DNA of 64,000 nt from a virus (IMGVR_UViG_3300005253_000144:1-64000), one strand, 5' to 3'. Positions 1 through 64,000 are shown, counted from the stretch's first letter. The notes: generated by a model from the sequence alone, not told the origin. Translations and numbers: made by a program.

Positions 1-1624
1 TCTTTAATTGGTCGCCTAGCTGGTTGAGTCCTACGTTGGTGAAGATGGCATAATTGAGGGTATCGCCCCTAGTTAGTGAATTTACATATAGACCATATTG
101 GTTAGTTAAGATTGGATTCGTACCGAGAGCATCAACGACTTCGAAATGCTTAAGATTAGATACAAGACCCGATGCCTGGTTTCCAAGATAAGCCTGTGAA
201 CGAAATCCAACAGAATTATCTACATTGATATTCGCTCTATTATCTGAAATAGCAAATATTGATTTATTTCCTATTACTAGCCCTGTGTGAGAACCTGCGA
301 CTCCCATGAAAGCAGTATTTTCTAATGAGACAACTGTTGCGTTAGGCTGGTCCCAAGCAGTATTTACCTTAATAAATGTCCTGACTCCCCGAATTTCTCT
401 ACCCCCTGTGGGAGCGAGTGAGGTAATAGTGGTCGTAAATTGCGTTCCTGCACTTGAATTGCTTGTATAATTCCCGCTAAACGTTGTTTGGAAATTATTT
501 ATTTGTCTAGAACCCGTATCAGGTGTTGTTACTGTCTGTAATATTCCACCATCGCCTAATATTGCCAACAGTGAACCTCCCCCACTTTCCTGCACCTCTA
601 CTATATTTTCTAATTGTGTAGCATTTGCCCGAATAGCCAATTGCAATTCATCAACACTACCAGCTATAATTAATGGCCCAGTCATGGTATATCCCGCCGC
701 TTCTACCCATTCCTCCGATGCAATTTCAGCATATGAGCCGCTAATAGTTGTCACAAATCCAGGACCAGAGAAATTTAGCCTATCTGCTGAACCAAGCGGC
801 ACGCCATCATCCAATATGATTACTGTGCCAGACACAGACACATCGGTGGAAAGTGGAGCAAGTCTAAGGTCGTAGATTTCGCTCCAATTTATCCATTGCG
901 TTCCTGATGTTAGATAAACCGCGGCAATAGGAATGCCTTGCTCCGAATCAGGCATAGCAATGAAATTGGTAAATGTTCCGCTGGGTTCATATGCATTGAA
1001 TTCGGGACCAGCAGTATATTGTAAAATCCCATCATCTGGGTCTATATAAACCGTGACGAATTTGCTGTTGTGCGCACCCGTGGGCTGGAAACTTTCAAAT
1101 CCGGCTGACCCACTACCAGGCCACCAATTATATTTCCCGTTTGCAAAATAATAGCCCGCTTCAACATAAATGGACTTAGTTCCGGTATCACTAGGGCGTG
1201 GAAGTAGCGGCATGAATTGTCGCTTGTAAATCCAGGCAATATCACCTCCGGTATTTGGTGCGCCCGCAAAGGAATGGTCAAGTCCATGGCTGGGCAAATA
1301 ACCGCCGCCGCCCCAATCAGCATAAGCACCAACATCGCGAGCAATCACCTTCCATCTAATGGGGTTATTTTCATCCCGCGCTACCAAAACGGGCAAGTCA
1401 AAATGCCTACCGACAGTATCATTAAATGCTTGAATAGGCTCGGACGTAGCCCCCCGAATTCGCACCCATACATAATCTGGACGGTTGGATACAGTAACTA
1501 CGGGACGCCCATCATCAAGATAAGCGCCTAGTAGTCCCGGATGGATAACTGGTTTATCAACCTTGCCTTTTAGGGCCTCTCCAAACGCGCCCTCAAAGGC
1601 CTTGCGCCCTTTATTTGCGACCAT
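1..1624 (-). CDS. Tail fibre/spike-like structural protein (3' end beyond the window)
   Basis: The frame is open from an ATG at 1624 to the left edge, 541 codons without a stop, so the C-terminus lies outside the window. It begins two bases after the stop of the large tail protein. I checked the frame codon by codon. The first ~300 residues look like a globular adaptor. From about residue 314 there is a fibre-type stretch (MTGPL, then short Gly/Ser/Thr-rich beta-rich segments and NG/GD turns) of the kind seen in receptor-binding fibres and spikes. Last position in a tail operon fits a fibre. No enzymatic motif was seen in the visible part. Exact family unknown. Confidence 0.75.
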   Translation of the reverse strand, partial: MVANKGRKAFEGAFGEALKGKVDKPVIHPGLLGAYLDDGRPVVTVSNRPDYVWVRIRGATSEPIQAFNDTVGRHFDLPVLVARDENNPIRWKVIARDVGAYADWGGGGYLPSHGLDHSFAGAPNTGGDIAWIYKRQFMPLLPRPSDTGTKSIYVEAGYYFANGKYNWWPGSGSAGFESFQPTGAHNSKFVTVYIDPDDGILQYTAGPEFNAYEPSGTFTNFIAMPDSEQGIPIAAVYLTSGTQWINWSEIYDLRLAPLSTDVSVSGTVIILDDGVPLGSADRLNFSGPGFVTTISGSYAEIASEEWVEAAGYTMTGPLIIAGSVDELQLAIRANATQLENIVEVQESGGGSLLAILGDGGILQTVTTPDTGSRQINNFQTTFSGNYTSNSSAGTQFTTTITSLAPTGGREIRGVRTFIKVNTAWDQPNATVVSLENTAFMGVAGSHTGLVIGNKSIFAISDNRANINVDNSVGFRSQAYLGNQASGLVSNLKHFEVVDALGTNPILTNQYGLYVNSLTRGDTLNYAIFTNVGLNQLGDQLK

Positions 1625-1626
1625 GA

Positions 1627-4600
1627 CTAACTATCACCCCCAAAGGTCGCAATGAAGCCTAGCGGCTGTCCTAGGTCGCCCTGGGTCGTACTAGCAACGG
1701 TTAGGATATCTCCATTTCTATCTGCCCAGGAGCGACCACCATCATCGCTCCCAATTATGGTTGCAGGACCTGCAATCGAAGCCGTTATTGATTTAAACGC
1801 ATAGAATTTTGATGGGTCACCAGCATTTAATTGAAATCCATGCCGCTCAAATGAATCCCAAAATCTTAATAATTCCCAGCCGCCACCAAAACTAGCAGAG
1901 CGAGCGAACACGGTCTCAGGATTGGTCGTAGCCTGTTGAACAAACATACCATAAATCATTCCATCAGCGGGATGGACACGCAATGACCTCTGTCCATTGT
2001 GGTCTTTTCCTGCTGTCGTTCCGACCCATCCAAATGCACCAAATTGCATGGTTACATCTATACGATTCTCTAAACCATCAACAGAATAGATGAGCCGTGC
2101 AAGGTTACAACTCGCAAACCGCGTTCTGTCTAAGTATGAGGCCAAAACTGTAAACTGCCCTGAAATCACCAAATCACGAACACCGCCGCAGGTGTTGCCG
2201 GTCAATTCATCTAGCGTCCGAAACCATATATTCTTGCCGCCATTAATACTATAATATATTTGCGCCTCATCGTTTCCACTACCTGCCAAACTTGCGTAAA
2301 GTATTGTGCCCAAATCATCAAATGCTAAAAATCCAGGTGAAAGCGGATTTGAACCGGGACCAGCCGCCCCCGTCATTGTTCCAACATCATTTTCATCCCA
2401 TGTATCACCGCCATCAAATGTAACCGCTACTTGGTAATGAGGCCCGCCAGGTTTATTTCCATTACCAAAGAATACGACATGCGCGGGGTCTATGGGATTT
2501 ATTTGCAAATCAACATAATGAATATTGCCAGAATTAGTTATTATATCCTTCAATTCAGCATCACTGATTGACTGGACGAATCCGGCACCAGAAGACTTAT
2601 ATAGCCCATCACTAGCTGTCATAATCCACATAGACCCATCCGGCCCAATGCGAAAGGCCACGATGTCTGTGGCGGCAGAGATAGAGACCTCTTCCCAGTT
2701 CGGGCCAGAGAGTTCCCAGAAATTTTGTGTCCGGAAAACCCTGCCGCTAACCGTGTTATCAAAATAAATCACGTATACATATTCTTCGACAAGCGGCGGC
2801 GGTTCTGGTCCGGGAACATCCGGGAAGGGCGGAATCGGGGGTATGGGCGGAAAGTCTGGAAATTCAAATTCAGGTAAATCCGGGGTATCATAGGGCGGGT
2901 CTACGGGGATATTTACCTTTCTGCCGGTTATTGTTTTCAGCCCTTCGGTCTCTTCGCTGGCAGCAATGTTCATGAGCAATAGATTCTGTACCGGATTATA
3001 TTCATAGAATATTTCTTGCGGCACAAACTTCTTTCCATTCCAAATCAGCCCTCGGAAATTGTCCGCGGCCGCCAATGTGATTTCTACGCGCTCTTGCGGC
3101 GCAATGTCAATATGTCGATAATCCCCGGCAATGGGAATATCGATTCTAGGAAAGCGTGAATTTATTTTGTTATATGTCAGCGCAACAAGGTCATTTAGCT
3201 GCCCTTGACCAGCAAGAACTAGACCCGACTGCCTTTGGACGGACCCAAAATAGTCGGCTGGGTCACCTGGTGCGGATGAGATTATTGGAGTGTTGCTTCC
3301 GGTCTCTGGACCTGAATACGCAATTCCGCCCAACTCAACATATGCGACTATTGGCGTGGATTGCTCTTTTATATTTATTTCACCACGCCAATCCTGGTCG
3401 GTCATATTCATGGCTGTATTAAACGATGTGCGGGAACCCGTGGGGGTGAGCGACAAATCTATTTCAGCCCAGAGTTTACCGCCTCTATCTGCTATTAATG
3501 AGGCGAAGAGTGTATTTTGAAGGAAACCATTAGCTCCCGCATATAGTGAGCCACGTGCAAAATCCGCATATTGTACGGGTAAAGTATCCCCGGTTTGGGA
3601 AACATCGGCTATTTGCAATATTGTTGATTGCCAGCGTAGATAAGAAATAAGTGCCTTATCTACCGTCAAATATCTGGCCTCATTCCAGCTATTCGGATTT
3701 CTTTTGGATTCTAGTGTAGCCGAATAAGTACTTAAGGAATCCATTCTTTCCGTAATCGATACAGCTCGGAATTCAATTCGATTAGTTGCAAAATTCTTCC
3801 TAATCGAGTCGTCCTGGACATAGCCTACGAATAAGATATTATCACGGTAGCGGCCGCGCCCAATTTCCTTCCCCCTAACACTCCCTTCCCAATCTTCAGT
3901 AAAAAGAACTATCAATGCACCCTCAACAACTTTGTTGGCATCCGCTTCTTCAATAACCCATACATCCACACTATACCCCCCCTTTTCCCGTGAGCCTTCA
4001 AAGGAGCGTAGCCCCCAGCGCACAAAAGTCCGGGCCGGGCCTTCATCTGGTTTGTTGTAGACTAGGACGTGCCGTGTTCCTGTGAACTCTTTTCCAGTTG
4101 CCGCAGTAATTGTTAGCCGTGTTGTAAAATGTCCAACACCTATGTATTGCACCCATCCAGGGTCTGCATCTGTTGAGCCAGTAATATTTGTATTGCCTTC
4201 AAATATCCAAGAGTAAGTAGAGATTGTGGAATCTGGAACAAAGCTACCTGTACTAGAATAATAAACCCCAAATGCGCCTGTCTCCATGAAACCGGCCACA
4301 TTGCCGCCCATATGCACGACTGGGTCGAAATTACGCCCTTCGTCCAAATAAACCAAGTCATAGTCTTTATAGAATGTTGGCCTGTTCTTTGCATCTAGTG
4401 TGATACGTGGGAACACGGCCCAAGGCTCTCGGAATATTGTTACCGTGATGAACCATCCATTTTCCCAATCGTAATCATTTTCGGCAAGCGTGAGAGTGGT
4501 GCCGCTTCCAGTTATTGCCCGCAAGCGACCAATATTCTTCTGACCTTGCGTACCGCCTATATAGGCAGTCATGCCTTTCTCAACATCATCAATGTCACCG

Positions 4601-4761
4601 CTCAAGATAGTGACTATTATCTCGCGTGCGCCCTTCGCAATGCTGGGCTGATTAATTTGCATTTCAACAAGGGATTGCGGCTCAAAAATACCCATATGTA
4701 TGACCGAGCGATGGGGGCGTTGCCGCAGTTGTGTGATTTCAGATGGAGTTAGGGAAGCCAT
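1627..4761 (-). CDS. Large tail-tip protein with a C-terminal Asp-box beta-propeller-like domain
   Basis: This 1044-residue protein follows the tape measure and a small tail gene, the usual place of distal tail or tip proteins. Residues ~1-160 and ~230-620 look like tail-hub domains. Residues ~167-224 resemble a PKD/Ig-like insert (YSWIFEGN, then ATGKEFTGTRHVLVYN). A proline-rich linker covers ~624-657. The last third carries Asp-box-like motifs of BNR/sialidase-type propellers: FDGGDTW near 787, INGGKNIW near 837 and DDGGRSW near 1007. Such propellers commonly bind or cleave glycans. Binding a host surface glycan is therefore an inference; no sialidase catalytic set was identified. Start ATG at 4761. 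Confidence 0.75.
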   Translation of the reverse strand: MASLTPSEITQLRQRPHRSVIHMGIFEPQSLVEMQINQPSIAKGAREIIVTILSGDIDDVEKGMTAYIGGTQGQKNIGRLRAITGSGTTLTLAENDYDWENGWFITVTIFREPWAVFPRITLDAKNRPTFYKDYDLVYLDEGRNFDPVVHMGGNVAGFMETGAFGVYYSSTGSFVPDSTISTYSWIFEGNTNITGSTDADPGWVQYIGVGHFTTRLTITAATGKEFTGTRHVLVYNKPDEGPARTFVRWGLRSFEGSREKGGYSVDVWVIEEADANKVVEGALIVLFTEDWEGSVRGKEIGRGRYRDNILFVGYVQDDSIRKNFATNRIEFRAVSITERMDSLSTYSATLESKRNPNSWNEARYLTVDKALISYLRWQSTILQIADVSQTGDTLPVQYADFARGSLYAGANGFLQNTLFASLIADRGGKLWAEIDLSLTPTGSRTSFNTAMNMTDQDWRGEINIKEQSTPIVAYVELGGIAYSGPETGSNTPIISSAPGDPADYFGSVQRQSGLVLAGQGQLNDLVALTYNKINSRFPRIDIPIAGDYRHIDIAPQERVEITLAAADNFRGLIWNGKKFVPQEIFYEYNPVQNLLLMNIAASEETEGLKTITGRKVNIPVDPPYDTPDLPEFEFPDFPPIPPIPPFPDVPGPEPPPLVEEYVYVIYFDNTVSGRVFRTQNFWELSGPNWEEVSISAATDIVAFRIGPDGSMWIMTASDGLYKSSGAGFVQSISDAELKDIITNSGNIHYVDLQINPIDPAHVVFFGNGNKPGGPHYQVAVTFDGGDTWDENDVGTMTGAAGPGSNPLSPGFLAFDDLGTILYASLAGSGNDEAQIYYSINGGKNIWFRTLDELTGNTCGGVRDLVISGQFTVLASYLDRTRFASCNLARLIYSVDGLENRIDVTMQFGAFGWVGTTAGKDHNGQRSLRVHPADGMIYGMFVQQATTNPETVFARSASFGGGWELLRFWDSFERHGFQLNAGDPSKFYAFKSITASIAGPATIIGSDDGGRSWADRNGDILTVASTTQGDLGQPLGFIATFGGDS

Positions 4762-4771
4762 AAAATTCCTA

Positions 4772-5128
4772 TTATTCTATCCGGATATTTGAAATTATGA
4801 TTATCATTCGACTTGGATATCCAGCAAAGAACGGCCCTATTTCAGGCTCTGTAATAAACACGCCTGAATATTCGGTAAATCCATAAACAGAACCAGTGGT
4901 AGTTGGGAATGTAGGAATCTCAACTACTGTCGTGCCCGTGGATTGTATATCGTCAAATACGGCTTGCGCATTTGCCCATTCGCTAAAATTGGTAAACCGC
5001 CACTCCAACTGGAATGAACGCATGGCAGGATAGATTGGGCGGCCATCGCCTTGAATATCAACAACTGGGCGCCCCATCCAGCGTCCGCGTGTTGGGCAAG
5101 CATCATGACCATTAATTTTCCAGGACAT
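4772..5128 (-). CDS. Small tail protein downstream of the tape measure
   Basis: This 118-residue product lies between the tape measure gene and the large tail-tip gene, only 4 bases after the tape measure stop. Position suggests a distal-tail or minor tail protein. The sequence is rich in aromatic and beta-prone residues (WKINGHD, FQLEWRFTNFSEW, VYGFTEYSGVF) and has no membrane segment. I do not recognise a specific family; the role comes from synteny only. Confidence 0.7.
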   Translation of the reverse strand: MSWKINGHDACPTRGRWMGRPVVDIQGDGRPIYPAMRSFQLEWRFTNFSEWANAQAVFDDIQSTGTTVVEIPTFPTTTGSVYGFTEYSGVFITEPEIGPFFAGYPSRMIIIISNIRIE

Positions 5129-5132
5129 TTTA

Positions 5133-7769
5133 TTATCTACCTCTATGCGTGTTGCGGGTAATATTTGCTATGACTGCTGCAGATTCTTCCAGCCCTTCAT
5201 CAATGATACTTGCGATTAATCCTGAATCCAAACTAATATCCAGCATGACGGTTTGTTCGCCACCCCTTCCTCCAAACCCTGCAATTGGGTCGCCTGTTCC
5301 AGCACTGAGCGGCGAAACATTGACAAGTTCTGGGCGCTCACCAACCAATAGCATTGTAGGGGCTGTAAAGATTTCATTAATTGCTCCGCGTTGGCGCTCG
5401 CTCTCGCCCCCTATCCGACGACCTCCGGGTGTAGCCGAGGCAGTAGGAGATGTGCCAAACCCAGACAACATTTGATAATACCTGTTCATAAATGCTTCAA
5501 CCCAACCTCCCGGACCATAAGCATCCATCAGCATATCAAAGAGAGCCCTCAGCCCTTCGTTTGTCAATTTAAGTTCGTTCGTAATCCCTGCGAATATGGT
5601 TTCGATTCGTCGCTGATGGTTGAGCCGCAAGTCATCTAATTGACGTTGATATGCCCGTCTTGCATCCTCGATTTTGCGTTTATCGGATTCTTGCTGGTCT
5701 TCTATTTCCTGCAAAAAAGCCTGAAGGCGTAGTTCTCTGCGAATTTCTACTTGTTCTTGAACCTGCTTTAGCTCAAGGGCTAGGTCTTCTTTAATTCTTT
5801 TTTGCCTTAATCTAAAATCGCCTTCACGCTTACGCTTTTCAAGATTGAATCGCCGCTGGAGCATGAGAACTTGGCGTGCATCACGCTCACGAACAGCATC
5901 CTCAAGGTCTAACAAGAATCTGTTTTCTAGGTCACGAATATCCCGTAGAAAATCTTCACGAAGCCGGATTTCCTCAATTTGGGATTCCCGAATTGCGCCC
6001 ATGCGGGTAACGGCTCCCTGCTGCTCTAACCTTTGCAAATCGCGTTGCAAATCAAGTTCCATGTCCGCTCTACGGCGACCTGAAGCACGCGCCAAGTCCT
6101 CCATTGTTCGATTCAAATCCGTTCGTGCATCTTCCATTCCCTGCGCCAAATCTTGATTCAATTTGTCCATTGCTTTGGAAATATCTTCAAAGGCGGCGTT
6201 AACTTGCATTGCCATATTTTCTGCTTCTGGGCCTGGTTCACCAAATGCATCGCCCATATCTTCGGTAAAACCTATCATTTTCAGACCCACATCTTCAAAT
6301 GTTTTAAATGCCGCTAGATAAGTAGTATCAAAGACATTTGCCAATTTTTCTCCATCGAATACTAGGTTAACCATTTGAGTACGCAATTCTCCCAACACAG
6401 CAGCCGTCGCAATTGCAACAGCACCAAATGCCGATAATGCGTTAACCGCAAGAATACCAATAACCGTAACTAATTGGCTAAATGCTTCAAAGGCACTTCC
6501 CACAACTTCTTTTATGCTAATCCAGATTGGTGTTACTATGCGCCCAATATTTTCTGTCCCGCTCACCATCTTTTCTGATGCTTCTTCCGCACGCCCCGCC
6601 AATGTGTTTTGGAGGTCTGCCGCATCCTGCACGATTCCATTCGTTTGGTCAAGGATTATTTGATAGCGCACCAATTGCTTTTCGGCTTCGCTCATGTCAT
6701 TTTTAGACTTGAGAATTCCAAGTCCAAAAGCGGTCTGCTCAAATAAAGCCTCAGAATATTGAAGCCCTAAATTGCGTAAAGCGTCTGTATAGCCCGTTTG
6801 GATAAAGTCTGCCAATACTTCAGATGAGCCAGTAATATCTCCATTCGTTTTATTTAGAGCAATCCCCGCCGTAATGACATCTCTAATTTGTTGCTTATTA
6901 AGTGATAATTGTGTGCCCAACCGCGAAACGGCTTCAGCAATTTCATCATATGTTTGTGTTAAATCCCCGCCGAACTTCTCAACAATTTCTTCAGCGAATT
7001 CTTTCCATTCACCAATTGAACCCGCGGCTTCGCCTTGTATACGTTGATAGCGCCGCACTTGGATGGATAGACTTGACAACGCTTTATCATATTCAAGAGT
7101 AAGTTTAATACCCTCTCTAACTACTTGATTAATCATTTGCAAGCCTTTTATTATTAATGCCACAACCGCAAATTTTTTTAAGTAGCCGACAACTGCGCTC
7201 TTCGCATCATTAAAGATTTGGGCCATAGGAGACGCTTCGGCCTTTGTCTTTTGTAGACCTTCAATGGCCGCATCCGCAAAACTATTTACAGCCTGTTCCC
7301 CTTCTTCCAATGTTTCCGAGGTTTCTGCCGTCGTCTCCAGCATTTTACGTAGTGATTCCTCTGTTGCTTTATCTATTTTTAAACCGGCAGCTTCTGCTGC
7401 ATCGGCAATCCGATTCCATGCGTTTTCAATAACAGTCGCCACTTGCTTGTCATAAACATCAGCGAAATCTAATAATTCATCTAGTACAAACTCAGTATTT
7501 TCATGTAGTTTTTGAAAATCTGCGAGTGCGCCAAACTGACCACGCTCAACGCCCTCATATTTTTTTAGCAATGCAGAAAATTCTTTTCCAATTTCTTGTG
7601 CGCGTTTGCTTATCCCCTCAAGAGCCTCGTCAAATTTTTCTGTTTCCTCAACGGCGTCTTCAATCCCCTTTTCAATCTCTACTATTGCATCCGAAGCATC
7701 AATAGTAAGTTGAACAGCAACCTCTTCAATCGGGTCATTGCCGCCGCCAGCGCCACCAGGGAGTGCCAT
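5133..7769 (-). CDS. Tape measure protein
   Basis: At 878 residues this is the longest protein of the tail-tube region and sits directly before the tail-tip genes, as tape measure genes do. The N-terminal ~180 residues are highly charged and helical. Hydrophobic helices occur near residues 198-215 and 440-470 (ALIIKGLQMI; VIGILAVNALSAFGAVAIA). Residues ~540-700 are a long charged coiled coil rich in RDLQRLE/REDFLRD-type heptads. The C-terminus has a Gly-rich patch (GFGGRGGEQT). The tail is expected to be of ordinary siphovirus length. No peptidase or lysozyme domain was seen in it. Confidence 0.9.
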   Translation of the reverse strand: MALPGGAGGGNDPIEEVAVQLTIDASDAIVEIEKGIEDAVEETEKFDEALEGISKRAQEIGKEFSALLKKYEGVERGQFGALADFQKLHENTEFVLDELLDFADVYDKQVATVIENAWNRIADAAEAAGLKIDKATEESLRKMLETTAETSETLEEGEQAVNSFADAAIEGLQKTKAEASPMAQIFNDAKSAVVGYLKKFAVVALIIKGLQMINQVVREGIKLTLEYDKALSSLSIQVRRYQRIQGEAAGSIGEWKEFAEEIVEKFGGDLTQTYDEIAEAVSRLGTQLSLNKQQIRDVITAGIALNKTNGDITGSSEVLADFIQTGYTDALRNLGLQYSEALFEQTAFGLGILKSKNDMSEAEKQLVRYQIILDQTNGIVQDAADLQNTLAGRAEEASEKMVSGTENIGRIVTPIWISIKEVVGSAFEAFSQLVTVIGILAVNALSAFGAVAIATAAVLGELRTQMVNLVFDGEKLANVFDTTYLAAFKTFEDVGLKMIGFTEDMGDAFGEPGPEAENMAMQVNAAFEDISKAMDKLNQDLAQGMEDARTDLNRTMEDLARASGRRRADMELDLQRDLQRLEQQGAVTRMGAIRESQIEEIRLREDFLRDIRDLENRFLLDLEDAVRERDARQVLMLQRRFNLEKRKREGDFRLRQKRIKEDLALELKQVQEQVEIRRELRLQAFLQEIEDQQESDKRKIEDARRAYQRQLDDLRLNHQRRIETIFAGITNELKLTNEGLRALFDMLMDAYGPGGWVEAFMNRYYQMLSGFGTSPTASATPGGRRIGGESERQRGAINEIFTAPTMLLVGERPELVNVSPLSAGTGDPIAGFGGRGGEQTVMLDISLDSGLIASIIDEGLEESAAVIANITRNTHRGR

Positions 7770-7772
7770 AAG

Positions 7773-8132
7773 TTATACCTCTGCGGTTCCTTGAACTTCT
7801 GTCATGCCCAGAACCTTGGCCCCGCTCAATAGTTCTCCAAGCGGATTTTTAATAAGTCCTTGACCAAGTCGGGCTACAAATTCCATGCCGCCCTTTTCCT
7901 TCAACTCCAATACCAACTTCTCCAAATCCCCTTTATGTTCTGTGAGAGCTAATAAGCGCACAATACTCATCACGTCTTCCCTTTTCCTAGAACTTGGGAG
8001 CATATCGCGAACAGCATCAAAAACGGTCTTAGAGTTTGCAATTTCATTTCTATAGCGTGCTGCAATTTTCATGGCTTCAATGGCTTCGTAAATATTCATC
8101 GGTTCATATTGATTATAGTTATTGCTTTCCAT
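7773..8132 (-). CDS. Probable second tail assembly chaperone-like protein
   Basis: This 119-residue, helix-rich protein lies three bases upstream of the tape measure gene, where the second tail-assembly chaperone (lambda GT position) is normally found. The preceding gene ends at 8137, so the two are separate ORFs and no programmed frameshift is needed to reach this one. The sequence is acidic/basic mixed (DMLPSSRKREDVMSIVRLLAL) with no known motif. Function rests on position. Confidence 0.65.
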   Translation of the reverse strand: MESNNYNQYEPMNIYEAIEAMKIAARYRNEIANSKTVFDAVRDMLPSSRKREDVMSIVRLLALTEHKGDLEKLVLELKEKGGMEFVARLGQGLIKNPLGELLSGAKVLGMTEVQGTAEV

Positions 8133-8136
8133 GGTT

Positions 8137-8799
8137 TTAAACTTCCCTTGCTGGTGATTTTATGATTTTACCAAGAGGGATGAACTTTGGGTCCACCTTT
8201 CCTATCGGATTTATTCGATTCCTAATTCCCATCATCATCCATGTTGGTATGGCCAAGGGGATATACTTAGATTTCTTGCTCACCTTGTCATAATCATAGG
8301 CCACTCTGGATAGGGAGTGCAGGAAATTGCGCTCCCTGAATTTCTCCGCTTGTATTTCCTGTATATATGCGACCGCATCTTCTGGCCAGAGATTAAGAAT
8401 TTCTTCCCTTGACCAATGATAGGCGTCGGCAATAATATGAATCCACACATTTGGGGCGCGCCCCGGATAATGCCATGCCTCCACTCTCCCACTTTTGGCA
8501 ACCCGTTGAATCAATATTGCAAAATCTTCCAATTCGGGTATCTGATTAATGGCATCAATAGCGTAATAGGCAGATAATATTTTCTGCCAATATACGACAT
8601 TAAATGTTTCCCGCCTTAATTCCGGCATTGCCACATTTAGAAAAGCGTAAAGACCATCCGCAATCTTTGCATTATTATCGATGCGGACAGCATATTTAAT
8701 CAGTTCATTTGCTCTCTTTAGAGCAAGGAATCCGCCTAAGCGGGAGCGGGCAATTGTATGCCCGCTCCCGCCCAATTGGATAGTAATGGGTTTTCCCAT
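8137..8799 (-). CDS. Probable tail assembly chaperone
   Basis: A 220-residue protein between the tail tube gene and the tape measure gene, the classical tail assembly chaperone position. The N-terminus (TIQLGGSGHTIARSRLGGFLAL) is short and beta-like, then a helical body follows, with WSREEILNLWPEDAVAYIQE near residue 133 resembling the W-x-x-E-E-x-L pattern of phage tail chaperones. Four bases separate it from the next gene. No motif gives biochemical function. Confidence 0.65.
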   Translation of the reverse strand: MGKPITIQLGGSGHTIARSRLGGFLALKRANELIKYAVRIDNNAKIADGLYAFLNVAMPELRRETFNVVYWQKILSAYYAIDAINQIPELEDFAILIQRVAKSGRVEAWHYPGRAPNVWIHIIADAYHWSREEILNLWPEDAVAYIQEIQAEKFRERNFLHSLSRVAYDYDKVSKKSKYIPLAIPTWMMMGIRNRINPIGKVDPKFIPLGKIIKSPAREV

Positions 8800-8811
8800 T
8801 CACGCTATTGG

Positions 8812-9444
8812 TTATGTAATTAAGGATGGGTCATAGCGGATGACGGTTGCAAACTTTTGTGCATCGGGTAGTGTATCATCCGCAAAAGCTCGAATCATAA
8901 TGCCGCCAATAGTCCATTTATCACCGCTGGCCATGTTGATACTAAACGCATCTACGAATTGGGCACGGTGAAGCGTGAAACTGACATAATCCGCCGCGGC
9001 TTCATCTGTGACCTTGGGCAACCACAATCGATAATAAGTAGAATTATCAATTGTGCCAATTCCCATCTTCTCAAAGGGAGCGCTTGTAGTAACAGGACTC
9101 GCCTTAAGAACGGGGCTGATGGTGGTTAGCGGGAACAGTGTTGAAAGCGTGATTGAAAATTCCAGGAAATTACGCTTCTGGATTACACCAATATCTCCTG
9201 ACCTATCACATCGAATAGCATTTACGGTGAGGTCTTCGCCGAGACTCACATCCTGATAACAGGCCAATTCAATAGCCGGTTCTGTGGCTGTTCCGCTCAT
9301 TCCCCAATAAAACCCGTCCCCATCAGGGTTATTGAGTGGTGAGGCCACAATGTCTTGATAATAAATCCACGGCGCGCCTTCAGGGAAAACGGTCGTGGTT
9401 TGTTGGGTAATACTACCCTCAGGTGTTCCGGTAATAAGTGCCAT
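8812..9444 (-). CDS. Major tail tube protein
   Basis: This 210-residue protein has the composition of a tail tube subunit: mainly beta strands, Thr/Ser-rich turns and few charged clusters (NFLEFSITLSTLF, DKWTIGGIMIRAF). It lies between the connector genes and the chaperone/tape measure genes, the expected order. An AGGA ribosome site precedes the ATG at 9444. It is probably expressed at high level late in infection. Fold not provable by eye. Confidence 0.75.
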   Translation of the reverse strand: MALITGTPEGSITQQTTTVFPEGAPWIYYQDIVASPLNNPDGDGFYWGMSGTATEPAIELACYQDVSLGEDLTVNAIRCDRSGDIGVIQKRNFLEFSITLSTLFPLTTISPVLKASPVTTSAPFEKMGIGTIDNSTYYRLWLPKVTDEAAADYVSFTLHRAQFVDAFSINMASGDKWTIGGIMIRAFADDTLPDAQKFATVIRYDPSLIT

Positions 9445-9461
9445 AGTAGGAATCCTCCAAT

Positions 9462-9833
9462 TTAAGGAATATCAAAATACTTTCTTTCCACCGAGCCAGA
9501 ACCACAACAGGCCGCTAATTTGCGGTTCTTTTCCCGGAGAAATTCGATATCTTGTGAACGTACTGAAACCGCTGCGCCCGCTTTATCAAATACGTATTCT
9601 TCCCCACTAGGAGCACCACGTATTATCATTTTTCCGGGCAACAGACTGGTAACAGTTACGCGTTCTTCACTCCCAACAGAAGAAGCCATTGTGGATTTGG
9701 CCTTTTTTGTAGGCCTGCCACGCTTCACCTTTTTAATTGCAGGCTTAACCTCCGGGGAATCACTGGGAGTAATATCCGATTCCTCATCGACACCTAGTTT
9801 GTTGTCGTCATGTTCGTCTTTATTATCATCCAT
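9462..9833 (-). CDS. Hypothetical protein with an AT-hook-like basic patch
   Basis: A 123-residue protein between the tail completion-type gene and the tail tube gene. The first ~30 residues are very acidic (Asp/Glu-rich), followed by KKVKRGRPTKKAK at about 34-46, which contains an RGRP core like an AT-hook. The rest is a small beta-rich segment and a CC pair near the C-terminus. The patch could bind DNA or simply be a charged linker. Function unknown; structural location suggests a minor virion or assembly role. Confidence 0.6.
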   Translation of the reverse strand: MDDNKDEHDDNKLGVDEESDITPSDSPEVKPAIKKVKRGRPTKKAKSTMASSVGSEERVTVTSLLPGKMIIRGAPSGEEYVFDKAGAAVSVRSQDIEFLREKNRKLAACCGSGSVERKYFDIP

Positions 9834-9862
9834 AATTCACGCTACCCTTTCATCAAACATTT

Positions 9863-11032
9863 TTATATGTACAGTACCCATTTATCATTAAAATAAGCCT
9901 CTATATTTTTTCTATCACCAGCCAAAAAGACTCTGGCATAAACGTGAATTTCAAAGATGTCGCCATTGAAGAAATTTGAACGCACATTCTCTGCAAACCT
10001 TGCACCCAGACCGGCTTGATTCAAAGCGAGTACTCCCACATCTAGGTCTGTGTCTGAACTGCCAATTACCTTGCCGTCCAATCGCAATGTCCCCACTTGT
10101 CCTGTGAATTCTATGCTTAATAAATGTGAGGACAAATCGGGAGTTCCTGCACTAATTTGTTTGAGAGTGCCAGCATCGTCTCGCCTCAGAAACCGATAGC
10201 CTGTAGTGCCATTAATATCCAGCACCAACAATGAGACGGATGCGGGACCACCAAAATTAAAAAGGGTCTGAACTCCAGTATTGCTGGATTGCCGGAACGC
10301 CACAAATATGGATATTGGCACATCGCCGCCTTGAAACAGGTTTGCCAATGTAGTTGGAGGATTGAGAATATCATCTATCCCGTCCCAGAGTCCTCCGCTT
10401 AAGCCGTTCTGGATTGGCGATACATATCTCGGCGCCCAAGCACCTTCCTCACCTTGAATCGAATCATATCCGTTTCCGCTTTTGTCTTCTAGTGCTCCAA
10501 TTGCTTGAAGGGATGTGGTTACGGGATTTGTTTTAGCACTATCTTGAAATAAGGTAGCAATGTCAGATATATCCCCCCATAGCGTTATGTCTAGCTCAGT
10601 AGGTACAAGTTCGCTTGGATAAATATTTCCTATAAATGTAGCCATGGCCATCCACAAATTTTCCGATATTCTTACCGCCCCGGTCAAACCCGCGCTTCGC
10701 ACTCGCGGTATACTATATCCAGTTCCATATAACTGCTGGCGATGGAGCGCATCATTAATAGCACCGCCGAGATAATCCGCATTTTTGCTCGATGGTCCTT
10801 CTGTATAGCATCGAATCGTGAAGGATAATGTGGACAAATCGGTTTGGTCATGCGTGTTTCTAGGACTTTGAGGTAGCACATCCACGCGCACAGCCGGATA
10901 ACCAAAGGTTCTTCCTTGGTATTGGTCCTCGCGCACATCTGCCGCATCACTACCAGCAAGCAAATTCTGTATTGTCGAATCCGCTTTCAGGAAATCAACA
11001 ATATCCTTTTGAATAACATTCATACGTATCAT
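9863..11032 (-). CDS. Tail completion/terminator-like protein with a C-terminal LamG-like domain
   Basis: The 389-residue product seems to be two domains. Residues ~1-140 match the tail terminator/completion place and pattern (VIQKDIVDFLKAD, PAVRVDVLPQ, FTIRCYTE), and directly follow the HK97 gp10-like gene in transcription. Residues ~170-389 have the look of a concanavalin/LamG-type jelly roll (DKSGNGYD, VFVAF-like strands, GTLRLDGKVIGSS, GDIFEIHVYAR). LamG domains commonly bind carbohydrate. The fusion would put a glycan-binding module at the head-tail neck or tail. Domain calls are by eye. Confidence 0.65.
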   Translation of the reverse strand: MIRMNVIQKDIVDFLKADSTIQNLLAGSDAADVREDQYQGRTFGYPAVRVDVLPQSPRNTHDQTDLSTLSFTIRCYTEGPSSKNADYLGGAINDALHRQQLYGTGYSIPRVRSAGLTGAVRISENLWMAMATFIGNIYPSELVPTELDITLWGDISDIATLFQDSAKTNPVTTSLQAIGALEDKSGNGYDSIQGEEGAWAPRYVSPIQNGLSGGLWDGIDDILNPPTTLANLFQGGDVPISIFVAFRQSSNTGVQTLFNFGGPASVSLLVLDINGTTGYRFLRRDDAGTLKQISAGTPDLSSHLLSIEFTGQVGTLRLDGKVIGSSDTDLDVGVLALNQAGLGARFAENVRSNFFNGDIFEIHVYARVFLAGDRKNIEAYFNDKWVLYI

Positions 11033-11033
11033 A

Positions 11034-11537
11034 TTACTTCAACTGTGCCTTAATGCTGGTCAGCACTAATCGGACACCATCCGCTTTTGTCTCGTGTGCA
11101 GCCGGACGTAGATAGGGGTGCGCTGGAACTCCTGGATGGAAAACACGTTTGAAAAAATGCTTTCCGCTTTCTGGGTCATACGCAGAAATATCCTTTGGTC
11201 CGCCCGGCCAGAAAAAGGCTAAAGACTTTTTATTCTTCGCCTCTATTAATATAAGTTCGCGCTCTGATGGGTCAGATGCATGAATGCCCGAACCCAATTC
11301 GTGTGCGCGCGCATATACCAGATTAGAGCCAATCAAAATCGCCCAGATATATGGCTGGATTCCAAAAGGAATTCCCTGCGTAATGCTTCGTGCCAGACGC
11401 CCAGTTTGAACGGGCGCCTTTAATGAAGCGCGCTGCGCCGCAAGTTCTCCCCATGCTAATACACCTTTAAATACAGCGATATTTATAAGTTGTTTTAGCT
11501 TTTCTGGACCATGCTTGCGTGTGACTTTTGCGGCCAT
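11034..11537 (-). CDS. HK97 gp10-like head-tail/neck protein
   Basis: I place the start at ATG 11537, two bases after the stop of the upstream gene; a longer frame begins with TTG at 11645 but would overlap that gene by over 100 bases. The 167-residue protein carries the gp10-like core: LKAPVQTGRLARSI near residues 44-57 and a late HPYLRPA motif. Members of this family take part in head-tail joining or tail completion. It sits between the head-closure-like gene and the tail completion-like gene, as expected. Confidence 0.8.
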   Translation of the reverse strand: MAAKVTRKHGPEKLKQLINIAVFKGVLAWGELAAQRASLKAPVQTGRLARSITQGIPFGIQPYIWAILIGSNLVYARAHELGSGIHASDPSERELILIEAKNKKSLAFFWPGGPKDISAYDPESGKHFFKRVFHPGVPAHPYLRPAAHETKADGVRLVLTSIKAQLK

Positions 11538-11539
11538 TT

Positions 11540-11917
11540 TTATTGAACGCTCCGATTCGTCTGATACCGTTCCAGCGTTAATTGGATTAGAGAAATTTTC
11601 TGCGATATTGGCATTTGAGGGTAGTTTACTTTGATAATTCTCCAACGCGTATCTAAATAAGGATGATAAGACGGTGCGGTTATTAACAATTCATCCCGCT
11701 CCAAAATTATCATTGTCGCAGGGCGTACTAATGCGCGCCCCATTTTTTTTGTTTCAATACCTTGCTGTAGCAAAAGCATACTCGGCGGCATCTCCTGCAA
11801 TGTAGTAGCCACACACTCATAAACAGCCGTTCCTGTTAGTACCGCGCCACCTACATCGTCATCCGCAGCTTGATTCATGCGGATAATTGTTGTCTGCACA
11901 TTCATTCCAGCAGGCAT
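11540..11917 (-). CDS. Head closure-like connector protein
   Basis: This 125-residue protein is placed between the adaptor-like gene and the gp10-like gene. It has the small beta-barrel flavour of head-closure proteins: VYECVATTLQEM, ILERDELLI, YLDTRWRIIKVNYP. The ORF is followed almost immediately by the next start, indicating translational coupling. Assignment rests on position plus general pattern rather than a diagnostic motif. Confidence 0.65.
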   Translation of the reverse strand: MPAGMNVQTTIIRMNQAADDDVGGAVLTGTAVYECVATTLQEMPPSMLLLQQGIETKKMGRALVRPATMIILERDELLITAPSYHPYLDTRWRIIKVNYPQMPISQKISLIQLTLERYQTNRSVQ

Positions 11918-11936
11918 TTAGTATTTCTCCTATCTT

Positions 11937-12644
11937 CTAACCACGCATAGATGGAACTGCCAGAGTCCGCTTCGGCTTTTTTAAATGCTTTATGGTTTTG
12001 GCGACCATGTTCGCACGCGCGCTTTGCCCCCAGGGGGTCATAATGAGGTCTCGGCGAGACTCAGAATAGCCCAATGACCCATAGCTTTTTATTCCTGGGT
12101 CACCCGGTCCACCTTCATTTGCGGCGGGGTCAACAATCTCATTAAGCATGATTTCTGCGCCGAAGGCAAGCCCCATGTGTAAACTGGTATCGTCTGCAAT
12201 TGTTCCCGTAGAAAAGCCTGCCCGATACACTACTTCCATCTGAAATGGAACTACTGCATAGCCACAGGCACTTATTAGTGCGCCCTCCACTGGCTGTAAG
12301 AACACATAACCAAATCCGCTATCAAGTATTATTCCACAACCATCATTTCTTGTTAATGTACAGGAGCAACCACTATTCTTTGAAATAGCTGTTACCGCAT
12401 CAATACTTGTGATGCGCGCCTCAGGCAACGGCAAAGTATGCGACCCAAGCGGCCACGAAAAGGTACCTGTAATAACGGTATCTAAAATTGGCGACCCAGC
12501 AAAATCGATGAAACGCTGCTCAGACCATAGATATGCGGCCTGTCTTTGTTCTACCGTTCCTACATCGATACAACCAGGCACATAGGCAAAGAATACATCA
12601 TCCGTTAAAACAACAGGCGACGTGTGATACCACAGTGAAGACAT
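11937..12644 (-). CDS. Head-tail adaptor/connector-like protein
   Basis: A 235-residue product that opens the connector set after the glycan-gene block. The C-terminal half (GLAFGAEIMLNEIVDPA, IKSYGSLGYSESRRD) resembles helical gp6-like adaptors. The first half is beta-rich with several cysteines (SGCSCTLTRNDGCG). It is followed within 20 bases by the head-closure-like gene. The exact family is uncertain; synteny strongly suggests a connector role. Confidence 0.65.
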   Translation of the reverse strand: MSSLWYHTSPVVLTDDVFFAYVPGCIDVGTVEQRQAAYLWSEQRFIDFAGSPILDTVITGTFSWPLGSHTLPLPEARITSIDAVTAISKNSGCSCTLTRNDGCGIILDSGFGYVFLQPVEGALISACGYAVVPFQMEVVYRAGFSTGTIADDTSLHMGLAFGAEIMLNEIVDPAANEGGPGDPGIKSYGSLGYSESRRDLIMTPWGQSARANMVAKTIKHLKKPKRTLAVPSMRG

Positions 12645-12650
12645 TTTCTA

Positions 12651-12962
12651 TTACTTAAACCTCGATGCCCTGGGGTCATCTGGCGTTATGATGCTGCTAT
12701 TATTACTCTTCATCATCGCTTCTTGGTCTGCCCTTAACAGCATCTTTCTCGCCTCATGTTCCAAATACGCCGAGATAGCAAATAGTTGAAAAGGGGTTAT
12801 CAAATGCATGTCAACACCCACAGGAATTGCTGTGTTGCCAGCAAATCGAATCCTTATTAGGGAATCATCTTTGGCTGGAGTATAGCTGGGATGTAGGCTG
12901 GCCTTTGTAGGTTGGTCATCATTTATGTTATCTTTGTTTGTATTCTTAGTATCATCATCCAT
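12651..12962 (-). CDS. Hypothetical structural-module protein
   Basis: A 103-residue protein whose start overlaps the stop of the glycosyltransferase gene by one base (TAATG). The N-terminus is very polar and Asn/Asp-rich, then a hydrophobic core (LIRIRFAGNTAIPVGVDMHLITPFQLFAISAYLEHEA, parts quoted only as landmarks at residues ~35-70) predicts a mixed fold. It sits at the border of the sugar block and the connector genes. No family was recognised. Confidence 0.6.
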   Translation of the reverse strand: MDDDTKNTNKDNINDDQPTKASLHPSYTPAKDDSLIRIRFAGNTAIPVGVDMHLITPFQLFAISAYLEHEARKMLLRADQEAMMKSNNSSIITPDDPRASRFK

Positions 12963-13906
12963 TATAAATACCTATAAACGTCCCATTCCAAGCCGTTTAC
13001 CCAACGGCCGCGGAATATCTGTTCATTAGCGGCCAAATTAAAACCATCAGAACCAGCTCCCTGAATAATGGAGCCGCCAACAATATGATACGCCTCTGAT
13101 TGAGGAGAGTAAACTACTTTTTTACCATGCGCCCTAGCGTTGAAGCAATAATCCACGTCCTCAAACGTCCCCTTCCCATAACCTTCATGTAGACCGCCTA
13201 TATCAGTCCATAGGCCACGGCGTGTTATGAAACACGACCCGGTTATAGATGCCATTTCCTTGCGGGTATTGACCTTTGGATTATTGCGACTCCAACCCAA
13301 GTAGATATGGATTATCTTCCCTGATATATCAACGGCATGACCCGCATGTTGCACACTTCCGGGCGGACCATGAGGCGAATCCTGTTCAGGAAACAGCAGT
13401 TTTATTCCCACAACGCCTATCTCAGGATTGTCCATTTCATTTATCAAATTGGTAATTGCGCCATTGAGCAGAACAATATCTGCGGAAAGAATAAGGATTA
13501 ATGGTGCTTTCCCCTTGGATACAGCAAAATTAATGCCGCCCGGAAACCCCCTATTCTCTTCTAACCTGACTAATTTATCCGATTTTCTTAATAGCTTTTT
13601 TACTCCCGCGGACTGTGTTTCAGGAGAGATTGTTGTTCCATCATCATTGTTGAATTCGGGCGTGCCGTTATCAAGTACGATAATGTTGTATTCAGGGCTT
13701 CCCCAATCTTTCATACCTGCTTCTATGGATTTTATCGCGCTCTCTGCCAGTGCCCATTCTCCATAAACTGGAACGATAATATCTAAAAGGGGCTGAATAT
13801 AAGGTAACACCTGTGTGTTTTCTGCCAGAGGCGATTCTTGTGGTTTAGCTTGGCTACCACTATGCCTGCGTTTCCTTTTATTCTTCGACTTTTTCTTCTT
13901 CGCCAT
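12962..13906 (-). CDS. Family 2 glycosyltransferase
   Basis: This 314-residue GT-A enzyme starts with a strongly basic tail (KKKKSKNKRKRRHS), then PLLDIIVPVYGEW and VLDNGTPEF typical of the nucleotide-sugar-binding Rossmann half. LSADIVLLN occupies the usual DxD place and GTFEDVDYCFNARAHG carries the ED motif of rhamnosyltransferase-like members. A GGAGGT ribosome site inside the upstream gene precedes the ATG, so the two genes overlap by 29 bases. It probably transfers a sugar made by the neighbouring pathway; acceptor unknown. Confidence 0.9.
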   Translation of the reverse strand: MAKKKKSKNKRKRRHSGSQAKPQESPLAENTQVLPYIQPLLDIIVPVYGEWALAESAIKSIEAGMKDWGSPEYNIIVLDNGTPEFNNDDGTTISPETQSAGVKKLLRKSDKLVRLEENRGFPGGINFAVSKGKAPLILILSADIVLLNGAITNLINEMDNPEIGVVGIKLLFPEQDSPHGPPGSVQHAGHAVDISGKIIHIYLGWSRNNPKVNTRKEMASITGSCFITRRGLWTDIGGLHEGYGKGTFEDVDYCFNARAHGKKVVYSPQSEAYHIVGGSIIQGAGSDGFNLAANEQIFRGRWVNGLEWDVYRYL

Positions 13907-15224
13907 TTTGGTTTACCTCCGAATTCTCACTAATATCTTCCACGATTGGGGGTACAGGCTGTGGAACGCCTGAGGGTATTGTGCCGATTTGTTGAGCAGT
14001 GTTCTGCACCGGGTTCGCTGCCAGTTTTTCCTTGGCAATTTCCCTGTCAATCACATCCTCCAATAAAATCCCCGCAACATCCCAATTCCTGCCCTCGGCA
14101 TATAGTCTTGCTCTTGTAATAATCTCTGCCAAAGTCGAATTCTTGTTCTTGGTTTCCCAATATTTAATGATTTTTAATAATTGCGCCGCGCCAGCCTCCA
14201 CATCTACATAACTACGCCTCGAATTTCCCCATACATCAATATGCGTGAATTCCACCGGGATAGTAAAACCACGTTCACCATCATAGTTTGTATTTATGCG
14301 CGCTGTTTCCGCATCTTCAAAAATGTGTTCTATAAGAGCGGCGGCGTGGGTGGCAAGAACAGGAACGCCAGCCGCCATCGCTTCAATAGCTGGCATTCCC
14401 AAACCTTCGGCCTTGCTCGTTAGCATAAATAGGTTTGAAAGAGCAACCAGTCGCCACATTTCCGCAAATGAAATACCCCGCTCAAGGCATACAAAATTAC
14501 CTGTCATCCCATATTTTAGGGCAAGGTCATCTAATCTCCAACCCACTGGGGATTCTTTCCTTGTTACCAATATCCAATGAATCCTCGCATATTTTTCGCG
14601 CGCCTTGGCAATAATTTCCATCGTAGCAGATAGGTTTTTGCGTTCCTGATTATCCGCTACTGTGACAATCACGAAATCTTCGTCTTCAAAACCCATTGAC
14701 TTTCTTAGCTGCCTCTTTTCTCCCTCAATCGGCATTCTCCATGCCTTGGTATCTAGGCCAATACGAATATGTTCACATTCAGCCCCCGCATCTTCAAGCA
14801 TATTCTTTCCATGCTCACTAATAACCAATCGAGCGTTCAAATTACCTAGTCCCATCGCCCAGGTCTGGCAAATAGGACCATCTTCAACAGGGAAAATACC
14901 AATATGCGGCACAGGAATCTTTTTCGCATTTGCAATACCAATTTGCAACGGGATATCAAGGGCGATTACAACTGCTTCGACAGGTTCGTTTCTTCCCGAT
15001 ATGCCAAGTTGATGCAAATTATGCATCATGGCCGGGGCGTGAGTCATCCACATATGGGGCTGTACCGGAAGTAGGGAAAAAGGCCAGTGGTGTTCTTCGC
15101 CCGTATATCCAATACCAAGTGCCGTTACTTTTTTGCCACGCGCTACTAATTGATTGCATAGTGCAAGGGCAATGTTCATATACCCGCTCCCCTTTAAATC
15201 CAAATCACTTAAAAATATTATCAT
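13878..15224 (-). CDS. Family 4 (GT-B) glycosyltransferase
   Basis: The 448-residue protein has the two-lobed GT-B layout. The C-terminal lobe has the retaining GT4 signature: ADNQERKNLSATMEI, then LFMLTSKAEGLGMPAIEAMAAGVPVLATHAA with the E-x7-E-like segment EGLGMPAIEAM near residue 275. An extra ~70-residue Pro/Glu-rich tail ends the protein. It overlaps both neighbours by a few bases, as in an operon. Donor and acceptor cannot be deduced. Confidence 0.9.
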   Translation of the reverse strand: MIIFLSDLDLKGSGYMNIALALCNQLVARGKKVTALGIGYTGEEHHWPFSLLPVQPHMWMTHAPAMMHNLHQLGISGRNEPVEAVVIALDIPLQIGIANAKKIPVPHIGIFPVEDGPICQTWAMGLGNLNARLVISEHGKNMLEDAGAECEHIRIGLDTKAWRMPIEGEKRQLRKSMGFEDEDFVIVTVADNQERKNLSATMEIIAKAREKYARIHWILVTRKESPVGWRLDDLALKYGMTGNFVCLERGISFAEMWRLVALSNLFMLTSKAEGLGMPAIEAMAAGVPVLATHAAALIEHIFEDAETARINTNYDGERGFTIPVEFTHIDVWGNSRRSYVDVEAGAAQLLKIIKYWETKNKNSTLAEIITRARLYAEGRNWDVAGILLEDVIDREIAKEKLAANPVQNTAQQIGTIPSGVPQPVPPIVEDISENSEVNQNGEEEKVEE

Positions 15225-16279
15225 GCTAATTTACCTCTTTCAAATAATTCTTCCCATCGTTCGGCCACTTTCTCATAGCTGAAACGGCGTTCTGCCCCAA
15301 GCTGCATTCGGGCTTGCTTATCTTGCAAAGATTCCCTGTCCGCCGTTAATGTCTCTATAATTCGATTACTGAACAATTCAATCCATAAATCTGAAGCCGG
15401 GTTGCCGGCAATTATCTGCCCAAACTCATTTGTAGTAGTTAAAGCCCCTCTATCAGACGTTATTGGCAATGCTCCAGCTATTTGACATTCAGCGGCGGAT
15501 ATACAAAATAGTTCATCATAGGTGCATGGGTAACTCAAAATCTCGGCTTGCAGTTGGTGTTTAATCAATTCTTTTCGCGGTATCCGGCCAAGGAAACTGA
15601 CATCCTTTTGTCCCATCCATGCTAGGCGGTGTTTGGTATTATTTGCGCTAGTACTTCCCCATAAACGATAATCACTCGTAATAACAAGGCTGGCATCTGG
15701 CACCTTTTCTTTAATCTGTGGCCATGCGCGTAGTAACTCAGCCAATCCCCGGTCGGGAATACTGCAATAAATTAGGCGATACGCCACCTTCTTAATAACA
15801 TCTTTATTTTCATATTCCCACGCTCTTACCCCTATATCGATATGGCCCATTTTTGTTAGCGGTATTCCATAATGCGCGTGATGATAATTTGTATGGAATG
15901 GCGAAATAGTAACTACATAATCAACTCTTTGGCCCAATTGATGAAAATCTCCAACCGTAAATTGGTCTGTTGACCAAAAGATGGTGCGTTGTTTTGTCGG
16001 AATACGGGTATGGAATACACGCGGGTTTGGGCTACGGAAGATGAGCAAAATATCACGTGGGTGTTCGGTAATGAATTCAGCCAAGGCACGGTAGGCAACC
16101 CCATCATATGTACCAGGATGGTCTGGGTCGTTATATACAGTCACTTCATGACCTCTCTTCGCCAATACCCGCATTAATGACATCATTGCCAATTCTGCAC
16201 CACCAACTCCGCGCCCATCTATAATTGGCGGTGTTACTCCAATGGGACTTCCGTCATTTGCAATCAGATGAATCTTCAT
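15221..16279 (-). CDS. Family 4-like (GT-B) glycosyltransferase
   Basis: A 352-residue GT-B protein: GGAELAMMSLMRVLAKRGHEVTVYND near residues 26-51 is the typical N-lobe glycine loop and helix, and the C-lobe has YCSIPDRGLAELLRAW and EILSYPCTYDELFCISAAECQIAGALPI, an E-x7-E-like donor site. GGAG precedes the ATG at 16279. It lies directly after the RfbH-like gene, so a role in using the deoxysugar is plausible but unproven. Confidence 0.88.
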   Translation of the reverse strand: MKIHLIANDGSPIGVTPPIIDGRGVGGAELAMMSLMRVLAKRGHEVTVYNDPDHPGTYDGVAYRALAEFITEHPRDILLIFRSPNPRVFHTRIPTKQRTIFWSTDQFTVGDFHQLGQRVDYVVTISPFHTNYHHAHYGIPLTKMGHIDIGVRAWEYENKDVIKKVAYRLIYCSIPDRGLAELLRAWPQIKEKVPDASLVITSDYRLWGSTSANNTKHRLAWMGQKDVSFLGRIPRKELIKHQLQAEILSYPCTYDELFCISAAECQIAGALPITSDRGALTTTNEFGQIIAGNPASDLWIELFSNRIIETLTADRESLQDKQARMQLGAERRFSYEKVAERWEELFERGKLA

Positions 16280-17580
16280 TAAATTTCACTCCTGAAAAAC
16301 CCGATGATTTTATTTGCGGTATAGGTCACCATTTCCGATGTCAGGCCAGGCCAAATACCTACCCAAAATGTATTGTCCGCTATTATGTCTGTGTTGGGCA
16401 CAGTAACGCTTGCATTTATAGCAGAATATGCAGGTTGCTTAAGTAAATTGCCTCCGAATAATCTGCGCGTCCCAATTTTGTGGCTTTCCAAATATTTTGT
16501 CAGTAGCACACAAATATTAGGTTCGCGAACTGTTATAGGAAACCCAAACCAGCTAGGCTCAGAATTTTTTGTCGCGCGTGGCAGATGAATAAATTCCTCA
16601 AGCCCGGATAGTAGCCCATACATTTGTTTAAAATTCTCCCTTCGTTTGGCCACAAATGTTTCTATCCGAAATGTCTGGGCTAATGCAATCGCTCCCTGAA
16701 AATCGGTTGATTTGAGATTGTATCCTATCCGGCTATAAATATATTTATGGTCATAATTATGAAGTTGCGGAAAATCCCATTCAAACCTTTTCCCGCAGGT
16801 GTTATCTTCACCAGTTTTGCACCAGCAATCACGTCCCCAATCACGATAGCTGTTTATCATTTTGTTGACTATTGGTGATTTGGTAAAAACGACCCCACCC
16901 TCACCCGCCGTTATATGATGTGCCGGATATAGTGAGAGAGTTGACATCAATCCAAATGTGCCTGTTAACTTACCTGCATATGTGGACCCAAGCGCATCAC
17001 AATTATCCTCTATTAGATGAATGCCTTTTTCCTTACAAAGAGCCAATACATCTTCGATGGGAAAAGGGTTGCCTAGTGTGTGCGCCATGAATATCCCAAC
17101 CGTATCTTTGTCTACTGCATTAGCAATCATATCAATGGTTGGCACATAGGTTTCAATCTCAACATCCACAAATCGTGGAATGAATCCGTTCTGAATAATA
17201 GGATTTATTGTAGTTGGGAATCCTGCCGCGGCGGTAATGATATTAGACCTGCCCTGTATCCTATCCACAATTTCTTTAAGTGTGGTTATTGCTAGTAGGT
17301 TTGCGCTAGAACCCGAATTGCACATGCTGGCAAATCGCAGCCCCAAATAATCGGCTATTCTTTTCTCAAACTTCTCCACAAATCGCCCCTCAGTAAAATG
17401 CATATCAAACGCGGCCGCAACCGCATTTTCTACTTCTAATCCGCCAACCACCTTGCCGCTTGCCGGAATAGGGGTTAGTCCAGGCTTAAATGATGTGACC
17501 TGCTTTTCAATCAATTTTGATTCACCATATTTATGCGCAAGGGTTTTGATATCAGCTTCTAGGGCTTCATAATTTATCAT
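16279..17580 (-). CDS. rfbH: CDP-4-dehydro-6-deoxyglucose 3-dehydratase (E1)
   Basis: A 433-residue fold-type I PLP/PMP protein of the DegT/StrS group. The usual Schiff-base lysine is replaced by His at ~221 in LYPAHHIT, as in the E1 dehydrase of 3,6-dideoxyhexose synthesis. Four cysteines at ~194, 252, 254 and 262 give the spacing C-X57-C-X1-C-X7-C, which is the [2Fe-2S] ligand pattern of that enzyme. It should remove the C3 hydroxyl of CDP-4-keto-6-deoxyglucose with an electron-donating reductase (E3), which is not in the window. I use the ATG at 17580 rather than a TTG three bases before it. Confidence 0.92.
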   Translation of the reverse strand: MINYEALEADIKTLAHKYGESKLIEKQVTSFKPGLTPIPASGKVVGGLEVENAVAAAFDMHFTEGRFVEKFEKRIADYLGLRFASMCNSGSSANLLAITTLKEIVDRIQGRSNIITAAAGFPTTINPIIQNGFIPRFVDVEIETYVPTIDMIANAVDKDTVGIFMAHTLGNPFPIEDVLALCKEKGIHLIEDNCDALGSTYAGKLTGTFGLMSTLSLYPAHHITAGEGGVVFTKSPIVNKMINSYRDWGRDCWCKTGEDNTCGKRFEWDFPQLHNYDHKYIYSRIGYNLKSTDFQGAIALAQTFRIETFVAKRRENFKQMYGLLSGLEEFIHLPRATKNSEPSWFGFPITVREPNICVLLTKYLESHKIGTRRLFGGNLLKQPAYSAINASVTVPNTDIIADNTFWVGIWPGLTSEMVTYTANKIIGFFRSEI

Positions 17581-17589
17581 CAAATATCT

Positions 17590-17964
17590 CTATATTAGAT
17601 TATAGATAACTAAGAATTCTTCGATTGAAAGGCTATGAAATCCATCATAAGACATGGCCAATTGAGCAACATCGCCAGTAATGAAATAGGCTTCTGATAT
17701 ATCACCATGTTCTATGGCTGCACGTTGCGCCATTTCCGTTATTGCAAAGGACAGAGATTGATAATCACCGCCGAGAACTAATGTATAGTCTGGATGGAAT
17801 TCGGCTAAAATCCGATTCATTATTTTCGTGCTCTCCAACGCATCCGCATTTGATTCCATTATCACTGCCACAAGATTTCCCTCAGCCCGTAACTGCTCAA
17901 TAAGAATAACTATGAGGGGCATCCCTTTCAGAGCCGAGCTATCAAAAATATAAAGATTGGCCAT
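17590..17964 (-). CDS. Hypothetical small protein in the deoxysugar cluster
   Basis: A 124-residue protein set between the epimerase-like and rfbH-like genes with gaps of a few bases. Alternating strand/helix pattern (NLYIFDSSAL, LVAVIMESNADA, YTLVLGGDYQS, AYFITGDVAQLAMSYDGF, SIEEFLVIYN) suggests a small Rossmann or PIN-like fold with Asp residues at strand ends. This resemblance is weak. It may be an accessory protein of the pathway; I do not assign a function. Confidence 0.6.
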   Translation of the reverse strand: MANLYIFDSSALKGMPLIVILIEQLRAEGNLVAVIMESNADALESTKIMNRILAEFHPDYTLVLGGDYQSLSFAITEMAQRAAIEHGDISEAYFITGDVAQLAMSYDGFHSLSIEEFLVIYNLI

Positions 17965-17969
17965 ATCAG

Positions 17970-18467
17970 CTATTCCGAAATTTCCTTATTATATTCGCCA
18001 AGGCTGAGCGGGAAATTTAATAATGCCTCAAGCGGAGTGCGAATAATTTCATCTGGGTCATGCGGAATGCTTGCAATATTACAAATTATGGCTGAATTAA
18101 CGCTACCTTCTTTTGCCCTAAAAGCATTCCATATGTAGGGTGGGATAGTTAATAATACATAATGCGGACCATCCGCAGCAAGTTCAATTTTCATGGGTGT
18201 TCCAAAAGTTATGCCCCCAAAACGTTCATCGTATAAAAATATTGTGGCGCGTCCGCTTACGCACAGATAGCGTAACGTCATTTTTGTATGTAAGTGCCAT
18301 CCTTTGATAATCCCTGGATTTACCTCAGAGAAATAAATCTCGCCAATTTTGTTGTCTGCGGAAATGAACCATTCCTCATCAGTTCTTAATCCATGCTTTA
18401 CCGAACCGCGCAAATCGCGAATCACATCTCTTTTTATGGTTTCAACCCCTTGAATGATGTGCACCAT
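17970..18467 (-). CDS. dTDP-4-dehydrorhamnose 3,5-epimerase-like cupin
   Basis: The 165-residue product resembles RmlC-type sugar epimerases: EIYFSEVNPGIIKGWHLH at ~43-60 with the G-W-H-x-H cupin motif, YLCVSGRATIFLYDER, and IPPYIWNAFRA. In CDP-ascarylose synthesis an epimerase of this kind (AscE) acts after E1/E3, so the context supports a hexulose epimerase. The WHxH form is typical of the RmlC-like branch rather than classical RmlC, so a different regiochemistry is possible. AGGAG lies upstream of the ATG. Confidence 0.78.
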   Translation of the reverse strand: MVHIIQGVETIKRDVIRDLRGSVKHGLRTDEEWFISADNKIGEIYFSEVNPGIIKGWHLHTKMTLRYLCVSGRATIFLYDERFGGITFGTPMKIELAADGPHYVLLTIPPYIWNAFRAKEGSVNSAIICNIASIPHDPDEIIRTPLEALLNFPLSLGEYNKEISE

Positions 18468-18469
18468 AT

Positions 18470-19483
18470 CTATTTGCTCCTAAAATAACTTTCATACCAA
18501 GCTATTGTGTTTAATAAATTTTTTGTGAATAGTCCCGAATTATCAGGACGTATCCAGCCCAAATCTTTCTTGGCCTTATCATCTCTAATAATTATTCTGC
18601 TACTCTCGCCTTTAGCGGTATTCAATATCTGCAATTGTAAATCTTCTCGCTTCATCAGACTCAATAATTGCTTCACCAAATCCCCTACCGTCCACCATAA
18701 ACCGCCAAAATTATATATTTCCGCAGTGTCGATATTGGGGAGTTGTTCATGAAGGCTATTGGCAAGAAGTAAATATGCATGAATGGCGGCTTCAACATTT
18801 ATATATTCCCGCACAGGCATACCATCGCTCCGGATTTGTGGACTCCGGTCATGTAGGATATCCCGAATTGTCTCTGGAATAAGCCGCTTAAAGTTCAAAT
18901 CTCCAGGTCCAAATATATTTGCCATGCGAGCAATGGTTATGGAAAGCTTATAGTGATTTGCATAGGATTGCGCAGCCAAATCCGCTGCGGCCTTGCTCGT
19001 GTCATAGGGATGTCCGGGATTTGGTATTAGCGTTTCCCTCAAACCGCCATGCGCCATTTCAGAACGGTCTTGCTTGCCATATGCTTTATCAGAGGAAGCG
19101 ATGATAATCTTGGCATTGGGAGCAATCCTTTTGGTCGCCTCTAAAAGATTAACAGTTCCCATAACGTTTGTGTCCCATGTCTGCCGCGGGACCTGCGCCG
19201 CCTCTGTCACTTGCGTAATCGCGGCCAAATGAAATATATAGTCGGGTTCAGCGATGGTAATTGCGCGTTCAATCTGTTCATAGTTCCGAATGTCGGCCTG
19301 GATTGTTCTTACCTGTAACGGCCAATCATTAGTAGGCGCATAGACTTGGCGCACGAAATCCGCATTATGCACTATGGCAAACAGATTTTCTGTTGCGTGA
19401 TTTAGCGCATACATTAAATGGCTACCCACAAAGCCATAAGCACCAGTAACTAGAATTCTTTGGTTCGTAAATATTGATAGCAT
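18470..19483 (-). CDS. rfbG: CDP-glucose 4,6-dehydratase
   Basis: A 337-residue extended SDR enzyme. GAYGFVG at 14-20 is the NAD loop, SSDKAYG at 130-136 carries the active Ser/Asp/Lys set used by 4,6-dehydratases, and Y160-x3-K164 is the SDR catalytic pair. NIFGPGDLNFKRLIP and IRSDGMPVREYINVE match the RfbG sub-family. It would convert CDP-glucose to CDP-4-keto-6-deoxyglucose, the substrate of the neighbouring RfbH. Directly downstream of the cytidylyltransferase gene. Confidence 0.88.
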   Translation of the reverse strand: MLSIFTNQRILVTGAYGFVGSHLMYALNHATENLFAIVHNADFVRQVYAPTNDWPLQVRTIQADIRNYEQIERAITIAEPDYIFHLAAITQVTEAAQVPRQTWDTNVMGTVNLLEATKRIAPNAKIIIASSDKAYGKQDRSEMAHGGLRETLIPNPGHPYDTSKAAADLAAQSYANHYKLSITIARMANIFGPGDLNFKRLIPETIRDILHDRSPQIRSDGMPVREYINVEAAIHAYLLLANSLHEQLPNIDTAEIYNFGGLWWTVGDLVKQLLSLMKREDLQLQILNTAKGESSRIIIRDDKAKKDLGWIRPDNSGLFTKNLLNTIAWYESYFRSK

Positions 19484-19486
19484 TGA

Positions 19487-20245
19487 TTACCTTCCTTCCA
19501 GCCAAGGCTTTCCTGCCTTATAATCGCGTTCTAGTTGTCGGCGATTTCGCGGCGTATCCATCATCTGCCAATAGCCATTATGGATACATGCGCCTAGTTT
19601 ATTTTGTTCGGCCAAATTGGGCAATATATCAAATTCAAAACGCACACTCTCATTCCTAATGGTATCTAATAGTTTTGAATCAACAATGTAGAAACCGCCA
19701 TTAATATAGGCATTATCAATCTGCCGTTTTTCTGCAAACCTAGTTACATAGCCCGATTGTAATTCCAGAACACCAAAGCGTGCTGGAGGATGTACAGCCG
19801 TTAATGTAACCCACGTGTCTTTTTGAGATTGACAAAGCATATTGTGGAATACTTCTAATTTCGGCAAATTTATGTTTCCTAATCCGTCTCCATAAGTTAG
19901 AAAGAACCTTTCGCCCTCATCAAAATGATTTGCCAATCGCAATAGCCGCCCACCGGTTGGCGTTTCCAAACCAGTGTTGACTATTGTCAAATTTTCTACC
20001 CCGGCAGCCCTTTGATTATATCTTTCTCCCCATTCTCGAATAATTTCGTGTTTAAATCCAGCCGCAATGATAAACTCGCGATATCCCTGCTTGGTATAAA
20101 TATTAATGATTAGTTCAAGTATTGGGATTCCTCCGATGGTGACCATCGGCTTAGGAATCAACCCCTTTGTCTCTTCTTGCAGGCGCGTTCCCTTACCCCC
20201 GGCAAATATAACTACCTTACGAACAGAATCAATTTGGTTTACCAT
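19487..20245 (-). CDS. rfbF: Glucose-1-phosphate cytidylyltransferase
   Basis: The 252-residue protein contains the nucleotidyltransferase signature AGGKGTRL (15-22), IPKPM, FFLTYGDGLGNI and RFGVLEL, with the RfbF-specific ending FEFDILPNLAEQNKLGACIHNGYWQMMDTPRNRRQLE. It makes CDP-glucose, the committed step towards 3,6-dideoxyhexoses. I choose ATG 20245 because an AAGGAA site lies 8 bases upstream and the length then equals the family norm; a longer frame to 20299 would overlap the sulfotransferase gene. Confidence 0.9.
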   Translation of the reverse strand: MVNQIDSVRKVVIFAGGKGTRLQEETKGLIPKPMVTIGGIPILELIINIYTKQGYREFIIAAGFKHEIIREWGERYNQRAAGVENLTIVNTGLETPTGGRLLRLANHFDEGERFFLTYGDGLGNINLPKLEVFHNMLCQSQKDTWVTLTAVHPPARFGVLELQSGYVTRFAEKRQIDNAYINGGFYIVDSKLLDTIRNESVRFEFDILPNLAEQNKLGACIHNGYWQMMDTPRNRRQLERDYKAGKPWLEGR

Positions 20246-20261
20246 TTGTTTATTTCCTTGG

Positions 20262-20978
20262 CTATTTTTCATAGCCCATAATTCGCATTGCTTCAACAAT
20301 CCCGTTATCTTTCCAGAACGTCTTTATATGCTTGGCTTTAAAATGGTTTTTCCAGTCACCAATTTCCCCCTTGCGAAACGTTGGAGATTCATTAGGCTTA
20401 ATTCTTTGTGCCAATGTTGTAGATGATTCGTTACGAAACACATCAGGCGCGAACTTTATCATTTCTTGGCAAGTCGCCAGCGGAACTGTGCGAAAACTCT
20501 CGTATTTTAGCGGCAGGATATTCGCATCTTTGTAATCATTCGCACGACTAATCCAGGGCGTTATTTCTGCCAACCGTTCCCCCAGACCACATATTATATC
20601 CATCATCGGGTCAGGACGTGTGTGAAGAAGCTGGCCGGAAACCCTAAAATTTTGTGCTGAAGAAGCAAAGAATTTCTTAACATGGAACATATGGGCCACT
20701 ACGCAATCGCGCGGGTCTCGTATAAGTAATATTGTTTTGATTCCCATTTTCTCCAATAGATAATAAATGGTGTCGTTCCAGGGTACATGCCCAACACATC
20801 GCCTTTTATTCGTAAGCGGTTGAAAGCTTTCCCAAAGGTCTTCGCGTATAGCATCGATATCCCTTTTAATGCCCCCAACGTCTGTTTCATACCTACGGAT
20901 ATGCCAATCCGCCCTTACGATTTGCAAGAGCATATTAGTGCCTGAATTAGGGAATGAGTTGACCAATAAGTGTTGCAT
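20262..20978 (-). CDS. PAPS-dependent sulfotransferase
   Basis: The 238-residue protein has the cytosolic-type sulfotransferase elements: 5'-phosphosulfate loop SFPNSGTNML (8-17), 3'-phosphate site RDPRDCVVAHMFH (87-99) and the C-terminal loop FRKGEIGDWKNHF (201-213). It would transfer sulfate from PAPS to a glycan or other acceptor. The ATG at 20978 lies two bases after the methyltransferase stop with a GGAA site; an upstream TTG is less likely. Lying inside the sugar block, its acceptor may be the phage-made glycan. Confidence 0.85.
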   Translation of the reverse strand: MQHLLVNSFPNSGTNMLLQIVRADWHIRRYETDVGGIKRDIDAIREDLWESFQPLTNKRRCVGHVPWNDTIYYLLEKMGIKTILLIRDPRDCVVAHMFHVKKFFASSAQNFRVSGQLLHTRPDPMMDIICGLGERLAEITPWISRANDYKDANILPLKYESFRTVPLATCQEMIKFAPDVFRNESSTTLAQRIKPNESPTFRKGEIGDWKNHFKAKHIKTFWKDNGIVEAMRIMGYEK

Positions 20979-20980
20979 TA

Positions 20981-21652
20981 TTATTCCACGGTTTGCATAG
21001 TCGAATGGCAAATATACCGATATTCCACAATCGGGGGGTGCCGTGGGTCAGGAATAGTCACCTCTGGATTATGTACTTTATATATTTCAGCATTCATTTT
21101 AAGTGTGTCAATCCCAATAGGAAACCATCCTGCTCGCTTTAAATACCATTCTATTTGCACGTTATTCATCATTGAATAGTGGTTTCTGCCCGCATAGGTC
21201 CAATATTCAGGAGCGGGAGCAATTAGATATAACCATTTAATTGAAACCCGCTGCCATTCCATTAAAGTAATTAGCGGAAAGGGAGAATGTTCTAGGACGT
21301 GTCGGGCAAATAACAAATCAAATGAATTGTCAGGAAATGGCAAAAATGTCATGTCGGCTTCATGCACATTTAACCCCACCGCCTTGGCAATTGCGTAATC
21401 CTCCCCGCGTGTAACTCCAGTCCAATCATGTAGTCCAACTTGCGCAAATAATGGTTTACAAAAACCAGCCGCACAGCCAATGTCCAAAACATTTTTAGTT
21501 GATTCTTTAGCGGCGGTCTCGTAATATCTATTAATGGCGTCCTCTGCCCAGGCGCGGTGACCAGCGTCTTCTGGCTGGGGATAAATATCCTGTGCCAATT
21601 CTGATAAATACGCATCGAAATGTTTATATTTATTATTCAAATCGTTTGGCAT
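20981..21652 (-). CDS. SAM-dependent class I methyltransferase
   Basis: A 223-residue protein with motif I VLDIGCAAGF at 55-64, a following acidic strand (EADMTFLPFPDNSFDLLFARHVLEH) and post-motif helix typical of type 11/25 small-molecule or sugar methyltransferases. It overlaps the GT2 gene upstream by 20 bases and is followed immediately by the sulfotransferase. Methylation of a sugar is the contextual guess. Substrate unknown. Confidence 0.85.
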   Translation of the reverse strand: MPNDLNNKYKHFDAYLSELAQDIYPQPEDAGHRAWAEDAINRYYETAAKESTKNVLDIGCAAGFCKPLFAQVGLHDWTGVTRGEDYAIAKAVGLNVHEADMTFLPFPDNSFDLLFARHVLEHSPFPLITLMEWQRVSIKWLYLIAPAPEYWTYAGRNHYSMMNNVQIEWYLKRAGWFPIGIDTLKMNAEIYKVHNPEVTIPDPRHPPIVEYRYICHSTMQTVE

Positions 21653-22373
21653 AGTCTGGCAATTCCTTTAGTGGTCCAGCGAATTCTAGTGGGTGTTTTG
21701 TGTGCTCTCCCTGAACCGCATGATAAAATTCCAACTTAGTTTTGGTTGTTTCTTCATCTGGCCATGTGTAATGTAATAAACATACAGGCGGTTCAATGTA
21801 AAAGCGATTTTCACGTTCTGGAATATTCTCTATAGTCATACCGCCGTCTTCATCACCAATCTCTCTTGCCCGAACATCTACATCTGAGTGCCACGCCCAC
21901 ATACTTTGGCCGGGTTCGTTTAATAAGGGGAAGTATTTATCTAGCCCCCAAAGATACAGGCGATAAAGAAAGACTGCCTCATAATTATTATAATGAGCAG
22001 TTTCAATTAGCAGACGCCCCTGCTGCTTTAGTGCATAATTGGGAAGACTGTCACAATCGTCAAATATTATCCAATCAGCACCCTCCTCTTCAATTGCCCA
22101 ATCAATTAAGAAGTTCACATGCCTACCCTGTGGATTAAAATGATGACCATTCTTTTCTACGATGGTCGGGAATTCTCTTACTTCAACAAAGTCATACAAT
22201 GATGCAAACTTAACGGTATCGTCCGTGCTCCCTCCATCTGCAACTAATATTTTATCAGCCCAAACATAAGAACTGCAAAAAGGCTCAATATATTTTTCCT
22301 CGTTCATTGTTCTGACGATAACGACAATTTTTAGTTTATTTCCGTTTGATATAACTTGTTTGGTGTTTGGCAT
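21633..22373 (-). CDS. Family 2 glycosyltransferase
   Basis: With the ATG at 22373 (AAGGTG site 7 bases upstream) the protein has 246 residues. KIVVIVRTMNEEKYI opens a GT-A fold, VADGGSTDDTV follows, and IIFDDCDSLPN carries a D-x-D-like metal site. This is the pattern of the waaE/KdtX-like sub-group. A longer frame to 22436 exists but runs into the upstream gene. It overlaps the methyltransferase gene by 20 bases. Acceptor unknown. Confidence 0.87.
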   Translation of the reverse strand: MPNTKQVISNGNKLKIVVIVRTMNEEKYIEPFCSSYVWADKILVADGGSTDDTVKFASLYDFVEVREFPTIVEKNGHHFNPQGRHVNFLIDWAIEEEGADWIIFDDCDSLPNYALKQQGRLLIETAHYNNYEAVFLYRLYLWGLDKYFPLLNEPGQSMWAWHSDVDVRAREIGDEDGGMTIENIPERENRFYIEPPVCLLHYTWPDEETTKTKLEFYHAVQGEHTKHPLEFAGPLKELPDYAKRFE

Positions 22374-22776
22374 TGGACACACCTTTATTAAATAATTCAG
22401 ACGTATAAAAATAACACACAACCAACTGCTTGCCATTATCAGAGATTCCCATTTCCATAGCTTGTGCGCCTGTAATTAAGACCGCCGGAGAGCCGCAAGT
22501 ACACATTGCGAACCACCTGCCGCGCCCACCTTCTCCCTGTTCTTCATAAAGTGGGTCAGCATAGATAAAATGCTCCCCATGATATTCAGCACATTTCACG
22601 GCTTCGGTCTGTGCAGGGCGGTTACCATCGCTGGGAACTGTAAAATAGATATACTCTTGCTTCTCTACCTTATGGCCGCTGTCCAAAACGGCGGATTTAG
22701 GGTCGCCGCGGCGTTTGATTAGATTAAGTCTAGTAGTCTTTAAGTCAAATCCATTATTGTCGCCTATGGTTTTCAT
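22336..22776 (-). CDS. Hypothetical phage protein with a CxC motif
   Basis: The 146-residue protein starts at an ATG that overlaps the stop of the CgeB-like gene (ATGA). It contains AEYHGEHFIYADPLY, then RGRWFAMCTCGSPAVLI near 85-100, a short Cys motif of the type found in small phage zinc-ribbon proteins. The end of the gene overlaps the next glycosyltransferase by 38 bases. It is the least sugar-like gene in the block. Function unknown. Confidence 0.65.
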   Translation of the reverse strand: MKTIGDNNGFDLKTTRLNLIKRRGDPKSAVLDSGHKVEKQEYIYFTVPSDGNRPAQTEAVKCAEYHGEHFIYADPLYEEQGEGGRGRWFAMCTCGSPAVLITGAQAMEMGISDNGKQLVVCYFYTSELFNKGVSNAKHQTSYIKRK

Positions 22777-23681
22777 AGCAAATCCATCTTTTCTAACAAT
22801 GTTTGAATACGTGCATCCCAAGTATGCGGCTCTACAGCTCGGCGTGCTGCAAAGCCCAGGCTTTTGGCCCTCTCTGTATCTTGCATTATCTCTTGAAACT
22901 TTTCTACTGCATCGGACACATTGTCAAACCCAATAAAATGTTCGCCATCAATGAAAAGTTCCATGAGGTCGGGAGTCCGATTCAGCAAAGGAACAATACC
23001 GAAGGCCATGAGTTCATATACTCGCGCTGTCGTATCCTTTAGGCTGGAATGATTGAATCCTACTTTTGTGTTGTGATAAATTTCTCTGGCATCATCATAG
23101 GCCAATCCTATATCAAAATAAGTGGCATAATTTTGGCTTTTTAGCAGATTAAAGAACTCGATTCTTTGCGTATATTGTAGTCCGATAAGACTCGCATCTA
23201 TCTCCCTTTCTGCCCATGGCTTGGGCGTTTGGGCATGATAAATCGGGTCATAGGCATAGGGTAGCCATACGTCATTTGGTTTCATATAGGGCTTTTGCAT
23301 ACAAAAGAATTTTGTCGCGCGCCCGCGTAGTTCATCATAATTCAATACATGTGGGTCGGTCCCAACAACTGCATATGGAGCATTAGTTGGGGCAGCAGGC
23401 GAAGTTAATCCGGCGTTGACCTCCAACCATAAATCGGGGGTCCAGGGGCATAGATTTTCAAGCATTTGGTAATTGATTAATGGCGGACTTGATAGCGGCA
23501 ATGGATAATCTGGCGTGTAAACATATTCGGGGGGGAGCACCATGCCCCCGCGCCACGGAATATTGCGACCAGTGAAAGGACCAGCAGTCCATATTTCTAC
23601 GTCTTTCCGGCGTAGCAACGCTTCAAGGAAATATCTTCCCATTGCTACTGGATAAAAAATAGTTGTGAAGGCAATTCTCAT
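22773..23681 (-). CDS. CgeB-like glycosyltransferase
   Basis: This 302-residue protein resembles the CgeB/Glyco_trans_1_2 group: MRIAFTTIFYPVAMGRYFLEAL, YAVVGTDPHVLNY, VWLPYAYDP, DASLIGLQYTQRIEFF, then NHSSLKDTTARVYELMAFGIVPLLNRTPDLMELFIDGEH, the donor-site loop with the conserved R-V-Y-E-x-M-A-x-G. Ending NVSDAVEKFQEIM and AVEPHTWDARI is also typical. Four-base overlaps on both sides show an operon. Donor and acceptor unknown. Confidence 0.85.
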   Translation of the reverse strand: MRIAFTTIFYPVAMGRYFLEALLRRKDVEIWTAGPFTGRNIPWRGGMVLPPEYVYTPDYPLPLSSPPLINYQMLENLCPWTPDLWLEVNAGLTSPAAPTNAPYAVVGTDPHVLNYDELRGRATKFFCMQKPYMKPNDVWLPYAYDPIYHAQTPKPWAEREIDASLIGLQYTQRIEFFNLLKSQNYATYFDIGLAYDDAREIYHNTKVGFNHSSLKDTTARVYELMAFGIVPLLNRTPDLMELFIDGEHFIGFDNVSDAVEKFQEIMQDTERAKSLGFAARRAVEPHTWDARIQTLLEKMDLL

Positions 23682-23995
23682 GGCGCCAGATATAGGACTA
23701 TCCAGATTGACAATAAATGTAATGCTTGGTCATCCATCGCTTTTACAAAAAGATAATCATCTTTCTTGAATAGGCGATTCCATAAACTACCTAATTGAAA
23801 GCCATCAATTAATAGGTGTGTAATTGCTATCATTATGATTTGGCCGAGGGAAAATCCGAAGACTACAAATGGAAGTGCCGTAACCAATACATGTACGACG
23901 AGAACTTTCCGGCTTTCCCTCTTGTTCTTTGTCATCCAGGAATTTTGTAAGAGCCAATCTCCCAGCAAGTGTGCGACAAGGGCATTGATAAACAT
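23678..23995 (-). CDS. DUF3307-like membrane protein
   Basis: The 105-residue protein begins at ATG 23995, 8 bases after a perfect AGGAGAAG site; a longer frame lacks such a site. It has the DUF3307 pattern: AHLLGDWLLQNSWMTKNK, VVHVLVTALPF, THLLIDG and a last hydrophobic helix, so three or four membrane segments with conserved His/Asp. Biochemical role of the family is not known. Its place among glycosyltransferases might mean a membrane-bound sugar step, but this is a guess. Confidence 0.78.
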   Translation of the reverse strand: MFINALVAHLLGDWLLQNSWMTKNKRESRKVLVVHVLVTALPFVVFGFSLGQIIMIAITHLLIDGFQLGSLWNRLFKKDDYLFVKAMDDQALHLLSIWIVLYLAP

Positions 23996-24009
23996 CGATT
24001 CTTCTCCTT

Positions 24010-24753
24010 TTATGGTTTTTCTGGAACATTTGGTAGCCCCCACTTTTCAGCGAAGACCGCACGCATTTTTATGGTTTGTTCTCTTCGTGCCGTTGAATAT
24101 CCTATCGTTCCCGCGCCTAAATGTTTTATTGGAAGTGTTGGAAAATCTTGGACTATATTTAATGGGACAATCCCAGCATTCTTTTCTGACAACAACTCTA
24201 CCTCGCGCGCGAGGTCGATGTCTTCATAGTCAAATGGGTAGTAACGCGTATCAAACCCCTTAATTGCTCGCCATGTTTTTTGTGTTAGCGCAAGCCAATA
24301 TCCTTCGCCATATGTAACGACAATGTTTGCAAAAGAATTCCAGCCTGAATTCCAATCCACCTTTCTATGGCACGCCAATCCACCGGCCTTGCAGTGCTCA
24401 TAAATTCTCAGCCCCACTTCTCCCCCCAAGAAATCGCCAAGCATCACTACATCATTTGAATACAAAATCAATACCTCACCCTCTGCTATTTTTGCGGCAT
24501 GATTAAATCCGCTCCCAAACCCATTATTCTCCATAACCCTATATGCCCTTAAATTCGGATATTCTTGGGCATTATGAACAAACATCTCTGAGATTTCAGA
24601 GCCAATACTTCCATTATCAATAAGAATGATTTCTGTGTCTTTGCGCGGAACTAGATATGAAATTGCCTCAGCCATGCGCTGGCGCGCTAGAGCAATTTTG
24701 TTGTAATTTAATATTAGAACTGAGTATTTATACCCGTGGGTTGAGGGGTTCAT
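24010..24753 (-). CDS. Family 2 glycosyltransferase
   Basis: A 247-residue GT-A protein. The ATG at 24753 has AGGAG ten bases upstream within the RmlD-like gene. Motifs: YSVLILNYNK, IILIDNGSIGSEIS, ENNGFGSGFNHAAK, LYSNDVVMLGDF in the metal-binding place and PFDYEDIDLAREV as the ED motif. This resembles rhamnosyltransferase-like GT2 enzymes and the one at 12962-13906. Acceptor unknown. Confidence 0.88.
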   Translation of the reverse strand: MNPSTHGYKYSVLILNYNKIALARQRMAEAISYLVPRKDTEIILIDNGSIGSEISEMFVHNAQEYPNLRAYRVMENNGFGSGFNHAAKIAEGEVLILYSNDVVMLGDFLGGEVGLRIYEHCKAGGLACHRKVDWNSGWNSFANIVVTYGEGYWLALTQKTWRAIKGFDTRYYPFDYEDIDLAREVELLSEKNAGIVPLNIVQDFPTLPIKHLGAGTIGYSTARREQTIKMRAVFAEKWGLPNVPEKP

Positions 24754-25564
24754 GAACAGCGCGCTCCTGGCTGTGATATTCCTCCAAAGCCTCTTCAACT
24801 TTAAGAATTGGCAAGCCTAAACTTTTTGCCAATTCTATTGATAGACCTGCGTTTCGAGGTCGTGGAGCCGCGCCTTTAATTTTGTTCGTTGCTAATATAA
24901 GATTGTGGTCGTAATCAAATTTTTTCGCTATCAGCCTTGCAAATTCATATCGCGAAAGGATTGATTCGCCAGCAATATGTAACAGCCCTATTCTACTCTT
25001 TTTCGTAGCCAATTGCAATAGCGCATCTGCCAATGATGGAATATAGGTGGGATTTCCATAAAGGTTTTTAGGCATTTCTATTGGCTTATTGAGGGCAAGC
25101 ATTTCTCGGACAGCCCGCACAAAATCTATGCGTGAGCCATGGCCAAAGAGGTCTAGTGTTCGTACAACACAGGTTGGATTGCGAATATTGGCAGCTTGCT
25201 CTCCGCCAAACTTTGACCACCCATATTCGTTCAGTGGGTCCGGCTTATCATTTTCCGAATAATTCCCCTTCTCCCCATTAAATACATAGCCTGTCGATAT
25301 GTGAATGAAAAAGCCCAAAAATTCTTGGCGCAGAATACCTACACCACGATGATTAGAACTAAATAGGGCATCCTTCTCTGCCTCCTTCTCCGCATCATCA
25401 ACGGCTGTATATGCCGCGCAGTTTATTAATACATCAATGCTTTCCCGCTCCAACGCATCCCTAACCGCTTCACGGTCATCGATACGCATTTCAAGCGGGA
25501 CACACCCGCGTTTAATTAACTCACTGCCTAGCCGCCCATTTGGGCCAGTAACCCCTATCTTCAT
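24728..25564 (-). CDS. dTDP-4-dehydrorhamnose reductase-like SDR (RmlD family)
   Basis: The 278-residue protein has the short RmlD layout: GPNGRLG at 7-13, DVLINCAAYTAVDDAEKE, HISTGYVFNGEKGNYSENDKPDPLNEYGWSK with Y114-x3-K118, VVRTLDLFG, and a C-terminal segment with RPRNAGLSIELAKSLGL. RmlD reduces a 4-keto sugar nucleotide; in this cluster it could perform the final reduction of the CDP-dideoxyhexulose, as AscF does. I use ATG 25564 instead of TTG three bases upstream. Confidence 0.83.
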   Translation of the reverse strand: MKIGVTGPNGRLGSELIKRGCVPLEMRIDDREAVRDALERESIDVLINCAAYTAVDDAEKEAEKDALFSSNHRGVGILRQEFLGFFIHISTGYVFNGEKGNYSENDKPDPLNEYGWSKFGGEQAANIRNPTCVVRTLDLFGHGSRIDFVRAVREMLALNKPIEMPKNLYGNPTYIPSLADALLQLATKKSRIGLLHIAGESILSRYEFARLIAKKFDYDHNLILATNKIKGAAPRPRNAGLSIELAKSLGLPILKVEEALEEYHSQERAVHEPLNPRV

Positions 25565-25567
25565 CAA

Positions 25568-26353
25568 TCAGTTCTTTGAAGAGGCTTCGCGAATCCGCTG
25601 AATGCGCGGGGATGCGGGCGGCAAATCTTCACTACCACTTACTACATTTTCAACTGGTAGCCAATCTCCGGGGACACTCCCAACCTGATATGTGAATTCA
25701 CCCAACTTGGTCTTACCCGATAATACATGCTCATCGGTATCTGGATTGTTTATCATAATGCTAACGTCAGAGAATTCACCACCCGGAGGGGCAGAGATAT
25801 TTTCTTCAATTAAGAAATCCATTAAATCGGCGTCAAGACCGGCTTCATCTTCGGCTTCAGGTTCGGCGTCAGGTTCAGCTTCAATTTCGACCTCGGCTTC
25901 GGCCCCCGGTTCGGCTTCAGGTTCGGCGTCAGGTTCAGCTTCAATTTCGACCTCGGCTTCGGCCTCCGGTTCGGCTTCAGGTTCGGCGTCAGGTTCAGTT
26001 TCAATTTCGACCTCGGCTTCGGCCCCCGGTTCGGCTTCAGGTTCGGCGTCAGGTTCAGCTTCAATTTCGGCCTCTGGTTCGGCCTCCGGTTCGGCTTCAG
26101 GTTCGGCGTCAGGTTCAGTTTCAATTTCGACCTCGGCTTCGGCCCCCGGTTCGGCTTCAGGTTCGGCCTCTGGCTCAACCTCGGCCTCTGGCTCAACCTC
26201 GGCTTCTGGCTCAACCTCGGCTTCGGCCTCCGGTTCGGCTTCAGGTTCGGCGTCTGGCTCAACAGCACCCTCTGGTGTGGTTCCATCCATGCTAACGGGA
26301 AGTTCTTCCGTATCTTCGCTTTCTTCGGTTACATCTTTATCTTCATCAGCCAT
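25568..26353 (-). CDS. Acidic Glu/Pro/Ala repeat protein
   Basis: A 261-residue very acidic protein. Residues ~28-170 are built of PEAE/EVEI/PDAE repeats, made at the DNA level by five nearly identical 60-bp units (25861-26160) plus 18-bp units next to them. The last ~85 residues are non-repetitive ([39 protein letters not shown]). Its position just after capsid-associated genes in transcription suggests a capsid accessory or surface protein with an extended stalk. Sequence alone does not give function. Confidence 0.75.
25861..26160. repeat. Five tandem 60-bp repeats within the acidic protein gene
   Basis: The region reads as five head-to-tail copies of one 60-bp unit starting GTTCGGCGTCAGG; copies differ by only a few bases (for example CCC/CTC in one Gly/Glu codon and GCT/GTT). 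Each unit encodes 20 residues, so gain or loss of a copy keeps the frame. Directly beside it (about 26161-26220) an 18-bp unit repeats about three times. This marks a length-variable locus. Confidence 0.9.
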
Positions 26354-26378
26354 AACAATTTCTCCGATTAATTAATAT

Positions 26379-26675
26379 TTAACGTCCGCCGCCGTTTGTC
26401 CAGCGGCGCACATCATTTTCATTTGCCAATACGATTATACCGGGCCTTTTCTCACCACAACAACCGCCTTTGGTAGCCAATGCGCAACCCATATCCTCTG
26501 GGGGTATCCAGGCCATGCTTATATTAGCTCTTATATTGAAAATATGGGTCAGCTTTTCCCCCGTGCCATTACACTGAATAGAAACGCGCTGTTGGCGTCT
26601 ATACTTTAATGCAACATTGCCATCCTCGTTTACAATGGCGTCATCTGGAATAATACTTGCTGATAACAAAGCCAC
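26379..26675 (-). CDS. Hypothetical capsid-module protein, possible leaderless start
   Basis: A 98-residue protein with GTG as first codon and no ribosome site. An extended -10 element (TGATATAAT on the minus strand, + positions 26685-26693) ends nine bases before the GTG, so the mRNA may be nearly leaderless. The sequence shows a beta-rich N-half (KYRRQQRVSIQCNG) and a Cys group (MGCALATKGGCCGEKRP). Function unknown; it lies between the acidic repeat protein and the 111-residue capsid-associated gene. Confidence 0.65.
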   Translation of the reverse strand: MALLSASIIPDDAIVNEDGNVALKYRRQQRVSIQCNGTGEKLTHIFNIRANISMAWIPPEDMGCALATKGGCCGEKRPGIIVLANENDVRRWTNGGGR

Positions 26676-26684
26676 GATGATTTT

Positions 26685-26693
26685 ATTATATCA
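26685..26693 (-). promoter_or_regulatory. Extended -10 promoter element before the 98-residue gene
   Basis: Read on the minus strand this is TGATATAAT, i.e. a TGn extended -10 joined to a consensus TATAAT. No convincing -35 hexamer lies 16-18 bases upstream, which is usual for extended -10 promoters. The same nine bases occur before the plus-strand operon at 40799. Confidence 0.45.
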
Positions 26694-26701
26694 GATAATC
26701 G

Positions 26702-27037
26702 TTATGGTCCCAGTTCCGCGGGGGCATCATACAGCATTATCCAACAAAGCCTATCATCAGCGGTATCAAAGTTTGCCCACAATACACTCAAGTTTGCCAA
26801 ACCTTCCAGCGTTAGCGAATCCGTATCTGTCGAAGTTATGGGGTAGCCAGTATCAGAACCAACCGCGACCCCAGTAGCAAAACCGACCCATATATTCCCT
26901 GCATTATCAGGATGTGGCCTTAACACGGCGCGCTCTCCAGCAAGGTTGGGGAGCTGGTAAGGCGTACCAGTTATTAAACCAACTAATTGGCCGGTTTGTA
27001 CAGATTTGCGGTACGGGTCAACCCTTTGGTCTCCCAT
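26702..27037 (-). CDS. Capsid-associated hypothetical protein (decoration-like position)
   Basis: This 111-residue protein is the first gene after the major capsid gene in transcription, the usual place of decoration or head-fibre proteins. It has a beta-rich composition (VGLITGTPYQLPNLAGERAVLRPH, GNIWVGFATGVAVGSDTGYPI) and an acidic C-terminal half. AGGAG lies 6 bases before the ATG. A terminator hairpin separates it from the capsid gene. Role as decoration protein is inferred only. Confidence 0.65.
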   Translation of the reverse strand: MGDQRVDPYRKSVQTGQLVGLITGTPYQLPNLAGERAVLRPHPDNAGNIWVGFATGVAVGSDTGYPITSTDTDSLTLEGLANLSVLWANFDTADDRLCWIMLYDAPAELGP

Positions 27038-27068
27038 GGCATCTCCTAGACAAATGATAGATTGGTAA

Positions 27069-27103
27069 AAAGGTCAGCCCTCAATAATCGACGGCTGACC
27101 TTT
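27069..27103 (-). terminator. Rho-independent terminator after the major capsid gene
   Basis: An 11-bp perfect stem (AAAGGTCAGCC with GGCTGACCTTT) with a 13-base loop lies 31 bases beyond the capsid stop. On the minus strand it is followed by a T-run. It probably trims the abundant capsid mRNA or reduces read-through into the downstream genes. Confidence 0.8.
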
Positions 27104-27133
27104 ATTATTTTGTGCTAACGACCTAGGCAGAAA

Positions 27134-28348
27134 TTAGCCGATTGTCGGACATGTGGTTTGGATACGCCCGGTGAACTGAGTCGTATACGCACCATGAGCG
27201 CAACAGTGTTTGATAATCAAGGCAGTCTTTGCCCAGACCTCAAAGCTAATCGCGGTACAACCCGGCACCAAATCTTTAAGTGCCAGCGGGATTTGCGTCA
27301 GCTTGTACACAAGGGGCACTCCATTATGATTCATGCGGAGCGCATAAACAATGCTTTGGAATGCGCCAGTGCCCATATCGGCGGAGGGGAAGTTGTTGTC
27401 AGCGACCACTGCTAAACGGCCAACACCCGTATTGACAAATCCGGCAAAGTTGAAACCGGGAACAATACGGTCGCCAGTAGAGAAGTTGACGATTTGGCTA
27501 CCTTGATAACCGAGCTGGAAATAGGCCGACAGCACTTCTTGCATTGCTTGCGGAGACCCAAATATATGGGTCGGTTTTGCGCAAGTTTCCGCCAGGAAGC
27601 GGTCAAAAGAGATGGCCGAAAATGTTCCAGAGGCTGAGTTGTCGTTGGTATTTGCGCCGCACGCCACATCACCTAGGCGATTGACAATACCATCAAATTC
27701 CAAAGAATTGTTGTCAACATCACCGTTCACCAACAAATTGTCCCAGCCGTTAAGAACTAGGGTCATCGATAAACGTACTTCCTTTTCCTTAACATCGGCA
27801 ACATGTTCTTGTTCAAATGTGCCAACATCGGAGCCGCCAGGAACGCCTTCACCGGCAGGAATCGCACCAACAAGTTGGTTTATTCCGTGCCAATTCGCGC
27901 CCGCGACAGCACGCGAATGCATGATGTCTGAGATGGACAGAGTTTTCTTTGCGCCGATATTCTTCAATGGGACAGTAGTGTTCTCGCCATCATGCGTGTA
28001 CTCTTCCGGACATTCACCATCGGCAAATGAGATATAGGCCGAACCAGACGTAAAGGCCAGCGAGTTTAGCTCACGCCAAGTATAGGCTTGGAGCGCGGTA
28101 GTGTCTTCGGGAAGTGCCTGCCAGACAGTAATTTCCTCGCACATTGCAATGACTTCTGTCGGGTCAAGGGGCGTCGGGTATTGAGCAGCAAAATCTGCTG
28201 GTGATACATAGGGTTGGGGCAAGATTACCGGGTCAGTGGTGCGCTGCACCGCAATTTCGGACTCGAATTCCTGCCCATGGCTTCCACCCAAATCCAGGAC
28301 TCTTTCGCCAGCAATATCAGGTGTAGATAGCGGATTATTGATAGTCAT
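27134..28348 (-). CDS. Major capsid protein (HK97-like)
   Basis: A 404-residue protein following the protease/scaffold gene. It has the HK97-fold rhythm: an N-arm, an EITVWQALPEDTTALQAYTWRELN segment, KEKEVRLSMTLVLNGWDNLLVNGD, then NSLEFDGIVNRLGD as the conserved domain entry, and HIFGSPQAMQEVLSAYFQLG. Seven cysteines are unusual for a capsid protein. GAGGAAAA lies upstream of the ATG and a strong terminator downstream, as expected for the most expressed head gene. Confidence 0.85.
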   Translation of the reverse strand: MTINNPLSTPDIAGERVLDLGGSHGQEFESEIAVQRTTDPVILPQPYVSPADFAAQYPTPLDPTEVIAMCEEITVWQALPEDTTALQAYTWRELNSLAFTSGSAYISFADGECPEEYTHDGENTTVPLKNIGAKKTLSISDIMHSRAVAGANWHGINQLVGAIPAGEGVPGGSDVGTFEQEHVADVKEKEVRLSMTLVLNGWDNLLVNGDVDNNSLEFDGIVNRLGDVACGANTNDNSASGTFSAISFDRFLAETCAKPTHIFGSPQAMQEVLSAYFQLGYQGSQIVNFSTGDRIVPGFNFAGFVNTGVGRLAVVADNNFPSADMGTGAFQSIVYALRMNHNGVPLVYKLTQIPLALKDLVPGCTAISFEVWAKTALIIKHCCAHGAYTTQFTGRIQTTCPTIG

Positions 28349-28469
28349 GTTATTTTCCTCATTTATTGATTAATTTGACTTCTTATCCTTGCTTAACGCT
28401 TGCGTTAGATATTTACGCTGCCCACAAAGAGATTAATAAAGTGGTTGCTCCACAAACAAATTATAAAGA

Positions 28470-30419
28470 TTAGTAATATTGTTGTGGAGGAGCAATGCCA
28501 GTAGAGCGCCGAATAATATCCTTCACCGAGCCTTTTTTGTAGCCCGGAGCCATAGGTGAAAGCGACGTTTCCCCGCTATCCCTTTCAATCACCAAAGTTG
28601 GTTTTGGGGTTACTGCCCGGCGCGCAGGTGAAGTAGTGATGGGCGTAGCGGTTCGCGTTCCCAATTGCGCAAGTACGACATTTAGCTGATTAGTAATTGG
28701 TGCCATTGCCTCTGCGACCGCTCTTTGAATAGCCTCTGCAGGCATTTCATCGGCCGCGGGTTCGCCATTTACGGTTTTTTGTACCCTTGCGGCTAATTCA
28801 TTCAAAGGCTCTTGAAGCATTTTTAACCGCTCAATGTTGGTAAGTGGCGTTGCCATTGCATCATCAAACTGCTGCGCAAAGGCATCAAAGTGGCTACGAA
28901 GAATATGCGGAGTGTCTTCAGTCACTATTTCTTCGGTCGCTGTTTCATCCTTCTTGGTTTTTTCTTGCTTAGTTTCTTCCGTCATGACGTTTATTCCTCC
29001 GGTAAGTTTATTGCGTACATCCATCAGGGTTTCAAGAGTAAGAATATCTAATCCCTGGTTGTATTCATCGACAACAGATTTTATGGCCTTTGTTGCCACT
29101 TCGTCTGCGCCAACTATATTTGCCAATACGCTTGAAAATACTTCAGCATGGTGGGGAGGCTCTTTCAGCGGATTGGCTTCCAGGAACTGTTCTGCCTCGC
29201 CAATGGATTTAGCCCCTGCGTAAGATTGCAGGCTTGTTTGGACCTTCGCCAATTCCTTTTCGTCATCTTCCTCTTCTTCTTCATCGTCCTTATCTTTCTT
29301 CATATGCTTTTTCTGTTTTTCAACTAGCTCGGAAGAAGGTTTGGATTTCTGCTTTGAGGAAGTTTCATCGCCTTCACCACTGTCATCATCGGACTCGCTT
29401 TTAATAACAGTGACGGCTTGAAGTGATTCGTCATCGGCTTCACTACGCCCAATCATTGCCTTACTTTTGTCTTCTAATTCGCTGGCCAAATCCTTCCCAA
29501 TTATGGATTCGGCATCATCTAATCGTGTGCTCATAGCTCGCTCCGTTAGTGCCATCGATGTTTCTTTATATGCAGGCACTCTTGTGGCCGCCAAATGTAT
29601 TAATTGTCCTTGGCGATAGATTTTCTCGCCAACGCCATCCACGCACATTGGGCATTGGTCCGTTAATTTCTTGCGTTCAAATATTCCTTCTCCCTCATGC
29701 TCATGTCCATAATCCAGAAAAGCGATTGAAATACGTATGCGCTCATCCTGGGGAACGTTCTTTGCAATATCTTTTTCTATGGCCGCATGAACGGCATCTC
29801 CCAGAGGCGTATTTGCAAATTCACCCTTTCCCTTGAATATATTACCGTCTACCCAAATTTTCTCGCTTGTTCCGGCCACACCTTTTCCATCAAGGTCCTG
29901 ATAATGAGCAACGCTTAGATAGGGCAGCCCACCATTAAAATAACTCGTGGAAAATAATTCTGGCAGTTTTGTGCGGGCTTCAATTTTTTGAATGAAGTCC
30001 TGGAATAGTTCCACAGACATACGGTCTTTATATTCATCATAATTAATCCCGCTGGCAGTCGCAAACCAATATTTCTTGCCGGTCTGCTTATTTTCTGACA
30101 CGCGGTTTATGAACATTGTGCGCCGTACAGTTGTGCTTGGCAACGTAGCTAATCCTGCATTCATATGTCCAGAACTCCTGATGGGTTCATAAAGATTACA
30201 AATATCGGAGGGTTCAATTGCACCCTCCACAATTTGGCATAAGGCGCCTTCAAGAAATCGGCAGTTCCCACAGAGGTTGTCTCCGTAGCCACCATTTTTA
30301 ACAAATCCTGATTCTTCCTTAGAATATTTTCGGCCGCGTTCATCTACAATTGCCAACCTATCATCAATTCTGGGTTCGTCATCAATAAAATTATCATATT
30401 CTGTACCATGGTCGCTCAT
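28470..30419 (-). CDS. Putative prohead protease/scaffold fusion protein
   Basis: The 649-residue product is directly upstream of the capsid gene. Residues ~1-100 contain CGNCRFLEGALCQIVEG and SDICNLY, a Cys motif often seen in phage protease/XkdF-type proteins. Residues ~100-290 form an enzyme-like domain (GKKYWFATASGINYDEYKDR, RIRISIAFLDYGHEHEGEG, CPMCVDGVG, LIHLAATRVPAYKET). The remaining half is charged, Lys/Glu-rich and helical like a scaffold. I could not fix the catalytic residues, so protease activity is inferred from position and architecture. Confidence 0.68.
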   Translation of the reverse strand: MSDHGTEYDNFIDDEPRIDDRLAIVDERGRKYSKEESGFVKNGGYGDNLCGNCRFLEGALCQIVEGAIEPSDICNLYEPIRSSGHMNAGLATLPSTTVRRTMFINRVSENKQTGKKYWFATASGINYDEYKDRMSVELFQDFIQKIEARTKLPELFSTSYFNGGLPYLSVAHYQDLDGKGVAGTSEKIWVDGNIFKGKGEFANTPLGDAVHAAIEKDIAKNVPQDERIRISIAFLDYGHEHEGEGIFERKKLTDQCPMCVDGVGEKIYRQGQLIHLAATRVPAYKETSMALTERAMSTRLDDAESIIGKDLASELEDKSKAMIGRSEADDESLQAVTVIKSESDDDSGEGDETSSKQKSKPSSELVEKQKKHMKKDKDDEEEEEDDEKELAKVQTSLQSYAGAKSIGEAEQFLEANPLKEPPHHAEVFSSVLANIVGADEVATKAIKSVVDEYNQGLDILTLETLMDVRNKLTGGINVMTEETKQEKTKKDETATEEIVTEDTPHILRSHFDAFAQQFDDAMATPLTNIERLKMLQEPLNELAARVQKTVNGEPAADEMPAEAIQRAVAEAMAPITNQLNVVLAQLGTRTATPITTSPARRAVTPKPTLVIERDSGETSLSPMAPGYKKGSVKDIIRRSTGIAPPQQYY

Positions 30420-30435
30420 TACTTCTACCCATTAG

Positions 30436-31827
30436 TCATGAAAGCCGCACTTCGCCACGGTCCAACATTGTGGCTGTGCTCTTTTCCACAAAGCGCCCCA
30501 TGACCTTGGGATAGAAGGATAATTCGTTTGTCTTGCGCACTAGAATCATGCGCATAAGGATTGGCAAACCATTGGTATCTTTGACAAACTTTCGGAATTC
30601 CATTTCGCCCGTATCCTTGCGCCCCGGCAAAACTATCCCGCGCCAACCATCTAACCGCATATCATCAGCTACCTGAAAATAGTTGCGGCGGATTGCTCTG
30701 CGCATCAGTTCACTGCGCAAAGTTTTTTGATTTTGTGGCATCTTTCGCCAAGTTACGGATTCAATATAATCAGGGCGTTCAATAATTGTGTCGCCAGAAT
30801 GCTTTGTCAATAACTGCGCATCCAAATCAGCATCACCAATACGTGCAGCGGTTCGTTCAACAAACCAATTTGGCAGATTTGACGCGGATAATCGGTCATT
30901 TGAAATCGCTGATTTCCAAATTTGAGGAATCAAGTCCATCAAACCTAATAGACCAGCGCGCTTAATAATATGATTGCGTGCCTGTTCTGGATTTTGAGCG
31001 CGGTCAATAGCTCTAATCGCATATTCAAGGTCTTTTTGATTCTCAATTGGGAAACTGCCGTCTGCCATGGCCTTTCCCGCTTTTATTAACAGTTCGCGGT
31101 TTTTTGTGGAAAAAACGCGGTAATTAATTAGGTCAGCATGGGTCTCGGTGGGCTTTTCGTTTTTATTACGCAGGATAGCACTTAATTCTTCAACAATGTT
31201 TGGGTCAATAGGTTGAAATTTACCAGCGTCATCCAAAGATTTTTGTGCCCAGACAGAATGGCCAAGGCTGGCATACCTATAGGCCAATTCAACAAGTTCT
31301 TTTGCCCGTTTATCGGTCACTAAATCTAGTGCTGTTTTTTTTCTAGGCTTCTGACCACCTGCAATAGCCCCGAAAAACTTTTTTTGCTTATCCGTTAGGG
31401 GCTTGCCGTCAATTTCCCCATCCTCCAGTATTTTTTTGGCCTTCGCGGAAGTGACCCCCCCGGCCTTTTCTACCCTTAAAACACCCCAAGCCACTTTAGC
31501 CGCGCATACATGCGGTGCATCTGCATCGCGGCATTCGCCGTCGATTGCCTGCAAATAGGCCGCATTCCAATTGTCCGCCTCTTTGCTACCTAAATTTTTG
31601 GGAGTGGGAATCTTATCTGCCCGGTCTTGGAAAGAAACCATGATGTCGTCTTCAATCCGGGTCCGCAAAACGAGCCAAGCGGTTTTAGTAGCATGGACGC
31701 GGCGCGCCGATAGGTCAGATTGTGTATTTTTCTCTTCATATGCATTTAGATATGCATCGGTGAAAATCTGTGCCTGCTGAGAACTTAAATTATCAGGAAG
31801 CGGAACAGCTATTTGCTCATCCATCAT
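30436..31827 (-). CDS. ChaB-like capsid-module protein
   Basis: A 463-residue protein with two ChaB-like modules at the N-terminus: LSSQQAQIFTDAYLNAY...AWLVLRT and LGSKEADNWNAAYLQAI...AWGVLRV. Then AKKILEDGEIDGKPLTDKQKKFFGAIAGG (~150-178) appears, a motif shared by many phage head-module proteins. The rest (~200-463) is helix-rich and then beta-rich, with no recognised enzyme motif. I place the start at the ATG pair around 31824-31827; the longer frame uses a TTG at 31845. Role unknown. Confidence 0.7.
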   Translation of the reverse strand: MMDEQIAVPLPDNLSSQQAQIFTDAYLNAYEEKNTQSDLSARRVHATKTAWLVLRTRIEDDIMVSFQDRADKIPTPKNLGSKEADNWNAAYLQAIDGECRDADAPHVCAAKVAWGVLRVEKAGGVTSAKAKKILEDGEIDGKPLTDKQKKFFGAIAGGQKPRKKTALDLVTDKRAKELVELAYRYASLGHSVWAQKSLDDAGKFQPIDPNIVEELSAILRNKNEKPTETHADLINYRVFSTKNRELLIKAGKAMADGSFPIENQKDLEYAIRAIDRAQNPEQARNHIIKRAGLLGLMDLIPQIWKSAISNDRLSASNLPNWFVERTAARIGDADLDAQLLTKHSGDTIIERPDYIESVTWRKMPQNQKTLRSELMRRAIRRNYFQVADDMRLDGWRGIVLPGRKDTGEMEFRKFVKDTNGLPILMRMILVRKTNELSFYPKVMGRFVEKSTATMLDRGEVRLS

Positions 31828-31845
31828 CCCCCATACTATATTCAA

Positions 31846-32021
31846 AGCGCTTTTTTGAAAACTACATTTTCACCATACGCAAAATGCTATGGTTGCTTTC
31901 TGTACTCTATTTAAGTATGCTGTCTTTCAAAACAAAATTCCCAACTAATACGGTATCGCGCTCCCCGCCGATGTCTATTTTCAATTCATGAAAATATTTG
32001 CGCGGGAGTACGCGCAGATTG
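31846..32021. other. Gene-free stretch with a possible frameshifted 3' coding remnant
   Basis: No complete gene fits here. On the minus strand, one frame reads about 36 natural-looking codons (LRVLPRKYFHELKIDIGG, then ERDTVLVGNFVLKDSILK and a stop), lying +1 relative to the upstream 77-residue gene. No start codon with a ribosome site precedes it. It may be the separated end of that gene, lost by a one-base change. Confidence 0.4.
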
Positions 32022-32255
32022 CTATTCTGCTTTTCCCCGTTTACTTATAACAATGACTCTCTTTTCGTTGCCTTTTGGCTCAGGCGGTAATGGAGGTAGA
32101 GAATCTCCCCATGAAGCGTTTTTCTTTTGGGTATCTTCGTCATTGGCCCGCCGTTCTATGACAGCCAAACGTAACTGCTCAGTAAGCACTATTTGCCGTG
32201 CAGTATACCGTTTTCCCAATGAGCGTTTTTTATTATTATTCATCTTCTTCGCCAC
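32022..32255 (-). CDS. Small basic hypothetical protein
   Basis: A 77-residue strongly basic protein (KKMNNNKKRSLGKRYTARQIVL, RRANDEDTQKKNASW, VIVISKRGKAE). It overlaps the preceding gene by 20 bases. A downstream +1 frame continues with plausible coding sequence, so the annotated C-terminus may be an artefact of a frameshift. No family recognised. Confidence 0.55.
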   Translation of the reverse strand: MAKKMNNNKKRSLGKRYTARQIVLTEQLRLAVIERRANDEDTQKKNASWGDSLPPLPPEPKGNEKRVIVISKRGKAE

Positions 32256-33018
32256 TCTCTTCTATATAACTATCATAGGAATTTTCGCCTTCTTTTTCCA
32301 TGATAGTTACTGTAGCATCAAAATCTTTGCGGCTATTACTCACTCCTGCGGTATTAAAACTTTCAGTTATCAAATCAGCGGCACTCAAATGTTTTTTTGC
32401 ATCCCCTCCCCACTGGGGCACGCTTACAGCGCGTAAAGCTTTCTGATTGCCGTCATTATACCACGTCCAGCCGCCAATACCACGCGCCACCATAAGGTTT
32501 TGTACAATATCTCGCTCTTTATCGCTTATAGAGCCGCCAAATGTCCACGTTACTACCGGGGAACATCCCGCCCCTTTACAGGCCTCATATATTAATACAC
32601 CATCCTGATTAAACTTTTTTGCTGTTTTGGCAATTAGGCTCAATGCATCCCCGTCGCCATCAAAGGAAATTACCCAAGTTGGTTCGCTACCGCCTTCCCA
32701 CCCGCCTTCACCAAGTTCTACGGACACTTGCGACACTCCGGCAATCTCTTTGAGCAATGCTTCAAACTCAAGCATATCTTCTAATACAGTTTCTTCTTCC
32801 TCGCGCCCAGGTCTGGCAGAGGTAAGGCCGACATGCTTTTCCCCTTTTCCTTTTCCACCGCCCTTGCCAGCGGGCAAACTCCCACCAACCTCGTCCGCTG
32901 CGTCTCGACCAGCATGACCAAAGTGGCCGCTTCCTGGACCGCCGCGCTTTATTACTCTTTTCAGGATTGATAAATTGCTATCGCGCTCCACAACTCTTCC
33001 CAAAATACTAAGCCGCAT
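32236..33018 (-). CDS. Phage head-module protein with a GGPGSGHFGH motif
   Basis: A 260-residue protein. Residues ~26-55 carry RGGPGSGHFGHAGRDAADEVGGSL, a Gly/His-rich motif that recurs in many phage head proteins near portal and MuF genes (quoted partly; key residues are GPGSGHFGH). The C-terminal ~160 residues form a mixed domain (EPTWVISFDGDGDALSLIAKTA, VLIYEACKGAGCSPVVTWTFGGS) and end with an acidic tail. GAGAGG lies upstream of the ATG. The role of the motif is not established. Confidence 0.68.
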   Translation of the reverse strand: MRLSILGRVVERDSNLSILKRVIKRGGPGSGHFGHAGRDAADEVGGSLPAGKGGGKGKGEKHVGLTSARPGREEEETVLEDMLEFEALLKEIAGVSQVSVELGEGGWEGGSEPTWVISFDGDGDALSLIAKTAKKFNQDGVLIYEACKGAGCSPVVTWTFGGSISDKERDIVQNLMVARGIGGWTWYNDGNQKALRAVSVPQWGGDAKKHLSAADLITESFNTAGVSNSRKDFDATVTIMEKEGENSYDSYIEESGEEDE

Positions 33019-33973
33019 TATCTTTCCCCTCTCCCCGACTAATAATTTGATTCAAACTGTGCATCATCCTTTTGAGTAACTTCAAAGGCACGTCCTTAAG
33101 CGAAATGCTTTTCACGTCTTCAAAATCTTCACGGGCAAAATTAATCTTGCTTATGGGTATAGTGCCATGAAAGGTAAACTCAGGGATGTCCATCCCTTCC
33201 TCTACCTCGTTCCCTATGGTAATGTGAGGCGAATAATTTGATATTGATGAAAACTTGTTAACGACAACACCTGCTTGTGTGGCCGCACTTACAATCATGG
33301 CTTGCAGACTTAATAGTGCTTCTGATGGTTGTACCCGAAGCACCAATGGGCGCCCCTCAGCCTCAATGAATGTGCCCAGAAAATCCAATTCAATTGAAAA
33401 TTCTGAAGGGTAAATAATGTTTTCAACCATTTCTTTGATTTGGGAATCGCTAACATTCTCTACCCAAAGCAAGGTTAGGTGAAATTCATCAGATGCAACC
33501 GGAATATAGAAAGTATCAGCCAACAAATTGTTGACCAGCGCCTGAACATTCTTAACAACCTCATTATCTTTGAGCGGCAGGTAGATAAACAAATTGCTGA
33601 CTTCCCCGGTTTCTTCGATTTTATCACCCGCATTAAATGCCCGATTCTTTTTTAGGGACAATTCATGCAGCAGTGATAATAAATCTTCCTCTGGCAATTC
33701 CTGTCCACTGTTTTCCCAAACCAATTCTCCATCCTCGCCACTCTTTTCCCCTACCACGCCATCACTAAGATAGGCTCTAACAGGCTCATGCCCTTCCCCT
33801 TGCAGAAATTTTTCTACGTGTGAATAACAGAACCAGGCGCGCGCATTTCCATCAGCCCACTGTAAGTCTACAATCGGCGCGCTATCACACTGCATACACT
33901 TAGAGCGGGTCTGCTGCACGCGCGTCAGTGCCCCTTTAGACTTTGGCACTGACGCCCTTTTGTCCTTTGACAT
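33008..33973 (-). CDS. 2H phosphoesterase-like protein with an N-terminal Cys/His motif
   Basis: With ATG 33973 the protein has 321 residues. FHLTLLWV around H165-x-T167 and YSPHITIGN around H250-x-T252 are the paired H-x-T motifs of 2H phosphoesterases, spaced about 85 residues apart as in the family. An N-terminal CMQC...FCYSH set (C26, C29, C49, H52) may bind zinc. 2H enzymes cut 2'-5', cyclic or oligonucleotide phosphodiester bonds; phage Acb1 uses this fold to destroy CBASS signals. Whether this one does is unknown. A TTG start at 34021 is an alternative. Confidence 0.78.
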   Translation of the reverse strand: MSKDKRASVPKSKGALTRVQQTRSKCMQCDSAPIVDLQWADGNARAWFCYSHVEKFLQGEGHEPVRAYLSDGVVGEKSGEDGELVWENSGQELPEEDLLSLLHELSLKKNRAFNAGDKIEETGEVSNLFIYLPLKDNEVVKNVQALVNNLLADTFYIPVASDEFHLTLLWVENVSDSQIKEMVENIIYPSEFSIELDFLGTFIEAEGRPLVLRVQPSEALLSLQAMIVSAATQAGVVVNKFSSISNYSPHITIGNEVEEGMDIPEFTFHGTIPISKINFAREDFEDVKSISLKDVPLKLLKRMMHSLNQIISRGEGKDNAA

Positions 33974-34313
33974 ATTCCTTGCGGGCACTCTCTTTGGCAG
34001 TTCTTGCAATCCAGCCACCAAACCAAAATGACGTGGTGAATATTCCGGCAGATGTGAAGGCCAATATCCATGGCTTTAGAACGACTTCAATATCTGTAGG
34101 TGAATTAATTGCGGAACGTAGCCATTCCTGAAAAATCAAAAAGATGGCCATTATAGCTATCCAGGCCTTAACATCATAATGTTTAATTCGCGAAAAACTA
34201 AACCCAAGCGTGATGGCAGCCGCTATCATCAATCCGAACCGGAATGGAAATCCTGGCGTTAGCAGGAAGCTTGTTAATATGTTGTACATAATATCTATAA
34301 TGCTGTTATCCAT
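33936..34313 (-). CDS. Small membrane protein, holin-like
   Basis: A 125-residue protein with three predicted membrane helices (about residues 22-40, 48-64 and 82-104) and a basic C-terminus (ESARKEYVKGQKG). It is one of three consecutive small membrane proteins behind the portal gene. Size and topology fit a holin or antiholin, but a second holin-like gene lies in the lysis region, so another membrane role is possible. Confidence 0.65.
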   Translation of the reverse strand: MDNSIIDIMYNILTSFLLTPGFPFRFGLMIAAAITLGFSFSRIKHYDVKAWIAIMAIFLIFQEWLRSAINSPTDIEVVLKPWILAFTSAGIFTTSFWFGGWIARTAKESARKEYVKGQKGVSAKV

Positions 34314-34585
34314 TAGTCTTTACCTCCGCGATTATCGATATTGGCGGCACGCGCCAGAGCCAATTCTAATTCCTTTTCATATTCTTCCTGCGCGTCTAGT
34401 TTATTGACCACAATTCCCATCCCAACTTTCACTTCAATAGTCAAGATGTCGATTGTGATTCGCAATCCTTCAAGTGTTTTGTTTCCTTTAAATAACAAAA
34501 AGGATGCGACCGCAATGGGGAAGGTTAGTTCAGCCAAGCCTTTCAGCCAAGCATTGAAAGCATCGATGTCTATCGGCATGGGCAT
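34313..34585 (-). CDS. Small single-span membrane protein, BhlA/YvrJ-like pattern
   Basis: A 90-residue protein with one hydrophobic helix (ELTFPIAVASFLLF near 18-32) followed by a charged amphipathic helix. This is the arrangement of BhlA/YvrJ-type holin-like proteins. Its start has two close ATGs; the second is better spaced from AGGAG. The gene overlaps the next one by one base. Function not proven. Confidence 0.65.
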   Translation of the reverse strand: MPMPIDIDAFNAWLKGLAELTFPIAVASFLLFKGNKTLEGLRITIDILTIEVKVGMGIVVNKLDAQEEYEKELELALARAANIDNRGGKD

Positions 34586-34597
34586 AACTCCTACTAT

Positions 34598-34897
34598 CTA
34601 ATTCTCCAAATATGTTATTCCATACTTCGCGTTCCATCCCATGCGCGCAAGGTGTGTCGCAAAAGATGAGGCGATACCGGTAATTATTTCGCTTATGAAC
34701 GGTATATAGATGGGCGCAAGAAAGTTAATACCCATAATATAGGCAAGGAATGGGAATATCCATACGCCAACGCAAAAATCGCATTCTCCAAGTGCCGTTA
34801 AATAGCTATTAAGTTTCCATAACCATTTTGTTGCGCCGCTGGTCTGGAGTGTCCATACCAATAAACGACCAAAAACAAAATATACAACTAGGGTCAT
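34598..34897 (-). CDS. DUF1360-like membrane protein
   Basis: A 99-residue protein with an N-terminal helix, the motif GECDFCVGVWIFPFLAY (C-x-x-C followed by a membrane helix) and a further hydrophobic segment. This matches small DUF1360-type membrane proteins, which have no known biochemical role. It overlaps the upstream gene by four bases (ATGA). Confidence 0.68.
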   Translation of the reverse strand: MTLVVYFVFGRLLVWTLQTSGATKWLWKLNSYLTALGECDFCVGVWIFPFLAYIMGINFLAPIYIPFISEIITGIASSFATHLARMGWNAKYGITYLEN

Positions 34898-35673
34898 CGC
34901 ACCATAACCCAGAAACAGTTAATGCCAGCTTCGGAAAAGCCCAGCGTTTCAAAATGCGCCAATTCCCAACCTTGCTCCAAATAACTGGTAAGGAAGCTGT
35001 CCGCATGGAATCCGGAAAGACCGCCAACCTGAGTAATGACAATATAAATCTCGGTATGCAATGATTCCCGATTTTCAGGTTGTATAAAGACCAGCATGAT
35101 GTTATGCCCGCTTACCTCGGCCAACGTTTCTACGCCAATATGGGAGACGAACGCCATTTCATAGCCATTCGCAAAGTAGACTTCCTCAATATAAGCTTTG
35201 GCACTTAGTACAGTATCTATCTCAATATGGCTTTCAGCGACTTTCTGATTTACTTCATTTGTTGGAACGATTAAACGCTTCCAATGCACGGCGCGTGTCT
35301 TCAATTTGCTCTTGGCAGGTGCTGGCAGGGGTTCCTCTGTCCCCGATTTCTCTGACACTTCAGTGGCGGTATCTTCAACTGCAGGCGGTTTGTCTAAAGG
35401 TTCTGGCTCAACCTTTTCGCTCTCACCCGCCTCATCCTCTTGGGCCAACTGCTCGCGGATAACAAGTGCTGTCGTGATGCTGTCTGCAATATCATTCTTC
35501 CTGGTTGCGCCTTCCAGTCCTATATCCTCTTCCTTGGCATAGGCACGCAATTCATCAACGGTCGGACAATCTTCAAGCAGCGCATTCCTTACTTCTTGGA
35601 AGCGCGACGGCGGCGTTTCCTCTTCTTGCACCTCTGCGGTCTCTTGCTTGTCAACAACTAGCTGGTCAGTCAT
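34894..35673 (-). CDS. Hypothetical protein with an SAP-like N-region and acidic linker
   Basis: The 259-residue product has a short helical domain at ~25-75 (CPTVDELRAYAKEEDIGLEGATRKNDIADSI, similar in spacing to a SAP/LEM-type fold), a Glu/Pro-rich linker at ~80-125, and a mixed C-terminal domain (KAYIEEVYFANGYEMAFVSHIG, GWELAHFETLGFSEAG). AGGAGAAG precedes the ATG. It lies between the portal and the small membrane proteins. The function is unknown. Confidence 0.65.
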   Translation of the reverse strand: MTDQLVVDKQETAEVQEEETPPSRFQEVRNALLEDCPTVDELRAYAKEEDIGLEGATRKNDIADSITTALVIREQLAQEDEAGESEKVEPEPLDKPPAVEDTATEVSEKSGTEEPLPAPAKSKLKTRAVHWKRLIVPTNEVNQKVAESHIEIDTVLSAKAYIEEVYFANGYEMAFVSHIGVETLAEVSGHNIMLVFIQPENRESLHTEIYIVITQVGGLSGFHADSFLTSYLEQGWELAHFETLGFSEAGINCFWVMVR

Positions 35674-35731
35674 GTTACTTCTCCTTCACAATTCATGTCT
35701 GGGATAAATATCATAGCCTATCTGCTGGCTA

Positions 35732-38215
35732 TTAATCTCCGGTCCAAGGAACGAATTCCCCGCTACCAACAATTTTGAATAAGTCCTTTTCAGCAAAATG
35801 AATAATACAATGGCACACGCCGGGATGTCCAGGCGGATGCTGAATGGTTTCGTTCTTGAATACTGTTTGGTACTCAAAATTTATAGGCACTACGCCAGCG
35901 GCCTCATTAAGTGTGCAGACTGGGCAAGGATGCTCGTTGCCCGCATCGGTTTGTCCGCGTTTGCCAAGATGTCGCCACAATTTTTGGGTTAGGCTAGAGC
36001 GTTTGTATTGTTCTAGGCGCGCCTCATTTTCGGCTTTATTAATTTCGGTATTAACAATGGAAATGGCTCGGCTACTGGAAATTTTTGCGAGCGCATTTCT
36101 AGTTCGCGCAATGCTTGTGCCCACAAAATCTGCATCTCCCAAAATGTCTTCAAGAGCCGCCCCGCTACGGATTGCCTCGGCAATATCAGGCGATGCAAGC
36201 CCCGTCCTAACGCCGCTAATGATTGCGTTTTTAATGTAATAGCGCGTACCCTCATCGATGCGCCGAACCAATAATGCGGCTGAATTGTCCAATATACTCA
36301 ATGTCACTGGATTGCTCAATGAAAAGGAAATTCCCAAGAGTTGCGGCGTATCTCTTAATCCCGACTCATAAAGAGCGCGCGCAATCGACAATGCGCTATC
36401 ATAAAGCCCATGCTCAAATGCCCTGCGAAAAACCCTGATAATTTCTGCCTTGGTTGCCTCTGATGATGTCTGCCACCAAGATTCTTTCGCTAAAAGATTA
36501 TCCAGTTGTTGGCGGATTTCATCATTATGCGCGCGCAAAACCGCTAGTCCTTCTTCCTCAAAATTGGTCTGGTGGTAATTTCCATCAGTAACATCGTTCA
36601 TTTGTGACAGCCAAGAAAGTTGGATATTTTCATTGCTCATGGATGGAAAGATGCGTTGGACATTCGGGAACATCTGCTTGGTAGCGGCACGGATAAGACG
36701 CGTAAGTTGTGTATCCCCCGCATTTTCTGTTATTTGTGCCAACTGTGCATTGACCAGATTCCCCAATTCATTAATAAGTTCGGGGTGTGTGACAGGAATC
36801 GGCGTCGCCGATGTTCCGCGCCTCTTTGGCATGATTCTGGCAATTGTCCTTTTGATTGTGCCGGTCACATCACCGCGGCCGCCCTGAGTAGCTGGAACCT
36901 TTTGGTTTTCAGCGTTTTCTTCATTGCCCTGCTTGGCCAATTCATCAAACGGATTGGATTCCTGCTGATTGCCTTCATCCTCTTCTTGTTCTGGCAATTC
37001 ATCCGGGTCAAGGTCGATTGTCAGATGACCATCAGCTATTAATTGTTTGCGCCCTTCTAGTCTACTGATAAATTGCTTATCCACAGCCGTACCAAGTGCT
37101 TGTGCGCTCGTCAGCAGTCCGCGGCTACGCATCATAGTATCTTCGGAATCACTTTCAATCCAAATAAATTTTAGGCCAGTGCCTTTTAGCAATCGATTGA
37201 AATGATTGGCGGTTTTAGTGCGGATAGTGGCAAACCCATTTCGCTTGGTCTGTCTTTCGCCGCGAATAACGCCCGCTAATGTTTTTTCTCCGCTTTGCTC
37301 CGCCATTCCAATATCACTCAAGCGTAAGCCGTAGCCCGCTGCCACAATCTGGGCATATTTATGTGTGGTCTTATCCAATAATAGTTCTTGGGGAGGGCGG
37401 CCAAAAGATATAAATTTGGCGGGTATTTCGTGTTCATACAATACAGGGATTTTCATCCCGTCAATCCCACTGAAAAGCGTGCGGAATCCTTCCAGCCACT
37501 CATTGGCAGATTGCTCACTCATATCCATCAGGTCCAAGATACCCGCTTCTGGCGTGTCTAACAAAAGACCTGCATAATATGTATCACCGCGGAACAGCAT
37601 GAGGATTGCCAAATAGATTTTTTGCGGCGGAGACATTCCCCAGCCCTTTAATCTAATTTCTGGTCTCGGCGTCATGAACATACGGTCGATAGAATGTTTG
37701 GGGAAAACAACTGTTTGGGTTGGGACCCCTGGAACGGTTTGGATAACAGGGAATTCTGGAACATTTGTGGGGGCGAGCGTTGCTCCATCCACATGGTTTA
37801 CCCATAGGAGACGGCCATCTGGGTCATCGTTCTCTCGCCCCAATTCTGACAATGCGCCAAATGGTAGGTCAAGCATATCTTGACAAATTAATTCAATATA
37901 GATATCGAAATCCCCTTCTAGCTCTTGGAATAAGTCCTTATGGTGTTGTATATCCGTCTTTTTCCGAATGGCGTCGTCAGTCTCATCATCATCGGATTCT
38001 TCTGGCACGATATCCCATTCCAGACTTAATAGATTGGCGATTAATGTATCGCGGCATACCTCGGCAATGGGTTGCTGGCGAACGACCAATCGCCATTGCT
38101 CTCCAGTTAAATAACTTGGGAAGCCCCATGTCTGTGTTAACCTAGACAGATAGGGCTTAATTTTAACAGCGCGCTCCCCCTTATTTTTCATTGGAGAAGA
38201 AGATTTCTTTGCCAT
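35732..38215 (-). CDS. Portal protein fused to a MuF-like head morphogenesis domain
   Basis: The 827-residue protein follows TerL. Residues ~1-400 are portal-like of the DUF935/Mu gp29 type (EWDIVPEESDDDE, HVDGATLAPTN, DTYYAGLLLDTPEAGILDLMDM, HKYAQIVAAGYGLRLSDIGMAE). Residues ~600-827 resemble MuF: NTEINKAENEARLEQYKRSS, LWRHLGKRGQTDAGNEHPCPVCTLNEA and the ending HPPGHPGVCHCIIHFA with Cys/His pairs. The fusion keeps portal and minor head protein in one chain, as in several phage groups. Confidence 0.85.
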   Translation of the reverse strand: MAKKSSSPMKNKGERAVKIKPYLSRLTQTWGFPSYLTGEQWRLVVRQQPIAEVCRDTLIANLLSLEWDIVPEESDDDETDDAIRKKTDIQHHKDLFQELEGDFDIYIELICQDMLDLPFGALSELGRENDDPDGRLLWVNHVDGATLAPTNVPEFPVIQTVPGVPTQTVVFPKHSIDRMFMTPRPEIRLKGWGMSPPQKIYLAILMLFRGDTYYAGLLLDTPEAGILDLMDMSEQSANEWLEGFRTLFSGIDGMKIPVLYEHEIPAKFISFGRPPQELLLDKTTHKYAQIVAAGYGLRLSDIGMAEQSGEKTLAGVIRGERQTKRNGFATIRTKTANHFNRLLKGTGLKFIWIESDSEDTMMRSRGLLTSAQALGTAVDKQFISRLEGRKQLIADGHLTIDLDPDELPEQEEDEGNQQESNPFDELAKQGNEENAENQKVPATQGGRGDVTGTIKRTIARIMPKRRGTSATPIPVTHPELINELGNLVNAQLAQITENAGDTQLTRLIRAATKQMFPNVQRIFPSMSNENIQLSWLSQMNDVTDGNYHQTNFEEEGLAVLRAHNDEIRQQLDNLLAKESWWQTSSEATKAEIIRVFRRAFEHGLYDSALSIARALYESGLRDTPQLLGISFSLSNPVTLSILDNSAALLVRRIDEGTRYYIKNAIISGVRTGLASPDIAEAIRSGAALEDILGDADFVGTSIARTRNALAKISSSRAISIVNTEINKAENEARLEQYKRSSLTQKLWRHLGKRGQTDAGNEHPCPVCTLNEAAGVVPINFEYQTVFKNETIQHPPGHPGVCHCIIHFAEKDLFKIVGSGEFVPWTGD

Positions 38216-38284
38216 ACCTAATTACTACACTATAGCATAATTGTATGCGTATTATATAACAATAACCTTTTCACCATTCAGGGA

Positions 38285-39907
38285 TTATACCGATACAAAT
38301 TTCGATTCCCTGAATCTGGTTTCTTCGCCCGTTATGAGCTTGTATGCGCCAGACAAACTATCTACTTGGTCATCATGGCCACCAAATGGAAACCCCGCCA
38401 ATTCATTCAGCCATTCTCTGTTCCATATAGCTTTAAGAACCAATAGATTGCCAGCATTGAATTGACCTGCTATCGGAGTTGCGCGAACAGCTTTTTTGCC
38501 CGTTGGACTATCACCATCAACATCAAATCCCTGCAACAAAATTATATAGCCGTGAATTAGGGTTTTACCTGCTGCCCCGCCTTCCTGTTCAATTCTTATA
38601 GGAACTTTCGCGGTATCCAATATTGCTGTATCATATATTAGGTCGGCCACCCCTTCCGGGTCTAATCTGCGCCGAATAACATCCAGCACGTAGGGACGGA
38701 ATATTATTTTTCCAATCGCATTAACTTTGTCGGTTCTATATAATGCCATTAATGTCCCAACAGTGTAATCCGGATTGCGGCTAAACATTTCCTCTTCGGT
38801 GGCTGCCAAATCCCAATAACGCACATACCAAACGCCTTTCCCAAAACCCAAGGAAAGTAATTCGCCAGTATCGGGATGTAAAGTGCCAACAGCTTCTGGA
38901 AGTGAATCAACATAATTAACATTGCCAATCTTAAACATTTGCCCCTTTGGTTTTGTGGGTCGCTGTTGATATTCAGCCAAGAAAACCCGCGGAGCGTCTT
39001 TCTCTATCTCACGTAGGTATTCATAGGAATACCGTGAAGGGGCTAGAGCTTCACCAGGCTCACGTCCCAAAATATCTGGTAAGATTCCCAATTTCTCATC
39101 TGGTTCTTCCGCGATAGCCGCATATGAAAGGACTTTCCATCTCCCGCCCTCCTCAACCCTTCCTTCGCTGGCCAATATCTGTCCGCCCAAATCTTCCTCA
39201 TGCCAGCGGGTCATCATAAGGATTATAGAACCTTCCTCCCACATTCTAGTTTTGAATGTGCCTTTCCACCATTGCCAAGCATTTTCGCGAATAACGTCAG
39301 ATTGAGCCGCAGCCCAATTTTCAATTGGGTCATCAATTATTCCTAAACCAAAGCCATGCCCAGTTATGGGACCATCCAATCCCGCTGATATAACGTATCC
39401 CTTATGATTTGCAACGTGCCAATCCTTCATGCGCCAATTTTCTTTATCAGGCATCATGTGTGGAAATACCTGTTTGTATTGCGGCGTTAAAAAAACATCG
39501 CGCGCCATCCTTGAATTGCGTTTCGCAAGTGTGTCCCCGTAAGATATTAATGCGATAGGCATATCTGGTCGTTTTGCTAACCAAAAAGGTGGTAGACGTA
39601 CTGAAACCAGCTCGGATTTTCCATGTTGGGGTGGCGCGAATAACATAAGGTGGCGGGTTTCACCAGCAACTACTTTATCAAGATTTTCGCAAATGTGTGC
39701 GTGGAACTTTTCTGTCTTATAGCGCAGATAGGTATGTTCTGTAAAATCTATCAGGTTTTCGCGGGCAAGCACTACCTTCTTTGAATCTGGACCAGAAAGC
39801 TTTTCGCCCTCTAACGGTTCTATAAAATGCTCTGTAACAGCCTTGACAAGATGTGGATTGTGGTCATGAAAACCCCCCTTGGGCACGGTCGGCGTTTTAA
39901 CTACCAT
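38285..39907 (-). CDS. terL: Terminase large subunit
   Basis: A 540-residue DNA-packaging motor. Walker A is APPQHGKS at 91-98, Walker B LGIIDDP at 188-194, and the coupling motif TRWHEEDL at 233-240. The nuclease domain begins with RYWDLA at 363-368 and ends with GGHDDQVDS near 509-517, giving the Asp residues of the RNase H-like site. It overlaps the small subunit gene by one base. It cuts concatemeric DNA and drives it into the prohead through the portal. Confidence 0.95.
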   Translation of the reverse strand: MVVKTPTVPKGGFHDHNPHLVKAVTEHFIEPLEGEKLSGPDSKKVVLARENLIDFTEHTYLRYKTEKFHAHICENLDKVVAGETRHLMLFAPPQHGKSELVSVRLPPFWLAKRPDMPIALISYGDTLAKRNSRMARDVFLTPQYKQVFPHMMPDKENWRMKDWHVANHKGYVISAGLDGPITGHGFGLGIIDDPIENWAAAQSDVIRENAWQWWKGTFKTRMWEEGSIILMMTRWHEEDLGGQILASEGRVEEGGRWKVLSYAAIAEEPDEKLGILPDILGREPGEALAPSRYSYEYLREIEKDAPRVFLAEYQQRPTKPKGQMFKIGNVNYVDSLPEAVGTLHPDTGELLSLGFGKGVWYVRYWDLAATEEEMFSRNPDYTVGTLMALYRTDKVNAIGKIIFRPYVLDVIRRRLDPEGVADLIYDTAILDTAKVPIRIEQEGGAAGKTLIHGYIILLQGFDVDGDSPTGKKAVRATPIAGQFNAGNLLVLKAIWNREWLNELAGFPFGGHDDQVDSLSGAYKLITGEETRFRESKFVSV

Positions 39908-40653
39908 TAAATATCGTTGGTCCCATCCCCAATCAATGTGTTTTCAGCGGCTGGAAAATAGCTACGGATACGATTAATATATGCTTTCCTATCCTGAGGA
40001 TTGGGGATAAATATAAACGCGGCCTGCTGCAAGAAAACCATCACTTCAATGACCTCGCTAACTGGCACATTTTGTAGGTTCTCTCTTGCCCATTTCTTTT
40101 GGGTATCTGAATTTTTCCTCATGAATTCTGTCACCTGCAAGATTTGTAACCATAGGTTGTGTTCCCGATTCGAATCCTCAAGCAATGACCGAATCTCCCA
40201 CAACGCCTCCTTTGCAGTAAGGATGCCCTTATCCCCTTGCCCCACATATTTTATTGCACGGTTAACCTGTTTTAAAACCGCTGCAACATCAACCCCTTCA
40301 TGTTTCAAATCGTCCAATTTAAGTACTAATTGTTCCCACCTTGCACCCATTGCGGCCTGCTGCTCCACCATTTCCCAAATAGTGCTGTTCCCCATGATGC
40401 GATTAAATGCCGCTTCAATTTTTCTGGCAATGGAAAACTTTGAGCCGGGCGGACGACCGCCACGCGCGCCATGCATCCGGCAAACTTTATATCCTTCTAC
40501 CGGTCTATTCTTACAACGTCTATCGGTTTTACATTCAGGACATTTCCAGGTCTTATCCCCCTTGGTAAATCGATGTTTACAGTTTGAGCATTTCTTTTTT
40601 CTTGCCTTGCACCTAGCCTTTTCAGCCGCGGCCTTTTCATCAGCTTTAGTCAT
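39907..40653 (-). CDS. Probable terminase small subunit with N-terminal zinc motifs
   Basis: The 248-residue protein directly precedes TerL, which it overlaps by one base. It starts with Lys-rich sequence and CSNCKHRF...CPECKTDRRCKN, two CxxC pairs, followed by KVCRMHGARGGRPPG, a motif common in phage DNA-binding small terminases, then a long helical region. It is expected to recognise the packaging site. GAAGGGTGA lies before the ATG, and a TATAAT (+ positions 40676-40681) upstream. Confidence 0.78.
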   Translation of the reverse strand: MTKADEKAAAEKARCKARKKKCSNCKHRFTKGDKTWKCPECKTDRRCKNRPVEGYKVCRMHGARGGRPPGSKFSIARKIEAAFNRIMGNSTIWEMVEQQAAMGARWEQLVLKLDDLKHEGVDVAAVLKQVNRAIKYVGQGDKGILTAKEALWEIRSLLEDSNREHNLWLQILQVTEFMRKNSDTQKKWARENLQNVPVSEVIEVMVFLQQAAFIFIPNPQDRKAYINRIRSYFPAAENTLIGDGTNDI

Positions 40654-40798
40654 TTATCACCCTTCCCTGCATCATATTATATTGTATTTGTGTATGGGGC
40701 GTGGCGGGATAGCGGTGCCTATTGCGCGCAACCTCTGCCTCTTTATTCATGGTTTGCGGCATTTATTTTCTGCTTTTATGAATAGCTAATACGGTGAA
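40654..40798. promoter_or_regulatory. Divergent promoter region between the packaging and plus-strand operons
   Basis: This 145-base gap separates divergent gene sets. A minus-strand TATAAT lies at 40676-40681, about 25 bases before the small terminase ATG, but with no clear -35. The plus-strand element begins at its right edge. Packaging (cos/pac) signals are often near TerS, but no specific site could be recognised here. Confidence 0.45.
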
Positions 40799-40815
40799 TG
40801 ATATAATATCATATA
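40799..40815 (+). promoter_or_regulatory. Extended -10 promoter with probable leaderless start
   Basis: TGATATAAT at 40799-40807 is a consensus extended -10. It sits in a small palindrome (GATATAATATC, 40800-40810). The first codon ATG at 40815 is exactly where transcription should begin, and no ribosome site is present. A repressor could bind the palindrome. Confidence 0.55.
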
Positions 40816-41165
40816 TGTCTGAGATAAACGAGCGCGCCATAGTGATATTCTTGCTCAATCAGATGGGGTTCAAATCTGCCGATGAACGCAATTATAAGCG
40901 GCCTTATTACCAGTTGACAGGCGGCAAAATCATCTTATTTGCTGTGAAAAGCGAACCTGGGTTTTACTTTTTTCCTTTCAGCGACATAAAACATGCGTGG
41001 ATGGTAATGAAGAGTTTGGGTAATGATGAAGATGCGCAAGATAAATTTGAGGGTTATTTTGTATATAACCAACTGGACATCATAGATATTACGCCACGCC
41101 ATATTTGCATCGCCGCCGTAAAAGCACTTGCTGATGATGAGCAGTGCAAGGAGTGGGGATTGTGA
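40815..41165 (+). CDS. Phage ABA-sandwich-like protein (paralogue 1)
   Basis: A 116-residue protein beginning MSEINERAIV. A GTG at 40794 is possible but the extended -10 promoter overlaps it, so I prefer ATG 40815. Middle motif DIKHAWMVMKSLG and C-terminal ICIAAVKALADDEQCKEWGL match the phage ABA-sandwich type (A-W-x-V-x-x-M then A-x-C-x-A-A-L-x-A). The final 60 bases are identical to the end of a minus-strand paralogue at 53720. Role unknown; it opens the plus operon. Confidence 0.75.
   Translation: MSEINERAIVIFLLNQMGFKSADERNYKRPYYQLTGGKIILFAVKSEPGFYFFPFSDIKHAWMVMKSLGNDEDAQDKFEGYFVYNQLDIIDITPRHICIAAVKALADDEQCKEWGL
41106..41165 (+). repeat. 60-bp perfect repeat, copy 1 (inverted relative to copy 2)
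   Basis: Starting TGCATCGCCGCC and ending GGGGATTGTGA, these 60 bases are identical to the minus strand of 53720-53779. The repeat holds the C-terminal 19 codons and stop of an ABA-type gene and also the AAGGAG ribosome site of the following gene. Identity stops sharply at both ends. Confidence 0.95.
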
Positions 41166-41836
41166 GCGAACAAGAACTAGCAAAGCATGTTGTGGCATGG
41201 CTTGAAGAGCAGCACTGGGATGTTTATCAAGAAGTACAGATTTTTAGGGGCGGGAAAGTAGCAGATATTATTGCCGTAAGAGGCAGTTTGTTATGGGTTA
41301 TTGAATGTAAAAAATCTTTATCATTAGCAGTTATGGAGCAGGCTTCTTATTGGCGTACTCATTATCGCTCTGTTGCAGTACCCAGACAAAAAAATGAAAT
41401 GCGAAGAGTGGGAATTGGTGTGGCGAAAAATTATTACCAGATTGGTGTGCTCACAGTAGGTGAAGGCTATTTTGATTTTGGGGTTGATGAAATTGTTTCT
41501 GCACCCCTAAAAAGGGAATTTCATAGATTTGCAAAAGATATTCAGAAATGTTTATTGCCGGAACATAAAACATATGCAATGGCAGGCTCAAACGATGGCG
41601 GACATTACACGCCTTATAAACGAACTATGGATGCTGTGAAAAGCTTTATTGAGAAAAACCCTGGTTGCACATTAAAGGAAATAATTGATTCCATTGGCAA
41701 AGGACATTATGCAAATAGTCAATCTGCAAGAGGGACTATCAGGGTAGCCCTATCAAACTGGGAAAGCGATTGGTGCCATATAGAGATAGCTACAAAGCCC
41801 TATAAATATTTTCTTGTTAGCAGCGCAAGGGATTGA
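41162..41836 (+). CDS. PD-(D/E)XK nuclease-like protein
   Basis: The GTG at 41162 overlaps the previous stop (GTGA) and has AAGGAG eight bases upstream, so the product is 224 residues. QEVQIFRGGKVADIIAVRGSLLWVIECKKS contains Asp35 and E48-x-K50 placed like the PD-(D/E)XK active site. Residues ~140-224 resemble a small winged-helix region (PYKRTMDAVKSFIEKNPGCTLKEIIDSIG). It may cut or repair DNA, or act in defence or counter-defence. Substrate unknown. Confidence 0.72.
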   Translation: MSEQELAKHVVAWLEEQHWDVYQEVQIFRGGKVADIIAVRGSLLWVIECKKSLSLAVMEQASYWRTHYRSVAVPRQKNEMRRVGIGVAKNYYQIGVLTVGEGYFDFGVDEIVSAPLKREFHRFAKDIQKCLLPEHKTYAMAGSNDGGHYTPYKRTMDAVKSFIEKNPGCTLKEIIDSIGKGHYANSQSARGTIRVALSNWESDWCHIEIATKPYKYFLVSSARD

Positions 41837-41841
41837 GGATT

Positions 41842-42618
41842 ATGAGTTTTCCAAAAGATTTAATTAGAGAACATCCAGGTCTAGGGGATTGGAACATTTT
41901 ACATGCCTATAGGGGTTCAATAGCTCATGGAATGTATATTCCTAAAAACGACCCTATTTCAATTGATGATAAGGACACGATGGGGATTTGCGTTCCCCCA
42001 AAAGAATATTTCATCGGTACGAAAAGGTTTGCAAATAGGGGCACAAAAGAAATCAAGCGGGATGAATGGGATATTGTCATCTATGAAATCCGCAAGGCAA
42101 TCAGCTTGCTCACGAAGGGAAATCCCAATATGCTATCACTATTATGGGTTACCCCTCAATATTATATAAATATCACTTGGGCAGGACAACTCTTGATTGA
42201 TAATCGCGACCTGTTTTCTGGCAGGCATGTTTATAAATCATTCGCCGGGTATGCCAGCGGGCAACTTAAAAGGATGACCAAGGGGAATCGGCAGGGGCAT
42301 ATGGGAGAAAAGCGTAAAGAGCTAATCGAACAATTTGGATATGACACGAAAAACGCTGCGCACTTAATGCGGTTATTGAGGATGGGTATTGAATTCTTAT
42401 CAACCGGCGAACTCAACATTGAAAGGCATGACGCCAAAGAACTATTAGAAATCAAGCGCGGGGAATGGTCTCTTGTAAAAGTTAAGCGAGAGGCAGAATT
42501 GCTTTTCTCGGACCACAGGCAAGCATTGATAAATTCCCCATTGCCCCTAGCTCCTGATAAGGAAGCCATTAATGCCCTTTGTATGGCCGTGGTTGAACTA
42601 GCACACAAAGGGCACTAG
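41842..42618 (+). CDS. Nucleotidyltransferase-superfamily protein (COG3541-like)
   Basis: The ATG at 41842 gives 258 residues. HAYRGSIAHGMYIP is the G-S-x-x-H-G strand-turn of DNA polymerase beta-type nucleotidyltransferases and SIDDKDTMGICVPP supplies the acidic residues. The helical remainder (YDTKNAAHLMRLLRMGIEFLSTGEL) is typical of the COG3541-like group. Such proteins occur widely in phages; their substrates are not settled. It lies between two nuclease-like genes in the same operon. Confidence 0.78.
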   Translation: MSFPKDLIREHPGLGDWNILHAYRGSIAHGMYIPKNDPISIDDKDTMGICVPPKEYFIGTKRFANRGTKEIKRDEWDIVIYEIRKAISLLTKGNPNMLSLLWVTPQYYINITWAGQLLIDNRDLFSGRHVYKSFAGYASGQLKRMTKGNRQGHMGEKRKELIEQFGYDTKNAAHLMRLLRMGIEFLSTGELNIERHDAKELLEIKRGEWSLVKVKREAELLFSDHRQALINSPLPLAPDKEAINALCMAVVELAHKGH

Positions 42619-42630
42619 AAGGACGGTGAT

Positions 42631-43362
42631 ATGAGACCAACACTTGCGCAGGGCAGATTGTTAAGATTGATGAGGGATAATCCAGAGGTTTATTTGCAGC
42701 GTAGTCAATATGGCAAAACAATACAATTCTCCATTGCGGGGAATTACAAAATGCGCAAGAAGATTCGTAGACAAACCGGGGAGGCATTAGAAAAGGCGGG
42801 GTTTATAGAAGAGTGGTCTGGCGGCAGAACGTGGGAGAATGGATATAAAATAAGTGCGCTTGGAAAGAGCGCAATCGAAAATTGGAAGGATATTGACTTT
42901 GAGGGCGACAAACACGGTGAGGCAAAACTGAGCCACCGCCAAGTATTTAGTGCTCTGTTGATAGCATTCTCTGAAAAACACCCTGGATGGCCAAGAAGAT
43001 ATATTTGCATTCCTGAATTGGTAAGCGACCAAATTGATAGGCGTATCGATTTATTTGTAATGGATTGCTGGAAACCATATGTGAAAAGCAGTTATGAAAT
43101 CAAGGTGAACAGGTCTGATTTCATAAAAGAAATGAAGTCGCCAGAGAAGAGACAGTTTGCCTTATCCATAAGCAACCGTTTTTATTTCGCCACGCCAGAG
43201 GGACTAATTTCGCCAGATGAACTTCCAATAGAGGCGGGTCTAATAGAGGTAGCAGATGACAACACCATTTCAACTGTTGTAGAAGCCCCCTACAGGGATG
43301 CCATTCCGCCAACCTGGGGGCTAATAACAAAGATATTCAGGTCAATGAATGGTGACAAATGA
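42631..43362 (+). CDS. MmcB-like nuclease with N-terminal winged-helix region
   Basis: A 243-residue protein with a clear ribosome site (AAGGACGGTGAT). The N-terminal ~95 residues look like a winged helix (LEKAGFIEEWSGG...YKISALGKSAI). The C-terminal domain has RRIDLFVMDCW with D140, YEIKVNRSDFIKEM with E156-x-K158, and FYFATPEGLISPDELPIEAGLIEV. This is the PD-(D/E)XK pattern of the MmcB-like DNA repair-related group found in phages. Activity on DNA is likely; target unknown. Confidence 0.77.
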   Translation: MRPTLAQGRLLRLMRDNPEVYLQRSQYGKTIQFSIAGNYKMRKKIRRQTGEALEKAGFIEEWSGGRTWENGYKISALGKSAIENWKDIDFEGDKHGEAKLSHRQVFSALLIAFSEKHPGWPRRYICIPELVSDQIDRRIDLFVMDCWKPYVKSSYEIKVNRSDFIKEMKSPEKRQFALSISNRFYFATPEGLISPDELPIEAGLIEVADDNTISTVVEAPYRDAIPPTWGLITKIFRSMNGDK

Positions 43363-43735
43363 GAAGGCCGCTAAATCCCCCCCTCACAATGGTCTAATAA
43401 TGAGAAGCGATGGGCGCGATAGGTATAAGTCCGAGGTTTCTGCAATTGTCTTTAGTTATCGTCAAGCTCTTGGAAGAAAGAAAATAGGGAAACAATCATA
43501 TGAACTTTCATTTCGGGACTTCGCCGCTATTCTCAACACAACTCTTAATCCCCTAGGAATGAAATGTAGCCATACGACGATATCAAATTGGGAGAACCAA
43601 ATTCACCTTCCGACATGGCATATTATGTACTCTCTGTCTCAACATGCACCGATTGGTATTATTAGGGACTTTGCATTAGAGGTGTTTGGAGTCCTTCTAA
43701 GAAGACGTATGCATATAAAAGAAGAAAGGGAATAA
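43349..43735 (+). CDS. Helix-turn-helix protein, last gene of the plus operon
   Basis: A 128-residue protein overlapping the nuclease gene by 14 bases. LSFRDFAAILNTTLN followed by KCSHTTISNWENQIHLPTWHI resembles a Cro/XRE-type HTH with the conserved recognition helix ending in S-N-W-E. It may regulate its own operon or the early genes. A later ATG at 43400 is possible. Two hairpin terminators follow. Confidence 0.7.
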   Translation: MVTNEKAAKSPPHNGLIMRSDGRDRYKSEVSAIVFSYRQALGRKKIGKQSYELSFRDFAAILNTTLNPLGMKCSHTTISNWENQIHLPTWHIMYSLSQHAPIGIIRDFALEVFGVLLRRRMHIKEERE

Positions 43736-43747
43736 ATTGAGTTAAAT

Positions 43748-43782
43748 AAACGAACTCCCTAGCTCGCGGAGGAAGTTCGTTT
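43748..43782 (+). terminator. Hairpin just after the plus operon
   Basis: AAACGAACTCC and GGAAGTTCGTTT pair in an 11-bp stem with one bulge, 12 bases behind the HTH stop. A T-rich end follows on the plus strand only weakly, so it may act with the second hairpin. Confidence 0.6.
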
Positions 43783-43823
43783 AAACATAGGTTGGGTAAC
43801 TAACACTATTATTAGAATACAAA

Positions 43824-43852
43824 AAAGGCCTCCCGGATTTCGGGAGGCCTTT
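43824..43852. terminator. Bidirectional rho-independent terminator
   Basis: AAAGGCCTCCCG and CGGGAGGCCTTT form a perfect 12-bp stem with a five-base loop, preceded by an A-run and followed by Ts. It lies between convergent transcription units (plus operon ending 43735 and minus lysis operon ending 43891), so it should stop RNA polymerase in both directions. Confidence 0.9.
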
Positions 43853-43890
43853 CACCTTATACAAGATTGATTAGATTTGGAGCCGCGGGG

Positions 43891-44535
43891 TTATTGTGTG
43901 CAGCTTAACGGGTATTTCAAAAATAGGTCTTCACAATCCGGTACTGATGTTTGGTCAACGCGCACGAAAAAGCCTGCCCCATACTCACCGGCGATTTCAT
44001 ACAAATGCATTGCACCATCACCGCGCCAACGACCAGGGAATTCCTTTTCATATATAACCGGGTCAGTGTCGGGAACGGCAATTGAGCCTTGAGCATTAGC
44101 AGCGTCATTGAAAACTTGGTCGTAACTGATGGCATTATATGAGTTGTAAACTACAATAACTTCGTCAGCACCAATAGTTTTCGCTGTGGGCACAAAGATG
44201 GGGAATCCGTTTGCGTTTATACCGACAAGTTCATATACGAACAAGTCTTGTTCAGCCTTTAGGTATAAGACGCCCCATTCTGCCGGGCAAGTATCCCAGG
44301 ACATGCCTTCAACATCTTCCGGCCAGCCAGGTGGACAGGGGCTTTCTGTAGCGGTGGGTTCTGGAAGTGCCTCGGTAGGCGCGGCGGCTACAGCAGGGTC
44401 TACGGGTAGGGCTGGTGCGGGTGCCTCCGTAGCTTCATCGGCTTGGCCTCTCCAGCCACAGGCAGTCAAAAATAATCCCAAGATAAGCAGGGCTAAAAAG
44501 GTAGCGATTTTCTTTGGTCCAAATATCCTCTTCAT
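43891..44535 (-). CDS. Phage-encoded lipoprotein
   Basis: A 214-residue exported protein. The N-terminus has basic residues, a hydrophobic run and the lipobox LTAC with Cys26, so it should be lipidated. A Pro/Ala/Glu-rich linker (~30-65) is followed by a domain with two Cys pairs, FVYELVGINANGFPIFVP and YEIAGEYGAGFFVRVDQ. It is last in the lysis operon. Phage lipoproteins there may be spanin partners or superinfection-exclusion factors; sequence does not decide. AAGGAGAG precedes the ATG. Confidence 0.72.
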   Translation of the reverse strand: MKRIFGPKKIATFLALLILGLFLTACGWRGQADEATEAPAPALPVDPAVAAAPTEALPEPTATESPCPPGWPEDVEGMSWDTCPAEWGVLYLKAEQDLFVYELVGINANGFPIFVPTAKTIGADEVIVVYNSYNAISYDQVFNDAANAQGSIAVPDTDPVIYEKEFPGRWRGDGAMHLYEIAGEYGAGFFVRVDQTSVPDCEDLFLKYPLSCTQ

Positions 44536-44589
44536 GATGTTTTACTCTCCTTATGGTTAGTTGGATAAAAAAAGCTTATAATTTTCTAT

Positions 44590-45480
44590 TTAATTTTCAT
44601 TGGCAGCTCCCAAATAATCCTGCAATAGGCGGGTCCAATAATCCACCTTGTCACTATATGTCCAGCCCCCAAAGGAATAGCATCTATCAGCCAATAACGA
44701 TGCCCAGCTACAATTATAAGCAGCCATTGCCGCCCTAGTCGCATCACGTCCGGGCTGAAAGCCCTTTTCAATGGCCTGCTCAATAATTTGGTTGATTATT
44801 CTTGTCCCGCATTCGATATTCTTTGCTGGGTTTTTGAGTTGCTCGGCAGTAAGTCCACAGTTTCCGGGTGTCAGTGCCATGAGACCGATTGCGCAAGTCC
44901 CTCTTTTGGTGTCAAAATCGTTGCATTCAGCATAGTTATCACCCTGCGATTCCTGTGCAATGATACCAAGAACTATTATATCCGTGGCATAGGGATAATC
45001 ATTTCTTGCCAAAACATCATCAACTATGTATTTCCACCGTACAATTCTGCCCATCTGCCAAGCCAAAATCCTAGGCGGGTTTACAAACGTAATAACATTC
45101 TTATCCTCTGGAGGTGTGTAACGGTATTGTTTTATGGTGGGTAAGGATGCCTTTGGTTTGTTATTTGCATCATTGATATCTGGAACAGGCTTAATCGAAA
45201 AGGGCGAATTGAGAATCAGACTAACGCCATTGTTAATTGGTTTCGCAACGTCACTCCTTGTAATAACGGCTTGACGCGGATACTCAATAGCGTACGCAGG
45301 TTTAACCCTAGCAGGTCCACCGAGTACCAAATCAACGCCAGCGTTAACTGGCTTTCCGGTATCGCTTCTGGTAATAACGGCCTGACGTGGATATCCAATT
45401 GCCTGGACAGCTTGGGCATCAACGACCAAGAACATAACTGCCATAAAGACGCCCAGAAAAATATATCTAAATCTTTCCAT
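44590..45480 (-). CDS. Exported lytic transglycosylase (SLT-like)
   Basis: The 296-residue protein has an N-terminal signal sequence (FIFLG-like hydrophobic region to about residue 27). Residues 29-61 and 66-98 are an internal duplication (YPRQAVITRSD...KP). The last ~130 residues are an SLT-type muramidase: IIVLGIIAQESQGDN with catalytic Glu ~177, CAIGLMALTPGNCGLTAEQL, and AMAAYNCSW. It cleaves peptidoglycan glycan strands. It follows the holin-like gene with a 14-base overlap, supporting a lysis role. Confidence 0.85.
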   Translation of the reverse strand: MERFRYIFLGVFMAVMFLVVDAQAVQAIGYPRQAVITRSDTGKPVNAGVDLVLGGPARVKPAYAIEYPRQAVITRSDVAKPINNGVSLILNSPFSIKPVPDINDANNKPKASLPTIKQYRYTPPEDKNVITFVNPPRILAWQMGRIVRWKYIVDDVLARNDYPYATDIIVLGIIAQESQGDNYAECNDFDTKRGTCAIGLMALTPGNCGLTAEQLKNPAKNIECGTRIINQIIEQAIEKGFQPGRDATRAAMAAYNCSWASLLADRCYSFGGWTYSDKVDYWTRLLQDYLGAANEN

Positions 45481-45763
45481 TGGAAACCAGACGTACTATT
45501 TTTTCTCCGTCATGAATTAGGCCAGCCACAGGTACTCCGATTATCGCGGTCACTAAATAGCTCACATAATCGAAAGCAACTCCTGAGCCTTCAATACCAG
45601 ACAATGTGAAGAGATTTATTTCGGTGGCCGCGGCCATCAAAAAGACAAAGACAAATACAGCGTAGTGCTCCAACTGCGCTTTGTCTTGCCTAACCAACTT
45701 GAAAACATTGATAGCGGAAAACGCAAATCCAGTAAGTAACGCGAGCGGTTCAAGTGCTTCCAT
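45467..45763 (-). CDS. Holin-like membrane protein
   Basis: A 98-residue protein from ATG 45763, preceded at 7 bases by AGGAG. It has three hydrophobic segments (about 5-20, 35-52 and 65-85) separated by charged loops (KLVRQDKAQLEHY) and a basic tail. Lying immediately before a lytic transglycosylase and behind a strong promoter, a holin is the best guess. A longer frame upstream lacks a ribosome site. Confidence 0.72.
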   Translation of the reverse strand: MEALEPLALLTGFAFSAINVFKLVRQDKAQLEHYAVFVFVFLMAAATEINLFTLSGIEGSGVAFDYVSYLVTAIIGVPVAGLIHDGEKIVRLVSNGKI

Positions 45764-45795
45764 GGGTATTCTCCTATAAGGGGTTTGTGGGGGAT

Positions 45796-45851
45796 GCGCC
45801 TGACTCGGCGCAAGATATTCTATACTATACACAGTTTCAGGGAAATTGCAA
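45796..45851 (-). promoter_or_regulatory. Sigma70-type promoter and leader hairpin of the lysis operon
   Basis: On the minus strand TTGCAA (+ 45846-45851) and TATAGT (+ 45824-45829) are 16 bases apart, a good promoter for the holin-lipoprotein operon. Between it and the ATG the leader contains a GCGCC/GGCGC hairpin (+ 45796-45811), which may affect translation or mRNA stability. Confidence 0.7.
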
Positions 45852-45887
45852 GTGAATTAAATTAAAGATTCCATAAATTAAAATCAC

Positions 45888-45919
45888 GGGAAGTCTGTTT
45901 GCCCGCCGCCAGACTTCCC
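45888..45919. terminator. Terminator-like hairpin upstream of the lysis promoter
   Basis: GGGAAGTCTG and CAGACTTCCC form a perfect 10-bp stem with a 12-base loop. The T-run is better on the plus side; on the minus side it follows as ATTTTAATTT after a few bases. It probably ends transcription from the endolysin operon before the lysis promoter. Confidence 0.65.
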
Positions 45920-45963
45920 TTTTGTTGGGTTTATATATTTTATCCTGGAAGGAAAACTTATTG

Positions 45964-46155
45964 TCATTTCCAAGATTCCCTTTTGTTATAGGGAATAAAA
46001 TATTGCAACCTGCCCTTAAATTTGTAAACTACATCAACCGATTCTCCTGTGCGGCCTTCAACAAACGCGGCCGCTTCCTCTGGAGAGCAATGTGTGATAA
46101 TCCACAAATCGCATTCAGGCAGTTCTTTCACGTTTTTAATTTCAATCAGTTTCAC
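45964..46155 (-). CDS. Small hypothetical protein
   Basis: A 63-residue protein with GTG start, preceded by a GGAGGT site, and a GTGA overlap with the upstream stop. Sequence (IIEIKNVKELPECDLWIITHCS-type strand pattern, EEAAAFVEGRTGESVDVVYKFKG) suggests a small alpha/beta fold. No family recognised. Confidence 0.6.
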   Translation of the reverse strand: MKLIEIKNVKELPECDLWIITHCSPEEAAAFVEGRTGESVDVVYKFKGRLQYFIPYNKRESWK

Positions 46156-46367
46156 AATTTGTTACCTCCCAACTTAGTCTCATTGTTCGTTGGGGTATTT
46201 ACCCAGTTTATAAACGGCTCTTTCTTACTGCGTTCCGGCATTCCCTGCCAACGCGCCCGACCAACCGTACCAGCCGACATGAGCCTGGGCTTGAGGTCTT
46301 TCCCTCGGTCACGCAGTTCTCTGCGAACGAGACCGGATGTCCAGGCCTCCAGGTAGTTCTCTACCAA
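46152..46367 (-). CDS. Small hypothetical basic protein
   Basis: A 71-residue frame beginning with TTG behind a TAAGG-like site and coupled to the following gene by a GTGA overlap. Basic N-half (SGLVRRELRDRGKDLKPRLM). No homologous motif noted. The non-ATG start makes the exact N-terminus uncertain. Confidence 0.45.
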   Translation of the reverse strand: MVENYLEAWTSGLVRRELRDRGKDLKPRLMSAGTVGRARWQGMPERSKKEPFINWVNTPTNNETKLGGNKL

Positions 46368-46395
46368 CGAGCCTTATGGGACAGGCAATTCCAGC

Positions 46396-46422
46396 ACAAA
46401 TGCCTAAGAAATAGGCATTTGT
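46396..46422. other. Ten-base-pair hairpin at the 3' end of the HNH gene
   Basis: ACAAATGCCT and AGGCATTTGT pair perfectly around a seven-base loop. The stem covers the last codons of the HNH gene. No T-run follows, so it is more likely an mRNA stability or processing structure than a terminator. Confidence 0.45.
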
Positions 46423-46775
46423 GTAGCACCTAAATTATAAGCCAATCCCAATTCTTTTGGTAGTTGAGTATATGTTTCCGCGGATAGCCAATCTTTGGGA
46501 TGGGTGTTTCCCTTTGAATTATTGCATTCATGACAAGCGGGGACTAAGTTTTCCAATGCTTCAACTCCGCCCAGGATTTTCGGGATGAAGTGGTCAACAG
46601 TAAAAGCGGTAGGGTTTTTCATTCGCGGTTTTCCAAAATTCAGCTTTCTCCAACAATAGATACAGTTACCCTGTGTTTTTCCTAATATGCAAGCGCGCAA
46701 ATTTATATCGATTGTTATCCAATAACCTTGTACTTTAACCCTAGGATTTTTGAAGCCGCCTAAAATACGTTTCAT
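46404..46775 (-). CDS. HNH endonuclease
   Basis: A 123-residue protein with a complete HNH zinc-finger nuclease motif: CIYC (38-41), VDHFIPKILGG with D61-H62, and ENLVPACHECNNSKGN with the second Cys pair (C81, C84) and Asn. Such enzymes are often free-standing homing endonucleases or, near terminases, packaging helpers. Here it is between endolysin and small genes, so mobility is the likelier role. Confidence 0.87.
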   Translation of the reverse strand: MKRILGGFKNPRVKVQGYWITIDINLRACILGKTQGNCIYCWRKLNFGKPRMKNPTAFTVDHFIPKILGGVEALENLVPACHECNNSKGNTHPKDWLSAETYTQLPKELGLAYNLGATQMPIS

Positions 46776-47530
46776 TTGCGGTTCACTAATTTTATTAATT
46801 CATATAGACAGCCGCTTGAGGGAATTTCAGGGTCAGGCGGCGGGTCTACCGGAGGCACATCTTGAACTTTTAGATAGCTATCCCAATCCCATAGGAAGTC
46901 GTTCCTATCCAATGTATGACCTGCTGTTTTATCCCAAGGGCTGAATTGATGGGCAACAACATCTTCCAGAACATAGCCTCTAGGGATACCAAAGCGTGCA
47001 AAGTTTATGCCATAATACGCCGCCCATAAAGGATGCCGGAGGATTGAGATGGGGATATTTCTTGGCAATTCATAATCCCACCACCATTTCCCGGTATAGT
47101 TCCAGATAAATTCTTCGTCCCACCACTTTCTTGCCTCTGCGAAAGCATCCACCAGCATATGCAGGCGCGCTAATTTACTAATATGTGCTATCTGCCGGGG
47201 ATGCTGTTCCACGTCTATCGCATAAATATCCTCGTCTTTGTGGTCTCCAATATGGTCGATACCAAGTTTTACTTGCTGCGCAGGACTGAGACCGCCTGAA
47301 AGATTAGCGTCAAATGTAATAAATGTTGTTGCACCGCGTAGCTCAAACATGTTTGCGGCAGTCCAATTATTTTCAAATTGTGAATCAATATGCCCCCTAT
47401 AGTCAGGCGCCATAAAATAGCCGTCTGATACTTTACACATCGCCCCCTTGACCCCGGCATCTCTAAGCCTATTCCAGGGAAGAACTCCATTATGATGCGA
47501 AACATCGATGAAATCCATTACTGGAGCCAT
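46772..47530 (-). CDS. Endolysin, glycoside hydrolase family 25 lysozyme
   Basis: The 252-residue protein has the GH25 fold pattern: FIDVSHHNGVLPW with D9, GAMCKVSDGYFM, and DIYAIDVEQHP with D106-x-E108 as acid/base pair. It hydrolyses the beta-1,4 bond of peptidoglycan. No signal peptide is visible, so release by a holin is expected. The C-terminal ~25 residues are a Pro/Asp-rich tail. AGGAG is 7 bases before the ATG at 47530. Confidence 0.88.
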   Translation of the reverse strand: MAPVMDFIDVSHHNGVLPWNRLRDAGVKGAMCKVSDGYFMAPDYRGHIDSQFENNWTAANMFELRGATTFITFDANLSGGLSPAQQVKLGIDHIGDHKDEDIYAIDVEQHPRQIAHISKLARLHMLVDAFAEARKWWDEEFIWNYTGKWWWDYELPRNIPISILRHPLWAAYYGINFARFGIPRGYVLEDVVAHQFSPWDKTAGHTLDRNDFLWDWDSYLKVQDVPPVDPPPDPEIPSSGCLYELIKLVNRK

Positions 47531-47571
47531 GTCTTTTCTCCTGTTTGTCTGATGGTCTATGCTTTTCTTCT

Positions 47572-47601
47572 ACTTTATCACAGATTTATTCCATTAGTCA
47601 A
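47572..47601 (-). promoter_or_regulatory. Sigma70-type promoter for the endolysin operon
   Basis: Minus-strand TTGACT (+ 47596-47601) and TAAAGT (+ 47572-47577) are separated by 18 bases, about 40 bases before the endolysin ATG. This gives the endolysin and HNH genes their own start. Confidence 0.6.
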
Positions 47602-47973
47602 TAAGCTGAAGCGGTAAATGTTAATGTGCATTTGGATTTTTAATCAAAAAACCCCGCAAATAATTGGGCGGTTAGCGTCAAGCATTTACGCTATACTCCA
47701 GGGCCTACTCCGCTTAAGCATCCGTATATCTGGCGGTCTTCCTTTAGCGTAATCTCTTGATTGGTTGGCTCTGTTTGCAGAGATTTCTCAACTAGGGTGC
47801 AATTATTCACCTAGCCTTCTTCTCACTATACCCCAGAAGCGGTTTTTCTCCTTGGTTTGAGTCTAGCGCGCCTAGCTCGGTATAGCGGCATCCACATCTC
47901 AGCTTGTTTTATAGCCAATCGCCCAATTAGTTACGGGATTTTTCGGTTTTTAAGGTTCACTTCTTTTCTTAGG

Positions 47974-48118
47974 ATTGAATATTTTCTTAGGCCGACAGGA
48001 CTTGCACCTGTGACCTCCGTGCTTTTGGCAACGGTGCTCTATCAGCGCTACTTACTTGGCCGGGAGCGACCCATTCTTTCGGCACCTATCTGAGCTACAG
48101 CCTAAGAAAATATTCAAT
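47974..48118. repeat. Perfect 19-bp inverted repeat around the tRNA-like element
   Basis: ATTGAATATTTTCTTAGGC at 47974-47992 is the exact reverse complement of 48100-48118. The inner bases overlap the acceptor stem of the tRNA-like fold, so in RNA the repeat would prolong this stem to about 19 bp. It could also be a terminal inverted repeat of a small element. Confidence 0.9.
47987..48104 (-). tRNA. tRNA-like element with an enlarged D-loop
   Basis: The acceptor TAGGCTG pairs with CGGCCTA (one G-U), then TA, D-stem GCTC/GAGC, variable loop AGGTC and T-arm ACAGG-TGCAAGT-CCTGT are all in tRNA order. The D-loop holds about 44 extra bases, and the anticodon stem is only CCGT/ACGG around a 10-base loop containing GCCAAAA, so no anticodon can be assigned with confidence. 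Two similar blocks (TAGCTCAGATAG-GTGCCG and TAGCGCTGATAGAGCACCG) suggest a tandem half duplication. It may be a degenerate tRNA or a tRNA mimic. Confidence 0.42.
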
Positions 48119-48142
48119 TATTAATTTTCTGAATTCCATGTA

Positions 48143-48171
48143 ATATTACCATTTGCGCTATAATTTGTCAA
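48143..48171 (-). promoter_or_regulatory. Consensus sigma70-type promoter of the RNA region
   Basis: On the minus strand TTGACA (+ 48166-48171), a 17-base spacer and TAATAT (+ 48143-48148) form an almost ideal promoter. Predicted start is near 48136, so the first transcribed feature is the tRNA-like element and not a protein gene. Confidence 0.75.
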
Positions 48172-48192
48172 GTGTTTTATATCAGATATATA

Positions 48193-49770
48193 TCAGAAAA
48201 GATTCTGCTGGATACCTAAACTCAACCAATAATCTAGCCGCGCTTTAGCAATGTCAATGTATGCCCGTAAAAATTCTACACCAACTATGCATTCCCAGCC
48301 TGCCTGGAACGCGCCTATCATTTCGCTACCAGTTCCCGCAAATGGCACGAAAATACGGCGTGGGGCATATTCATCTGGTGGGAGTAGCAGAGTTGCTAAG
48401 TGTTTGATTAGGGCAATCGTTTTTATGGTGGGGTGTACATTGCGCTTACAGGGTTCATCCTCTCCCTTGTCATTTATATGATGGGTGCTGTGTAGGTCCC
48501 CGCATTTGGCGCAGGGGATGTGATGGATTAATCCTTTCTCGCGCTCAACATTTCCGGTCTTTGCCATATATTTGAAGGCCGCTTCCTGTTCTAGCTTTTC
48601 GTATACATAATCAGCGTTGAAAAAGAATTGTGACGCGCCGCCAGAGTCGCCATAGGTATCCTGCAAAGTCGGTCTATCGCGGTCTCCTTTGTGCCAACCC
48701 CAGTTTTTAGCATTGTGTTCGGGAGTCATCAGTCCACTTTTCAAATGCCCGCTCTGCCTATCCAGTTCTCTTGCCGGACATCCTTCAACGCATTCCCAGA
48801 CCGCACTTTCACCGCCAACTTCCTCGCCTTCGTAATCTTCGCCGACCGCGTCTCCGAACGGTTTTGCGCCGTCTGTAAATCGGTTGATAATATAGCCGTC
48901 CGGGGAAGTGCCAATGCGCTTGCAGTCTGGGGAATGTTGGATTATGAAGTTGGCTGGCCAGCGGCCAGAGGAACCACCCCATTCCTTTTCTTTCTCTGTT
49001 TCCGCCCACCCATAAATGTGAGACGGCCCGCTCCCGGTCGGTCCTACTGGTTTTCCAATCCTCCCCCCATCAATATTCAACGCCCCCGCCCCCGTGCGCG
49101 TGATGTCGTCTACCGGTCTACCTTTCTCTGTGTACGGTTTCTGGAATACGATTATCGGCTCAAGTGCGGGCTTTTGAGCTTGCAGTCCGTAGCGGTGACC
49201 TTCCCAGGTTTTGGCTAGGTCGGTGGTAGCCTGTTCTCTATAATTGGTGTGTCTACCATCAAATATACTATTCTCTTGAATATCTTGTGTTTGTCTAGTA
49301 CCACCATCTCTATATCGGTCATACCATTCTGATTCTCTCTCTGCCCCCGCCGCCTTATCAATCTGCGTATCAATCCGAGTAGCTTTCGGAAATCCACTCC
49401 CATAAACCCAACCCATCATCGGGTGGATAATATAACCACTGTCCTCAATCGCAACCGCCATCCGGTGTGCTGTTCTACTGCCGCCGAATGTCATACAAAA
49501 TGCGCCGGGATATAGTAAGTCCCAAAAGGCGCGCCATGTTTCTGGTCGGAATGCCACATCGCCTCCGTCCCATTCCTGTGACATAAAACCGCGGGATACC
49601 CGCTGAAATGCACCATCGCTCCCAAACTGAGCAGGTGCCGCGCCATCTTTTCCAAAACGTTTGGTGATACTGGTTAGATGATAGGGAGGGTCCGCGAGGA
49701 GTGCGTGAAAAGGCGCACCATCATAATGTTTAGCAAAACGTATTACATCACCATTTAATATTCTATTCAC
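48193..49770 (-). CDS. Site-specific DNA methyltransferase (DPPY type)
   Basis: A 525-residue methylase with the catalytic motif ALLADPPYHL near 23-32 and the SAM-binding motif FVPFAGTGSEMIGAFQAGW near 480-500, i.e. the order IV then I of beta-class amino-methyltransferases. HPTIKTIALIKHLATLLLP is the usual helper segment. A long central insertion contains CxxC pairs (HIPCAKCGDLHST), possibly zinc-binding. Start is GTG at 49770 overlapping the HNH gene. It probably makes N6-adenine or N4-cytosine marks that protect phage DNA; target unknown. Confidence 0.87.
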   Translation of the reverse strand: MNRILNGDVIRFAKHYDGAPFHALLADPPYHLTSITKRFGKDGAAPAQFGSDGAFQRVSRGFMSQEWDGGDVAFRPETWRAFWDLLYPGAFCMTFGGSRTAHRMAVAIEDSGYIIHPMMGWVYGSGFPKATRIDTQIDKAAGAERESEWYDRYRDGGTRQTQDIQENSIFDGRHTNYREQATTDLAKTWEGHRYGLQAQKPALEPIIVFQKPYTEKGRPVDDITRTGAGALNIDGGRIGKPVGPTGSGPSHIYGWAETEKEKEWGGSSGRWPANFIIQHSPDCKRIGTSPDGYIINRFTDGAKPFGDAVGEDYEGEEVGGESAVWECVEGCPARELDRQSGHLKSGLMTPEHNAKNWGWHKGDRDRPTLQDTYGDSGGASQFFFNADYVYEKLEQEAAFKYMAKTGNVEREKGLIHHIPCAKCGDLHSTHHINDKGEDEPCKRNVHPTIKTIALIKHLATLLLPPDEYAPRRIFVPFAGTGSEMIGAFQAGWECIVGVEFLRAYIDIAKARLDYWLSLGIQQNLF

Positions 49771-50305
49771 GCTCTGCCCTTTGTAATTTTATTTCTCTGA
49801 TACGATGACATCTGGGGCATACAGTTATAAGATTTTTAATCTGGTTTGCTTTTGAATAATCATTAAATTTCCTAGAAGGAACGATATGATGTACATGTAA
49901 TGAGTGCCCTATATTTTCCAGACACTCACTTTCCGTTATTAAACAATCTTGACATGTATTATTATCTCGGTTTTTTACGGCTCTACGCTGTGCATACCAG
50001 TTTGCTCCGTGATGATTTATACCATTTCCATGAATAAACTGTGGATGATTTTTACCAATTCGGTATTCATCTCTGCATGGCCTAGAGCAATATTTTCCCG
50101 CCCCTTTATGTTGTTCAAGTTTGCTTTTGGCTATTACAAAGTTCTTTCCACAATTTAAACATTGTTTTTTGGCTAACCTAAGATGTGGTCTTGCTTTAAT
50201 TGCAGCGTACTGGCAATCTTTTGAACAATGTTTACCGCGGCCATGTTTGATACGTGAAGGATTCCTACTAAATATTTTTCCACAACATTCACATATGAAG
50301 TCCAT
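49763..50305 (-). CDS. HNH endonuclease with N-terminal zinc fingers
   Basis: The 180-residue protein (ATG 50305) has two related N-terminal zinc-binding modules, CECCGKIFSRNPSR...CSKDC and CLNCGKNFVIAKSK...CSRPC, then an HNH domain: CQDCLITE, LHVHHIVPSRKFND and NLITVCPRCHRI. Such combinations are typical for phage homing endonucleases, where fingers help site recognition. It overlaps the methyltransferase gene by eight bases. A TTG start at 50356 would add residues but the fingers begin at once after the ATG. Confidence 0.83.
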   Translation of the reverse strand: MDFICECCGKIFSRNPSRIKHGRGKHCSKDCQYAAIKARPHLRLAKKQCLNCGKNFVIAKSKLEQHKGAGKYCSRPCRDEYRIGKNHPQFIHGNGINHHGANWYAQRRAVKNRDNNTCQDCLITESECLENIGHSLHVHHIVPSRKFNDYSKANQIKNLITVCPRCHRIREIKLQRAERE

Positions 50306-50408
50306 TTTATTATTATAAGATAAATCATGGGACGAGGCAATTGAAATACATAGCAAAGGCTATAACATCCCCTGTAATTATCCTTGCATTTATGCTTTCC
50401 ATTTCTTA

Positions 50409-50417
50409 ATTATACCA
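50409..50417 (-). promoter_or_regulatory. Extended -10 promoter towards the HNH gene
   Basis: The minus strand reads TGGTATAAT here, an extended -10 with consensus hexamer, about 100 bases before the HNH start. It overlaps the area of the plus-strand promoter, so the two would be divergent and may exclude one another. Confidence 0.5.
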
Positions 50418-50427
50418 ATATTGATAC

Positions 50428-50468
50428 TTGACATTTCACATCGCATCTGCTATACTTTGGTTATAACC
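50428..50468 (+). promoter_or_regulatory. Consensus plus-strand promoter with palindromic operator
   Basis: TTGACA (50428-50433), a 17-base spacer and TATACT (50451-50456) are close to the sigma70 consensus. The start region holds the perfect 10-bp palindrome GGTTATAACC (50459-50468), well placed for a repressor. It points against all genes in the region. Confidence 0.75.
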
Positions 50469-50479
50469 CCTTGGCCTGC

Positions 50480-50509
50480 CCCCCTCAGGTCCGGGGGTTT
50501 ATTTTATTT
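50480..50509 (+). terminator. Plus-strand rho-independent terminator
   Basis: CCCCC and GGGGG (50480-50484 and 50493-50497) form a stem followed by TTTATTTTATTTT. It works only on the plus strand. It comes only some 20 bases after the expected start of the plus-strand promoter, so together they would make a transcript of about 45 nt. Confidence 0.75.
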
Positions 50510-50826
50510 TCTGTAAATAGTCTTTCGGCATGATTACTATCCAATAGAGTAACGACCTCTTTAGTCGTGTTGCTGTAAATGGGGTAATAATCTTTATCTC
50601 CGCATCTCACCATATGCAGAGTCCGCGATTTTGTCAGCCTCACATATCGCTTGCTTTTATTCCTTCTTATCGAATGTAGAATTTCCGTTCTTAATTCATC
50701 CGTGAAGTTGATATCCAGCTTTTCTCTGGCTCTTTTTATCGTATGGCGGCGATAACCCACTTCGCGCGTATAGCGTGCCCTTTTCCTTCTTCTTCTTCGC
50801 TTTGATGACCCGCGCCTACGCGGCAT
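50485..50826 (-). CDS. Highly basic hypothetical protein
   Basis: The 113-residue protein starts with a run of Arg/Lys (PRRRGSSKRRRRRKRARYTR), reminiscent of nucleic-acid-binding tails, and has a small beta-rich C-terminal half (RYVRLTKSRTLHMVRCGDKDYYPIYS). Its last codons overlap the plus-strand terminator. DNA or RNA binding is a reasonable guess only. Confidence 0.62.
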   Translation of the reverse strand: MPRRRGSSKRRRRRKRARYTREVGYRRHTIKRAREKLDINFTDELRTEILHSIRRNKSKRYVRLTKSRTLHMVRCGDKDYYPIYSNTTKEVVTLLDSNHAERLFTENKINPRT

Positions 50827-50833
50827 CTAATGT

Positions 50834-51460
50834 CTACGCGTTGCCGTAGATATTATCAACCATGCCAGCCTTGATAGCCATATCAGCATTGAACCAAGTA
50901 TTATGCTTTAATGATTTCTCAACATCCTCCCGCTTAAGAGTGCTATTATTCAGATAAAATGTGGTGATGCGTTCTATCATCATATCCAATAGCTTAACAT
51001 CGTCTTTAATTTGTGTATATGTACCCCACATAAATGCCGACAATTCGTGGATAAGCATGTAGGCCGAGGGTTGGATATATCTTTGTGAACAGGCCATCGA
51101 AATGAACGTGGCCGCACTCGCGCACATTCCCTCAACAATGGAATAGATGGGCGTCTGGATTTGTTTGATTTGGTCTGAAATCGCAAACCCATCAGTCACC
51201 GAACCGCCCCAAGAATTTATATGAAGCCAGATGGGAATGGGTGGAAAGTCAGGTGGGAGTGCTCTTGAAATGTGTTCACTACGCAAGAAATTGTCCGCTT
51301 CCCTAAGCCGCTGCAACAATGTTAATCCCCTATCCGAATTAACATCAGCATAGAAATAGACATGATTATTAATTGCTTCGACAGTAGTTGGTGCAATAAA
51401 TCGTGGTCCCTCATCTGCCGTTGGGGGAGTTGGTGATTCAAATGTTGGTTTTGGATACAT
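50834..51460 (-). CDS. ClpP-like serine protease
   Basis: The 208-residue protein has the Clp protease fold: IWLHINSWGGSVTDGFAISDQI with the oxyanion glycines, YSIVEGMCASAATFISMACSQRY with nucleophile Ser115, and AYMLIHELSAFMWG with His138. Size equals cellular ClpP. It is not next to the capsid genes, so it is less likely the prohead protease and may change host protein turnover. AGGAG lies nine bases before the ATG at 51460. Confidence 0.87.
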   Translation of the reverse strand: MYPKPTFESPTPPTADEGPRFIAPTTVEAINNHVYFYADVNSDRGLTLLQRLREADNFLRSEHISRALPPDFPPIPIWLHINSWGGSVTDGFAISDQIKQIQTPIYSIVEGMCASAATFISMACSQRYIQPSAYMLIHELSAFMWGTYTQIKDDVKLLDMMIERITTFYLNNSTLKREDVEKSLKHNTWFNADMAIKAGMVDNIYGNA

Positions 51461-52277
51461 AATTTCTTTCTCCTTTTGTTTGATTTTCTGCCGGTGCAAG
51501 TCCGGGCAGATGAACGCTCGCTAATAAACCTTTTGCCATTTTACAATATTTTTCTACAACTTCAATTCCAATCCCCTTGCGCCCTATATCTTGGGCTGCC
51601 CGCAATGTAGTGCCGCTCCCCATAAATGGGTCTACAACAGTATCGCCTAGATATGAGTACAATTTTATCAGACGTTTTGGCAATTCATAGGGAAATGGAG
51701 CTGGATGTTTAGATGCCGTTACAGGCGTAAAGAACCAAGTCTCTTGGGTATAGGTCAAAAACTCTTTGCGTTCCCAAGGACCTGATTCCATCCCTTCCGA
51801 ACTACGTTTCTCTCCCCATTTCTCGGCCACAATAATATATTCATGGCGCCCTCGAAGAACGGGAGCACTGGCACTTTGCCAGCTACCCCATGCGGTCGTA
51901 CCTAATGGAGTTTGTTTGTCCCAAACAATAATCCCAAGTAGCCGCATTAATCGGCGTAGCTGAATCGTGATATCGGCATGGATAGGGTAGTAAGGATTAC
52001 GGCCTTGGTCATTAATATTTATGCATAATCGACCGCCACCAATTAATATTCTCTGGCAGGCTATCCAAACAGAATCAAGCCAAGCCAAATAGTCCCAATA
52101 TTCTTTGCTGTCATTGGTTTGATGATTCTCATCGCCATATTCTTTGCCAACATTATAGGGTGGCGATGTGACAATAAGGGCTATGGAATTCATTGGAATC
52201 GCACTCAATATTTCTAAACTATCGCCATGAAATATTGTGGAATTTTCATTCTGATAAAATGGCTTAAGATATCTCAT
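51438..52277 (-). CDS. DNA methyltransferase (TSPPY type)
   Basis: The 279-residue beta-class methylase carries LIVTSPPYNVG at 34-44 and DTVVDPFMGSGTTLRAAQDIGRKGIGIEVVEKYC near the C-terminus. TSPPY is common in N4-cytosine and some N6-adenine enzymes. A REBASE-type partner restriction gene is not adjacent, so this is an orphan methylase, probably for protection of phage DNA. It overlaps the ClpP-like gene by about 22 bases. Confidence 0.9.
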   Translation of the reverse strand: MRYLKPFYQNENSTIFHGDSLEILSAIPMNSIALIVTSPPYNVGKEYGDENHQTNDSKEYWDYLAWLDSVWIACQRILIGGGRLCININDQGRNPYYPIHADITIQLRRLMRLLGIIVWDKQTPLGTTAWGSWQSASAPVLRGRHEYIIVAEKWGEKRSSEGMESGPWERKEFLTYTQETWFFTPVTASKHPAPFPYELPKRLIKLYSYLGDTVVDPFMGSGTTLRAAQDIGRKGIGIEVVEKYCKMAKGLLASVHLPGLAPAENQTKGERNYVSKTNI

Positions 52278-52568
52278 TTATTCCGCGGGGTCAACTTGAA
52301 TGTAGGGCATTAAATATGTGCCCATGTTCCGCTGCGTTTGTATGAAATCCTTCCCTATTTTGTGGCGGATGCGGGAGACAAGATTGGAAAGATTGTTCAT
52401 TCCAAGCTGCATTTCTTTCATTATCTCATCTCTTGACACGGCATCCCCAATATTGTTAGCCAGCAATAACAAAAATTTATATTCCATCATCGTAAGAAAA
52501 ATCTCCCTATCATTTAAGAATATTTTTGCACGGTGAAAATCAATCGTTAAATTTCCATTTTGTAGCAT
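52278..52568 (-). CDS. OmpR/PhoB-type winged-helix DNA-binding protein
   Basis: The 96-residue protein is a bare effector domain: LTIDFHRAKIFLNDREIFLTMMEYKFLLLLANNIGDAVSRDEIM is the beta-sheet, helix 1 and helix 2 portion, and NNLSNLVSRIRHKIGKDFIQTQRNMGTYLM contains the recognition helix and wing. The receiver domain of two-component regulators is missing, so it is phosphorylation-independent. It probably controls a phage promoter. The ATG at 52568 follows a GGTGA site; a TTG further upstream is the alternative. Confidence 0.83.
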   Translation of the reverse strand: MLQNGNLTIDFHRAKIFLNDREIFLTMMEYKFLLLLANNIGDAVSRDEIMKEMQLGMNNLSNLVSRIRHKIGKDFIQTQRNMGTYLMPYIQVDPAE

Positions 52569-52678
52569 TATGTCACCACAACTTCGGGGATTTATTGTTT
52601 TGGTAATTCTGATAGAGGATATATCCGGCAGCAAGAAGAATCGATATGACCACCGAAATTATATTTATGGTATTCAGT

Positions 52679-53170
52679 TTATTTTTTGTCATTGGCAGCT
52701 CTACTCTCTTCTGTAATCGAATAATCGTCGATTCCCCATTCCTTTAATTGCTCCCATGTAGTAGCTAAAACGCGCGCCGCGGCGATAGTTCTTTGTTTGG
52801 GGGAAGCATGAGCCAGCAGAAACATTTTTCTAAATATGCGCTTTTCCAACACTATTCTATCCAATTCAGATGCATATTTAGCCATCGCCTTTTCCCCCAT
52901 CTTTTCAATCATATCTTCCGCCATATATGCATGGTCAATATATCTCATAGGAAACCAGCTTTTTGCATACCAATAATCAATAGTGTCACAATAACTAAGG
53001 TCATGTTCTGTTATCCAGAAACATGGGCGCGGCAAAGACTTGATGTTTTCATTGGTTATATTTTCAATGTCCACTTCTTCCCATTTCATTAACTCTGATG
53101 CCAGAAACTTAACTATCGCTAGTTCTTCCGTTGAGGGATTTCCCTTAAGAGAAAATTTGTCTTCGCTCAA
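52679..53170 (-). CDS. Phage ABA-sandwich-like protein (paralogue 2)
   Basis: A 163-residue protein with TTG start behind an ideal AGGAGG site. It shares ELAIVKFLASEL with the other two ABA-type genes, YIDHAYMAEDMIEKMG corresponds to their HAW/VMK helix, and TIAAARVLATTWEQLKEWG corresponds to AICIAAVKALADDEQCKEWG. The extra middle (RPCFWITEHDLSYCDTIDYWYA) is specific. The function of this family is unknown. Confidence 0.72.
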   Translation of the reverse strand: MSEDKFSLKGNPSTEELAIVKFLASELMKWEEVDIENITNENIKSLPRPCFWITEHDLSYCDTIDYWYAKSWFPMRYIDHAYMAEDMIEKMGEKAMAKYASELDRIVLEKRIFRKMFLLAHASPKQRTIAAARVLATTWEQLKEWGIDDYSITEESRAANDKK

Positions 53171-53466
53171 TGCGGTCCTCCTGTAAGCGACCCATTTTTA
53201 ATATCGCTTTTGGCCTTCCTCTCCCAGCCCGCCTCCTCCAATAATTCTGGGTGTATATGTTCTAAGCTTATCAAATCCCCTTCCTTCGCAAGGATGACAA
53301 AAAAGCTTTTGTTGGAAAACCTTTCTTGTAAGTTCATTATGAGGTCAGTAATAGGCTCATAATCAACCTCTTCTCCTATTGTCATGATATAAATCGCCCC
53401 GTGATTCACGTCCACGCGCTTGATATCAATAATCGTTTTCAGTAATTTGAATAATATTTTTAACAC
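53167..53466 (-). CDS. Small hypothetical protein
   Basis: A 99-residue protein with GTG start, overlapping both neighbours by a few bases. Helical N-terminus (LKILFKLLKTIIDIKRV) then strand-rich part (AIYIMTIGEEVDYEPITDLI, FFVILAKEGDLISLEHI). It resembles small coupling proteins of early phage operons but no family could be named. Confidence 0.6.
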   Translation of the reverse strand: MLKILFKLLKTIIDIKRVDVNHGAIYIMTIGEEVDYEPITDLIMNLQERFSNKSFFVILAKEGDLISLEHIHPELLEEAGWERKAKSDIKNGSLTGGPH

Positions 53467-53720
53467 CGTTCAGCCATTTCCTTTCCGCGCTGATTCAATG
53501 CAAAATAGGTGACTGTCCCCTCGGTATGCCTTTTCTTGATAAGCATTTTTTTCCAAAGTGAGTAACCTATTTTACCCCCAATCCTTGTCAAATCACAATA
53601 CCATCCTCCGGGTACTGCGCACACCAAATCTTTTCCGGCTACCATTTCAAGCAACACAAAATGCTCACGCGGGGTAATGTGCAAGGTGTTTATATCAGGA
53701 ACAGGAATGCCAATAATCAT
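53460..53720 (-). CDS. Hypothetical protein, possible winged helix
   Basis: The ATG at 53720 overlaps the previous stop (TGATG) and uses the AAGGAG ribosome site that lies inside the 60-bp repeat. The 86-residue product has ITPREHFVLLEMVAGKD, DLTRIGGKIGYSLWKKML and KRHTEGTVTYFALNQRGKEMAE, which has the strand-helix-wing look of a winged-helix domain. DNA binding is a guess. Confidence 0.62.
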   Translation of the reverse strand: MIIGIPVPDINTLHITPREHFVLLEMVAGKDLVCAVPGGWYCDLTRIGGKIGYSLWKKMLIKKRHTEGTVTYFALNQRGKEMAERC

Positions 53721-53779
53721 CACAATCCCCACTCCTTGCACTGCTCATCATCAGCAAGTGCTTTTACGGCGGCGATGCA
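53720..53779 (-). repeat. 60-bp perfect repeat, copy 2
   Basis: Identical on the minus strand to 41106-41165. It covers the last 19 codons and stop of paralogue 3 and the ribosome site of the next gene. Outside the repeat the two loci differ at once. Confidence 0.95.
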
Positions 53780-54001
53780 GATGGCTTTTGCCGCCTCCCC
53801 CGCATTCCTTGTAAAAACATGTCTGCCCATTAGTTGTTTATTGAATTTGTTGAGCTTTTTATTGCTACCATTTTGAAATATCCGCTCCACCACCATCCAC
53901 GCGTGTTCTATCTTGTTCATGGGGTCGAACAGTTTAGGAAAAATAATGTAGTCTTTCCTCATCTGTTCTGCCAGGAACTTCACTATCGCGGATTCGTTCA
54001 T
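53720..54001 (-). CDS. Phage ABA-sandwich-like protein (paralogue 3)
   Basis: This 93-residue protein is the shortest paralogue: MNESAIVKFLAEQM at the start, KIEHAWMVVERIF in the middle and AAKAICIAAVKALADDEQCKEWGL at the end. It matches the pattern of phage ABA-sandwich domains (Trp in the first helix, A-C-x-A-A in the last). Its last 60 bases are identical to those of the plus-strand gene ending at 41165. Confidence 0.75.
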   Translation of the reverse strand: MNESAIVKFLAEQMRKDYIIFPKLFDPMNKIEHAWMVVERIFQNGSNKKLNKFNKQLMGRHVFTRNAGEAAKAICIAAVKALADDEQCKEWGL

Positions 54002-54222
54002 CTCAGCCGCATCTTCTTAAACAATTCTACAAAGTAATCCATATTGCGCACATAATAAGTATACGTTCGCCTATGCTTCAGCCAGTGCTTGCAGACTACC
54101 ATGTGACCATCAACAATCGCGAGAATGTACAGTTTGGCAATGTTGTTTGGGTCATCCTTGCCGAAATCTATCCTATACGTCTTGCCCACTTCTACTACCG
54201 CCTTTTCGTTCATCTCAGACAT
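53998..54222 (-). CDS. Small hypothetical protein with shared MSE-NE-A start
   Basis: A 74-residue protein beginning MSEMNEKAVVEVG; its first codons resemble those of the ABA-type genes (MSEINERAIV). The rest (YRIDFGKDDPNNIAKLYILAIVDGHMVVCKHWLKHRRTYTYYV) looks like a small SH3-like beta barrel. It ends in an ATGA overlap with paralogue 3. Function unknown. Confidence 0.65.
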   Translation of the reverse strand: MSEMNEKAVVEVGKTYRIDFGKDDPNNIAKLYILAIVDGHMVVCKHWLKHRRTYTYYVRNMDYFVELFKKMRLR

Positions 54223-54895
54223 TCAGCACCTTGAATTCCACGACCCATACCCAGGGATTGGATTCCCAGGGATAGCCGCGCTTGGCGTTGATAGGATTCC
54301 ATATCTCTCTAAAGGCCATACCTGGAATATCATTGGGATGAAATTCTGGAAACTTAGCATATTTATCAAGATGCCGCTGATGTATTCCTTCTGCAATAAC
54401 ATCCCCTACCGTGATTTCATGTAGTCGCTCCACGCGCACATCTGTTATTTCTAAAGTAATACGACTCGCCCAACGGGGCATGTGGATTGAGGGTGACCAA
54501 CGGTAGTTTTCTTCAAGCGTAAATGGGTCAAGATAGTTTGGTTCATCCGCGCGGAATATTATTCGGCAATCCTTCATATCTTCTGGTGGGTCCATGTCAG
54601 GCCATTCATAGAAAAATGTTTCCCGTACCCACAACCTTTCCCCAGGAACACCATAGGGACAATGATACAAAAGCCCATATGCTGCTTTTAGCTGATGTAA
54701 TGTTGAGCCTGAAAATCCGCCAGCCCCCTTCTTCCATTCCCAGGCTTCTCCAAAAGATTTAATTCCCTGAGACTTTGGCTGAGGCTTAATAACCCGCCTC
54801 GTCTGAGACTTGCGCCCATCCAGAATAGCGCGAACCATATCGCTATTGAAAATAATCGGGCGTGTTTTTATCTCAATTGCTGAATTCGGGGACAT
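54215..54895 (-). CDS. ASCH-like phage protein
   Basis: The 226-residue protein starts IEIKTRPIIFNSDMVRAILDGRKSQTRRVIKPQP, the typical opening of ASCH-related phage proteins (I-x-F-x-x-x-M-V-R-A-I-L-x-G-R-K-T-Q-T-R-R). It continues with RLWVRETFFYEW and HMPRWASRITLEITDVRVERLHEI. ASCH domains resemble PUA folds and are thought to bind nucleic acid. It is the first gene behind a strong promoter at 54961-54989. Confidence 0.83.
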   Translation of the reverse strand: MSPNSAIEIKTRPIIFNSDMVRAILDGRKSQTRRVIKPQPKSQGIKSFGEAWEWKKGAGGFSGSTLHQLKAAYGLLYHCPYGVPGERLWVRETFFYEWPDMDPPEDMKDCRIIFRADEPNYLDPFTLEENYRWSPSIHMPRWASRITLEITDVRVERLHEITVGDVIAEGIHQRHLDKYAKFPEFHPNDIPGMAFREIWNPINAKRGYPWESNPWVWVVEFKVLNV

Positions 54896-54960
54896 CACCT
54901 ATCAAACATCGTCTCCAATTTTATCAATTATTATAGATGTAGATTAAAAATTCCTAATAT

Positions 54961-54989
54961 ATTATAGTCCAATAAATGACTAATTGCAA
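54961..54989 (-). promoter_or_regulatory. Strong sigma70-type promoter of the ASCH/ABA operon
   Basis: Minus-strand TTGCAA (+ 54984-54989), 17-base spacer and TATAAT (+ 54961-54966). It is placed in the 113-base gap before the ASCH-like gene and should drive the genes down to about 52278. Confidence 0.78.
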
Positions 54990-55008
54990 CACCCGCTAAT
55001 GGTTTATG

Positions 55009-55302
55009 TTACGTAATCCAGATATCTTCTACATCGTCAAAGCACAATACTTCTGGTACTCCGCCAATTCGGAAATCTGCCTCGCGCAATCTTCGGTCGT
55101 AGGAAGGGGAATAGTCGTTCTTAGCGCACATCTTGCACAATCTGCCTTTTCTGCTTAATGTGAGGCGGTGATTATGTCCAGTCCAACATATCACTTGACA
55201 TGCTGGGCCAATTGACGGATTATCGGTATTGGTGCCATACAGCATGGCGTGGTGTCTTACATTTCGTAGTGGTGATTTGTAATATATGAGCCTGTTGCTC
55301 AT
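55009..55302 (-). CDS. Hypothetical protein with Cys/His motif
   Basis: A 97-residue protein coupled to the upstream gene by ATGA. It has HHAMLYGTNTDN, CWTGHNHRL and LCKMCAKND, so Cys/His ligands for one zinc ion are possible. The C-terminus is acidic (VLCFDDVEDIW). No known family. Confidence 0.62.
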   Translation of the reverse strand: MSNRLIYYKSPLRNVRHHAMLYGTNTDNPSIGPACQVICWTGHNHRLTLSRKGRLCKMCAKNDYSPSYDRRLREADFRIGGVPEVLCFDDVEDIWIT

Positions 55303-55691
55303 TTCCTTGAAAACATAGCTTTTATGTCACTATAAATTTGCTTGAGCAAAGCTTGCCCTTTTCCCGACATCGGCTTATCTTCAAATACCTGCTCTTCAAC
55401 AGATAATGTGGCCGTGCAAGTGACAATCACCATTCTCTGTTTTTCATCAACGCGGACTATTTTGAAAATTATTTGCTCATCTTTAATTTCTTCTTCTACA
55501 ATCATGCTCGTCATTCTAATAGCATGTAAAAGATGTTGGCGGCCATAGTGAATGCCATCGCTGTATGGGCCAAGTTCGTTGAATGGATTTATATACTCCC
55601 CCTTAAAGTTTTGACTTTCGCCAAACTTGGTCTCTTCCTCTTCAATGAACTTCAGCATTTCCTTAACTAGTCTGCCCTTATCTTCAGCCAT
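55299..55691 (-). CDS. Hypothetical protein
   Basis: A 130-residue, mostly helical acidic protein (LVKEMLKFIEEEETKFGES, YGRQHLLHAIRMTSMIVEEE) with a beta hairpin (IFKIVRVDEKQRMVIVTCTATLS). GGAGGGAT lies before the ATG. Four-base overlap with the next gene. No family recognised. Confidence 0.62.
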   Translation of the reverse strand: MAEDKGRLVKEMLKFIEEEETKFGESQNFKGEYINPFNELGPYSDGIHYGRQHLLHAIRMTSMIVEEEIKDEQIIFKIVRVDEKQRMVIVTCTATLSVEEQVFEDKPMSGKGQALLKQIYSDIKAMFSRK

Positions 55692-55694
55692 CGC

Positions 55695-56102
55695 TCATCC
55701 CTCCGCTTCCGGCATTGGGTCCAACCAATTGCCAACAACCTCATACTTTTGTCCAGCCCAATAACGAAAACCCTGAAACCCTTTATATGGAATCGGTCGA
55801 ATCCATGTCCAGGTATCAGCCGGTATTGCAATATAATATCCTGCTCCCCACTCCTCCCCGCTTACTTCATCGGTCATATATCCGCGCCATGCAGTATTGG
55901 TAACTACCCCAAAACCGCGGATATAGCCATCTTCAACATAAAATATTTTGGTCTCGCCTGTACGTAATAGCTTTGGTAAGCGCGCGAATTTACGGAAATA
56001 ATAACCACCGCCATGTTTAATACAGGCCGCCGCTTCGCGGGCAGCATGTTTGATTTGGTTGATGGGCGTGGTGACCAATATATCGTGATTGGATGAAAGC
56101 AT
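55695..56102 (-). CDS. Hypothetical protein
   Basis: A 135-residue protein with many Tyr/Trp/Gly residues (GGYYFRKFARLPKLLRTGETKIFYVEDGYIRGFGVV, WGAGYYIAIPADTWTWIRPI), suggestive of an ASCH/PUA- or SH3-like beta barrel. The stop of the upstream gene and the ATG share a base. Identity unknown. Confidence 0.6.
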   Translation of the reverse strand: MLSSNHDILVTTPINQIKHAAREAAACIKHGGGYYFRKFARLPKLLRTGETKIFYVEDGYIRGFGVVTNTAWRGYMTDEVSGEEWGAGYYIAIPADTWTWIRPIPYKGFQGFRYWAGQKYEVVGNWLDPMPEAEG

Positions 56103-56599
56103 TATTCCTGCTTCTCCTCTTTCAGCGTTACGATAACACTTGAACTTGTGGGTTCATGCCCCAGCTTTTTCCCGGTGGCCGTCACTGCTTCAGAAAAATA
56201 CCACCACATATTAAACTTATCTGTGCCAAGTAATGCCAATAATTTGATTAATCTGCGCACAAGCAGTTCCTGGTCTCCCTGATTTTCAAAAAATCTTATC
56301 GTTCCCTTGAATGGTGTATACGTGCAGTGGCTAATATCATTATTGTGACTATGCTCATCCACGACCCATCTTCGCTCATCAATCTTTCCATAACAGTCAA
56401 AGCTTGAACCAACATCGCTATCATCATGCGCAGATACAAGCAATAGTTCACAATTCAAATCAGGGCAACATCTTGGACGGGCCGGACCAGGACATTGGCT
56501 CCCGCTCCAGGCATCCTTTTCATGCCATGTAATTTGACACCATTCACATAACCAGATACCTTGCTTGGTTAGTGATATATTAATTCTATGACCAGTCAA
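56102..56599 (-). CDS. Hypothetical protein with Cys pairs
   Basis: I choose TTG 56599 (GAGG site directly upstream, after the previous stop), giving 165 residues; a frame to ATG 56692 exists but lies inside the preceding gene. The sequence has LCEWCQITWHEKD, CPGPARPRCCPDLNCELL (zinc-ribbon-like cysteines), and a helical end. Function unknown; start uncertain. Confidence 0.5.
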   Translation of the reverse strand: MTGHRINISLTKQGIWLCEWCQITWHEKDAWSGSQCPGPARPRCCPDLNCELLLVSAHDDSDVGSSFDCYGKIDERRWVVDEHSHNNDISHCTYTPFKGTIRFFENQGDQELLVRRLIKLLALLGTDKFNMWWYFSEAVTATGKKLGHEPTSSSVIVTLKEEKQE

Positions 56600-56606
56600 T
56601 TTTCCT

Positions 56607-57083
56607 CTAGCCTCCACCGCCGCCGCCAGATGAGCCGCCAGATGATTTTCCCCCGCTTCTAATACCGGGGCTAATGCCGGGGAACGGGCCAATCACCATT
56701 CCAGTTTCTGATTCTATCAGATGGGGTGTACCGCTTAATGAAAACTCTTCGTAACCCTGTTGCAGCAATTTGTGCCAAAGAGTTTCCAGTCTTTCAAACA
56801 AAAGCTTCACCTCTTCCAATGGAGTTAGATTTTCAATATTCAGAGCGTCCTCCCATTGGTTCTCTGTAATCTCATTACCTTCGCTATCCAAATATTTAAA
56901 TGAGTCTGAATGTTTGGCCTTGATAACCTCCATGGCCTGGCTTAATGCGTCGCTGATAAATATCTTGTTCATTCTCTCAACCTTCAATTCCTCCTCCGCT
57001 TGCGCAAGCCGCTCCAGCTTCAACCGGACATCTTCCCCTATTTCCTTAACTTGTTTTTCAACGTTTTTCATATCAACCGGCAT
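56607..57083 (-). CDS. Coiled-coil protein with polyglycine tail
   Basis: From ATG 57083 (GGAGG site six bases upstream) the protein has 158 residues. Residues ~5-45 are a coiled coil (VEKQVKEIGEDVRLKLERLAQAEEEL), the middle is acidic, and the tail is Gly/Ser-rich ending with a run of Gly. It may be a minor structural or regulatory protein. No family recognised. Confidence 0.58.
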   Translation of the reverse strand: MPVDMKNVEKQVKEIGEDVRLKLERLAQAEEELKVERMNKIFISDALSQAMEVIKAKHSDSFKYLDSEGNEITENQWEDALNIENLTPLEEVKLLFERLETLWHKLLQQGYEEFSLSGTPHLIESETGMVIGPFPGISPGIRSGGKSSGGSSGGGGGG

Positions 57084-57600
57084 CTGAAACCTCCATACAA
57101 TTCTCATTAAGCCGAATCTCATAAAGTGCCTGGGGAATCACTTCGGTAAGGCGCAGGTCTGCCTTATAGCCATCGTCCCAGGGCGCGCCATCATACCAAG
57201 CCGTTTCGCGGTATCGCTTCATGACTTCATATAGCCCCACAAAGCCATCAATCAAAATGGCCCCTACAAGCGGGAGATTATTTATTGAACCCTCTAACTC
57301 GCGCTCCACTTCAGGATGTTCTATCGGATATTTGAAATCAAGCTGAAGCTGCTCAGGCCTAAACATGAACATTCCTTCATAGGGCGGAAATGGAATGCGA
57401 TTCTTGTAAGGTGAGGATTCTTCCATATAAGGCCTTCCAGCGTTCATTTCCTTATTTCGATGGTGGTGCCATTCACCGCAATACCACCATCGATTTACTT
57501 CCTTTGGCATCTTCAATTTTGCGCGCCAGCGCGCGGTGGTAATATATGGCGTCAAAAACAGCCATTGCCAAGGCGGTCGTACATATTTCATGTTCGTCAT
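57073..57600 (-). CDS. Hypothetical protein
   Basis: The ATG at 57600 overlaps the upstream stop (ATGA) and follows AGGAG, so the product has 175 residues. Trp/Tyr/His-rich start (PPWQWLFLTPYITT, WWYCGEWHHHRNKEM) followed by PLVGAILIDGFVGLYEVMKRYRET. The pattern is seen in other phage early proteins but has no assigned function. Confidence 0.62.
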   Translation of the reverse strand: MTNMKYVRPPWQWLFLTPYITTARWRAKLKMPKEVNRWWYCGEWHHHRNKEMNAGRPYMEESSPYKNRIPFPPYEGMFMFRPEQLQLDFKYPIEHPEVERELEGSINNLPLVGAILIDGFVGLYEVMKRYRETAWYDGAPWDDGYKADLRLTEVIPQALYEIRLNENCMEVSDAG

Positions 57601-58031
57601 TTTGTCTCCTGGGAAGCCTCTGTCTTTACGAGTATTCCACATATGGTTAGCCCCCTGTTTATGTTTATGCCCCATTGAACTTTGGTGACTACCCCGACCA
57701 ATTCGCTTTCTTCTTTTTTGGTAGATGGATAAACCAAAAGGATTTCATCTCCGAGCCGTGGCACATCTTCCATTTCCATTTCCCAAACAATACTTTCTTT
57801 GCCTGCGTGAACTTCATAAATTATGACCTTTGTTATATGTATCATTTTGCAATCCAGGACTCTACTACGTTCCCAGATACAGTCCTCATCATGGGAAAAG
57901 GGTTTGCCTCGGACTTCTGAGCGACGGCAATATTTACAATAGTCCAAACGCGTATCATTGGCCTCATTGATATGCGTTCCTATGGGATGGCTTTTTGCTA
58001 TTTCTGCAATTATCTTAACGTGTTCATTCAT
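57597..58031 (-). CDS. Hypothetical protein with Cys pair
   Basis: A 144-residue protein from ATG 58031 with a GGAG site. CKYCRRSEVRGKPFSHDEDCIW near residues 25-45 could bind zinc; the rest is beta-rich (MIHITKVIIYEVHAGKESIVWEMEMED). It is translationally coupled to the next gene. Function unknown. Confidence 0.62.
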   Translation of the reverse strand: MNEHVKIIAEIAKSHPIGTHINEANDTRLDYCKYCRRSEVRGKPFSHDEDCIWERSRVLDCKMIHITKVIIYEVHAGKESIVWEMEMEDVPRLGDEILLVYPSTKKEESELVGVVTKVQWGININRGLTICGILVKTEASQETK

Positions 58032-58078
58032 CCTTGAAAACTCCTTACTTTCCTTTAGCATCCTTTCTGCTCATCTAC

Positions 58079-58312
58079 TCAATTAGATAAATGAACAAGG
58101 TTTTGTTTTTCCAATTGGCTCTCTCTTTTCCGCACAAGTAACTCTAGCCCAAGCAATTTGTCTGCTAATCTATTTGATTTATTGCATTCTTTAAGGAACG
58201 CTTGGTCGGTTTTTGACAGGGAAGATAATACACCAAATAATGTGTCGTAATTAATAGTTAGATGAAACTCTTTGCTCATATTATTTGCGTTATGCCAATA
58301 AGTTAGCTTCAC
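58079..58312 (-). CDS. Small hypothetical protein
   Basis: A 77-residue protein with GTG start supported by AAAGGTG seven bases upstream. Helical and charged (VLSSLSKTDQAFLKECNKSNRLADKLLGLELLVRKRESQLEKQN), probably a small coiled-coil protein. No family recognised. Confidence 0.55.
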   Translation of the reverse strand: MKLTYWHNANNMSKEFHLTINYDTLFGVLSSLSKTDQAFLKECNKSNRLADKLLGLELLVRKRESQLEKQNLVHLSN

Positions 58313-58327
58313 AATTCACACCTTTCT

Positions 58328-58355
58328 GCTTGCGATAAGATAGATTATAGCAAGC
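58328..58355 (-). promoter_or_regulatory. TATAAT inside a short inverted repeat
   Basis: Minus-strand TATAAT (+ 58344-58349) lies between GCTTGC (58328-58333) and GCAAGC (58350-58355). A -35-like TTGTTC is 19 bases upstream. This may be a repressible promoter for the genes to the left. Confidence 0.4.
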
Positions 58356-58597
58356 TAGTCTTCTCTCTGAACAATACCACCTAATTTGATATATAAATCC
58401 ACAGCTCCCTGTGCCTTTTGGGTAAGTATATTGTATCCATCATTGGTTCGCTCCACCAAGCCCAATGCCACCAATTTATCTCTTTCGATTTTTCCGATTA
58501 AATCCCCGTCATAAACTCCAGCTTTTCTTGTGACGATTGATAAAAGCTGGTCAAACATTCCTATAGTAAATATTTGTTCCATTGTCTTGTTCTCCAT
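58355..58597 (-). CDS. Small hypothetical protein, winged-helix-like
   Basis: An 80-residue protein: GMFDQLLSIVTRKAGVYDG, IERDKLVALGLVERTNDGYNILTQKAQGAVDLYIKLGG. The helix-helix-wing pattern and the L-V-x-L-G-L-V-E-R-T segment resemble small winged-helix DNA-binding proteins. Moderate guess only. Confidence 0.58.
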   Translation of the reverse strand: MENKTMEQIFTIGMFDQLLSIVTRKAGVYDGDLIGKIERDKLVALGLVERTNDGYNILTQKAQGAVDLYIKLGGIVQRED

Positions 58598-58603
58598 TTG
58601 CTT

Positions 58604-59047
58604 TCATGTATTTCTTATTATTGTTTCTCCGCTTTCAACCGCTTCCTTGGTTTGAATAATCAAAAATCCCGCCCCCGCCATCTCTAAAGCAAGCGGGGCG
58701 TCTGCATCAATCATCATTGTTTCAGGAGTTATCAGCTCCCAAACCCCAAGTAATTTTCCTAACCCCATTGCCGCCATCGCAAGCCCTTGGTCGCCAATAT
58801 CTGCACCCATCTCCAAATAATTATGTTCTTTGCCGTCTAACCAATGGGGAAATTGGTTTTTGATTAGTTCTGTAAACTCTTCCTTGTCACCTCCTATCTT
58901 AGAAACCTTGAAGAAAATCATATCGGTGGTATGGCCATCGGGCTGATGTGCTTCCGGGTCTTCAGGCGCATCAAAACAGCGACCGCACTTACATGCCCCC
59001 TTTTCGGCATTTTGGTTAACGTAGTCAATCAATTCTCTCAATCCCAT
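58604..59047 (-). CDS. Hypothetical protein with Cys motif
   Basis: From ATG 59047 (AGGAG nine bases upstream) the product has 147 residues. CKCGRCFDAPEDPEAHQPDGHTTDM is a Cys/His-rich segment near residue 20-40. The middle (EFTELIKNQFPHWLDGKEHNYLEMGADIGDQGLAMAAMGLG) resembles common phage proteins of unknown function. A longer frame overlaps the SpoU-like gene and is unlikely. Confidence 0.62.
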   Translation of the reverse strand: MGLRELIDYVNQNAEKGACKCGRCFDAPEDPEAHQPDGHTTDMIFFKVSKIGGDKEEFTELIKNQFPHWLDGKEHNYLEMGADIGDQGLAMAAMGLGKLLGVWELITPETMMIDADAPLALEMAGAGFLIIQTKEAVESGETIIRNT

Positions 59048-59069
59048 ACTATTACTCTCCTTTGATAAC

Positions 59070-59504
59070 TCATCCAAATAACCTACTATACATAACGATT
59101 GAACCTGCAACCGCCACATTATAAGATGGTATGTTGATGGCCTCTAGTGATACTAGCATATTGCAATCGTCCACAATCACATCGGGTAATCCGTTATCTT
59201 CCGCCCCTAATATGTAAATGGCGCGTTCAGGATGGGCAAATGACGATAATGCGGTACCGCCCATCTCTACTGCCACAGTCAGGCAATTCTTGGGCATATG
59301 ACTCTTGAATTCATCCCAGTCTAAATAATGATAAAGCGGAAGATGCAAATATGCTTTGCTGGTATCGCTGGCTTGTTTTTTGTAGCGGCGGCCAATGGTA
59401 AAGATGAATGCCGCGCCAAGCTGTTGAGCAGAGCGCCATAGAGTACCGATATTCACTTCCATTTTAGTATGATAAATGCCTATTCCAAAATAGCCGCGTC
59501 TCAT
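59070..59504 (-). CDS. SpoU/TrmH-type RNA 2'-O-methyltransferase
   Basis: The 144-residue protein contains the SPOUT knot motifs: VNIGTLWRSAQQLGAAFIFTIG (motif 1), AIYILGAEDNGLPDVIVDDCN (motif 2) and NIPSYNVAVAGSIVMYSRL (motif 3). It should methylate a ribose in tRNA or rRNA. Phage examples are uncommon. A tRNA-modifying role could counter host tRNA-based defences, but this is speculation. It overlaps the upstream zinc-ribbon-like gene by four bases. Confidence 0.85.
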   Translation of the reverse strand: MRRGYFGIGIYHTKMEVNIGTLWRSAQQLGAAFIFTIGRRYKKQASDTSKAYLHLPLYHYLDWDEFKSHMPKNCLTVAVEMGGTALSSFAHPERAIYILGAEDNGLPDVIVDDCNMLVSLEAINIPSYNVAVAGSIVMYSRLFG

Positions 59505-59695
59505 CTTGTTGCAATCTCCTCTGCCAAGTCTATCTCTAAATTAAGTTTATCCAGGGTCTTTAAAACACAACCGCAGCATATTTTCGATACGCCGGATATG
59601 CCGCTTGGAAACTTGTAAACGAATTGCGGCTCTTTCCCGCATCGCCTACACATGAAGGCCTTGTCCTTAGGCAATACATATATGAAATTATTCAT
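59501..59695 (-). CDS. Small zinc-ribbon-like protein
   Basis: A 64-residue protein with two CxxC pairs (FMCRRCGKEP and KICCGCVLKT), a probable zinc ribbon. Its ATG lies inside the end of the upstream 59-residue gene. Function unknown. Confidence 0.65.
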   Translation of the reverse strand: MNNFIYVLPKDKAFMCRRCGKEPQFVYKFPSGISGVSKICCGCVLKTLDKLNLEIDLAEEIATR

Positions 59696-59867
59696 AACTA
59701 CTGAATGCTATAAATACAGAGTCCATCCGGTCCTCTTGCCGATAATCCTGGTCTGAGTATTGTTTCCATTGTCTAACAAATTCCTTTTCAAATCGGCGTT
59801 TCCTTATATGCCGCCAAATGCGTAGCCCAATCAGATATAAGAATATGTAGCCTAGTATTTCAATCAT
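59688..59867 (-). CDS. 59-residue single-span membrane protein
   Basis: This short gene has ATG 59867 with a GAGG site six bases upstream and overlaps both neighbours by eight bases, so it is translationally coupled. Residues 3-18 (EILGYIFLYLIGLRIW) are a membrane helix; the rest is a basic amphipathic segment (RKRRFEKEFVRQWKQY). The stop is at 59688. Holin-like or other small membrane peptide; function unknown. Confidence 0.68.
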   Translation of the reverse strand: MIEILGYIFLYLIGLRIWRHIRKRRFEKEFVRQWKQYSDQDYRQEDRMDSVFIAFSSYE

Positions 59868-59869
59868 TT
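59851..59869. repeat. 19-bp repeat, copy 1
   Basis: CCTAGTATTTCAATCATTT is repeated exactly at 60156-60174. Here it forms the start of the 59-residue membrane protein gene. Confidence 0.85.
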
Positions 59870-60078
59870 ATAACCTCAACTTCAATTCCGCTTGCATATT
59901 TATGTGCCCCATAACCACCCAAAATCAACCCAGCACAATACTCACAATACTTATGGTTCTCCCAGTGTGGCCTATTGTGTAGTATGTACCCGGCAACATT
60001 CGGGCAGTATTCTGTGGGAACCATCTCATTATCAATTAAATCCCATGCTCTCCAGGAGCTACATGCAACGTCAGCCAT
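59860..60078 (-). CDS. Small Cys-rich hypothetical protein
   Basis: A 72-residue protein from ATG 60078 with GAGGAG upstream. EYCPNVAGYILHNRPHWENHKYCEYCAGLILGG is a typical small phage zinc motif (Cys, His, CxxC). No functional assignment. Confidence 0.65.
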   Translation of the reverse strand: MADVACSSWRAWDLIDNEMVPTEYCPNVAGYILHNRPHWENHKYCEYCAGLILGGYGAHKYASGIEVEVIND

Positions 60079-60155
60079 CAATCTTACTCCTCAAATCCCC
60101 TACCTAATGCAGTACCAATAGCCAATATATCTTTTGGTAATTTGGGTTTCATGTA

Positions 60156-60174
60156 CCTAGTATTTCAATCATTT
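60156..60174. repeat. 19-bp repeat, copy 2
   Basis: Exact copy of 59851-59869. On the minus strand it gives ATGATTGAAATACTAGG, the same five first codons as the 59-residue gene, but the frame stops after seven codons. A second tiny frame of 22 codons follows. It looks like the trace of a duplication. Confidence 0.8.
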
Positions 60175-60507
60175 TAGCCTAGGTAGCCAATAGATTAGCT
60201 CTTTTCCATTAGGGTCGCGGTAGTCAAATACCCAAAACTGATAATGCCCATCGCTATCCCCAACCGCAGTCCACATAAATATTATTCGGAAATTCTTTGG
60301 CTCTCCTGCTGGAAAAGCAAAGTAGTAATGAATTAGTCCCCAGCATATTGAATCAGAATAATATTCGTATGTTAGAGAATTAACTCTAACCTCTGTGGTG
60401 TTCTGCCTTCCAACACAGTCTGGATGACCATAGCCAGGTTCTGTTTTTACTTCGTACGGCACAACCAAAATCAGTATAACCAGTAAAACTATCCATTTGC
60501 GCTTCAT
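60169..60507 (-). CDS. Small exported/anchored cysteine protein (tandem paralogue A)
   Basis: A 112-residue protein with an N-terminal hydrophobic signal/anchor (MKRKWIVLLVILILVVPYEV). The outer part has HPDCVGR, VNSLTYEYYSDSICWGLI, GEPKNFRIIFMWTAV and a charged end. It shares length, topology, Cys positions and the V-P-Y-E start with paralogues B and C and is the most divergent. Gene starts four bases after the stop of B. Function unknown. Confidence 0.7.
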   Translation of the reverse strand: MKRKWIVLLVILILVVPYEVKTEPGYGHPDCVGRQNTTEVRVNSLTYEYYSDSICWGLIHYYFAFPAGEPKNFRIIFMWTAVGDSDGHYQFWVFDYRDPNGKELIYWLPRLK

Positions 60508-60511
60508 AACT

Positions 60512-60880
60512 TCACCATTTCCAATCAATCAGGGTCCGAATTAACTTTAGGTCTTCTCTGGTATAGTTTTCCCAGTCAAATGCTCGGTAGTCACTTATAT
60601 GAAGAAAGTTGCTTTCATCCCAACACTCGCACCAAATGTAATTTACAGATAATGACTTTGGATAATCACCCCCAATAATTACTATAATGGCAAACAAATT
60701 ATCACATTTATATTCTAAATAAGCCGAATAAATGATAGCGTCTAGCTGTATGGATTTGTTTTCTAGCCCGGCCTCACAGTCAGGCCATTCGGGGACATCA
60801 GAGGTTCTTGTGCTGTAAGGCATGAAGAAAACCCCGACCAGCAATCCTACAAGTAAATAAAGAAACGTTCTTGGCTTCAT
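60512..60880 (-). CDS. Small exported/anchored cysteine protein (tandem paralogue B)
   Basis: A 122-residue protein with signal/anchor (FLYLLVGLLVGVFFMPYSTRTSD). It shares with C the motifs PEWPDC, DAIIYSAYLEYKCDNLF, SLSVNYIWCECWDESN, and FDWENYTREDLKLIRTLIDWKW. Four conserved cysteines could make disulphides outside the cytoplasm. The family is unknown to me. Confidence 0.72.
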   Translation of the reverse strand: MKPRTFLYLLVGLLVGVFFMPYSTRTSDVPEWPDCEAGLENKSIQLDAIIYSAYLEYKCDNLFAIIVIIGGDYPKSLSVNYIWCECWDESNFLHISDYRAFDWENYTREDLKLIRTLIDWKW

Positions 60881-60883
60881 ATA

Positions 60884-61243
60884 TCACCACTCCCAGTCAA
60901 TAAGTAGAACATTCATTTTATCTTCCCATGTTGGGTTTTCCCAGTCATATTCCCAAAAGTTTTCCGCAGTGAGCATGTTCTTTTTTTCCCAGCACACACA
61001 CCATGCATACCTTACGGACAAAGCCCTTGGGCGGTATTCTGCTCCAAGATACATCCTGAATATATATAGCTTGCCACACATAAAATCGGCATTCGCAGAG
61101 TAGACTAATGCAGCTATTTGTATTCTTTTCTCTTCGCGGCCACATATATGCCATGGGGGATTATCAGAGGTATCTATTTCATATGGAACAATCAAAATAA
61201 GCAACGCAATCAGTGCTAACCCTAGCCTCCACCTTCTCTTCAT
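60884..61243 (-). CDS. Small exported/anchored cysteine protein (tandem paralogue C)
   Basis: A 119-residue protein, first of the three. Signal/anchor MKRRWRLGLALIALLILIVPYEI, then PPWHICGRE, AALVYSANADFMCGKLY, ALSVRYAWCVCWEKKN and YDWENPTWEDKMNVLLIDWEW. The pattern of C, W and end motif IDW-x-W is shared with B. Start overlaps the 44-residue gene (ATGA). Role unknown; outer location suggests surface or envelope action. Confidence 0.72.
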   Translation of the reverse strand: MKRRWRLGLALIALLILIVPYEIDTSDNPPWHICGREEKRIQIAALVYSANADFMCGKLYIFRMYLGAEYRPRALSVRYAWCVCWEKKNMLTAENFWEYDWENPTWEDKMNVLLIDWEW

Positions 61244-61374
61244 TTGCGCATATCCGCGATTATGAGCACGCCGATAATTAATAAAATAAAGCCCCCAATT
61301 TCCTTTGTCGTTTCAATATCAGCAAGTAAGACGCCCCAAACTACTAGGATAATACCAATTATTATTTCTACCAT
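61240..61374 (-). CDS. 44-residue two-span membrane protein
   Basis: ATG 61374 has GGAG six bases upstream and the stop overlaps the next ATG (ATGA), so this short gene is very likely translated. It has two hydrophobic segments, IIIGIILVVWGVLLA and FILLIIGVLIIA, with a short charged loop between. It stands directly before the three exported paralogues and may work with them, for example as a holin- or pore-like partner. Function unknown. Confidence 0.7.
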   Translation of the reverse strand: MVEIIIGIILVVWGVLLADIETTKEIGGFILLIIGVLIIADMRK

Positions 61375-61388
61375 TCTACGCTCCAATT

Positions 61389-61874
61389 TCAGCTAACAAT
61401 AAAACCGCCTACAGGAATAGGTCTTTCCGCAAGGTCGAAAAGCCACCGCGTTCTTTCCTTCGCCCACTCCAAATCGGCCTCCCGGTTGGCAATCATTTCA
61501 GATATCTTAATAAGGTCTGAATCTTCTGCTTCACCCGCTTCAATTGAATTCTTGACTTTCTTTCTATAATATTGCTGAAGCCCGTAGGCAGTAGTAGATA
61601 ATCCTAAATAAGAAATTTTTGGCGCGTGTTCATTAACGTTCCATCCCCAAAAAACTCCGCCAACATATAAACAGGGTTGTGCCGTTGCGCCTTTGTCAAA
61701 TTCTGCGCTTTCCCACTCCTCACCCTTTGGTCGATTGTTCGGATTACACCATAATGAAAAACCCGCCATTAGTGGTTCGTAAACAGCATTGGGTGCAGGT
61801 GAGCGGAACACATCAAATATTCGTGCCTGCTCTATGACCGACGCATAAATCAAATGTTCCATTTGGTGACTCAT
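61389..61874 (-). CDS. Hypothetical protein
   Basis: A 161-residue protein: SVIEQARIFDVFRSPAPNA, GFSLWCNPNNRPKGEEW, CLYVGGVFWGWNVNEHAPK and a charged helical end (MIANREADLEWAKERTRWLFDLAE). It follows a 20-codon frame by ATGA overlap and lacks its own ribosome site, so it may depend on coupling. No family recognised. Confidence 0.62.
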   Translation of the reverse strand: MSHQMEHLIYASVIEQARIFDVFRSPAPNAVYEPLMAGFSLWCNPNNRPKGEEWESAEFDKGATAQPCLYVGGVFWGWNVNEHAPKISYLGLSTTAYGLQQYYRKKVKNSIEAGEAEDSDLIKISEMIANREADLEWAKERTRWLFDLAERPIPVGGFIVS

Positions 61875-61933
61875 ATTTTCTGCCTTAAGAATTCTATATA
61901 ATCTTTTTCAATAGCCTCCACGTATTCTCTCAT
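61871..61933 (-). CDS. Possible 20-residue coupling peptide
   Basis: A 20-codon frame (MREYVEAIEKDYIEFLRQKI) is joined to the upstream and downstream genes by ATGA overlaps on both sides. The downstream gene has no ribosome site of its own, so translation of this frame may bring ribosomes to it. A helical charged peptide is predicted; it may only be a translational bridge. Confidence 0.38.
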   Translation of the reverse strand: MREYVEAIEKDYIEFLRQKI

Positions 61934-62304
61934 TCCACAATACACGCTTCGAGATTAATCATATTGCTACCATCGCGTTCTTGCACAAAACACCAGATTT
62001 CCCGCGGTTCAAATATGGTGTCAATGATTTCTTCATCGTGAGGAACAAGTGGTGCTTGGGGCTGACTTTCGAGCCACAGGTAAATCAGCATATCTTTTCT
62101 TTTCCTCATATCCTTTTGCATCCGTTGTATTTCCGCCGAATACCCGAAGCGCATCAAATCCGTAGAACTTTGCGCGTCTACAAAATAAACTTGTAGTTGA
62201 TGGCGATTCTTCGCGCTCTCGTCTGCCACAACTTGTTGTAAAACTACCCATGATAAAGCTACTGAAATTATTACCGTCAATGCGTATTTCCAAATGTTCT
62301 TCAT
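61930..62304 (-). CDS. Membrane-anchored or exported hypothetical protein
   Basis: A 124-residue protein with an N-terminal signal/anchor (WKYALTVIISVALSWVVLQQVV) and an outer region with coiled-coil character (AEIQRMQKDMRKRKDMLIYLW). Two Cys lie near the end. AGGAG precedes the ATG. It starts the operon of exported small proteins to the left. Function unknown. Confidence 0.65.
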   Translation of the reverse strand: MKNIWKYALTVIISVALSWVVLQQVVADESAKNRHQLQVYFVDAQSSTDLMRFGYSAEIQRMQKDMRKRKDMLIYLWLESQPQAPLVPHDEEIIDTIFEPREIWCFVQERDGSNMINLEACIVE

Positions 62305-62325
62305 CGGTACTCCTTTGTGTAAATG

Positions 62326-62976
62326 TTACTTGGGAAAATCCTTATGCTTAATCTTGGTAATTATGCGGTTGCCGCGCCGATTAAGTAATTCAACTTCAGG
62401 GCGCATCACCATTCCTTCTGCTTGGAAGTCCCCCCAGCGGGACATAAATCCATTCCTGGTTTGCTCCACAGCAGTATACAAATTGCCTTGGCCGATAATA
62501 GGCGTAATTTGCAACCCCAGTTTTTCTGCGACGTCTTCAACGTTTTCGCGTTCTAAGAACATTTCACCGACCTTTACATCAAAGAGGCAAAAGTCAACAC
62601 CATCAGAAATGTAATTCCCGCCGCCTTTTTGAATCCGTGCCCCAAACCCTTCGCCGTAGAGACAAACACCAGTGTCATAATCAAAGGCATTCTGTACGTT
62701 TTCCAAAGTGAACACCTCTTGTAATTTGCTTTCCAGGAACGGTGGTATCTGTGCTTTATCGGTCTTACCGCCAAATCGTATTCCTTCAGCATCATACATT
62801 ACTCGAATGTTAGTGCCGTCTACCTTTTCGGTAAATACCCAATTGTTGCTTTTGAGATAGTCGAATTCAGGATGTGCAAATTCGTCTAACAATGTCTTGT
62901 AATTATTAGTTGGGTCTCGCTTGTAAACTGTTGTGATTTTATGATATGGGTACATCGGGTATTTGCGGTCGGGCAT
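62326..62976 (-). CDS. RNA ligase (T4 Rnl2-like group)
   Basis: The 216-residue protein has all motifs of the covalent nucleotidyltransferase fold: motif I TEKVDGTN with Lys51, motif III LYGEGFG near 106-112, motif IV QAEGMVMRP near 186-193 and motif V ITKIKHKDF near 206-214. It lacks a long C-terminal domain. Phage RNA ligases repair tRNAs cut by host anticodon nucleases; whether that applies here is not known. No kinase/phosphatase partner is visible. Confidence 0.87.
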   Translation of the reverse strand: MPDRKYPMYPYHKITTVYKRDPTNNYKTLLDEFAHPEFDYLKSNNWVFTEKVDGTNIRVMYDAEGIRFGGKTDKAQIPPFLESKLQEVFTLENVQNAFDYDTGVCLYGEGFGARIQKGGGNYISDGVDFCLFDVKVGEMFLERENVEDVAEKLGLQITPIIGQGNLYTAVEQTRNGFMSRWGDFQAEGMVMRPEVELLNRRGNRIITKIKHKDFPK

Positions 62977-62981
62977 CGTTA

Positions 62982-63431
62982 CTATTGCTCAATTTCCATT
63001 ATTTGTTCCAGTTCAAAAGTTGCATATTGCCCACCATGTACCTTATGTGCACGCAACTGTGCTGCGATAACAATTCCAGTATCGGTCATGCGCACGCCCC
63101 CACTCGTGAGCGTTAGAAACTCTACAAATCCTGCCTTGACCATATTTTCTAGGCAATCCCAATCATCATGCTCTTTAATTACATTTGGTTTCTCTTCGGT
63201 GTGTCCTTTGAGGCGTGTTCCATATTTATAGCCGTAGGGAGGTTTTTCAAGAGCAAGGATTGCCCTAGCTTGTATATGACCTACAAGTAATGGATGTGTT
63301 CTGATATTCACGCGTAGTTTGTTCCGGTCTATTTGCCCCCATTGGTCCAACGCATCTACACAAATGGTTTCAAGATAAGCTAACAAACTCCAATGGTCGC
63401 GTCCAAATTTTTCAACTGGCACAGTTTCCAT
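62982..63431 (-). CDS. Hypothetical phage protein
   Basis: A 149-residue protein next to the RNA ligase. HWSLLAYLETICVDALDQWGQIDRNKLRVN, HPLLVGHIQ, RLKGH and TDTGIVIAAQLRAHKVHGGQYATF show the features of a widespread phage protein of unknown function. GAGGAG is well spaced before the ATG. Confidence 0.68.
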   Translation of the reverse strand: METVPVEKFGRDHWSLLAYLETICVDALDQWGQIDRNKLRVNIRTHPLLVGHIQARAILALEKPPYGYKYGTRLKGHTEEKPNVIKEHDDWDCLENMVKAGFVEFLTLTSGGVRMTDTGIVIAAQLRAHKVHGGQYATFELEQIMEIEQ

Positions 63432-63489
63432 GGTGTGAACTCCTCATCATTAACATTCCCGCCAATTGTAGCACCTTGGTTAGTATATG

Positions 63490-63687
63490 TCAATCGGTTT
63501 GCCTCTTTAATATACGAAGGCATTTTTTACAAGTCACATTATCCTTTTCGGTTGTCCATAAAGCTTGTCCCAAATTTATTGCTCTAGGCCGCTTAAAACA
63601 AAGGGCCGACACATGACCATCTGACCTAATATGTGATGCCATATGATAAATCTTGTCATCGTAATATGGGTCATTTTTAGGTGACAT
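63490..63687 (-). CDS. Small zinc-binding-like phage protein
   Basis: A 65-residue protein with HMASHIRSDGHVSALCFKRPRAINL and VTCKKCLRI: His, Cys and CxxC arranged like small phage zinc proteins. The pattern A-L-C-x-x-x-P-R-x-I and W-T-x-x-x-x-x-V-T-C-K-x-C is frequent in phages. Function unknown. Confidence 0.68.
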   Translation of the reverse strand: MSPKNDPYYDDKIYHMASHIRSDGHVSALCFKRPRAINLGQALWTTEKDNVTCKKCLRILKRQTD

Positions 63688-63700
63688 ATTTCATATTGAA

Positions 63701-64000
63701 TCACTGCTCCCGCTCTTTTGCCGACCAAAGCGGCAATAACGATAAATCTTTTCCCTCCCCATCCTTCCCTTGGCCAGCTTCCCAGCTTTGCAATGCCTTT
63801 AATCCTAGGCGCTTACTTGCTAGTTTTAGATAATCCATAGCTATGTCTAGGCCAATGCCGTGCCTACCTAACTTGCGAGCCACGATAAGCGTTGTGCCAG
63901 AGCCGATAAAGGGGTCTAAAACCAAAGATGGCTCAAGCTCAATTTCCAAAACGCCCGCGCCCAAACAATCTGAACAAACAATTTCCAGTTTGTCCTCTGG
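63701..64000 (-). CDS. DNA methyltransferase, C-terminal part (5' end beyond the window)
   Basis: The frame stays open to the right edge (99 codons); an apparent start at 63964 is only an internal TTG. Visible part: EIVCSDCLGAGVLEIE, a CxxC insertion, then LVLDPFIGSGTTLIVARKLGRHGIGLDIAMDYLKLASKRL, the SAM-binding motif I and following helix of beta-class DNA methylases, and a polar tail. Catalytic (D/S)PPY motif should lie outside the window. Confidence 0.83.
   Translation of the reverse strand, partial: PEDKLEIVCSDCLGAGVLEIELEPSLVLDPFIGSGTTLIVARKLGRHGIGLDIAMDYLKLASKRLGLKALQSWEAGQGKDGEGKDLSLLPLWSAKEREQ

Follow-up and report, generated by a model that had tools for sequence, protein, structure and literature searches.

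The window analyzed here, a 64,000-nucleotide stretch of DNA, belongs to a 102,174-base record of an uncultured tailed phage. Genes for RfbF, RfbG, an RmlC-like epimerase, and RfbH had been predicted from the sequence to lie side by side at 16279 to 20245, with an RmlD-like reductase further along, and both placements were confirmed, the reductase at 24728 to 25567 (Table 1). When an orphan gene is included, five adjacent genes make up the minus-strand cluster at 16279 to 20245, and 4.5 kb separates the RmlD-like gene from rfbF. The sugar genes are within the structural module of the phage, as originally claimed, with matches to terminase, portal, major head, neck, and tape-measure proteins flanking them. 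From an acidic-repeat gene (26353) to the neck gene (11034), the minus-strand genes overlap or are no more than 19 bp apart; because of this spacing, the whole run is inferred to form, probably, one transcript. Between the major capsid and neck genes, the packed run encodes six glycosyltransferases, none of them polytopic, together with one sulfotransferase and one methyltransferase. The GC content of these genes matches that of the window.

Table 1. Features of the sugar gene island and its boundaries, in order of decreasing coordinate
Feature	Coordinates	Strand	Evidence or remark
Major head protein, upstream boundary of island	27134..28348	(-)	phrog_212, 7e-05; 56-77% identical in lineage loci
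RmlD-like 4-keto reductase	24728..25567	(-)	PF04321, 1.4e-50
Glycosyltransferase, family-2 type, island core	24010..24798	(-)	PF00535, 1e-10
Glycosyltransferase, island core	22773..23681	(-)	PF13524, 2.2e-18
Glycosyltransferase, family-2 type	21633..22436	(-)	Weak, under Pfam cutoff
SAM methyltransferase	20981..21652	(-)	PF08241, 6.7e-11
Sulfotransferase	20262..21011	(-)	PF00685, 1.3e-15
RfbF-like glucose-1-phosphate cytidylyltransferase	19487..20245	(-)	TIGR02623 best model; PDB 1tzf, E=4.6e-50
RfbG-like CDP-glucose 4,6-dehydratase	18470..19483	(-)	TIGR02622 best model; SDK and YxxxK motifs
RmlC-fold cupin, likely sugar epimerase	17970..18467	(-)	AlphaFold pLDDT 85.8; Foldseek
Orphan, 124 aa	17590..17964	(-)	Between RmlC-like and RfbH genes
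RfbH/E1, CDP-4-keto-6-deoxyglucose 3-dehydrase homolog (PMP and [2Fe-2S] enzyme)	16279..17583	(-)	NF011936 score; PDB 3bcx match
Codon span of Cys195, Cys253, Cys255, and Cys263, cluster motif C-X57-C-X1-C-X7-C	16795..17001	(-)	Cysteine positions
Codon of His222, at PLP-binding lysine position of aminotransferases	16918..16920	(-)	Alignment to 3bcx and 3bb8
Glycosyltransferase, family-4 type, island core	15221..16279	(-)	PF00534; 51-60% identical after E1 in nearest relatives
Glycosyltransferase, family-4 type, island core	13878..15224	(-)	PF00534; conserved in relatives
Glycosyltransferase, family-2 type, island core	12962..13906	(-)	PF00535; conserved in relatives
Neck/tail-completion protein, downstream boundary	11034..11645	(-)	phrog_5, 9.9e-10

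The 434-residue RfbH homolog, or E1, scored 546.6 bits against the NCBIfam equivalog model for RfbH (NF011936), for which the cutoff is 423. Its best solved relatives were the Yersinia E1 structures 3bcx and 3bb8, with the alignment spanning nearly all of the window protein (E of about 1e-127; 1.3e-127 for 3bcx), a match that, judged by sequence comparison, is far beyond chance. Two signatures claimed for this protein, a His where aminotransferases have the PLP lysine and a C-X57-C-X1-C-X7-C cluster pattern, both proved exact. The window sequence SLYPAHHIT aligned with SFYPAHHIT of 3bcx and SFYPAKHIT of 3bb8, placing His222 (SLYPAHHITAGEGG) at the PLP-lysine position, opposite the residue mutated to Lys in 3bb8, and cysteines 195, 253, 255, and 263 reproduced the cluster spacing. 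All four cysteines were retained in 84 of 87 viral E1 rows, a set that counts the window twice and contains one likely contaminant from Salmonella, and in 79 of 80 bacterial loci; the viral scan used short motifs, and these counts are somewhat biased toward family-typical sequences. Placement with PLP-lysine aminotransferases, which would have refuted the identification, was not seen: the protein lies above the RfbH cutoff and clusters with E1s in trees. The aminotransferases were compared by score only and were absent from those trees. An intact E1 within a phage-encoded CDP-3,6-dideoxyhexose route is thus supported, with its 3-dehydratase activity remaining an inference.

The two enzymes predicted to act before E1 were identified with less margin. 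RfbF scored 212 bits against TIGR02623 (curated cutoff, 300) and RfbG scored 165 bits against TIGR02622 (curated cutoff, 278), so specificity for CTP is not proven. The best PDB relative of RfbF was 1tzf, and its nucleotide-binding motifs were retained in aligned relatives. The ATG at 20245, taken as its start, is preceded by two other in-frame starts; the mechanical open reading frame begins at a TTG at 20299. An Asp-Lys pair, which we take to be a mark of RfbG, was present in RfbG as SSDKAYG, and the YxxxK active site as HPYDTSK; both were conserved among relatives.

Identity of the RmlD-like reductase is clear from its family match, and that of the RmlC-like protein rests largely on its fold. 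Pfam matches to the latter were weak, with FdtA the sole family exceeding its cutoff. A Foldseek search with the AlphaFold model returned the sugar isomerase 3ejk, followed by the epimerases RmlC, ChmJ, EvaD, and WbcA, with query-normalized TM scores of about 0.7 to 0.8 for RmlC, EvaD, ChmJ, and WbcA. The protein has a conserved His58 and an H-X-H motif, without a clear general-acid Tyr; by sequence, this H-X-H motif also fits 3,4-ketoisomerases, and other activities are open. The RmlC- and RmlD-like genes probably serve the same pathway as E1, which would point to an ascarylose-like end product. The orphan between the RmlC-like and RfbH genes had no match in Pfam, NCBIfam, or PHROG, and its fold model was poor (pLDDT 51.5).

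The proposed route needs a source of electrons for E1. The absence of a linked E3 reductase, anticipated in the original prediction, held when no E3, flavodoxin, or ferredoxin reductase could be located in the 102-kb record; there were no matches to Fer2 (PF00111), NAD_binding_1 (PF00175), or flavodoxin (PF00258) in this record, which may be incomplete. Fer2 was likewise missing from 42 viral records with E1, and a regular-expression scan of 80 bacterial loci, run without a positive control, found no plant-type ferredoxin motif of E3 near E1. Fer2 proteins were encoded elsewhere in all 16 bacterial genomes checked. Outside the classic enteric clusters, lack of a linked E3 therefore seems to be normal. 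Since ferredoxin or flavodoxin reductases can serve SpnQ, an enzyme of the E1 type (PMC8987622), it is reasonable to infer by analogy that a host reductase may supply the electrons.

Searches of other phages and of bacterial clusters, which had been suggested as a check, showed how widely this arrangement recurs. E1 homologs were present in 81 records of a phage collection, chiefly from Synechococcus phages and with about 30% identity. E1 relatives are also encoded in at least 114 IMG/VR stretches, and published lists of viral auxiliary genes already include rfbH (PMC10653327, PMC11295528). The expectation that such a route would be unusual in a phage consequently fails for E1 alone, which is known in viruses, and stands for RfbF and RfbG beside E1, a combination that is rare. 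In the phage collection, RfbF had no convincing relative in isolated phages, matching only fecal metagenome contigs and Salmonella records, and the capsid protein of the window had no match at all. In six phages (the window, L002, L003, L008, L043, and L171), the genes are arranged as RfbF-RfbG-RmlC-RfbH and continue into the same glycosyltransferase run. RfbF-RfbG-RfbH clusters were common among the bacterial loci examined; a contig from a bacterial metagenome-assembled genome (L118) carries RfbF-RfbG-RmlC-RmlD-RfbH as a single run, and another bacterial locus (L107) has RmlC-RmlD close by. The best match from a named phage, the E1 of Salmonella phage S.Kent (48% identity), is on an unverified 2.6-kb contig and groups with bacterial E1s, and it was treated as host contamination.

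In two trees, phage E1s were separate from bacterial E1s, with 7 changes compared to 27 in shuffles. The window E1 grouped with those of five other phages of its capsid lineage (support 95), nested in a phage-only clade of 20 (support 92), and its closest bacterial relative was only 51% identical. The trees were quick ones with some long branches. These phage-only clades suggest that E1 has probably been resident in phages for a long time.

Comparison of loci encoding related capsid proteins separated constant from variable parts of the island. A capsid-protein scan yielded 50 loci, of which 27 distinct ones had at least 8 kb downstream of the capsid gene and formed the base for counting islands; at least two core glycosyltransferases followed the capsid gene in 26 of these 27. 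The glycosyltransferases are thus linked to virion genes both by the packed run and across capsid-lineage loci, and the sugar genes vary between those loci. In whole-record searches, good-quality RfbH relatives were present in 18 of 29 lineage records, three of them lacking the Fe-S cysteines and keeping the catalytic His. RmlD occurred in all 18 records with RfbH versus 3 of 11 without it (Fisher P = 3.8e-5, uncorrected for kinship); after pairing on the capsid tree, the association was not significant, with two to three pairs for it and none against, which is too few. RfbF was found in 8 of 30 lineage records searched, and because the majority of RfbH-positive members lack it, their substrate must come from elsewhere. 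On the capsid tree, RfbH changed state at least four to six times. We read the island as a fixed set of glycosylation genes with a swappable sugar supply. More tentatively, and as no more than a possibility, this exchangeable module could vary the virion glycan as bacteria vary their O-antigens, with a host-powered, E1-dependent 3,6-dideoxyhexose as one option and the E1s without cysteines representing reductase-free chemistry.

Together, these observations make it fairly probable, short of confident, that the window encodes a host-reductase-dependent supply of a CDP-3,6-dideoxyhexose, plausibly ascarylose-like, inside a virion-glycosylation island. In such a scheme, RfbF would form CDP-glucose, RfbG would convert it to CDP-4-keto-6-deoxyglucose, and E1 would strip the 3-hydroxyl using PMP and its [2Fe-2S] cluster, giving CDP-4-keto-3,6-dideoxyglucose, the product of E1 (PMC8987622). 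Since no E3 is encoded in the phage record, E1 would draw its electrons from a ferredoxin or flavodoxin reductase of the host. C5 epimerization would probably fall to the RmlC-fold enzyme, and C4 reduction to the RmlD-like enzyme, yielding an ascarylose-type CDP-3,6-dideoxy-L-hexose. Ascarylose is 3-deoxy-L-rhamnose, and it is predicted here since an RmlC-fold epimerase with an RmlD-like reductase parallels L-rhamnose synthesis. The six soluble glycosyltransferases, the sulfotransferase, and the methyltransferase could then, in the cytoplasm of the host, assemble the sugar into a glycan, for which the most likely acceptors would be capsid or tail proteins from the same gene run. The enzyme identities rest on comparisons of sequence and structure; the order of steps, the product, the electron donor, and the virion target are inferred. 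The virion is the probable carrier of the glycan, although direct evidence for that link is lacking.

That target was weighed against two others. Remodeling of the surface of an infected or lysogenic host (lipopolysaccharide [LPS] or capsule), akin to seroconversion, would fit the occurrence of 3,6-dideoxyhexoses in LPS (PMC8987622) and the bacterial relatives found among O-antigen-type glycosyltransferase clusters. However, no open reading frame in the 102-kb record reached four predicted membrane spans in a simple hydropathy count, and no Bac_transf-type initiating sugar transferase was found there. There is therefore no sign of O-antigen export machinery, and the lack of a polytopic flippase or polymerase and of an initiating transferase argues against glycan export and favors a target in the cytoplasm, such as the virion. 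The island genes also continue into the neck genes as a single packed stretch, and 26 of the 27 lineage members keep soluble core glycosyltransferases beside the capsid gene, leaving host-surface remodeling unlikely. Hypermodification of phage DNA against restriction has precedent in phages that encode DNA-modifying glycosyltransferases (PMC12619734, PMC9614988), yet the 102-kb record has no hydroxymethylase of the thymidylate synthase family, the genes sit in the head and neck run, and a sulfotransferase with six glycosyltransferases is inferred to fit a protein glycan better; we regard this role as very improbable.

The pathway genes could instead serve two different sugars, one made by RfbF, RfbG, and E1 and the other by RmlC and RmlD, for example, on a CDP-6-deoxyhexose branch leaving CDP-4-keto-6-deoxyglucose. 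Within the lineage, L176 encodes RfbF and RmlC and neither RfbG nor E1, RmlD is present in three members without RfbH, and the RmlC fold search also matched WbcA of Yersinia enterocolitica, an epimerase of a CDP-sugar. Against these stand the position of RmlC and RmlD between RfbG and RfbH in the single bacterial run, the RmlD gene adjoining E1 in another locus (L005), and the presence of RmlD in every RfbH-positive lineage record, so that division into two pathways is doubtful while remaining a serious possibility. The genes could also be recent cargo from a host O-antigen cluster, with no function in the phage. Capture does happen, as RfbF and RmlC of L176 are 63 to 64% identical to bacterial copies, but the window E1 groups with five phages of its own lineage and has no bacterial relative closer than 51%, frames and catalytic residues are intact at 43 to 56% identity, and GC content matches that of the window. 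We give this explanation almost no credence.

Among bacterial surface sugars, 3,6-dideoxyhexoses are rare, and they are familiar mainly from O-antigens. As far as our searches reach, a near-complete CDP-3,6-dideoxyhexose route in a phage head-neck run, with exchange within a capsid lineage, is new. If the phage does make such a sugar for its own particle, virion glycosylation would reach beyond sugars taken from the host to an Fe-S pathway that the virus itself encodes and the host supplies with electrons. The exchange of sugar genes next to a conserved capsid gene across the lineage also offers a specific example in which variation of phage-particle glycans can be tested.

The same three enzymes, with the E1 His and the C-X57-C-X1-C-X7-C pattern, are found in the Yersinia and Salmonella O-antigen clusters (E1/AscC/DdhC/RfbH with RfbF and RfbG). 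Unlike in those clusters, the window genes are in a tailed-phage head-neck run, have no linked E3, and encode an RfbF and RfbG that fall under model cutoffs. In the ascarylose pathway of Yersinia pseudotuberculosis, an epimerase (AscE) and a reductase (AscF) accompany E1 and E3, which matches the 3,6-dideoxy-L-sugar logic inferred for the window, where the enzymes taken to correspond are RmlC- and RmlD-like. Cyanophage E1 homologs (S-H68, S-B05, RB11-B, and others) are also phage encoded amid sugar genes, and that of S-H68 has the His and four Cys, whereas they are 33% identical to the window E1 and no RfbF homolog was located in those phages. In the Megavirinae, fibril glycosylation clusters combine virus-encoded pathways for rare, bacterial-type sugars with glycosyltransferases and vary between clades (PMC10117803); these are giant viruses of amoebae, and no 3,6-dideoxyhexose pathway was found for them in the literature searched, in contrast to the route in the window. 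Glycosylated phage capsids are known, and in mycobacteriophages Che8 and Rita glycosyltransferases are thought to decorate the capsid (PMC11256854). That precedent consists of glycosyltransferases, to which the window adds a nucleotide-sugar pathway with an Fe-S dehydrase.

Three relatives of the same phage lineage encode RfbH (E1) relatives in which the catalytic histidine is retained, with the motif SFYGSHHVTA in L195 and L198 and SFYASHNVTA in L200, and the cysteines of the C-X1-C-X7-C pattern are missing. These proteins form a single clade (support, 100), and the L195 protein scored closer to E1 than to ColD. The His-Cys region could not be aligned in the shortened or diverged RfbH-like proteins found in the sugar-gene island at four other loci. 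At L213 the match to E1 is split in two pieces within one open frame, which might represent an E1 that carries a large insertion or fusion.

Coordinates of island-associated and related features
Locus	Positions	Strand	Feature
L195	12327-13526		Cys-less RfbH relative
L198	4983-6365		Cys-less RfbH relative
L200	3924-5138	minus	Cys-less RfbH relative
L209	15190-16122		RfbH-like
L214	11491-12675		RfbH-like
L215	15838-16827		RfbH-like
L234	15316-16296		RfbH-like
L213	17239-19716		open frame, 826 aa
L003	8803-9911		MobA-like and HAD phosphatase genes
L008	8813-9583		MobA-like gene
L176	9998-11240		RfbF and RmlC-like genes
Window	23678-24043		small membrane protein
L087	6784-7221		small membrane protein
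Window	25568-26353		Glu-Pro-Glu-Ala-repeat protein

Between RmlC and RfbH, two relatives carry genes weakly matching MobA-like nucleotidyltransferases, accompanied in L003 by a HAD phosphatase gene; the inserted genes may provide a second nucleotide sugar.

One phage record encodes two small membrane proteins that resemble each other, one of them within the island. Separately, a strongly repetitive acidic protein is encoded immediately upstream of the window RmlD gene, close to the capsid gene.

At L176, RfbF and RmlC-like genes occupy the same island position, with RfbG and E1 absent. Bacterial copies are 63-64% identical to this pair, which is apparently a recent exchange.
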